NCBI GenBank assembly: GCA_945932505.1
Contig: CAMEQB010000006.1
Span: 1-34,830, forward strand
DNA: 34,830 nucleotides
Origin: an uncultured Spirochaetales bacterium
GTDB taxonomy: Bacteria > Spirochaetota > Spirochaetia > Sphaerochaetales > Sphaerochaetaceae
Reading direction: 5' to 3'
Shown: piece after piece, positions 1 to 34,830 of the stretch
Position numbering within the stretch: the first letter of the stretch is position 1
Layout of the letters: each line of letters starts with the position of its first letter
Program-made: the position numbers and the translations under genes
The notes under the pieces: generated by a model
Seen by the model: the letters and a program-made list of their open reading frames with translations, nothing else
The model's database searches: none
What the model was told of the DNA's origin: nothing

Positions 1-20
1 AAAGAGGACATTGGAATTCG

Positions 21-380
21 ATGAGTGAGTACAGTCAGGAAAGGCTGGAGAATAAAATACTTGAGACTATCTCCAGCCTCATAGTAAAAGGTGCCATCAA
101 GAATCATAACCTTAATACTCTTGTCAGTATTACACGAGTGGAGCTTAGTCCTGATAACTCGAGTGCAAAGGTTTATGTTTCATATATTTATGACAACAGC
201 GTCCTGGAGAAGTCTGTCAAAGCCCTCCAGGGTGCATCTTACTTCATTCAGTCCAAGCTTGCCGGCGTTATGAAGACAAAGAACACTCCTGTTTTGAAGT
301 TCATAAAAGATAATTCATATATCGAAGGTGAAAGAATTAATAGACTGATAGATGAGGTGGTCTCAAACGATGGGAAGTGA
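21..380 (+). CDS. rbfA: Ribosome-binding factor A
   Basis: 119 aa ORF; RbfA-like sequence (RLENKILETISSLI...ITRVELSPDNSSAKVYVS); directly upstream of truB as in the conserved rbfA-truB-ribF-rpsO-pnp order. Confidence 0.9.
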   Translation: MSEYSQERLENKILETISSLIVKGAIKNHNLNTLVSITRVELSPDNSSAKVYVSYIYDNSVLEKSVKALQGASYFIQSKLAGVMKTKNTPVLKFIKDNSYIEGERINRLIDEVVSNDGK

Positions 381-1206
381 TTTTTCTCTTCTCTTGATGG
401 ATAAAAAAGAGGGTGTCACTTCTTTTTCTTCACTTTATCCTATAAAAAAGGAACATAAGGGAGAAAAAGTAGGTCATGCCGGTACTTTAGATAAATTCGC
501 TTCTGGCCTGATGGTTGTATTTATTGGAACAGCCACCAGGCTTAATCCTGTATTTTCTTCTTTTGGCAAAAAATATCGTGGTAGATTAAAGTTCGGTGCT
601 GAGACAGATACACTGGACCCTGAAGGGAATATAGTTAAAGAAAGCTCTTATATTCCAATGCTAGAAGAAATAGAGAAAATACTACCAACTTTTATTGGAA
701 AACAACTTCAGACTCCTCCTCTTTATAGTGCTCTGCATATTGACGGTAAAAGAGCCTATCAAATGGCAAGAAAAGGCCTGGACGTGGAAATAGAGCCCAG
801 GGAGATTGAAATTTCAACCCTGAATATCGTCTCATATGAAGATGGTATTTTGGAGTTTGAGACAAATGTCTCCAAAGGCACATATATACGCTCTCTTGCG
901 AGAGATATTGCATATCGTTTGAATACCTGCGGACACTTGGTCTCTTTAAGGCGATTGGAAGTAGGTCCATTTACTCTGGAAGACATCGATAAAGACACCA
1001 TGTTTTTACTTGAAAAGACTAATCTATTCTCAAAAGTTGAAATGGATGGTAGTCAAAAGAAAAACATCGATAATGGAGCCCAGCTTTCAAAGTACATTAT
1101 CAGTGATACAGCTCCAAGTAAACCATATTGCTTTGTTTCTATAGACAATAAGCCATATGGAATAGGCGAGAAGGGTGAAAAATTTAAGTTTCTTACGAGG
1201 TTCTAA
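370..1206 (+). CDS. truB: tRNA pseudouridine(55) synthase TruB (ORF opens at 352; ATG at 370, MGSDFSLLLMDKKEG, is a likely start)
   Basis: KKEGVTSF and GHAGTLDKFASGLMVVFIGTATRL catalytic-Asp motif. Confidence 0.9.
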   Translation: MGSDFSLLLMDKKEGVTSFSSLYPIKKEHKGEKVGHAGTLDKFASGLMVVFIGTATRLNPVFSSFGKKYRGRLKFGAETDTLDPEGNIVKESSYIPMLEEIEKILPTFIGKQLQTPPLYSALHIDGKRAYQMARKGLDVEIEPREIEISTLNIVSYEDGILEFETNVSKGTYIRSLARDIAYRLNTCGHLVSLRRLEVGPFTLEDIDKDTMFLLEKTNLFSKVEMDGSQKKNIDNGAQLSKYIISDTAPSKPYCFVSIDNKPYGIGEKGEKFKFLTRF

Positions 1207-2030
1207 TGAAAGAGTATGACTTTATATCTTTATTGAATTCAAAAGAACTTAAAGATAAAGAAGCTGTAATCACGATAGGAGTCTTTGATGGCGTACACCT
1301 AGGACATCAGACTCTTATAAAAAGAGTTAAAGAGGAGAGCATTAAACTCCCATCTTCCATCTCTATGGTGATAACTTTTTCATCTAATCCGAAGCCTGGT
1401 AAATTCAGAAATATCGATACATTAAGATTAAGGAAAGAAGAAGTGGAGAAAGAGGGCATAGATGCCTTTGTAGTCATTGACTTTTCCCATGAATTCAGTA
1501 TGATATCAGCTAGTGGGTTTATAGAGATGCTAACGTCTCTTACAACACCTAAAACAGTGGTGGTAGGTGAAGATTTCCGCTTCGGTAATCCTAGTTCCTC
1601 TGCCTCTGCTCAGGATCTTGGATCTATTTTTAAGAGTATAGGAATAGACACCAAGGTTATTATTGAGAAAGCAATTCTTACGGAGGGTGGAGAAAAGATC
1701 TCGTCAACTCTTGTAAGAAGGGTGATAGAAAAAGGTGAGACCGGATGTATTCCGTCTCTCATCGGCCGGAAGTATCGCGTCGATCTGATGCCATGCCCTT
1801 TCAGATTGGAAGATGGTGCTCTGGTTTATGGTAAAGATTCAATTCATCAACTTCTGCCGCCACCGGGAGTTTATGAAGTGGAGAGTCTGGATGAATCCGG
1901 ATTAATCTGTAATGGTTTATGTTATGTAGAAGATGATAATCTTCGTTTTAAGCCAACAGACAAGGACAAGACAGAGTTATCTACATGTTCTTTACCCCTA
2001 GATTCTATATTTTTTGGAGAACGGAAATGA
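1206..2030 (+). CDS. ribF: RibF-type FAD synthetase (FMN adenylyltransferase domain; C-terminal riboflavin kinase domain looks degenerate)
   Basis: GVFDGVHLGHQTLI and VVVGEDFRFG motifs; no PTAN motif seen in the C-terminal part. Confidence 0.8.
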   Translation: MKEYDFISLLNSKELKDKEAVITIGVFDGVHLGHQTLIKRVKEESIKLPSSISMVITFSSNPKPGKFRNIDTLRLRKEEVEKEGIDAFVVIDFSHEFSMISASGFIEMLTSLTTPKTVVVGEDFRFGNPSSSASAQDLGSIFKSIGIDTKVIIEKAILTEGGEKISSTLVRRVIEKGETGCIPSLIGRKYRVDLMPCPFRLEDGALVYGKDSIHQLLPPPGVYEVESLDESGLICNGLCYVEDDNLRFKPTDKDKTELSTCSLPLDSIFFGERK

Positions 2031-2293
2031 TTTCAGCAGAACAGAAAAGAGAAATCATCGAGAAGTTTGGCGGTAACGCTGCCAACACTGGAGACGCTAA
2101 GGTTCAGATTGCACTTCTTACAGCAAGAATCAATGACCTTCAGAATCACTTTAAGGCTAATCCTAAGGATTACGCTTCTAAGAGAGGTCTTTTGATGCTA
2201 GTAGGTCAGAGAAGAAGACTTCTTGCCTATGTTAAGAACAGAAATATCGATGAGTACAGAGCACTTATTGCAGAGCTTGGACTTAGAAAATAA
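2027..2293 (+). CDS. rpsO: 30S ribosomal protein S15 (start at MISAEQKREII)
   Basis: S15 sequence (GNAANTGDAKVQIALLTARINDLQNHFK...RGLLMLVGQRRRLLAYVK); ATGA overlap with ribF. Confidence 0.95.
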   Translation: MISAEQKREIIEKFGGNAANTGDAKVQIALLTARINDLQNHFKANPKDYASKRGLLMLVGQRRRLLAYVKNRNIDEYRALIAELGLRK

Positions 2294-2302
2294 AAAATAT
2301 TT

Positions 2303-2330
2303 GGAAAGCCAGAGTCATCTCTGGCTTTCT
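2303..2330 (+). terminator. rpsO-pnp intercistronic stem-loop
   Basis: GGAAAGCCAGAG-TCAT-CTCTGGCTTTCT, 11-12 bp stem; no strong U-tract. Confidence 0.7.
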
Positions 2331-2377
2331 GTACTGAACTATAAAGAACTATAAAAGAAAGAAAGAAGGTAATTTTA

Positions 2378-4654
2378 ATGTCAAATGTAACAACAGTATC
2401 CGTAAACGTAGGGGGAATTGACCTTACATTCGAGACTGGAAAGATTGGAAAGCAGGCAAATGGTTGTGTATTTGCACGCTCTGAAGGATCTGTAGTCATC
2501 GCCACTGTTTGCTGTGGAGAAGCTCCAAGCGAACCCCTCGATTACGTACCTGTATCCGTTGAGTACAACGAAAAGTACTATGCAGCAGGAAAGATTCCTG
2601 GAGGATTCCTTAAAAGAGAATCAAAACCAAAAGATAAGGAAATCCTTGTTTCTCGTCTTATCGACAGACCGATGAGACCATTATTCGACAAAGCATTCGG
2701 AAGAGAAATCCAGATTGTCCCAACAGTAGTATCTTCTGATATGGTCCACACTCCAGATATCGTGGCCATCAACGCAGCATCTTGTGCTGTAACAATCTCA
2801 GATATCCCATTCTACGGACCAATTGCAGCTGTAAGAGTTGCAAAGATCGGTAATGAATTTGTAATCAACCCTACATTCCAGCAGATTCCACAGGCTGACT
2901 TGGACATCGTTGTTGCTGGTACCCATGATGGTATTACAATGGTTGAAGGTGGTGCACATGAAGTCAGCGAAGACGACATGCTCGGTGCTATCGCAGCAGC
3001 ACAGCCTGAAATCACAAAAATCTGTGAAGCTCAAACAAAAATGAGAGAGCTCTGTGGAAAAGAAAAGCTTCCTTTGATGGAAATCAAAGAAGAAGATCTT
3101 TCTTGGATGGAGCCAATCAAAGAATATGCATATCCACTTGAAAAGGAAGCTTCCTTTGTCAAGGGAAAAATGAACAGAGGCAATGCTCTTAGCAAGGTTC
3201 ATAGCGATGTAATCGAGAAATTCAGTGCTCTTATTGATGAAGATCCAAAGAGATATGACCTTGTCATGAAGATGTTTGATGATATGGAATACAACATCCT
3301 CCGTGCATCTATCCTTAATGACGGTGTAAGAACTGATGGAAGAAAAGTAACTGAAATTAGACCTATAACTTGTGAGGTTGGTGTTCTTCCTTGCACACAT
3401 GGTAGTGCTCTCTTTACACGTGGAGAGACACAGTCTTTGGCTGTAACAACACTTGGAACAGTCAACGACGAACAGCTCTTCGACAACATTGATGGTGAAA
3501 AGACATACTCCAACTTCATGCTCCACTATAACTTCCCTCCATATTCAGTAGGTGAGTGTGGAAGACTTACAACAGGAAGAAGAGAGATCGGTCATGGTCA
3601 CCTTGCTCAGCGCGCTCTTGAGGCAGTCGTACCAAAGAAGGACTCCTTCCCGTACACAATCAGAGTCGTATCTGAGATCATGGAGTCAAACGGTTCATCT
3701 TCTATGGCCAGTGTCTGCGGCGGATGTCTCTCTCTTATGGATGCAGGTGTTCCAATTTCAAAGCCAGTTGCAGGTATTGCTATGGGGCTCATTACTGAAG
3801 GTGCTGATTATTCAAGATATGTTGTTCTTTCAGATATTCTTGGAGAAGAAGACCACCTTGGTGATATGGACTTCAAGGTAGCTGGTACTAAGGATGGTAT
3901 CACAGCATTCCAGATGGATATTAAGATTGCTGGTGTTACACCAGAAATCATGAGAAAAGCTCTTAATCAGGCAAAAGAAGGAAGAATGCATATCCTTGGC
4001 ATCATGACTTCTGTTCTTCCTGGTCCAAGAGAAGAGGTTAGCCCTCTTGCTCCTAAGATTCTTTCTCTCAAGGTTCCTGAGGACAAGATCGGTGCTGTCA
4101 TCGGAACAGGAGGAAAGACAATCAGAGCTATTGCTGAACAGAGTGGTGCAGAGATCAACATCGATGATGACGGAACAGTCATGATCTATGGAAAGAACAA
4201 TGCAGCTGCTCAGGAAGCTAAGAAGCTTGTCCAAGCAATTATCGAAGAGCCAGAATGTGGAAAGATTTATCATGGAACAGTAAAGAGAATCGTTGACTTC
4301 GGTGCATTTATCGAGATTCTCCCTGGAAAAGAAGGCCTTTGCCATATATCCAAGCTTTCTCATGATAGAGTAAAGAATGTTTCAGATGTTCTTGAAGTCG
4401 GACAGGAAGTTGATGTAAAGCTTATTGAAATCGACAGAATGGGCAGACTTAACCTCTCTTATATTGATGCTCAGCCAGGCGCTGAAACAGAAGAAGGTGC
4501 AGCAGAAGATAAAAAAGAAGAAAAGAGAGAAGAAAGAAGAAGAGACTACAATAGAGATAGAAGAGATAACAGAGACTATCGTGGTCCAAGAAGAGACAGA
4601 GACTTCCATAAGGAAGGCAGAAACGAGAAAAAGGAAAATAAGGACGCTGAATGA
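2378..4654 (+). CDS. pnp: Polyribonucleotide nucleotidyltransferase (PNPase)
   Basis: 758 aa; two RNase PH domains, KH ([29 protein letters not shown]) and S1 ([28 protein letters not shown]). Confidence 0.97.
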
Positions 4655-5094
4655 TTGTTGTCCGATTTAGGAAAACTAATCCTGATGTCACTCTCCCTCA
4701 ATATGAAACAAAGGGTGCATCAGGTTGCGATGTAAGGGCCTTCCTTCCGGAGGGCCCATTGGTAATTCCATCGGGAGAATGGAGACTTGTGTCCACAGGA
4801 CTATGCCCTGAGATTCCACTTGGATATGAGATACAAGTCCGTCCTCGTTCTGGTTTAGCTTTTAGAAATGGTGTTACTTGCCTGAATACTCCAGGAACTG
4901 TAGATAGTGATTACAGAGGGGAGATAAAGGTTAATCTTATTAACCATTCAAAAACAGATTTTGTAGTTGAAAACGGAATGAGAATAGCCCAATTTGTAAT
5001 TGCAAAGGTGGAGAATGCTTCATTTGAAGTTTCTGACGAACTTTCATCTTCAGAGAGAGGTGAAGGGGGATTTGGCTCCACAGGAGTAAAATAA
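4651..5094 (+). CDS. dut: dUTP diphosphatase
   Basis: [48 protein letters not shown] motifs; ATGA overlap with pnp. Confidence 0.95.
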
Positions 5095-6369
5095 ATGGCT
5101 GTCTCCAGTTCAAGGCTCTTATCTAGTTATGTGTTAAAGGAATTCTTAAAAAGCTTTATTGTTGCTTTTTTATTTTTCTTTGCCATTTTCTTTGTAAATA
5201 CCATCCTTCTGTTGGTGCAGAAAATTCTTTTGAAGAATATTTCTGTGCCCACAATGGTTGAGATGGTTTTGTTATACATGCCTCAATTTCTGGTATATAC
5301 ATTCCCGTTTGCAACCCTTACTTCCTGTAGTATGGTTCTTGGTGATATGGCTTCTAGTAATGAACTCTTGGCAATGAAGAGCCTTGGAATTTCATCTTTC
5401 CGTGTTTATGCACCACTTGTTGTGGCATCTGTTATTCTTAGTATCCTCACTTTTATTACTGCAGATGTGCTCCAGCCATACACAAGTGTCATCTATCGAG
5501 ATAAATTAGCAGTGCTGATGGCTGAAATGCCAACAATGGAAATAGAGAGTAATAGTATTAACAGTGTCGGTAATATAATGCTATCCAACGGAAAAGCTGA
5601 AGGCAGTGAGATTGAAGACTTATTGCTAATCAGTAAAAATGAAGATAAGTTTAATAAAAGTGTCTATAGCAGCAGGGGAGAAATGACTATTGTAGATCCT
5701 GTCTCTTTTGTCTATTCCCTAGACTTAGATGCCCCGTCTATTCTTCTTTCATCTACTGATGGCGACGATACTTTTGCCTATGCTGTTGCAGAAAAAGGAA
5801 GAATCTACTTGGACTTTTCATCTCAGGTTCCATCCCTTACTTCCACAAGCCCTGTTAATCTTTCATCAAAAGAACTTATTGAAACTATAAACGAAAGAAA
5901 CCAAGTTCAAGAAAATGATCAGACTATATATTACAAAGAAAAAGAAAAAAACTATTTTAAAATATCTCAGTTAATAGAAAAAGCAGGAAAGGGAAGTATA
6001 GACCAAAACTATATAGATGATAATGTTTATCAAATGTCACTGCAAGACAAATACTTGGGATCCCTTCCTGTAAACTTTTATGGTCAATACTATAAAAGCG
6101 AGTTGACAAAAAAGATTGCACTATCTATAGCATGTACAGTCCTTACTCTTATTACCCTACCTCTATCAAATGTAAGAGTAAAACATGGTAAATTGACAGG
6201 ATTTGCTGTAGCAATTGTTGTGGCTGTAGCTTATTGGTATATGCTCTTTGGTGCACAATTAATGATATTCAATATAACAACCAGTCCATATCTGTTGATT
6301 TTGGCTCCTGATATCTTGATTACGCTTATTGCGTTTATACTTCTATTCATATACAGGAAGGCAAGATAG
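5095..6369 (+). CDS. LptF/LptG (YjgP/YjgQ) family permease
   Basis: 424 aa; N-terminal TM helices, soluble middle domain and C-terminal TM cluster typical of YjgP/YjgQ; followed by a second family member. Confidence 0.8.
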   Translation: MAVSSSRLLSSYVLKEFLKSFIVAFLFFFAIFFVNTILLLVQKILLKNISVPTMVEMVLLYMPQFLVYTFPFATLTSCSMVLGDMASSNELLAMKSLGISSFRVYAPLVVASVILSILTFITADVLQPYTSVIYRDKLAVLMAEMPTMEIESNSINSVGNIMLSNGKAEGSEIEDLLLISKNEDKFNKSVYSSRGEMTIVDPVSFVYSLDLDAPSILLSSTDGDDTFAYAVAEKGRIYLDFSSQVPSLTSTSPVNLSSKELIETINERNQVQENDQTIYYKEKEKNYFKISQLIEKAGKGSIDQNYIDDNVYQMSLQDKYLGSLPVNFYGQYYKSELTKKIALSIACTVLTLITLPLSNVRVKHGKLTGFAVAIVVAVAYWYMLFGAQLMIFNITTSPYLLILAPDILITLIAFILLFIYRKAR

Positions 6370-7442
6370 TGAAGATTCTGGATAGGTACATCATTAAATC
6401 TATTATTAAAGTTGGTATCGTTGCCATCCTTGTATTTGCATTGATTCTCGTTGCAGTAGAACTTTTTGGAAGAATGGACAACATCATGACAGGTTCTATT
6501 CCTTTCAAAAGCATACTGGAGTATGCAGTGCTATCTGTTCCTCAGTATTTGATGATGGTCTCATCCCTTGCTTTCCTTTTTGCCACTACATATTTTCTTT
6601 CCATGCTCAGTGCAAACAATGAAAGGATTGCACTCTTAAATGCAGGCCTAGGAAAAAAGAGATTGGCTCTTCCAATAATAATTTTGGCTCTTATTATTTC
6701 TATTCTTGCAATCGGTGCCAAAGAGAAGATAATAAACCCTCTTATAGCTAAACACGACACTCTAGGACAAGAGCTCTTTGGACTTAGTAGTAGTAATGAT
6801 ACGAGAAATATAGTTCTTAAAGATGATAACGGATATCTTGTATACACAAGAAGGTTTATTTCAAGTGAAAAAGTAATCTTGGATCCTGTCATTGTGAAGA
6901 CTGAGAATGGCGAGATAAAGAGTAGAATTGAGGGGGATGAAGGCACTTACGAAGGAGGTTTTTGGACTATCACAAATGCCAAGTGTTATAACATGGATGA
7001 AACAGGTGTAACAATAGCAACTCTTCCTTCCCTTACACTACAAGACTTAAATCTTGAACCTGAGTTCTTTCAATCTGAGAACTTAAATATAGAGACCATG
7101 AGCTTTAGGGCAGCCAGTTCATATTTAAAGAAGCTCAAGAACACATCTCCTCAGGCATGGCAGGAGAAGTGTACAGATTGGCTTAGGTCTGTTTTCTCAC
7201 CACTCTCTATATTTGTATTAATGACTGTGGCTGCAACTATGAGTTACTCTATGAAAAAGAATGTACTTCTATTTTCAATAATTGAGTCTCTATGTATAGC
7301 TGTGGTCTATTATGTCTCTGACATGGTGTTTTCTATTGCAGCTCATCAGGGAACAATACAACCAATATTCTCTGTATTGCTTCCTGTTATAATAACATTA
7401 ATAATAAACTTTATTATCGACAGATTAGGTAGAATTATATGA
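6369..7442 (+). CDS. LptF/LptG (YjgP/YjgQ) family permease, second copy (GTG start)
   Basis: MKILDRYIIKSIIKVGIVAILVFALILVAVELFGRMDNI; same topology as preceding gene. Confidence 0.8.
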   Translation: MKILDRYIIKSIIKVGIVAILVFALILVAVELFGRMDNIMTGSIPFKSILEYAVLSVPQYLMMVSSLAFLFATTYFLSMLSANNERIALLNAGLGKKRLALPIIILALIISILAIGAKEKIINPLIAKHDTLGQELFGLSSSNDTRNIVLKDDNGYLVYTRRFISSEKVILDPVIVKTENGEIKSRIEGDEGTYEGGFWTITNAKCYNMDETGVTIATLPSLTLQDLNLEPEFFQSENLNIETMSFRAASSYLKKLKNTSPQAWQEKCTDWLRSVFSPLSIFVLMTVAATMSYSMKKNVLLFSIIESLCIAVVYYVSDMVFSIAAHQGTIQPIFSVLLPVIITLIINFIIDRLGRII

Positions 7443-8569
7443 GTGGAATATTTACTGAGATTAAAAGAGACAAGAACTCCAAGGCAAGGCTTGGCATAGT
7501 TCATCTTCCTCATGGAGATGTAGAGACGCCTGCTTTCATGCCTGTAGGAACGAATGGTACTGTTAAAGGAATCTATCACGACACGATTAAGGATATGGGA
7601 TATCAGATTATCCTGGCAAATACTTATCATTTGTATCTTAGGCCAGGAACAGAAGTGTTGGAGAGTTATGGTGGCTTACACAACTTCTCTCATTGGAATG
7701 GAAATATACTTACAGATAGCGGTGGCTTCCAAGTATTCTCTCTATCGGGACTCAGAAAAATTAAAGATAATGGTGTCACTTTCCAGTCACATATAGACGG
7801 CTCAAAGCATATTTTTACTCCTGAAAAGGTAGTAGATATACAGAAGACCATTGGCTCTGATATTGCAATGGTATTGGATGTATGTACTCCTCCTGGAATT
7901 GAACATAGGGCTGCAAAAGACGCATGGAAGATTACTAAGAGCTGGGCAGAGAGGTCTATCGAAGAGAGAAACAGGTTAGGGGAGTCATTCAGAGGAAAAC
8001 TATTCGGCATTGTTCAAGGAAACTTCTATGAAGACCTTAGAAAAGAGAGTGCCTTGACTCTCAGTGAAATGGATTTCCCTGGTATTGCAATCGGTGGATT
8101 AAGTGTTGGAGAGGATAGAAACCAGTTTAAGGATACTTTGTCTTATACAGCAGAGTATGTTACTGAAGAAAAACCTAGATATGTAATGGGAATAGGTAGC
8201 CCCGACTATATCCTTTATTGCGTTGAAAACGGTATCGATCTTTTTGACTGCGTTCTTGCAACACGTATAGCACGTAACGGAGCGGTTTATACAGATGATG
8301 GACTATTGACGCTTAAGAAAGCCATACATAAGTTCAACCAGGGACCAATAGTCGAAGGTTGTACTTGTACTGCCTGCCGTAACTACAGTGTTGGTTATAT
8401 GCACCACCTTATAAAGTGCAATGAGATGCTAGGTGGAATGTTGGCTACCGAGCATAATCTCCACTATCTTTATGATTTTGTATTGAGGATAAGAAAGGCG
8501 ATCAGGGAAGATAGGTTTACAGAGTTCAAGAAAGAATACTTGAAAAGATTCTATAATAGAGAAGATTAA
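7439..8569 (+). CDS. tgt: Queuine tRNA-ribosyltransferase
   Basis: PVGTNGTVKGI, ILANTYHLYLRPG, LTDSGGFQVFSL, GGLSVGE, MGIGSPDYI, CTCTACRNYS zinc motif. Confidence 0.97.
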   Translation: MSGIFTEIKRDKNSKARLGIVHLPHGDVETPAFMPVGTNGTVKGIYHDTIKDMGYQIILANTYHLYLRPGTEVLESYGGLHNFSHWNGNILTDSGGFQVFSLSGLRKIKDNGVTFQSHIDGSKHIFTPEKVVDIQKTIGSDIAMVLDVCTPPGIEHRAAKDAWKITKSWAERSIEERNRLGESFRGKLFGIVQGNFYEDLRKESALTLSEMDFPGIAIGGLSVGEDRNQFKDTLSYTAEYVTEEKPRYVMGIGSPDYILYCVENGIDLFDCVLATRIARNGAVYTDDGLLTLKKAIHKFNQGPIVEGCTCTACRNYSVGYMHHLIKCNEMLGGMLATEHNLHYLYDFVLRIRKAIREDRFTEFKKEYLKRFYNRED

Positions 8570-8594
8570 TAAAGCGGCCGCTTGGCCGCTTTAT
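8569..8594. terminator. Bidirectional terminator between convergent tgt and greA
   Basis: AAAGCGGCC-GCTT-GGCCGCTTT perfect stem filling the 26-nt gap between the two stop codons. Confidence 0.85.
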
Positions 8595-8595
8595 A

Positions 8596-11316
8596 TTAGA
8601 ACTCAACTTTTTCTATAGATAGAATCTTATAAGAGAAGGAATTGGAACCCAGAGTATAATCTACAGTCTCACCGACTTGATGGTTAATGAGAGCTTCACC
8701 GATAGGTGCGTTGATATCGATGATGTTATTGTCTGGATCACTTTCCCATCTACCGAAGAATGTATATGTGATTTCACTATTGTCTTTAGTATTCAGGATT
8801 CTAACCTTTGTACCGAATCCAACTCTACCATCCAATACATCAGTCATACTCATGATCTTGACTGAGCTAAGCTCGTTGGCAAGTCTCTCATATTCCCTAT
8901 CCAAGAAGACTTTGTGGTCCTTTGCATACTGGTACTCACTGTTCTCTCTGAGGTCGCCAAGCTCTCTAGCTGTCTTAATCTCGTGAAGAGTGTGAGGAAT
9001 CTGATTCTCCTTGATGTCGATAAGCTCAGCTTGCTTTCTATCAAAGCTCTTCTTTGTACACATAAAGCCTCTGTGGACAGAAATCTCAACAGGTTTCTCC
9101 TCTTCTTCCTGTTTTTCCTTAAAATCAAAGGATGGGAAGCGTGAAAGAATCTGAGCCTTGAAGGTTTCTCTCTCATCCGATGAAAGCCCCTGGTTCCATA
9201 CTAGGTGTGGAGCGATCATCTTAAGTTCAGGCTCCTTTGCACTGGAAATAAAGGACTTAAGTCTATTGCGTTCAATAAGATCTGATCTAAGAGACTTTAT
9301 CTGTCTTTCATCAACTCCTACGCCTCTTGAAACAGAAGAGAGCGCATTAAGCTCAGTCAAAACAAATTCATCTTCCTTGATCTTTGCATTCTTCAAGTCC
9401 TCAGCCTTGATACCAGACTCAACGAAGGCTCCGAAGGCAATACCGTTTTCCTTGTAGTTGTTGAGACAACGAGATACATATGCCTGATACTTCTTTGGGT
9501 TTACGTTCTGCATTTTCCTCATCAACTCTTTAGTTGGATTAGTTGGGAATATTGCCTCAAGAACATCATAAGCATTCTTATCAGTTTGGGAAACAAGGTC
9601 AACATAGGTCTTCTTGCTGTCTTTGCAGCTTAGGTTCTCATAGACTTCCTTCTTCTGGTTAAGATCCAAGTTTTTATAGAGATCATCAAAAGATACTTCG
9701 GATGCTACAGGTACACCTTTCTCTCCCATGCTTTCCACGACCAATAATGCCTCGATTCTTGTAGGAATATCATTCTTCTCATCTTTGATATAATCGGAGA
9801 AATATCTGACCATATCCAAGAAGGAGTCTGACTTCAAGTCGATACCCTCGATTTCGCTGGCTTCAAGAAGAGTAGATACACGCTTACCAAAGTCTTTATA
9901 TCCAAGGAATGTCTCATAAGTTCTTTCTTCCATAGTGGAAGGGTAGTCCCTTAAGTGATAAGTAGACTTATTGATTACATCGATATATGGATCAATAAGC
10001 GCGATAGACTTAATGGTCTTGGAGACAGTGTCCCATTCTTTGTCTGTAAGAATAGAAGGAACTACTTCATCTTTCATCTCTTTAAGTGTCGCTGTCTTAT
10101 TCTGACTGGAGAAGAGAAGAGTCTTCAAAAGCCATTCATAACCACCTTCACTATAAATCTTATTCTTGATGACTTCTGCTTTCTTACCTTTCTTTATAGC
10201 CTTAATATCTTGGTTAGAGAGTGCCCTCAGTGAAACCATAGCGTTTACAACACTGATTTGTACCTCGTCACCAGGTCTATTTGAGAACTTGACGTTCAAG
10301 ATACCGTCTTTAGTCACATCTGTAATGAGACCCACTTTCTTGGTAGCATTCTGGATAACAAAAGTATTCTTAGAATAAGCAATGTTCTTCTCAAACTCTT
10401 CAAGAGCCTTTACAGGATCACTTGCTTTTGTAACATCGAATTTTTTATTTACTTCATTGTATCTTGATGAAGAACCATACTTCTCCTTGAGTATATTTGA
10501 TAACAGCTCTTTTGTTTCTGCATCATCTTTATCGATAGTAAGGATGTTTCTTGCTACATCGATAATATTCTCAAAAGTCTTTCTTCTTGAGGATGGAGCT
10601 GTTTCTGGAGTAAAGGAATTCTTCATTTCCATGAGGTATGAAAGAAGCATCTTAGACAAATCTAGAGCCAATGAAGAGATTCCCAGCTTTGCAATGTAAG
10701 TTGAATAAAAAGAGAAGTCGCTACTTCCGTTGTCCAGAAGCGCCTTAAAAATCTCTCTAGTCTTTACGCTGTCATTGGCAGATAGAAGTCTATTAAGAGT
10801 CCTCTGATAGTAGACTTTTGCATTCTTCTTGTCACCAATCTTCTCATAGTTGGAAGCAACCTTTGCTATATAATCTGTGTCCTTACTATTACATCTTACA
10901 TATCTTTCATAGTAAGACCACATTTTATCGTCTTCGCCATTACTCTTGGCAATTTCTCCCAGTACTATCAAGGCATCCTGAGAATCACCAGCTTCCAGAA
11001 TAATAGATGCGATATACTCGGCACAAGTATAATTCCTCTTCTCATGAAATGTATTCATAAGATTGTTAAGTCTCACCTGTGCTTCATGTGGATTCATCAA
11101 AAGATTAATTCTTCCTGCAACAAATGTTAGGACAATAGATTCTGGGTTCTCATATTCCATTGTAATGGCATCTTGTCTGAGGCTCTCTTTTGCCTCAACT
11201 TTTTTCATCTGCAGAATCTCAGAGTTGATCTCTTCCAATGTTGAGACCTTGTATGAAAAATATGGATTTTTTCCTAAAGCTTTTTCTTCAGAAAGAAGTG
11301 ACTTCAAGTCAATCAT
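8596..11316 (-). CDS. greA: Long GreA-family transcription elongation factor with large N-terminal extension (start reassigned to MIDLKSLLSEEK after GGAGG)
   Basis: C-terminal GreA domain (ELGDLRENSEYQYAKDHKVFLDREYERL...GEALINHQVGETVDYTL); about 740 aa helical/TPR-like N-terminal region. Confidence 0.85.
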   Translation of the reverse strand: MIDLKSLLSEEKALGKNPYFSYKVSTLEEINSEILQMKKVEAKESLRQDAITMEYENPESIVLTFVAGRINLLMNPHEAQVRLNNLMNTFHEKRNYTCAEYIASIILEAGDSQDALIVLGEIAKSNGEDDKMWSYYERYVRCNSKDTDYIAKVASNYEKIGDKKNAKVYYQRTLNRLLSANDSVKTREIFKALLDNGSSDFSFYSTYIAKLGISSLALDLSKMLLSYLMEMKNSFTPETAPSSRRKTFENIIDVARNILTIDKDDAETKELLSNILKEKYGSSSRYNEVNKKFDVTKASDPVKALEEFEKNIAYSKNTFVIQNATKKVGLITDVTKDGILNVKFSNRPGDEVQISVVNAMVSLRALSNQDIKAIKKGKKAEVIKNKIYSEGGYEWLLKTLLFSSQNKTATLKEMKDEVVPSILTDKEWDTVSKTIKSIALIDPYIDVINKSTYHLRDYPSTMEERTYETFLGYKDFGKRVSTLLEASEIEGIDLKSDSFLDMVRYFSDYIKDEKNDIPTRIEALLVVESMGEKGVPVASEVSFDDLYKNLDLNQKKEVYENLSCKDSKKTYVDLVSQTDKNAYDVLEAIFPTNPTKELMRKMQNVNPKKYQAYVSRCLNNYKENGIAFGAFVESGIKAEDLKNAKIKEDEFVLTELNALSSVSRGVGVDERQIKSLRSDLIERNRLKSFISSAKEPELKMIAPHLVWNQGLSSDERETFKAQILSRFPSFDFKEKQEEEEKPVEISVHRGFMCTKKSFDRKQAELIDIKENQIPHTLHEIKTARELGDLRENSEYQYAKDHKVFLDREYERLANELSSVKIMSMTDVLDGRVGFGTKVRILNTKDNSEITYTFFGRWESDPDNNIIDINAPIGEALINHQVGETVDYTLGSNSFSYKILSIEKVEF

Positions 11317-11327
11317 AATGCCTCCAA

Positions 11328-11389
11328 AGACAATGTAATCTTTGACGAAAAGAAAACCCGGGCAGATGATACTGCTCGGTACATTGTCT
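11328..11389 (-). promoter_or_regulatory. Structured 5' leader of greA: nested hairpins ending just before the Shine-Dalgarno
   Basis: Outer arms AGACAATGTA / TACATTGTCT (10 bp) enclosing CCGAGCAG-TATCAT-CTGCCCGG; SD GGAGG starts 3 nt after the outer stem. Confidence 0.5.
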
Positions 11390-11413
11390 CGTTTAATTTT
11401 GTTTTCTAAAGTA

Positions 11414-11442
11414 AATATAGCATAAAATGACAAAAAATCAAA
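11414..11442 (-). promoter_or_regulatory. Putative sigma70-type promoter for greA
   Basis: Minus strand TTTGAT (or TTGATT) - 17 (16) bp - TATATT. Confidence 0.55.
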
Positions 11443-11474
11443 CATTTGTTTTTTTCACTCTTTTATTACACATA

Positions 11475-11503
11475 TTGCGGACAAACGAAGTGCAAAATAT
11501 AAT
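11475..11503 (+). promoter_or_regulatory. Promoter of rpe (predicted leaderless transcript)
   Basis: TTGCGG (11475-11480) - 17 bp - TATAAT (11498-11503) - 6 nt - ATG at 11510. Confidence 0.65.
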
Positions 11504-11509
11504 GTCAGT

Positions 11510-12172
11510 ATGAGAAGAAACGAGTTATCTATTTCACCATCGGTATTAGCTTCAGATTTCTCCAGAGCTGCTGAAGCCCTGACATGCATTTCAGATTCAG
11601 GATGTAACTATGTACATTTAGATGTCATGGATGGACAATTTGTTCCAGATATTACATTCGGACCTAAGTTTATTAAAGATTTAAAAAAAGACAGTGACCT
11701 TATTTTCGATACACACCTTATGATCGAAAAGCCTGAAAGAATGATTGAATCATTTATAGATGCAGGAAGCGACATAATAACAGTCCATGCTGAGGCCACC
11801 AACCATTTGGAGAGATGCTTATCTATGATAAAAAAGGCAGGAGTATCTTGTGGTGTTGCAATTAATCCAGGTACTCCTGTCTCTCTACTGGAAGCAGTCT
11901 TGGATGAAGTAGACTTGGTTCTCGTTATGACTGTAAACCCAGGATGGGGTGGGCAGAAGTTTATTCCTTCAACTCTTAAGAAAATCCAAGAGCTTGATAT
12001 GAGAAGGGAAGAAGAGGGCTTTAGTTACCAGATTGAAGTTGATGGGGGCATAAATAGAGAAACTGTGAAGCTTTGTTATGACAGAGGCGTTACTCTTGCT
12101 GTAATGGGTACTGCTTTCTTTAAGGAAGCTGATAAAAAATCTTTTGTTCAGGAGATTATCAATTCCTTATGA
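11510..12172 (+). CDS. rpe: Ribulose-phosphate 3-epimerase
   Basis: ISPSVLASDFS, HLDVMDGQFVPDITFGP, DTHLMIEKPE, MTVNPGWGGQKFI, VDGGIN motifs. Confidence 0.96.
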   Translation: MRRNELSISPSVLASDFSRAAEALTCISDSGCNYVHLDVMDGQFVPDITFGPKFIKDLKKDSDLIFDTHLMIEKPERMIESFIDAGSDIITVHAEATNHLERCLSMIKKAGVSCGVAINPGTPVSLLEAVLDEVDLVLVMTVNPGWGGQKFIPSTLKKIQELDMRREEEGFSYQIEVDGGINRETVKLCYDRGVTLAVMGTAFFKEADKKSFVQEIINSL

Positions 12173-12624
12173 AAGCTGTAATCCAAGCTGTAAAAAATGC
12201 TAAATGCTCAGTAGAGAATAGAGTTACAGGAGAAATTAAAGAGGGGCTTCTTGTCTATTTCTGTGTAGAAAAGGGGGACAAGGAGTCTATGATTCCTCAG
12301 TTTCTAGATAAGATAATCAAGCTGAGACTCTACAGAGATGAAAATGAGAGAGCCAATTTCTCTATAATGGATAAAAGTAAGGAGATTCTATTCATCAGTC
12401 AGTTTACTCTTGCAGCAAGTTTAAAAAAAGGGAACAGACCTTCTTTCGACAACGCAGAAGCTCCAGATAGGGCCAAAGCTCTTTACTACAAAGCCATAGA
12501 CTATCTGAAAGGAAAAGGCATTGAAGTAGGAGAAGGGGAATTTGGCGCACATATGGAGGTTTCTTATATAAATATGGGGCCTCAGACCTTTATTTGGGAG
12601 CTAAATGGAGATAATTTCCAGTAA
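12169..12624 (+). CDS. dtd: D-aminoacyl-tRNA deacylase
   Basis: SQFTLAASLKKGNRPSF, GEFGAHMEVSYINMGPQT; ATGA overlap with rpe. Confidence 0.93.
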   Translation: MKAVIQAVKNAKCSVENRVTGEIKEGLLVYFCVEKGDKESMIPQFLDKIIKLRLYRDENERANFSIMDKSKEILFISQFTLAASLKKGNRPSFDNAEAPDRAKALYYKAIDYLKGKGIEVGEGEFGAHMEVSYINMGPQTFIWELNGDNFQ

Positions 12625-12678
12625 AATTCGTCAGTTTTTCTTAAAATTGCGTTATATTAAATGAAGGAATAAATAATT

Positions 12679-13731
12679 ATGGCAAAAAATACCACTGCGT
12701 CAGATTTGACTGACGGAAAAAAAGAAGCGTTGGAAGCTGCAAGGCTCCAGATTGACAAAGAATTCGGAAAAGGCAGTTTGATGAAACTGGGTGATAACAA
12801 GGATGTTCTTGACGTAGATATCATCCCATCAGGCTCAATTCTCCTTGATGAGGCTTTAGGTGTAGGTGGATACCCAAAAGGAAGAATCATAGAAATCTAT
12901 GGCCCTGAATCATCAGGTAAGACCACACTTGCTCTTCATGCTATTGCAGAATGTCAGAAAAAGGGTGGCATTGCAGCATTTATAGATGCTGAGCATGCAT
13001 TGGATCCTACTTATGCAAAGAATCTTGGTGTCAACATCGACGATCTTTGGATCAGCCAGCCGGATAACGGAGAGCAGGCCCTTGAAATAACTGAGCGTCT
13101 TGTTCGATCAGGCGCCATCGACATAATCGTCGTGGATTCTGTTGCAGCACTTACTCCTCAGGCTGAAATCGAAGGCGATATGGGAGACAGTCATGTGGGA
13201 TTACAGGCTCGACTAATGTCTCAGGCTCTTAGAAAGCTTACTGGAATCCTTGCAAAGAGCAATACGACCATTATTTTTATCAACCAGATAAGAATGAAGA
13301 TCGGTGTGATGTTCGGCAACCCTGAAACCACCACTGGTGGTAACGCACTTAAGTTCTATGCATCAGTGAGAATGGATGTAAGAAGAATCGAGTCCATCGG
13401 AAAGAATCAGGACGAATTAACAGGAAACAGAGTCAGAGTCAAGATTGTAAAGAACAAAGTGGCTCCACCTTTCAAGAAGTGTGAAATAGACTTAATGTTC
13501 GGTACAGGTATTTCAAAGATGGGATCCTTGTTGGATGCTGCAATCAAATGCAATCTCATTGAGAAAGCTGGAGCCTGGTATTCATATAAAGGAGAGAAAA
13601 TCGGGCAGGGTAGAGATAAGACCCTGGAGTATCTCCAGAACAATGTGGATTTCCAGAACGAACTTGATGCTGCTGTAAGAGAAATACTCTTCCCGCAGAA
13701 AGAAAAGAGTGAGGATGTTAAGGTTGAGTGA
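12679..13731 (+). CDS. recA: Recombinase A
   Basis: [17 protein letters not shown] Walker A, canonical RecA core, [18 protein letters not shown]. Confidence 0.99.
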
Positions 13732-13752
13732 CATCGGCCGATTCTGTATAAT
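13724..13752 (+). promoter_or_regulatory. Promoter of scpA (predicted leaderless transcript)
   Basis: TTGAGT (13724-13729) - 17 bp - TATAAT (13747-13752) - 6 nt - ATG at 13759; spacer contains palindrome ATCGGCCGAT. Confidence 0.7.
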
Positions 13753-13758
13753 CACAGT

Positions 13759-14760
13759 ATGGCAGATTCATTTGATGTTTTATTAGATAAAAAGGAGAAG
13801 CAGTCATTCCATGTGCCTGGAATCCTTGAAGACAAGAAGGATTTCGACGGGCCTTTGGACCTTCTCCTTTTTCTTATCAGCAAAAACGATGCAAACATCT
13901 ATGATATTCCTATTTCCCTTATTACAGAGCAGTTTCTCTCTTATATTTCTTCCCATAGCACAGAGATAGATGACTTGGCAGACTTCTATAGAATGGCTGC
14001 AGAACTCTTATACATTAAAAGTAGACTGTTACTGCCTCATGAAACCGAGCTAGATGAAGAATATGAAGACCCAAGACAAGATCTTGTAGATCGTCTTATC
14101 GATTATCAGAAATATAAAAAATATACTGATCTTCTGACAGGCCAAGACAAGTCTGGGCGACTATATATATCCAGGCCTGAGAACTTCTTTGCTATTCCTT
14201 TTGAAGACAAAGACTTATTCCAAGGTGTAACACTCGAAGACATTTCCCGGACTTTTTCTGATATATTGAAGAAGACTCCTCCTTCAAAGATCTTCAATAT
14301 TTATCAACCGGTATCTATAAAAGAAAAAAGAGCCTTGATGATGGAGCTTTTGGATGAAAAAGAAGAGATACAAATTGAGGACTTGATTGTTGATTATTCA
14401 AATCCCCTTCACATCATTTGTTCTTTTCTTAGTATTCTTGAAGCTGCTAAAGATCATACGATCCTTTTCAGACAAGAAAAGCAATATGGCACCATCTATA
14501 TTCATAAACGTCCTCAAGACTGGGATCCAAGAATGGTTGACGAATATGATAGAGAAGCCGATATTTATGAAAAAGAAGACCTGGAGGATCCTGAGGACTT
14601 TACAATTCTATCCAGAGACGCTGAAATGAGGCTTGAAGACCTAGTGGAAAAGAAGGCTGAAGAGAGAAAGAAAGACGAAGAACCTGAAATAATCGATGAG
14701 TTTACAGGGGAAGAAGAAGTTCTTGATTTTGACGATGACGAGGATGACGACGATGAGTGA
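13759..14760 (+). CDS. scpA: Segregation and condensation protein A
   Basis: FDGPLDLLLFLISKNDANIYDIPISLITEQFLSYI...DFYRMAAELLYIKSRLLLP; acidic tail; overlaps scpB. Confidence 0.93.
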   Translation: MADSFDVLLDKKEKQSFHVPGILEDKKDFDGPLDLLLFLISKNDANIYDIPISLITEQFLSYISSHSTEIDDLADFYRMAAELLYIKSRLLLPHETELDEEYEDPRQDLVDRLIDYQKYKKYTDLLTGQDKSGRLYISRPENFFAIPFEDKDLFQGVTLEDISRTFSDILKKTPPSKIFNIYQPVSIKEKRALMMELLDEKEEIQIEDLIVDYSNPLHIICSFLSILEAAKDHTILFRQEKQYGTIYIHKRPQDWDPRMVDEYDREADIYEKEDLEDPEDFTILSRDAEMRLEDLVEKKAEERKKDEEPEIIDEFTGEEEVLDFDDDEDDDDE

Positions 14761-15319
14761 AATTGAAGCTTTAAGTGAGAACGGAAAACTAATTGAAGTT
14801 ATTCTCTTTATAGAAAATACACCTCTTTCCATTGATAGGATTATGTCCCTTACTTCACTGGGGAAAGATGATGTTGTGGATGGACTAAGAGAATTGGATG
14901 AACACTACAAAGCCAGAAACTCAGGTATGATGCTTCTCTGTGAAGAGGACTTATATTCATTCCAGCCTGTAACTGAGTTATATCCAAAACTAAGACAGAG
15001 TTATGGTCGAAAGGTAGATAAAAGACTATCCAGAGCTGCTTTGGAGACTCTGAGTATTGTTGCATATTCTCAACCTATAACCAGGTCCGAGATTGACAAA
15101 ATACGTGGAATTCAGTCAGATTCAATTGTAAGACTTCTCAGAGAGAGGGATTATATAAAAGTAAACGGAAGAGCTGACAAGCCAGGTCATCCTTGTTTGT
15201 ATTGCACTACAAGAAAATTCCTATATGAGTTTAAATTGAAGAGTATATCTGAACTTCCTAAGCTCAGCGAGGCGGATAGATTGAAGTTTACGAAAGAAAA
15301 TGAAGGAGAACTATTCTGA
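14753..15319 (+). CDS. scpB: Segregation and condensation protein B (start at MSEIEALSENGK)
   Basis: IEVILFIENTPLSIDRI...SRAALETLSIVAYSQPITRSEIDKIRGIQSDSIVRLL; adjacent to scpA. Confidence 0.93.
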   Translation: MSEIEALSENGKLIEVILFIENTPLSIDRIMSLTSLGKDDVVDGLRELDEHYKARNSGMMLLCEEDLYSFQPVTELYPKLRQSYGRKVDKRLSRAALETLSIVAYSQPITRSEIDKIRGIQSDSIVRLLRERDYIKVNGRADKPGHPCLYCTTRKFLYEFKLKSISELPKLSEADRLKFTKENEGELF

Positions 15320-15320
15320 T

Positions 15321-16130
15321 ATGGAAAAAGATTCAATGTTTCCAATGAGACTACAAGCATATATGGCAAAGTGTGGCGTTGCCAGTAGAAGAGGAAGTGA
15401 AGAGCTGATAGCAAGTGGCAGAGTCATGGTCAATAATAAGACTGTCAGGGAAATGGGTGTCAAAGTAAATGAGGATGATATAGTCCAGGTGGATGGCGAT
15501 ACCATTGAGCTGAATGACAAGCTATATTATATAGCATTGAATAAACCAAAAGGATATGTGTGTACCAACTATGATCCAAATGAAGATAAGTATGCCAGAG
15601 ACCTTATAGGTATGAGGGACAATAATCTTCTATTTAATGTTGGTCGCTTGGACAAAGAGTCCAATGGTCTCATTTTATTTACAAATGACGGAGACTTTGC
15701 TAATGCAATGATGCATCCTAGATATGAAGTGGAAAAAGAATATCTTGTAAAGCTCAACCGTCCAATTGACTTTGATGACTTAAATAAAGCTTTAGATGGA
15801 ATCTACATCGATTTACCTACACCATACAGAATCAAAAGATATGACCTTGTTCCAAGGACCAAGCAGTTTATCAGAGTGACACTTACCGAAGGCAAGAATA
15901 GAGAGATAAGAAAAATCTTCAACTACCTTGATTATGATGTAAAGAGTCTTACAAGAATCAGAATCGGATGCGTCGAGCTTGGCGACTTGGAAGTGGGTGA
16001 GTGGAGAAATCTTAAGGCGGAAGAAATCAACGGCCTTTTGACAGGAAAGAAAAACTCAAGAGAAGTCAACCCAAAGAAGACTAGAAGAGTGGTCCTTGAA
16101 AAGAAAAGCATCAAAAAGGGAGATAAGTGA
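15321..16130 (+). CDS. RsuA/RluB-family rRNA pseudouridine synthase
   Basis: S4 domain plus NKPKGYVCTNYDP, NVGRLDKESNGLILFTNDG, EGKNREIRKIF; adjacent to scpB as commonly seen. Confidence 0.9.
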   Translation: MEKDSMFPMRLQAYMAKCGVASRRGSEELIASGRVMVNNKTVREMGVKVNEDDIVQVDGDTIELNDKLYYIALNKPKGYVCTNYDPNEDKYARDLIGMRDNNLLFNVGRLDKESNGLILFTNDGDFANAMMHPRYEVEKEYLVKLNRPIDFDDLNKALDGIYIDLPTPYRIKRYDLVPRTKQFIRVTLTEGKNREIRKIFNYLDYDVKSLTRIRIGCVELGDLEVGEWRNLKAEEINGLLTGKKNSREVNPKKTRRVVLEKKSIKKGDK

Positions 16131-16762
16131 TGGTTATTGCAATTGATGGACCTGCAGGAAGTGGCAAAAGCACAATAGCAAGAAAAATAGCATCAGACCT
16201 TGGATGGTATTTTCTAAATACCGGTTCTTTTTATAGAGCATATACATTGGCACAGCTGGATAAGAACCTGGATCCTCTAGATAGAGATAGTGTACTTGAA
16301 ACTGCAAAAGATACAGTCATCACTGTTGAAAACGGAAACATCTGCATCAATGGTATCAACGCTGAGTCTCGGCTTCATACACCTCTTGTAGATAAATATG
16401 CTTCTCCTGTCTCTTCTGATCCTAGGCTGAGAGAGAAAGTTACAGATGAAGTCAGAAAGCTTGCTGGAAACATGAATATCGTTACAGAGGGTAGGGATAC
16501 TACTACTGTAATATTCCCAAATGCAGAGTATAAGTTTTATTTTGACGCTTCTCCAGAAATAAGAGCAAAACGAAGACTCATGGAACAGCCGGAGCTGAAA
16601 TACGAGGAAGTGTTGGAAGGAATACTCAAGAGAGACAAGAACGATAAAGAAAAGCCAGTTGGCGCTTTGAAAATCGCAGAAAATGCCATATATGTAGATA
16701 CCACCAACTTGACTATAGATGGCGTTTGTGAGAAAGTTTACAGTGCTATGCAAAAGCATTAA
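16130..16762 (+). CDS. cmk: Cytidylate kinase
   Basis: IAIDGPAGSGKSTIARKIA, VTEGRDTTTVIFPNAEYKFYFDASPEIRAKRR; upstream of rpsA. Confidence 0.93.
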   Translation: MVIAIDGPAGSGKSTIARKIASDLGWYFLNTGSFYRAYTLAQLDKNLDPLDRDSVLETAKDTVITVENGNICINGINAESRLHTPLVDKYASPVSSDPRLREKVTDEVRKLAGNMNIVTEGRDTTTVIFPNAEYKFYFDASPEIRAKRRLMEQPELKYEEVLEGILKRDKNDKEKPVGALKIAENAIYVDTTNLTIDGVCEKVYSAMQKH

Positions 16763-16793
16763 GCGTGGTAATTTAGTTGTAGGAGAAAGTGGA

Positions 16794-18473
16794 ATGGAAA
16801 AGGAAACAGTGATGCAGTCATACATGGAACAGCATCTTATGTCAATTCCGGAATTAGAAGTCGGTCAGATCGTAACCGGTACTGTAGTACAGACAAATGA
16901 CGAGACTGTCCTCGTGGACATCGGCTATAAGTCTGAGGGTCAGGTCCCAGTAGATGAGTTCATCGAACTCCCAAAAATTGGAGACAAAGTCGCCCTCACA
17001 ATCCTTAAGCTTGACAATGGTCGCGGACAGGTTGTTGTATCAAAGAAAAGAGCTGAAGCCAAAGAGAGAACTGAAGTACTCAAGAAGGCTGCTGAAGACA
17101 GAACACCAGTTCTTGGTAAGTTCGTCAAAGTCATCAAGGGTGGCTATGAAGTTGATCTCGGAGCAGATTATAAGGGATTCTGCCCATTATCAAAGGCAGA
17201 TGTAGTCAGAGTTGAAGATCCTGAAACTCTTGTCGGAAAGACAGACTACTTCATCATCGACAAGTTCCATAACGGAACAAAGCTTAAGAGCGTTGTCTCA
17301 AGAAGAGAGTATCTTGAGAACAAGATTAAAGAAAACAGACAGAAATTCTTTGAAGCAGCTCACGTAGGCGATATCGTTCAGGGTGTTGTCAAGTCATTTA
17401 CATCATTCGGTGCTTTCATCGATCTTGGTGGATTTGATGGACTTCTCCACATCAACGATATGTCTTGGGGCCATGTAACAAGACCAAAAGATTTCGTAAA
17501 GAAGGGTCAGATCGTTCAGCTTAAGCTTATCAACATTGATCCTGAGACACAGAAGATCAATCTTTCCTTGAAGGCAATGGAACCAGATCCATGGTCAACA
17601 TTCGACCAGAAGTATCACATTGGTGATGTTGTAAAGAGACCTGTTACAAAGATTGCTAACTTCGGTGTATTTATCGAAATTGAACCTGGTATCGAAGGTC
17701 TTGCTCACATCTCCGAACTTTCTTGGACAAAGAGAATTACCAACCCTAAAGAAATTGTCAACATTGGTGATGTTGTCGAAGCAAAGATTCTTGGCTGGGA
17801 TTTGGACAGCAAGAGAGTTTCTCTTGGTCTCAAGCAGCTTGAAGAAAATCCTTGGGATACAATCGAAGAAAGATATCCTGTTGGTAAGGTTATTTCCGGA
17901 CCAGTTGTCAAAGTTACAAACAGCGGTGCTTTCGTAAATCTCGAAGAGGGTATCGATGGTTTCTTGCATATTGATGACATCTCTTGGACAAAGAAGATCA
18001 AGAGTATGGATCAGTTCTGCAAGGAAGGTGATACAATCGAAGTAGTCGTTACAAAAGTTGAGCCAGCTAATAGAAGAATTAAGCTCTCTGTAAAGCAGCT
18101 TGAAGGTAACCCTTGGCAGACACTTAAGAAGGATTATCCAAAGTTCTCAACAATTACTGGTACAGTTTCTTCTGTTACAGAGTTTGGTGTCTTTGTTAAG
18201 GTCATCGGTGATATCGAAGGTCTTATTGGAAAGAACAATCTTGTTGGTCCAGACGAACAGTATACAGATGCCGTTCTTGAAAGCTATAAAGAGAAGGTTG
18301 GTCAGCCAATCACAGCCATGGTAATCGATGTAGATTCCGCTAAGCAGAAGCTTTCTCTCTCAATCAGAGAAATGATTAAGAGAAGTCAGGAATCTGAGAT
18401 GGCCAAGTATATGGCTGAGACAAAGGATGACGACGACTCTTACAATCCTTTTGCAGACCTTTTAAAGAAATAA
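16794..18473 (+). CDS. rpsA: 30S ribosomal protein S1, about six S1 domains (start at MEKETVMQSY after AGGAG)
   Basis: Repeated S1 motifs (GVVKSFTSFGAFIDLGGFDGLLHINDMSWG etc.). Confidence 0.95.
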   Translation: MEKETVMQSYMEQHLMSIPELEVGQIVTGTVVQTNDETVLVDIGYKSEGQVPVDEFIELPKIGDKVALTILKLDNGRGQVVVSKKRAEAKERTEVLKKAAEDRTPVLGKFVKVIKGGYEVDLGADYKGFCPLSKADVVRVEDPETLVGKTDYFIIDKFHNGTKLKSVVSRREYLENKIKENRQKFFEAAHVGDIVQGVVKSFTSFGAFIDLGGFDGLLHINDMSWGHVTRPKDFVKKGQIVQLKLINIDPETQKINLSLKAMEPDPWSTFDQKYHIGDVVKRPVTKIANFGVFIEIEPGIEGLAHISELSWTKRITNPKEIVNIGDVVEAKILGWDLDSKRVSLGLKQLEENPWDTIEERYPVGKVISGPVVKVTNSGAFVNLEEGIDGFLHIDDISWTKKIKSMDQFCKEGDTIEVVVTKVEPANRRIKLSVKQLEGNPWQTLKKDYPKFSTITGTVSSVTEFGVFVKVIGDIEGLIGKNNLVGPDEQYTDAVLESYKEKVGQPITAMVIDVDSAKQKLSLSIREMIKRSQESEMAKYMAETKDDDDSYNPFADLLKK

Positions 18474-18494
18474 GGTCTTATAACAGAGAGTAGG

Positions 18495-18522
18495 GGAAGC
18501 GGAGAATATACTCTCCGCTTTC
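18495..18522 (+). terminator. Stem-loop after rpsA
   Basis: GGAAGCGGAGA...TCTCCGCTTTC inverted repeat between rpsA and the next gene; weak U-tract. Confidence 0.5.
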
Positions 18523-18536
18523 TCAAAGGATGAGAA

Positions 18537-19235
18537 ATGGCAAAGAAGAACGATAAGGAAGTACAGCTCACAGCAGCCGAGAAATTGGTTAACAAAACCA
18601 ATGGATGGTTAAGTAAGCATGGTAAGCTTTTGACAATTATTGTTTCTGCTGTAGTTGCAGTTATTGTTATAGTTTCCATTGTTACTGTAGTTGTTAATAC
18701 TTCAAATAACAAAACTTATGAAAAGCTTGATGCTTTGACAGCACAGTACTCTGAGTATACAACAATGGATTCAGATGCTGAGGGTTACGATAGTGCTAAG
18801 ACAGCTCTTGTCTCTGATGCAGAAGCATTGATGGCAAAGGGAGTCAAGAAGTATCCAGGCGCTAAGGCTGCAATGATTCTTGCTGATTTGGCATACGAAG
18901 ATGGTGATTATTCAAAAGCTATCGAGTTATATAAGAAAGTAGCAGACGGACAGAAGAAGACTTTCTTGAGAGAAGTTGCACTTATGAGTATGGCAGCGGC
19001 TCTTGAAGAGAACGGAGACAAAAACTCTGCAAAAGATGTATACAATGCATTCTTTGATGAGTATGGTCTCGATAGCTTGTATTCATCTCGTGCTCTTTTT
19101 AATGCAGCTAGATTGACAGAAGATACAGATAAGGCGCTTGCTATTTCTATTTATGAACAGCTTGTCGGTGAATTCGGAGATTATGGCTCAGAATATGCTA
19201 AGCTTGCTCAGTCTAGAATAGCTCAGCTTAACTAA
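18537..19235 (+). CDS. Membrane-anchored tetratricopeptide-repeat protein
   Basis: N-terminal TM segment (LLTIIVSAVVAVIVIVSIVTVVV) followed by TPR-like repeats (AAMILADLAYEDGDYSKAIELYKKVAD). Confidence 0.75.
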   Translation: MAKKNDKEVQLTAAEKLVNKTNGWLSKHGKLLTIIVSAVVAVIVIVSIVTVVVNTSNNKTYEKLDALTAQYSEYTTMDSDAEGYDSAKTALVSDAEALMAKGVKKYPGAKAAMILADLAYEDGDYSKAIELYKKVADGQKKTFLREVALMSMAAALEENGDKNSAKDVYNAFFDEYGLDSLYSSRALFNAARLTEDTDKALAISIYEQLVGEFGDYGSEYAKLAQSRIAQLN

Positions 19236-19273
19236 TATTTTTTGGTTTTCATTCCATATAGGGAGGGTAATCA

Positions 19274-19975
19274 GTGAAGAAAGGAAAATTCTTGTTTCTT
19301 ACTTTGCTTACCCTCTTTTTTCTTTCATCTTGTGGCATTCCAAATATGTTTGTTCCTGATGAAGGTTCGGTTTCTTTTATTACTGATACAAATAACAACA
19401 AAGCAACTATTGTAATAAAATCTCCATATCTTAAAGCAGAAGAGAATAATTTGTATTATTCACCTGAAGTCAACTTGTTCTATGTCATTAGAAGCAGTAC
19501 TAACTCATCCAGTTATTCATCACTTCTGTCTGCATTTAATAATTCCTTTTGTAATTATCCTTACTGCAATCCTATAACAGGATCAAAAGTCGATGGTAAT
19601 CCAATTATTGAATACAAGAGTGGTGATACTACTTATGGTTTATTTCAATTCTATGGTAACGAAAGTATCATCTCCAATGATTACTTCATAGACGGGGAAT
19701 TGAGGCTTGGCTTTGATTTCTCGGAAGAGAATGGCTTACTACTCAAAATATTTGATGAGAACAATAGTCTTCTTGCACAGAGAGAACTCCATCGTAGCTT
19801 TGGAGAAAAGTTTACCTCTTTATCCGACATAAAAGAGGGCGAGGAACTAGTTAATGATTACACTAGTCCAGTAGAAGTGGTACTGTATGCTGCAGTAACA
19901 TTTTCATTCACAGAATATACCAATATCTGGAACACGAAAATTTCTAAGGAATTATTCTCATTCAACTTAGACTAA
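19274..19975 (+). CDS. Putative lipoprotein (GTG start)
   Basis: Signal peptide with lipobox MKKGKFLFLTLLTLFFLSSCG; GGAGG SD. Confidence 0.75.
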   Translation: MKKGKFLFLTLLTLFFLSSCGIPNMFVPDEGSVSFITDTNNNKATIVIKSPYLKAEENNLYYSPEVNLFYVIRSSTNSSSYSSLLSAFNNSFCNYPYCNPITGSKVDGNPIIEYKSGDTTYGLFQFYGNESIISNDYFIDGELRLGFDFSEENGLLLKIFDENNSLLAQRELHRSFGEKFTSLSDIKEGEELVNDYTSPVEVVLYAAVTFSFTEYTNIWNTKISKELFSFNLD

Positions 19976-21171
19976 TAATCTTCAGCTATCTCCAAAACTA
20001 AATCAGACAGAGCGAAAGAAGCACAAGGATGTATAAAACCTAAGATAATATCACCCTTGCGTCTATTTTCATTCTTCTCTGGATTATATGTTTCACCTTT
20101 AACGACTCTGGTTCTACACCATCCGCAAACACCGGAGCGACAAGAAGACTGTGCCTTTATACCAGCTCTTTCAATAGAGCAAAGAATGGGTTCATCACCT
20201 CTTATGTCTATTTTGTATTCCCTTGCACCTTGTTTTATAATACCTTTATAAATACAATCTTTACTTTCTCTAGGATAATTTGGATCCTTAGAAAAATCTC
20301 TTCCTACAGCCTCCATTTCAAATCTTATCTGTCTCTTTGGTAGTTGAAGCTTTTTTATATCTTCTTTCATAAAAGCATAGAAGCTTCCAGGCCCACATGC
20401 AAAGACAGAATAATTCTCAAGAGGAGTATATTTTTTGATTATTTCTGAAGTGATAAAACCATATTCATAGCCATCTATTTTGTCATCAGATAATACATGA
20501 ACGACTTTTACTTTATCTGTTTCTTTTATCACTTCATCTAGTTCTTTTTTAAAGTAAATTGAATCAGTTGTCCTACTTCCATAAACTAGAGTCAAATTAA
20601 AGTCTTCTATTTTATCTCTTATGGCATAAGCCATAGAAATAAAAGGCGTTACGCCACTTCCACCTGCAAGCGCAATAACATGATTTTTATCTCTCAGTGG
20701 CTCATAATAGAAAGTACCCATAGGAGAAGATATATTAATCTCGTCACCAATCTTTAGATTCTTATATAGATATGGGGCTACAAAACCAGCTGGATAGTCT
20801 TCGATCATAACTGAATACTTTCCTTCCAATGCTAGCTTTGGACTAGAACAGATAGAATATGGTCTTGAAGTAATAGACTCTCCTATCTTTGTTTTAATTG
20901 ATATATAACTGCCAGCTCTGAAGAAGGGAAGGGGAGAGTCATCAAGGCTAGAAAGCACAAATTCCTTTGCATCGTAACGAGGAATAATATCAGTTACTCT
21001 TACTTTTAAAAGATTTGGATGAAGATGATCTGCTTTTTCAGAGATAGGATCACTATCATTTCTAAAGTCTGAAGAGTTAGAATGTATGATATCGTCTCTC
21101 GTCTTTCCTAGATTTTTGAATTTTAGCATATCTTTAAAAACGTTCTTACCAACTTTAACCATTTTACTCAT
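19972..21171 (-). CDS. FAD/NAD-binding ferredoxin-reductase-like protein with C-terminal plant-type [2Fe-2S] domain
   Basis: RPYSICSSP (FAD), ALAGGSGVTPFISMA (NAD), CRSGVCGWC...HPC (2Fe-2S). Confidence 0.85.
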   Translation of the reverse strand: MSKMVKVGKNVFKDMLKFKNLGKTRDDIIHSNSSDFRNDSDPISEKADHLHPNLLKVRVTDIIPRYDAKEFVLSSLDDSPLPFFRAGSYISIKTKIGESITSRPYSICSSPKLALEGKYSVMIEDYPAGFVAPYLYKNLKIGDEINISSPMGTFYYEPLRDKNHVIALAGGSGVTPFISMAYAIRDKIEDFNLTLVYGSRTTDSIYFKKELDEVIKETDKVKVVHVLSDDKIDGYEYGFITSEIIKKYTPLENYSVFACGPGSFYAFMKEDIKKLQLPKRQIRFEMEAVGRDFSKDPNYPRESKDCIYKGIIKQGAREYKIDIRGDEPILCSIERAGIKAQSSCRSGVCGWCRTRVVKGETYNPEKNENRRKGDIILGFIHPCASFALSDLVLEIAEDY

Positions 21172-22678
21172 TGCTCTTTATCCTTTCTAAAGCCAAGTCT
21201 GCTATATCTTTTCCAACCATATATGTAGGTGCATATCCGTCTCCTTTAGTGGTATCACAGCCAATAGGGTATAGACCAGGAATAGAATAATCACTTTCAA
21301 TATTTAAAGTTCGAGCGACAATGTTATCCCAATCCCTAGTTTCATGGCCATAGACAGATCCTTTAGGAGAATTAATATACCTGGAGAATGTCCATGGAGT
21401 TGCTACTTCTACTTCTTCTATATGGTTTGATATATCGATATTCAATTTTCTCTTTAAGAGATCAATCATCAATGATCCTATTTCTGTTTTTGTTTTAAAG
21501 TATGTTTCTTCATCTACTTCTTCAAAATATTTAGAATCAGCAAAGAAAGTAAAAGATACAACTGATGTACCCTTTGGAGAAAAATCAGGATCTGCAACGT
21601 TATAACAAAGAAATATTACATAGTCATAGAGCATAAAAGCCTTATTTTTTACATTCGTATTTCCTGAGAATATGATAGAGTAATCTTTAAAACCTAATTC
21701 ATCTTTATCAGCATCAAGACATAAATAAACGGTGGAAAGTATACCTGCATAGCTATCTTTTCTGGCATTCATCAGTTTTATCTGTCTCTCAGGAACAAGA
21801 TTATGAGGCATCATCTTCCCGTATATTATATCGCTCTTTATATCAGGGAAAATAAGAGGAGCATATATATCTCCATGATCTGTTCTTACTCCAGTTACTG
21901 CCTTGTTTTCAAAAATAAACTTCTCAGCTTTAACACCGAACCATATATCTCCACCTATCTTCTGATATTTATCTAAAAGTAGAGACGACATATAGTGACT
22001 TGTATGCTTTGGTATATATATAGGATAAGTAATATATAAATTCAGCATGGAAGAGTAGTGTACAAAATTTAATTCATCTACTTTAACTCCAAGATATGAC
22101 CAATAAAGAGAAAGAATCTCTTGTGCTTTTAAAGGAAGAGATATTGCATCATAAACTTCTTTGACGGAGTAAGAACCTAAAGTCAACATTCTTGGATAAT
22201 TCTTGATAAGATGAAGAATACTATATTTCTTATTGGCAGAAATATAATCCAGCCCATTCTTAATCTCTTCCATTATAGAGAATAGGAGAATAATCTTTTC
22301 TTTAGATCCAGGAACATATTCTTCCATTTTATTTATAAATGCTTCTTTTCCATTTGGTAGAGTAATATCATAGAACGTACCATCAGAATATGTACCAATA
22401 GCCCTAAAACAGTCATTGATCTTAATTAACGGACAATCAATACCAAACTCATCAAAGATCTCTTTGACGCTACCAATATCTTTAGCATCACCAATACCAC
22501 ATAATTCGTGAAGAGATGGTTCGATTTCAAATCTACCCCTCACAAAGGATGTAGCACAACCTCCGGGATAGTTATTCTTTTCGATTATAAGAGTCTTTAA
22601 ACCTCTGTTTCTTAACTCTAAAGCTGCGACTAGTCCAGAGTTACCTGCACCAACGATTATGGCATCATATTTATCCAT
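21164..22678 (-). CDS. Phytoene dehydrogenase-like NAD(P)/FAD-dependent oxidoreductase
   Basis: YDAIIVGAGNSGLVAALELRNRGLKTLIIEKNNYPGGCATSF Rossmann motif; C-terminal GCDTTKGDGYAPTYMVGKDIADLAL; overlaps the ferredoxin-reductase gene. Confidence 0.8.
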   Translation of the reverse strand: MDKYDAIIVGAGNSGLVAALELRNRGLKTLIIEKNNYPGGCATSFVRGRFEIEPSLHELCGIGDAKDIGSVKEIFDEFGIDCPLIKINDCFRAIGTYSDGTFYDITLPNGKEAFINKMEEYVPGSKEKIILLFSIMEEIKNGLDYISANKKYSILHLIKNYPRMLTLGSYSVKEVYDAISLPLKAQEILSLYWSYLGVKVDELNFVHYSSMLNLYITYPIYIPKHTSHYMSSLLLDKYQKIGGDIWFGVKAEKFIFENKAVTGVRTDHGDIYAPLIFPDIKSDIIYGKMMPHNLVPERQIKLMNARKDSYAGILSTVYLCLDADKDELGFKDYSIIFSGNTNVKNKAFMLYDYVIFLCYNVADPDFSPKGTSVVSFTFFADSKYFEEVDEETYFKTKTEIGSLMIDLLKRKLNIDISNHIEEVEVATPWTFSRYINSPKGSVYGHETRDWDNIVARTLNIESDYSIPGLYPIGCDTTKGDGYAPTYMVGKDIADLALERIKSNE

Positions 22679-22742
22679 TAAAGATTCTTTCCTTTAGTTA
22701 ATAGTATAAGTTGTAGTATTTGATTTCAATAAAATTAATTAT

Positions 22743-22775
22743 TATCTAAATTAGATATAATATATATTCTGTCAA
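22743..22775 (-). promoter_or_regulatory. Putative promoter/operator of the oxidoreductase pair
   Basis: Minus strand TTGACA (22770-22775), 16 bp, TAATTT (22748-22753) overlapped by 15-bp palindrome TATCTAATTTAGATA (22743-22757). Confidence 0.45.
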
Positions 22776-22814
22776 TTAGAAATACTATTTAGTCTCTTTT
22801 CAAGCTTTAATTAT

Positions 22815-23252
22815 TGATTTACAACTCTTGTTGGGATAAGACAACTCTCCCTGGGATAATGCCTGGTTTTGGGTATGATTTGTGCCCTTTTTGCTTCTGA
22901 TTTTATGTAGCTGCTTGACAACTCTAGAGCATCATCATCTCGAGGTTTACCCACACGCTAACATAAGTGTCATCCAGTCCGAGTTTCTCCTTATTTGTTT
23001 TCAGGAATCACAATGCTGTCATAAGAAGCATCCTTTTTGTCTTTACACTCGCTACAGAACTAATACTTAAGAATATACTTGTGTAAATCGATTCTGAATC
23101 TTAAGAAGACAACTAAATGGTAGGATTCTATCCCACCAGAGTTGTAAATCGAAAAACACTACCGAACAGCCCTTATCCCACAAAGAGTTTGAAATAGGTT
23201 CATCTGAAGACAATAAAAACACATGTTTCTGTCCCACTGAGAGTTTGTAACC
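22815..23252. repeat. Degenerate short repeats in both orientations (consensus about TTATCCCA-NNNN-GAGTTGTAAATC)
   Basis: Minus-oriented copies at about 22815-22840 and 22841-22860, partial copy near 22917; plus-oriented copies at about 23128-23151, 23172-23195, 23229-23251. Confidence 0.6.
22871..22892 (+). terminator. Intrinsic-terminator-like hairpin downstream of the first repeat pair
   Basis: GGGTAT-GATTT-GTGCCC followed by TTTTT. Confidence 0.5.
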
Positions 23253-23308
23253 AACATTAATCTAAAGGATCTATAATACTAAAAACAAATCCTTAATTGA
23301 TTACACTT

Positions 23309-23589
23309 TTATTCTTTGAAGTATTTAAGCATGGAAGGTTTTGTATATTTTGATATTTTTGCTCCACTAATAATCTTGTCAAGAATCCTATCATCACATC
23401 TACCTATATACTGGCTAGTCGCCTTCTTTAAGTATACAGGCATCATCAAAATTAAACCCAATTTTTATAGAGCGAGATGATAAAGGCTAAAACTACAATG
23501 CCATTGGATTCTATGTCTGCTACTACAATATGGTAATGCTTTTTAGATGGATATGGATAATCCATAAGGTAAATATCTCCAACATCCAT
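23309..23589 (-). pseudogene. Decayed toxin-like gene downstream of Panacea antitoxin remnant
   Basis: ATG immediately after Panacea stop; MDVGDIYLMDYPYPSKKHYHIVVADIESNGIVVLAFI in one frame, DDACILKEGD in a second, DDRILDKIISGAKISKYTKPSMLKYFKE* in a third; several stops and frameshifts. Confidence 0.55.
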
Positions 23590-24186
23590 TTAATAAAGCC
23601 TTTTTTCAAGTTTATAGTTATTCTTTTGAATTAAAGAGCATTCTAAAAGCTCGTTCAATATTATAGATTTTCGATCTTCACCTACCGAATTATCAATTAT
23701 AGATTCTATTGATAATGGGATTGAAGACCCATGAGGATCTTCCCATTCACCAAGAGTATGACAATAGTCTACAAGCTCCCAAGGTGTATAATCTTTATAT
23801 TTCTCGTATTCAGCATCAATAGTCTCCATATCATATCTGGAAAGCTTTTCAAAACTTTTGACATCTTTATATATTTCAATAAACTATCCATTAGTTCTTA
23901 TATGTTCGTTCCATTCTTCACCAACATTCCATCTAATACAATCAAGTATATTAGAAGTAACTGGTCCTCTTGGTAATGACTTATATGAGTCTGTAGTAAT
24001 AGAGTTATGCCCCATAGACAATGAATCTCTATCTGCAAGATAAAGCATTTTGATTGCCTTCATATAATTCATGCTTCCACCGCTCTTGCCTAGTAAGAAT
24101 ACCATAGCCTCTGTAGCTTGTTCTTCGTCAAAATGAAGGATATCATAGTTTATCTCCTTATGATAATAAAATACGTTTTTTATCAT
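23590..24186 (-). pseudogene. Panacea (SocA/DUF4065-like) antitoxin gene interrupted by an in-frame TAG
   Basis: ORFs 24186-23884 and 23829-23590 share a frame, separated by TAG at 23886-23884; MKAIKMLYLADRDSLSMGHNSITTDSYKSLPRGPVTSNILD motif. Confidence 0.65.
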
Positions 24187-24214
24187 TAGAAAGATTCATT
24201 TATATTAGTCATTA

Positions 24215-24281
24215 ATAAAAGACACTGCCAGTCACCTTTTGATATAATGCAGCTAGTTATCTAACAGAAACTGACAATGTC
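24215..24281 (-). terminator. Terminator-like long hairpin at the end of the accessory operon
   Basis: Minus-strand arms GACATTGTCAGTTTC / GGTGACTGGCAGTGTC pair with G-U wobbles, followed by TTTTATT. Confidence 0.5.
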
Positions 24282-24303
24282 AAGAAGAAAAACAATTTGA
24301 ATA

Positions 24304-25365
24304 TTACTTATCAGCAAGTATCCTTAATACTTCACTGGTTGTGCCTTGTACTATATGAAAATATGTTGAGAACATAAGATTAATAGGAAGGTTAAAATTT
24401 TCAACAACGTTTCCACACCAATCTCTACCGCCTTTATCTTCAGGATAATGTGGTATTCTTTCTTTCATTATCCTTGTATCATCCATAAAGCCGAAACACT
24501 TTATTCCCCTACCCCATGCTACTCCACACTCAAATGAAACATCATTGTTTGGTTCAAAACCATGAAAATTATTTAAGTCTGCGACAATATAAGATGATGA
24601 AAGAAGAAGAGACATATTGTTTTCAAAAACCAATTGAGCTTTTCTTAAAGGATCTTCTGAATTGAATTCAACTAACAAATCCCCTGGAAATACGGCTTCA
24701 TATCCAGCATTTTTATATTCTTCTCTAACTTTTTCTTTATATATATCATAGTTAGAGTTATAGCGCTTAGATGAAGCTATATATACTCTATTTAAGATTC
24801 TTTTCTGTTCTGGCACTACCCTACTTTTGGTTTCATGTCCTTTTCTTTCTTCTTCAAGATCCAACAAGTAGAGTTTCAGAGCATCTTTAAAATCACCCTC
24901 AATAATCTTTGAAGAAGCCATTATACTTGGACAGAAAGGTAAATCAGAATAAGGTAATACTCGTTTATCTTGATCAATTATCTCACCATTACATAAATAA
25001 GCTAGTTGGTTCTTTTCAGCCATTAATCGTTTATCACGAGTATATCCATATACTCTACCACCTTTCTGCCAAATCCAGCCCATTTCAAAAATCGTTCCAC
25101 CATCAGGCTCAGAACCTCTGAAGAATTCTAAATCCGCTATAATAGCTGTGGTTTTTCCAACTTGAAATATAAGGTCATCAAATATTTCTTTGGCATTCAA
25201 TCTTAGGTCACTATTATTTAGCTTTAGTTCTGTAGAAGTTGGTAGAACTACAGGAATTCCATAATACTCTGCAAGTTTTCTCTGTGCCCACCATAACTCA
25301 TAGCCATTCTGATAGAAACATTCTGGTCCGGCAATATATAAAGCTTCATTATTATATTGGTACAT
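24304..25365 (-). CDS. Protein with two tandem nucleoside 2-deoxyribosyltransferase-like domains
   Basis: IADLEFFRGSEPDGGTIFEMGWIWQKG in domain 1; VADLNNFHGFEPNNDVSFECGVAWGRG...NLPINLMF in domain 2. Confidence 0.75.
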   Translation of the reverse strand: MYQYNNEALYIAGPECFYQNGYELWWAQRKLAEYYGIPVVLPTSTELKLNNSDLRLNAKEIFDDLIFQVGKTTAIIADLEFFRGSEPDGGTIFEMGWIWQKGGRVYGYTRDKRLMAEKNQLAYLCNGEIIDQDKRVLPYSDLPFCPSIMASSKIIEGDFKDALKLYLLDLEEERKGHETKSRVVPEQKRILNRVYIASSKRYNSNYDIYKEKVREEYKNAGYEAVFPGDLLVEFNSEDPLRKAQLVFENNMSLLLSSSYIVADLNNFHGFEPNNDVSFECGVAWGRGIKCFGFMDDTRIMKERIPHYPEDKGGRDWCGNVVENFNLPINLMFSTYFHIVQGTTSEVLRILADK

Positions 25366-25375
25366 TTTTATGATC

Positions 25376-26329
25376 CTATTTCAAAAGTAAATCTCTCAGC
25401 ATATTGAGAAAACCTCTGTAGTCTGCATCTACTGCAATATCTATTTCAGGCAGATTCTTCCATATATGGTGATGTCTACCATCCCTAACAGTCATTCCTA
25501 AACATGGACCATCATCTGTAATTACAGAAACCAATGCTTTCTTAAATCTTACTAGGTTTTCATCTATTGCATATGCAACTGCCATACAGTCTATGCATGT
25601 ACAATATGCTCCATACCCATTCCCTTTTACAAAGTTAATTGCATTGGCAATGAAGTTAGCTTCTTTTTTTTCAGATGACTCAAAAAGAGATACATCGTTA
25701 TCTGTAAAATCAACATTGAAATATGTAGCAATATCGAGACCTATTGCCTTAAATGGAACTCCGCTTTCATATACAATCTTAGAAGCCTCAGGATCAACAT
25801 ACACATTCCATTCACTTTGTGGTGTATCTCCAGTAGCATTTAAAAAGGAAGCTTGATTAAGACCAAATGCACCACTGATGGCAATTATCTCTTTTACAAG
25901 AGGCTTGATTTCAGGAGCCATTTTAAAAGCCATACCAATATTTGAAAGAGGAGCAGTACATATTAGAGTTACTTCATGAGGATATTTCTTTATTGTATCA
26001 ATAATTAAATTGACTGCATGTCTTTGTTCAAGCTCCATGGTCGGTTCAGGGAGATTTGCATTGGCAAGTCCATCTGTACCATGAGTAAAAGGATCCTTTG
26101 CCACAGGTCTTACCATTGGCTCCGACATACCCATAGCAACTGGAATATCTCGGCGATCAATAAGCTCCAATATCTTTCTAGCATTTTTTGCTGTGACTAC
26201 AGCAGGATAATTTCCATTGACGGTTGTTACAGCCAACAAATCGATTTTATCAGATTTGGCAGCCATAACAATAGCCATTGAATCATCCATACCTGGGTCA
26301 CAATCAAGTATTACTTTCTTTCTATCCAT
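25376..26329 (-). CDS. Inosine-uridine-preferring nucleoside hydrolase family protein (start likely MDRKK at 26329)
   Basis: KKVILDCDPGMDDSMAIVMA; AMGMSEPMVRP; CTAPLSNIGMAF. Confidence 0.88.
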   Translation of the reverse strand: MDRKKVILDCDPGMDDSMAIVMAAKSDKIDLLAVTTVNGNYPAVVTAKNARKILELIDRRDIPVAMGMSEPMVRPVAKDPFTHGTDGLANANLPEPTMELEQRHAVNLIIDTIKKYPHEVTLICTAPLSNIGMAFKMAPEIKPLVKEIIAISGAFGLNQASFLNATGDTPQSEWNVYVDPEASKIVYESGVPFKAIGLDIATYFNVDFTDNDVSLFESSEKKEANFIANAINFVKGNGYGAYCTCIDCMAVAYAIDENLVRFKKALVSVITDDGPCLGMTVRDGRHHHIWKNLPEIDIAVDADYRGFLNMLRDLLLK

Positions 26330-26330
26330 A

Positions 26331-26735
26331 TCAGCCCTCTGCAACTTTTACAATAAACTGTCTTTTTCTTGGGCCATCAAATTCAAGGAAGAATATGCCT
26401 TGTGATCCTCCTAAGACAAGCTTACCTTCATGAATAATAAAAGTCTGGCTAATACCAACTATTGCACTCTTTACATGTCCTGCAGCATCCTGAGGTGTAT
26501 CATGTTGATGCTTAAAATCTACTTTTGTAGGAATAAGACGACATATCTCATCTTGCAGATCTTCAAAACCTGCAGGATCCCAGAAAGAAGTTACAGCAAG
26601 AGAAGCTGTTGTATGTGGATTATAAACAACACAAATTCCTTCCTGTACTCCACTCTCTTTTACACAATTCTTTACATCTTCCGTGATATTGATTACATCA
26701 TTAAACTTTGTTTCTATATTAAACTTCTTAAACAT
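26331..26735 (-). CDS. YjbQ / UPF0047 family protein (secondary thiamine-phosphate synthase-like)
   Basis: VVYNPHTTASLAVT, DAAGHVKSAIVG, LVLGGSQGIFFLEFDGPRKRQFIVKV. Confidence 0.85.
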   Translation of the reverse strand: MFKKFNIETKFNDVINITEDVKNCVKESGVQEGICVVYNPHTTASLAVTSFWDPAGFEDLQDEICRLIPTKVDFKHQHDTPQDAAGHVKSAIVGISQTFIIHEGKLVLGGSQGIFFLEFDGPRKRQFIVKVAEG

Positions 26736-26746
26736 ATTTCCTCCAA

Positions 26747-27886
26747 TTAGAGAACAACTATTTCACTTTGACGTACACAAGCGGCATCCTTGCTAAAGCT
26801 CCAAGGTCCGGTGCAACCTCTACCTGCTCTTTCACCTCTCATTGCCATAAAATAACCAAATAAAAGACAGATAGGTACAAATTGAGTCAAAGGCATAGTA
26901 TAAGCAAAACTTGTTGACGGTACTTGTATATATGTGGTATCTACTCCGAAATCATCTTTAGAACCATCTGTTATAACAAACATCGGTCTACCAAGTTGCT
27001 TTGCATAATTAATTGTCTCTTTACATCTTGATAAAGCAGGGTTCTTTGTATTGGCAATAAGAATCGTAGCTATCTCAGAAACATTTTTCATAAAGAAATT
27101 AAGATGTAACCACTCTTCCATGTTTGTATCTGTAGCAAAATCTCCTGTAGCTTCAAAAGCCTTCGCCTTGCCAAACCATGCTGTAGCGTAATCAAAGCCT
27201 GCACCAACAAAGTCAAAGTGATGCATATCCTTCCATTCTTTAGCAATAGAGAGAATATCAGAATCCATCTGAGGTAGCATTTCTTCCAGTTTATCAGCCT
27301 GAGCAAGAATATCTTTTCGATATGCTTTTGCTGTATCCATTGTATATCTACCTCTTACTTCACCTATTCTAATTGCAAGAAGTAGTAGAGCCATTAATGA
27401 TACCATATAACTTCTTGTACCTGGAGCTGAAGGATACTTTGGAATATCAAGCTTAAGAATTCTATCGCTATTCTGAGCGAGAATAGCCTGGTCATTTCCT
27501 GTTACGCCAAGAACAAATGCACCATACTTTCGCACTCTCATTAATGCTTCACCCATACGTGCTACTTTTCCAGAGTTACTTACTGCTATTACAAGTGGAT
27601 CATGTGGAGCCCCTCCAAGAAACTTCTTTTCATAGAATCTGGAAAGATCCAAAGCATTTAAGCATTCAGTCCTTTTTCCTGTAAGTGACTCGAATATTGG
27701 TTTCATAGCAAGGCATGCAGCATAAGAATCACCAAGGCCTACAAGAATAATGTGTTGAATATCAAAGATTTCTGGAGTAGTCAAAACTGTCCTTGTCTTA
27801 GGTTCTAGATCACTATACTGACTTCTCATTAATTCAGGTAAAGAAAATACCTGGTCTCTCATTGCATTAGAAAATTCATCGCTCAT
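26747..27886 (-). CDS. SIS-domain phosphosugar isomerase/deglycase-like protein (FrlB/AgaS/GlmS-type)
   Basis: IILVGLGDSYAACLAMKPIFESL...VIAVSNSGKVARMGEAL two-SIS arrangement. Confidence 0.8.
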   Translation of the reverse strand: MSDEFSNAMRDQVFSLPELMRSQYSDLEPKTRTVLTTPEIFDIQHIILVGLGDSYAACLAMKPIFESLTGKRTECLNALDLSRFYEKKFLGGAPHDPLVIAVSNSGKVARMGEALMRVRKYGAFVLGVTGNDQAILAQNSDRILKLDIPKYPSAPGTRSYMVSLMALLLLAIRIGEVRGRYTMDTAKAYRKDILAQADKLEEMLPQMDSDILSIAKEWKDMHHFDFVGAGFDYATAWFGKAKAFEATGDFATDTNMEEWLHLNFFMKNVSEIATILIANTKNPALSRCKETINYAKQLGRPMFVITDGSKDDFGVDTTYIQVPSTSFAYTMPLTQFVPICLLFGYFMAMRGERAGRGCTGPWSFSKDAACVRQSEIVVL

Positions 27887-28779
27887 ATTATTAAACCCTC
27901 TTTAAATTTGTTGCATCTATCAATCAAATATTCACCTAATTCTCTGCTATATCTAATGGCGGGAAGTACCAACTCATCAGGTAGTCTCATGGTGTGCCGA
28001 TGAGTTTCGAAGGTAAAATCTCCTTCATAATCAAGTTGGGCGATACTCTTCAACATATCATCCACATCTGATATTCCGTTGTAAGGAAGTACATGGTCAT
28101 AAACTTTGTCATAATAATCAGATATATGTGTGGCCTTTAATCTATCTCCAACAAGTTTTAAAGCATCTATCTGATTCTGTTTCATAATTGCACTATGTTC
28201 AAAGTCCCAGCATATTCCAACATTCTCTGAATCGATGGAATCAACTAAGTCAACGAGTTCTTCAGCAAAGGAACAATACCTTCTTTTTGGAGCTATATTC
28301 ATTTCCCACAGGTTTTCAATAGCTATACCTACATTATGTTTCCCTGCAAAATCAGAAAGTCGTCTGAAGTATTCTATTCCCTTCAGTTTTGATGATTTTT
28401 GTTGTGTAACACTATTCCAATCGGTTGCAGCATGAATGACAACCCATTTTACTCCTAGCATTTCAGAACCGATTATATCTCTTCTTATTTGCTCTTCACG
28501 CCATAAACTATCTTCGCTTTGTTCTTCGCAATAGTTATAGAAATGAGAGTGTGACTGAGAGAACTCAATGCCGTATTTATCTGCCTCATTTTTTATTTTC
28601 TCTACATATGATTTCCAGTCCTTACCCCACATTGGAGTTTCAAACATTGCACAGTCATGAAAATTCATATCAAGTACATCATAACCAGCTTCACTATATA
28701 TCTTTATCGTAGATGGTATATCTGCTTTAGTACCATCAGGTCGATTAAAATACATACAAGTGGAAGTAGATAATCTCAT
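27883..28779 (-). CDS. Sugar phosphate isomerase/epimerase-type TIM-barrel protein
   Basis: 298 aa; YDVLDMNFHD, FSQSHSHFYN, IAIENLWEMN, VGICWDFEHSA, KATHISDYYD. Confidence 0.82.
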   Translation of the reverse strand: MRLSTSTCMYFNRPDGTKADIPSTIKIYSEAGYDVLDMNFHDCAMFETPMWGKDWKSYVEKIKNEADKYGIEFSQSHSHFYNYCEEQSEDSLWREEQIRRDIIGSEMLGVKWVVIHAATDWNSVTQQKSSKLKGIEYFRRLSDFAGKHNVGIAIENLWEMNIAPKRRYCSFAEELVDLVDSIDSENVGICWDFEHSAIMKQNQIDALKLVGDRLKATHISDYYDKVYDHVLPYNGISDVDDMLKSIAQLDYEGDFTFETHRHTMRLPDELVLPAIRYSRELGEYLIDRCNKFKEGLII

Positions 28780-29582
28780 AGCTCTTTATCCTTTAAAACA
28801 AATAGTTCAACTGCTTCTTTTACCCCAGCAAAACATCTGTTTTTGCATATATAATCAGCTACAGCCTTAACATCGTCAGTACTGTTTGCAACAGCAACAC
28901 CGATACCTGCAGCCTGTATCAATTCCATATCATTTTGGTGATCCCCACAGAACATAACTTCATCCATTTTAATTCCTAGACTATCTGCAAGGACCTGAAC
29001 GCCACTAGCTTTTGTGGCACGACTGTCCACAATCTCAATGGATCTATCGACGTAACGAGTATAACAATATGTTGATGGAAGTTTTTTTGCATCTTCCTCT
29101 AATCTACTAACCCTGTCATCATAAACATCGGTAAATAGACTTAGTTTATCGATATTTGTTTTACCCCATTCTTCTTCAGTAAAAATATGCTGATCATGAT
29201 ACCTGTCAAAAGCTTCTCTTTGGGCTTTAAGGTAAGTAGTATCACGCCAATACCACTCCCGGCCTTCTATTGAGTAAACAATAGACATGCCGAGAGAGTC
29301 TGCTTTTTCAATAAATGGCCTTAGTGGTGACACTGGAATCTGTAATCTTCTAACTACTTTGTCCTTCAAAACAACTGTTGCTCCATTGGTTGCAACATAA
29401 GGTATTTCAAGATCTAAGGCGTTGACATACTTCTCAGCCAAAGATTCTGTTCTACCTGTTGCTAGAGAGAAATACACTCCTTTTTCTTTAAGTCTACTCT
29501 TTAAAAGGATAGCTTCTTTTGGAAGTACTTCATCTTTATCTATTAGAGTACAATCTATGTCACACACTACAAGCCTAATCAT
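28776..29582 (-). CDS. Cof-type HAD-superfamily hydrolase
   Basis: VVCDIDCTLIDKD, FSLATGRT, MFCGDHQNDMELIQAAGIGVAVANS. Confidence 0.88.
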   Translation of the reverse strand: MIRLVVCDIDCTLIDKDEVLPKEAILLKSRLKEKGVYFSLATGRTESLAEKYVNALDLEIPYVATNGATVVLKDKVVRRLQIPVSPLRPFIEKADSLGMSIVYSIEGREWYWRDTTYLKAQREAFDRYHDQHIFTEEEWGKTNIDKLSLFTDVYDDRVSRLEEDAKKLPSTYCYTRYVDRSIEIVDSRATKASGVQVLADSLGIKMDEVMFCGDHQNDMELIQAAGIGVAVANSTDDVKAVADYICKNRCFAGVKEAVELFVLKDKEL

Positions 29583-29593
29583 TATTACCTCTT

Positions 29594-30946
29594 TTAGTTG
29601 TTTGCCTTATGATAAGCAGCAAGCTTTTCATTACATTCATTGACAATACCATCATGGCACTGATCAAGAGTTTCTCTTCCTTCTGCAAAAGCAACCATGT
29701 GGTTCTTGATGATTGAGTCAATTTCCCAGTTGATGATATCGAAAGGTTCCTGAACATTTGGATTTGAAGCATGGATAGCATCAACAGCTACCTTGTATGC
29801 AGGGTTTTTACTGAACCATTCATCGATACCAGGCTGCTCATAAACTTTCTTATTTACTGGGATATATCCTGTATCTTTATGGAACTGGAACTGAACTTCA
29901 GGAGATACCATGTACTGTACAAACTCCCAAGTTGCTGCGACCTGCTCATCATCCTTATCTGGATTAAACATAACGACACATGATCCACCAACTGCAACAC
30001 CACCCTTATCATCAGCATTTACCTTTGGGTTTGGAGCAACGTTCCACTTGAAATTATCGCCAACAAGAGCCTTGATCTTTCCGATTCTAGCAGATGACAT
30101 GTTGACCATTGCATGAATACCAAGAGCAAACTCTTCGTTGATATCATCTTCTGTTGGCTTATATCCACCACTCTTAATGACTTTTTCCCACTCTGTAAGG
30201 AAGTTTCTGAGAGTACCATCTTCGCCGAAAGTAACCTTTGTCATAGGTGCAAGTCTTCCACCTTCATTGTCACCAAAGAAGTTATAATCGCCCTGTGAAC
30301 CGATATAGTTAGCCATCTGATATCTTCTGATAGCAACATTGAGTCCATATCTTTCCACTTCACCCTTTTCATTGACAATCTTAAGCTTTTCGCAGTCTTC
30401 AGCAAGTTCAGCAATAGTTGAAGGAGGGTTATCGATACCAGCTTCCTTTAACATATCTTCATTGTAGTAAAGAAGAAGAGCTGAGCAAGATACTGGCATA
30501 CCTATCTGTTCTCCAGCATAATTATAGCTTCTAAGCATATTAGGCTCGATGTCGTTAATATCAAGTGTAGTATTAGAAGCACCGAGCATTTCTTCAACTG
30601 TTACAAGTTGTTCATATGTATATGCAGAGGGAATACCAGCTCCAGCAATCTGTGCACAATCCGGGAAGTTTTTAAAATCATTTGCCTGAGCAAGAGTCTT
30701 AAGCTTTTCGCTGTTGTCGTTACCCTGGAATACAGCTTTGACAACGATGCCCTTCTCTTTTCCGATTGTTTCATTGAAAGAAGTTGCAATCTTTTCAATG
30801 GCAGTGGCATTTACACCACTCATAGTATGCCAGAACTCAACAGTACGGACATTAGCACTTGCTTCAGGTTTTGCTTCAGAAGCACCACCGGCAAAGAGCA
30901 TTGCTGCCAACATTGCCATCAATACGATAACAAGAGTTTTTTTCAT
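29594..30946 (-). CDS. ABC transporter extracellular solute-binding protein, UgpB-like family (start at MKKTLV after GGAGG)
   Basis: Signal peptide; VRTVEFWHTMSG...IEKIATSFNE; DEQVAATWEFVQYMVSPEVQFQFHKDTGYIPVNKKVYE. Confidence 0.87.
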   Translation of the reverse strand: MKKTLVIVLMAMLAAMLFAGGASEAKPEASANVRTVEFWHTMSGVNATAIEKIATSFNETIGKEKGIVVKAVFQGNDNSEKLKTLAQANDFKNFPDCAQIAGAGIPSAYTYEQLVTVEEMLGASNTTLDINDIEPNMLRSYNYAGEQIGMPVSCSALLLYYNEDMLKEAGIDNPPSTIAELAEDCEKLKIVNEKGEVERYGLNVAIRRYQMANYIGSQGDYNFFGDNEGGRLAPMTKVTFGEDGTLRNFLTEWEKVIKSGGYKPTEDDINEEFALGIHAMVNMSSARIGKIKALVGDNFKWNVAPNPKVNADDKGGVAVGGSCVVMFNPDKDDEQVAATWEFVQYMVSPEVQFQFHKDTGYIPVNKKVYEQPGIDEWFSKNPAYKVAVDAIHASNPNVQEPFDIINWEIDSIIKNHMVAFAEGRETLDQCHDGIVNECNEKLAAYHKANN

Positions 30947-30981
30947 TTTTTCCTCCAAAAAGAAAGATACATATATAGTTA

Positions 30982-31830
30982 TCAGCCCTTGACTGATCCA
31001 CCCATGATTCCACCCACAATTCTCTTCTGGAAAATGATAAATACCAAAAGTGTGGGTAAAAGAACTAATATCGATGCCGCCATAACAGGTCCATAAACAA
31101 CACCATCCGGGAAGTTGAGCATTGTTACACCAACCTGAACAGTTCTCATTAGATTTTCATTTGTAACCAACATCGGCCAAAGATACTGGTTCCATACACT
31201 GATAAATGATGAAATAAATACTGTTGTGATTACTGGTGTGGATAATGGCATGAGAATCTGTAAGAAGAATCTTAAGTTTGAGCATCCATCGATTACAGCA
31301 GCTTCCTTAAGGGTCAAAGAGAATGTAAGGAAGTATTGCCTCATTAAGAAGATATTTGTGGCATTACAGAAGAAAATAATCATCATACCCAGGTATGTGT
31401 TTATTAGTCCAAGCTTAGCTACTGTCTGATAGTTAGAGACAAGAACTACATCACCAGGAATCATCATTGTTCCCATAATAAGCATAAAGATGAAGTTTCT
31501 ACCTTTGAACTTATAGAAAGAGAGGGCATATGCAGCCATAGATGAAATGATTACCCTCATAATTGATGATGTCAAAGCCATAATCAAAGAGTTAATCATG
31601 AACCTTCCTAAAGTTGTGGATGTAATTGCCATTTTATAGTTATCAAGAATCCACTTTTTAGGAATAAAAGTCGGCGGTCTCTTTAATATCTGATTTGCAG
31701 GCATAAAAGAAATCAATAGAGCATAAATAATCGGAGCTATGATTACCAGACCAAGAAGGATAGCTAATGTCTGATGCACCAATGAAATAGTTGTTCTTCT
31801 ACTAATTCTTTTGTTTTGAATCTGTTTCAA
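30982..31830 (-). CDS. ABC sugar-type transporter permease (UgpE/MalG-type)
   Basis: Multiple TM helices; EAA loop EAAVIDGCSNLRFFLQILMPLSTP. Confidence 0.88.
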   Translation of the reverse strand: MKQIQNKRISRRTTISLVHQTLAILLGLVIIAPIIYALLISFMPANQILKRPPTFIPKKWILDNYKMAITSTTLGRFMINSLIMALTSSIMRVIISSMAAYALSFYKFKGRNFIFMLIMGTMMIPGDVVLVSNYQTVAKLGLINTYLGMMIIFFCNATNIFLMRQYFLTFSLTLKEAAVIDGCSNLRFFLQILMPLSTPVITTVFISSFISVWNQYLWPMLVTNENLMRTVQVGVTMLNFPDGVVYGPVMAASILVLLPTLLVFIIFQKRIVGGIMGGSVKG

Positions 31831-32717
31831 TTGTAGTACACTCCCTTTTTCTCAAATCTGAAGCTGATAAGCATCAAGATAAAGGTGATTGCGAAAGCGA
31901 TAATTGCAGTAGCATATCCATCGTTGTAGTTTAGATTGTTTACTGCCTGCTTATACATGTAGCTGATCATGGTATCAACATTCGCAGTTGTTGCTATAGC
32001 TCCGCTATTAGTGAATATCAAAGCAAGTGATGACATCATCATATCTTTTGCCATTGATGTAATGACCAAGAAGAAGAGTGTTGGAGAAATCAGAGGCATG
32101 ATAATAGATACTGTCTTCCTAAAAATCTTTGCTCCGTCTATTGATGCAGACTCAAGTATAGAGCCATCTATTCCTCGTATTGCTGCAAGTAAGAAAAGGA
32201 AGTTATATCCTATATTCATCCAAGTGGAAATGATTGATATCGCAATCATCGCCCACTTGTCGTTATTAAGCCAGTTTATCTTTGTCCCAAGAATATAGTT
32301 CAAGGCTCCGATTGTAGGATTATATGCAAGTTTGAATATCATCGCTGCAACACTCATACTCATAGCCATAGTAAGAGCGAACATCGTTTCATAAACCCTT
32401 GAACTTCTAGTTGGTTTATTTGCAATAAGCGCAAGAATCAGAGCAATAAGAATACTTACTGGAGCACATAATATTGTATATATAAATGTATTCTTGCAGA
32501 CTCTATGGAAATTACTGTCCTTTAATACCCTTATGAAGTTTTCCAGTCCTACAAAATGCTTGAAGTTACCCATACTATCAACAAGAAAAAAGCTCCCGAT
32601 GAATGTCTTGATAAATGGATAATATGTAAATACCAAGAAGAATATGATTGCAGGGAGCAGATATAATAATGGCTCCACATACTTCATTACTTTTCTTTTT
32701 CTTAATTGATTAGCCAT
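31827..32717 (-). CDS. ABC sugar-type transporter permease (UgpA/MalF-type; start at 32717 or 32726)
   Basis: Multiple TM helices; EAA loop ESASIDGAKIFRKTVSIIMPLISP. Confidence 0.88.
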   Translation of the reverse strand: MANQLRKRKVMKYVEPLLYLLPAIIFFLVFTYYPFIKTFIGSFFLVDSMGNFKHFVGLENFIRVLKDSNFHRVCKNTFIYTILCAPVSILIALILALIANKPTRSSRVYETMFALTMAMSMSVAAMIFKLAYNPTIGALNYILGTKINWLNNDKWAMIAISIISTWMNIGYNFLFLLAAIRGIDGSILESASIDGAKIFRKTVSIIMPLISPTLFFLVITSMAKDMMMSSLALIFTNSGAIATTANVDTMISYMYKQAVNNLNYNDGYATAIIAFAITFILMLISFRFEKKGVYYN

Positions 32718-32736
32718 GGATTTCACCCCTTTACAC

Positions 32737-33762
32737 TTATTCTGCTATTTCCCATGTTTTTGCTATTTCAATACAGTCTTCTGCATACTGTGGCATATTG
32801 ACTTTGTTGACCCTTTCGATAGTTTCAATCCATTCTTTTGGCACCGTTTCAATGGAACTATAAGCACCGGCTATAGCTCCAGCCATTGCGGCGTTAGTAT
32901 CGCAGTCGCCACCAAGATTTACACATAGTTCGTTTACTTCTTTTACATTACCTTTTCCAAGTGCAAACAAAGCCAAGGCAATAGGAATAGAGTCTGCAGC
33001 TAGATCACCTCCACCAAAGTAATCGTATAGCTCAGATAGTCCTTCTCTTGGATTATCAAAATATGGTTTAATAATTTCATAAGCCCATAGTATTTTCTTA
33101 GAAACTTTCGGCGATGCTATTTCATGGCCATACTGGGATCCTTCATCGGCGGCCTTTGCTGATTCCTTGATTATAGTTTCTATATCTTCTTCCCCTCTTA
33201 TAGAGAGAGCTACAGCCCAGGCAATAGCAGAGGCGCAGGCAACACAAACTGTTGTGTTATGAGTAGGAATACATGTCTGATAAACATCTTTTACACACTC
33301 TTCCATTGAGCTGTTTCCAATAAGTCCGTGTATAATTCCTATTGGACTTATTCTCATAGCTGAACCATTTGTATTTCCATAAATACCGCTTTCTTCAATC
33401 GGAGCTCCATTCTGAATAGCTTTCAAGGCTTTTTCAGTGCTAGGTCCTAATGGAGATTTATATTTATTTTCTACACGCTTAGCCCACTTCAATATTTCAT
33501 TTACTACTTCATAAGGATTTACTTTGTGAGTTGACTTAAAAGATTTGATAAGTGCAAGAGCTTGTTCTGTATCATCAGTATACTCTCCAGCATTAAGACC
33601 ATCATGGAAGATATGTCCTTTCTCTGGTGGATAGAATGTATTAATCCATCCCCATACTCTTTTAATATGTTCAGGAGTCAAAAAAGATGAAGGGACACCA
33701 AGAGCATCACCAGTAGCCATACCATATAAGCTGCCAAGCACTTTGTCATATTTTGTTCTCAT
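32737..33762 (-). CDS. ADP-ribosylglycohydrolase (DraG) family protein
   Basis: GSLYGMATGDALGVPSSF, GEYTDDTEQALAL, NGSAMRISPIG, LGGDCDTNAAMAGAIAGAY. Confidence 0.92.
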   Translation of the reverse strand: MRTKYDKVLGSLYGMATGDALGVPSSFLTPEHIKRVWGWINTFYPPEKGHIFHDGLNAGEYTDDTEQALALIKSFKSTHKVNPYEVVNEILKWAKRVENKYKSPLGPSTEKALKAIQNGAPIEESGIYGNTNGSAMRISPIGIIHGLIGNSSMEECVKDVYQTCIPTHNTTVCVACASAIAWAVALSIRGEEDIETIIKESAKAADEGSQYGHEIASPKVSKKILWAYEIIKPYFDNPREGLSELYDYFGGGDLAADSIPIALALFALGKGNVKEVNELCVNLGGDCDTNAAMAGAIAGAYSSIETVPKEWIETIERVNKVNMPQYAEDCIEIAKTWEIAE

Positions 33763-33781
33763 ATACTTCTCCTTATTTTAA

Positions 33782-33810
33782 CTTATATTAACATTAACAC
33801 AAGTATACAA
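33782..33810 (-). promoter_or_regulatory. Promoter of the accessory operon with overlapping operator-like motif
   Basis: Minus strand TTGTAT - 17 bp - TATAAG; the -35 lies inside CAAGTATACAA (33800-33810). Confidence 0.6.
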
Positions 33811-33851
33811 AAGTACAAGTACTAAATATGATAATTTTCGGTAAAGTTATC

Positions 33852-33879
33852 GTAAAAAAAAGAGCAACCTTAGTTGCCC
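33852..33879 (-). terminator. Intrinsic terminator of gntR overlapping its stop codon
   Basis: Minus strand GGGCAAC-TAAG-GTTGCTC followed by TTTTTTTT; loop contains the TAA stop. Confidence 0.8.
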
Positions 33880-34637
33880 ATGATATATCCTTTGTCTGTT
33901 GATTTAAAATGAAGATGAAATCGTACAAAATCCCCCAACCAACTGGTTTCTGAATATTCAATTACACGAGAGTTTTCTAAGCTAGATCTACCTTTTACAA
34001 GAAGGAGTGGAACATCCATTGTACATTTAAGTAAGACACTATCAGATTGACTACATCTTACCACTTCAACATAGTCATCAACTGTAGAAGGAATAATTCC
34101 AAAGTTTTCTCTTAAGGTATCAGTGATAGAACAATTAACAAGACCTTTTTCCACCATATCTGGTACAAGATCTCCTGGTAACCAGGACCTTCCGATTGCA
34201 ATGGGCTTTTCACCTATAAAGAATAGTCTTTTAAGATAAATTACTCCATCATTATCATCCTTCATATTAAGCTGGGATTTTATCTCAGGGTAAGCAGGTG
34301 AAACATATTTTAAATCTATTAATTTAGCACTTATTCCTTCATCACTATTTTTGACACCATCACCACTGACCATTTTATAATTTAAGTTATATACAAATGG
34401 TTTTGGGCTAATACCAGTAATAAAGGCTCCTTTTCCTCTATGTCTTTTGATCAAGTTATCTTTTTCAAGTTCAGCCAAAGCTTGTCTAAGGGTGACACGG
34501 CTAACCTTATACTCATCTATCAATGACGATTCGGATGGCATTTGTTCTCCAATCTGCCACTCGCCTCTACTTATTCTACTAATTAAATCCTGTTGTATCT
34601 GATAATATACAGGAACAGGAGAATCTCTATCTATCAT
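33870..34637 (-). CDS. GntR-family (HutC/FadR-like, UTRA domain) transcriptional regulator
   Basis: PVYYQIQQDLISRISRGEWQIGEQMPSESSLIDEYKVSRVTLRQALAELEKDNLIKRHRGKGAFI wHTH; C-terminal UTRA-like ligand domain. Confidence 0.93.
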   Translation of the reverse strand: MIDRDSPVPVYYQIQQDLISRISRGEWQIGEQMPSESSLIDEYKVSRVTLRQALAELEKDNLIKRHRGKGAFITGISPKPFVYNLNYKMVSGDGVKNSDEGISAKLIDLKYVSPAYPEIKSQLNMKDDNDGVIYLKRLFFIGEKPIAIGRSWLPGDLVPDMVEKGLVNCSITDTLRENFGIIPSTVDDYVEVVRCSQSDSVLLKCTMDVPLLLVKGRSSLENSRVIEYSETSWLGDFVRFHLHFKSTDKGYIMGN

Positions 34638-34679
34638 AAGAATAGAATAGGATAGGAAAAAAGCATCGTCAACGTAAAA

Positions 34680-34714
34680 CTTGTATACTTGATTTATGTT
34701 ATAGACAAATTGTC
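34680..34714. promoter_or_regulatory. Second operator-like site upstream of gntR
   Basis: CTTGTATACTTG (34680-34691), reverse complement of the 33800 motif; adjacent dyad GACAAATTGTC (34704-34714). Confidence 0.5.
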
Positions 34715-34795
34715 GTTTAATTCATATTTTCTATTGTTGCATTAAACATCGTATCATTTATTCACCTATCTTGTATTTTGTAGTAATGTAATTCC

Positions 34796-34830
34796 ATGAT
34801 AAAAATTGATTATAAAGATGCTGATAATCT
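34796..34830 (+). CDS. Possible 5' end of a divergent gene running off the window
   Basis: ATG then MIKIDYKDADN open to the window edge; no clear SD. Confidence 0.3.
   Translation, partial: MIKIDYKDADN

Follow-up and report, generated by a model that had tools for sequence, protein, structure and literature searches.

A recurrent GntR-linked operon from an uncultured spirochaete, possibly for the catabolism of nucleosides that carry a second sugar

The frlABCDR operon of E. coli, described for fructoselysine catabolism, has a SIS-fold enzyme, a TIM-barrel epimerase, a GntR regulator and an uptake system in common with the locus studied here. For the SIS enzyme, known relatives have phosphorylated sugars as substrates. 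UPF0047 (YjbQ) is a widespread family, present in bacterial as well as archaeal control genomes, that includes a weak thiamin-phosphate synthase side activity; many of its structures have been solved and we know of no accepted function. Here we describe an operon that joins these two families to enzymes of nucleoside breakdown. It lies in the window, the whole stretch of 34,830 nucleotides that was analysed, from an uncultured Spirochaetales bacterium. We propose, with a probability of roughly 45%, that the operon, under GntR control, serves to break down a "glyco-nucleoside", by which we mean a nucleoside to which a further sugar is attached, probably through an amine. The features of the locus are:

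24223 to 24281, minus strand: hairpin with long stem, long loop and UUUU tail, possible operon terminator
24304 to 25365, minus strand: two-domain nucleoside 2-deoxyribosyltransferase-like protein (NDT), Glu nucleophile in both domains (E94, E279; Pfam 1e-34, two stretches)
25376 to 26344, minus strand: nucleoside hydrolase (IUNH), Ca/ribose site intact, Ile251 in the position of the usual catalytic His, extra loop inserted at the active site (Pfam and residue comparison)
26331 to 26735, minus strand: YjbQ (UPF0047) of an operon-specific subfamily (Pfam 1e-35)
26747 to 27886, minus strand: double-SIS protein of the GlmS isomerase-domain type, with an E245/H261 pair and invariant R110 (family, PDB and fold comparisons)
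27883 to 28779, minus strand: xylose-isomerase-like TIM barrel, probable ketose 3-epimerase (Pfam 8e-33)
28776 to 29582, minus strand: HAD-IIB (Cof-type) phosphatase (Pfam Hydrolase_3 7e-47; NCBIfam Cof-subfamily 1.1e-39, just under cut-off)
29594 to 30958, minus strand: UgpB-like ABC substrate-binding protein (SBP), UgpB ligand residues mostly changed (Pfam, NCBIfam, alignment)
30982 to 31830, minus strand: ABC permease PermG, UgpE/MalG type (best NCBIfam model UgpE, 169 bits, cut-off 297)
31827 to 32726, minus strand: ABC permease PermF, UgpA/MalF type (Pfam)
32737 to 33762, minus strand: DraG-fold ADP-ribosylglycohydrolase-family protein of 341 aa, metal-site motifs TDDT and GGDCDT intact (Pfam 1.6e-60)
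33784 to 33801, no strand assigned: putative GntR operator (motif common to related loci)
33862 to 33879, minus strand: intrinsic terminator of the GntR gene, 7-bp stem and T8 (1 found, 0.4 expected)
33870 to 34637, minus strand: GntR/UTRA (HutC-type) regulator, own transcription unit upstream of the operon (Pfam GntR 2e-18, UTRA 4e-22)

The ORF list of the window places ten co-directional ORFs on the minus strand between 24304 and 33762, in agreement with an earlier note, made from the letters alone, which had described ten co-directional genes with short gaps or overlaps; every gene-family name it gave was confirmed by Pfam. Gaps measure 10 nt (DraG/PermF and IUNH/NDT), 11 nt (SBP/HAD and SIS/YjbQ) and 23 nt (PermG/SBP), and overlaps of 4 nt join PermF/PermG, HAD/epimerase and epimerase/SIS. 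YjbQ and IUNH overlap by 14 nt if a TTG start is used, and less or not at all with an in-frame ATG. When the ten genes are compared with those of genome G006, identity is 53-90% at the first two codon positions against only 22-44% at the third, hence all ten are under protein-level selection.

The earlier note gave the operon one clear promoter. A promoter-like 9/12 site stands at 33856-33828, ahead of the DraG gene; such sites are somewhat commoner in this region than in its shuffles. The terminator-like hairpin at the far end has the expected form, yet reaches only z = -1.7 against shuffles and is missing from the listing of the terminator consensus scan. The terminator at 33862-33879 clearly ends the GntR gene and sets it apart from the operon. 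A relative of this regulator adjoins 21 of 42 related loci, and a palindromic putative operator, TGTATTAANNTTAATACA, stands beside many of them (31 sites, 4-7 in shuffles). The window copy, TATATTAACATTAACACA, has two mismatches and lies directly ahead of the first gene. The conserved palindrome is the form with a 2-nt spacer; forms with a 1-nt spacer or none gave little. These results support the earlier view of one GntR-linked uptake-and-catabolism operon in which three N-glycosidic-bond families meet a sugar-phosphate SIS enzyme and an epimerase.

The combination is not unique to this genome; uniqueness was an outcome that the earlier note had named as refuting its reading. Two more genomes of the genus, G034 and G006, carry all ten genes with their order unchanged, which makes three species in all. 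Scanning with SIS as the only query gene gave 33 loci in several phyla, and with whole-genome searches added the number rose to 42, from Spirochaetes, Clostridia, Bacillaceae, Paenibacillus and Vagococcus. Whole or in part, the operon thus spans Spirochaetes and Firmicutes.

SIS and YjbQ occur together at all 42 loci and are the invariant core, the two operon ends being separable modules, a division that the earlier note had missed. In a set of 299 genomes from a single family, seven have the SIS gene, and exactly these seven have an operon-type YjbQ above 137 bits (Fisher p = 2.5e-14, in species that are not independent). Nucleoside genes accompany the core in 38/42 loci, with IUNH at 36 and the two-domain NDT at 25. 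Purine nucleoside phosphorylase (PNP/UDP phosphorylase, 17/42), adenine deaminase (5/42) and phosphopentomutase genes also recur, which favours the ribosyl or nucleoside substrate suggested earlier; that PNP and deaminase genes lie near only some loci counts against a glyco-nucleoside. The NDT-IUNH pair of Clostridium sp. MCC353 lies beside LacI, DeoD and phosphopentomutase genes, a second operon in G006 is a minimal PfkB-SIS-YjbQ-IUNH-DeoD, and sister operons carry a PfkB kinase and 700-aa DraG proteins. Two divergent SIS/YjbQ operons have a transporter of the PnrA/Bmp type, a class known for nucleosides. Sequence comparison thereby establishes the conserved operon, the SIS-YjbQ pairing, the nucleoside module and the common putative operator, together with active sites that are predicted to be intact.

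The SIS protein has its best matches in the GlmS models of NCBIfam and the GlmS structures of the PDB, and its fold is that of the GlmS isomerase domain over the full length. E245 and H261 align with the catalytic Glu and His of GlmS (kept in 45/47 and 47/47). The phosphate-loop Thr is lost and R110 is invariant; judged from the alignment, this shows a changed ligand, but not which one. The former label "FrlB type" was not borne out, because no fructosamine-deglycase (FrlB) model was found among the NCBIfam matches at E 1e-3 and GlmS is the nearest family. YjbQ exceeds the cut-off of TIGR00149 (121 bits, cut-off 68). Its structural model, of low confidence in the middle, retrieved only YjbQ structures by Foldseek at E < 0.001, followed by noise. 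Stand-alone YjbQs that we examined are at most 44% identical to the operon type and do not lie beside SIS.

In the nucleoside module, Ile251 replaces the leaving-group His (His241/His239) of IUNH in 35/35 sequences; some other IUNH groups also lack this His. The Glu nucleophile of the NDT motif D-x5-E is kept in both domains in 25/25, and a solved two-domain NDT relative was not found. The DraG metal-site motifs are kept in 8/8, with MJ1187 as nearest solved structure (9e-42), and the metal/catalytic set of the epimerase (E155, D192, H218, E258) in 18/18. The name "FrlC type" for the latter is supported only remotely, the FrlC model giving 28.5 bits at a cut-off of 305.

We suggest that the ABC transporter would import a sugar-nucleoside conjugate, whose sugar part the DraG-fold glycohydrolase and the epimerase/HAD pair might prepare; in sister operons the PfkB kinase and the large DraG proteins would take their place. 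The GlmS-type SIS enzyme and YjbQ may then isomerise and split an amino-sugar (phosphate), and IUNH and NDT would cleave the freed nucleoside to base and (deoxy)ribose, a breakdown that phosphorylases, adenine deaminase and phosphopentomutase could finish in relatives. We infer the chemistry of each step, the step order, cleavage of a C-N bond, repression by GntR and the action of both halves on one molecule. Against such a substrate we also count that the two halves of the system lie on separate contigs in one genome (L023) and that the window operon contains no kinase, although the known relatives of SIS use phosphorylated sugars; a PfkB-type fructosamine kinase in particular is absent from it, only remote PfkBs being present elsewhere in G000. 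A candidate explanation for the missing kinase is import in phosphorylated form, by a UgpB-like transporter with HAD (type A) in place of PfkB (type B). The two modules are largely exclusive (both in 4/42 loci, Fisher p = 2.7e-5); however, in the alignment of the SBP to UgpB the Arg, Trp and Glu positions of the glycerol-3-phosphate site, which we take to include Arg374, are changed, with one Ser and Gly kept.

That the operon instead degrades Amadori conjugates of amino acids (Frl/Fra/Gfr-like), the nucleoside genes being a separate co-regulated scavenging module, seems unlikely. The SIS and 3-epimerase families and the GntR regulator do resemble Frl parts, one relative (L044) has an Opp/peptide-type transporter and the IUNH-NDT pair is separable; against this stand the absent FrlB match, the remote FrlC score, the missing kinase, the recurrence of nucleoside genes beside SIS-YjbQ and the minimal operon of G006. 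We also doubt that the substrate is a nucleoside with an unusual ordinary sugar and no amine, which hydrolases would free for a plain aldose-ketose isomerase (SIS) and the epimerase. The Glu/His pair is also kept in PGI/PMI-type double-SIS isomerases, which do not act on amines, a further point against an amine-linked sugar, and PfkB kinases and DraG-fold proteins occur in sister operons, but SIS is nearest in sequence and fold to GlmS, the maker of an amino sugar. Queuosine salvage (QueK/QueL) is not favoured here; as to its radical-SAM queuine lyase partner, a radical-SAM gene near some relatives has no solved relative, and the window operon has none. Catabolism of ADP-ribose or of ADP-ribosylated amino acids or bases, a narrow form of the ribosyl idea in the earlier note and one for which ADP-ribose finds no specific support, is improbable: the DraG metal site is intact and nucleotide pyrophosphatase-family genes occur at three related loci, two of which place them under the common operator, but the 340-aa DraG is present at 8/42 SIS-YjbQ loci and any DraG-fold at 25/42, its scores fall far below the equivalog cut-offs (DraG 87/337 bits, Tri1 70/490), and the IUNH residues that presumably contact a free ribose 5'-OH are kept.

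A search of the available literature (gene combination; Amadori with nucleoside hydrolase; cytokinin N-glucosides) found no description, as the earlier note, which did not recognise the combination, had surmised, nor a dedicated pathway for sugar-modified nucleosides as nutrients. More tentatively, YjbQ/UPF0047 could be an enzyme that works coupled with a GlmS-like deglycase in a previously undescribed pathway for the catabolism of N-linked glyco-nucleosides, such as glycated purine nucleosides. If true, gut and soil bacteria would have a route to use sugar-modified nucleosides. Since the UPF0047 subfamily is inseparable from one enzyme, its role becomes testable on a defined pathway, and the common operator with two interchangeable feeder modules makes the system tractable in cultured species. 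Among these, the soil Bacillaceae Peribacillus loiseleuriae and Neobacillus niacini carry a type B operon, and Anaerobium acetethylicum has a type B SBP.

Compared with known systems, the window SIS shares the full-length fold (TM about 0.8), catalytic Glu/His and phosphate-loop serines with the GlmS isomerase domain and NagB-II double-SIS proteins, but lacks the glutaminase domain and the phosphate-loop Thr of GlmS, has gained Arg110 and is about 20% identical. YjbQ has the fold and signature residues of UPF0047 (Asp, His, EFDGPR), and unlike stand-alone members forms its own clade, always with SIS. The hydrolase shares DxDxxxDD and the Asn/Glu/Asn ribose site with RihA/RihB, CU-NH and Crithidia IU-NH, and differs by Ile for the catalytic His, a loop inserted before the EWN motif and Trp for Phe; NDT shares the Pfam domain and Glu nucleophile of its family, but is two fused domains, both with the Glu. 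The Ugp glycerol-3-phosphate transporter is the best-scoring family for SBP and permease, although scores lie far under equivalog cut-offs, most ligand residues are changed and the operon has no ATPase gene. The Frl likeness claimed earlier stands as an analogy of layout only, with no FrlB match, a remote FrlC and no fructosamine kinase: the window SIS is nearer to GlmS than to FrlB, uptake is by an ABC transporter where Frl has a permease, and YjbQ, IUNH, the two-domain NDT, DraG and HAD are added.

The ten co-directional, tightly packed genes described in the earlier note all lie on the minus strand and encode, from 5' to 3' according to Pfam, a DraG-fold protein, two ABC permeases, a solute-binding protein (SBP), a Cof-type HAD phosphatase, a TIM-barrel epimerase, a double-SIS protein (SIS), YjbQ (UPF0047), a nucleoside hydrolase (IUNH) and a two-domain nucleoside deoxyribosyltransferase-like protein (NDT2). 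No ABC ATPase gene is among the ten; several candidate sugar-type ATPases are encoded elsewhere in the genome.

33870-34637, minus: GntR/UTRA regulator gene, upstream of the operon, with its own terminator
33862-33879, minus: terminator of the GntR gene
33784-33801: copy of the palindrome TGTATTAANNTTAATACA, two mismatches
33762 down to 24304, minus: ten-gene operon, neighbouring genes overlapping slightly or separated by up to 23 nt
24223-24281, minus: long hairpin followed by UUUU at the far end of the operon, of modest significance

The terminator-like hairpin previously claimed for the far end stands as to form, less so as to significance. Just downstream, 23884-24186 (minus) encodes 100 aa, 46 of them forming a partial SocA/Panacea domain; it is probably the remnant of a truncated antitoxin. 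The overlapping pair at 19972-22678 (minus), a phytoene-desaturase-like NAD(P)/FAD-binding oxidoreductase and an NAD/FAD/2Fe-2S oxidoreductase, possibly forms one redox unit. The 949-aa protein at 8596-11445 (minus) has a GreA/GreB factor confined to its C-terminal end (residues 795-945), and the preceding ~790 residues have no Pfam match at E 1e-5.

With up to three mismatches allowed, TGTATTAANNTTAATACA occurs at 31 sites in related loci versus 4-7 in shuffled copies, most of them ahead of the first gene or in the interval that separates GntR from the operon. A copy in Hungatella precedes an operon that encodes a nucleotide pyrophosphatase-family protein, a transporter and a HAD protein. The 11-mer CAAGTATACAA (or its reverse complement), at 33800-33810 and 34681-34691, lies in the intergenic regions upstream of both DraG and GntR and is a possible second operator form.

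The combination, for which the earlier note had named uniqueness to this genome as a refutation, recurs with its gene order intact in two further genomes of the genus (protein identity 38-82%), with third codon positions poorly conserved. The SIS gene is rare within the phylum (2 of 296 genomes drawn) and is also found in Lachnospiraceae, Oscillospiraceae, Bacillaceae, Paenibacillus and Vagococcus, a sporadic distribution that suggests horizontal transfer.

YjbQ accompanies SIS in all 42 loci compared, an association not built into the sampling because the scan used SIS peptides alone; the two genes are adjacent everywhere except in L084, where a small gene intervenes. In a set of 299 genomes from one family, the seven that carry SIS are the only ones with YjbQs above 137 bits; the lower-scoring YjbQs examined are stand-alone. 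The operon YjbQs form a clade of their own. In the literature YjbQ is a protein of unknown function for which a thiamin-phosphate-synthase side activity has been described (PMC7954711, PMC11551756). At L086 (5594-10176) and L087 (7453-12105) the SIS and YjbQ genes are repeated, in operons that also have PfkB and a Bmp/PnrA-type transporter; the repeats include a 269-aa tandem YjbQ-YjbQ fusion.

Two largely mutually exclusive feeder modules accompany this core in the 42 loci. Type A, to which the window operon belongs, has a UgpB-like transporter, HAD, epimerase and in some loci a 340-aa DraG; type B has a different CUT1 transporter, one or two 700-aa DraG-fold proteins, a PfkB kinase and often a phosphorylase-superfamily protein. 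In several type A loci (L035, 11556-12329; L047, 11506-12291; L066; L085) a small radical-SAM protein gene, for which no solved relative was found, directly follows YjbQ. L019 (4849-9065) encodes two 700-aa proteins in which an N-terminal DraG domain is followed by a C-terminal part of 400 aa lacking a Pfam match; such proteins recur in type B operons. At L044 (481-3789), which has an Opp-type transporter, IUNH and NDT2 share their operon with the gene of a PF03313 (serine dehydratase alpha chain) domain protein.

Of the 42 loci, 36 have IUNH and 25 have NDT2. Related operons have neighbours that encode purine nucleoside phosphorylases (DeoD and PunA types), adenine deaminase, phosphopentomutase and a Udp-like phosphorylase. 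In Clostridium sp. MCC353 the NDT2-IUNH pair stands apart, clustered with LacI, phosphopentomutase and DeoD genes. G006, one of the two genomes sharing the ten-gene order, has another operon that reads PfkB-SIS-YjbQ-IUNH-DeoD, and the two divergent operons in which SIS and YjbQ are repeated have a PnrA-like (Bmp) transporter. All of this points towards a purine nucleoside moiety.

GlmS-type double-SIS enzymes use amino-sugar or ketosamine phosphates, and some relatives are plain isomerases. In both sequence and predicted fold (pLDDT 92; TM about 0.8) SIS resembles the GlmS isomerase domain; E245 and H261, which align with the catalytic Glu and His of GlmS, are conserved in 45 and 47 of the 47 relatives. 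Across these relatives the phosphate-loop serines are retained, R110 does not vary and one Thr has been lost. The epimerase retains the four metal/catalytic residues known from psicose/tagatose 3-epimerases. IUNH keeps the calcium and ribose site, has Ile at the position of a His in solved relatives and carries an inserted loop, and therefore probably handles a different leaving group than ordinary nucleoside hydrolases do. Both NDT2 domains have the Glu nucleophile. The DraG-fold protein, closest to the uncharacterised MJ1187, retains its metal motifs, and the UgpB-like SBP has lost most of the ligand residues of UgpB.

Comparison shows that the operon and its core are conserved, that they are associated with nucleoside genes, that an operator is shared and that the active sites are intact; the reactions below, and the action of both halves on a single molecule, we infer. 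A sugar-conjugated nucleoside would be imported, its sugar part processed by DraG, epimerase and HAD in type A or by the 700-aa DraG and PfkB in type B, SIS with YjbQ would carry out C-N cleavage or isomerisation, and the nucleoside would then be broken down.

The gene combination was not described in the literature searched, which covered little subscription content. The likeness to fructosamine catabolism (Frl) operons proposed earlier holds for the general layout, but the window operon lacks two defining Frl features, an enzyme of the family of the deglycase FrlB and a kinase. We regard it as a sugar/nucleoside catabolic operon, a kind already known, and there is a real chance that it encodes a new pathway.
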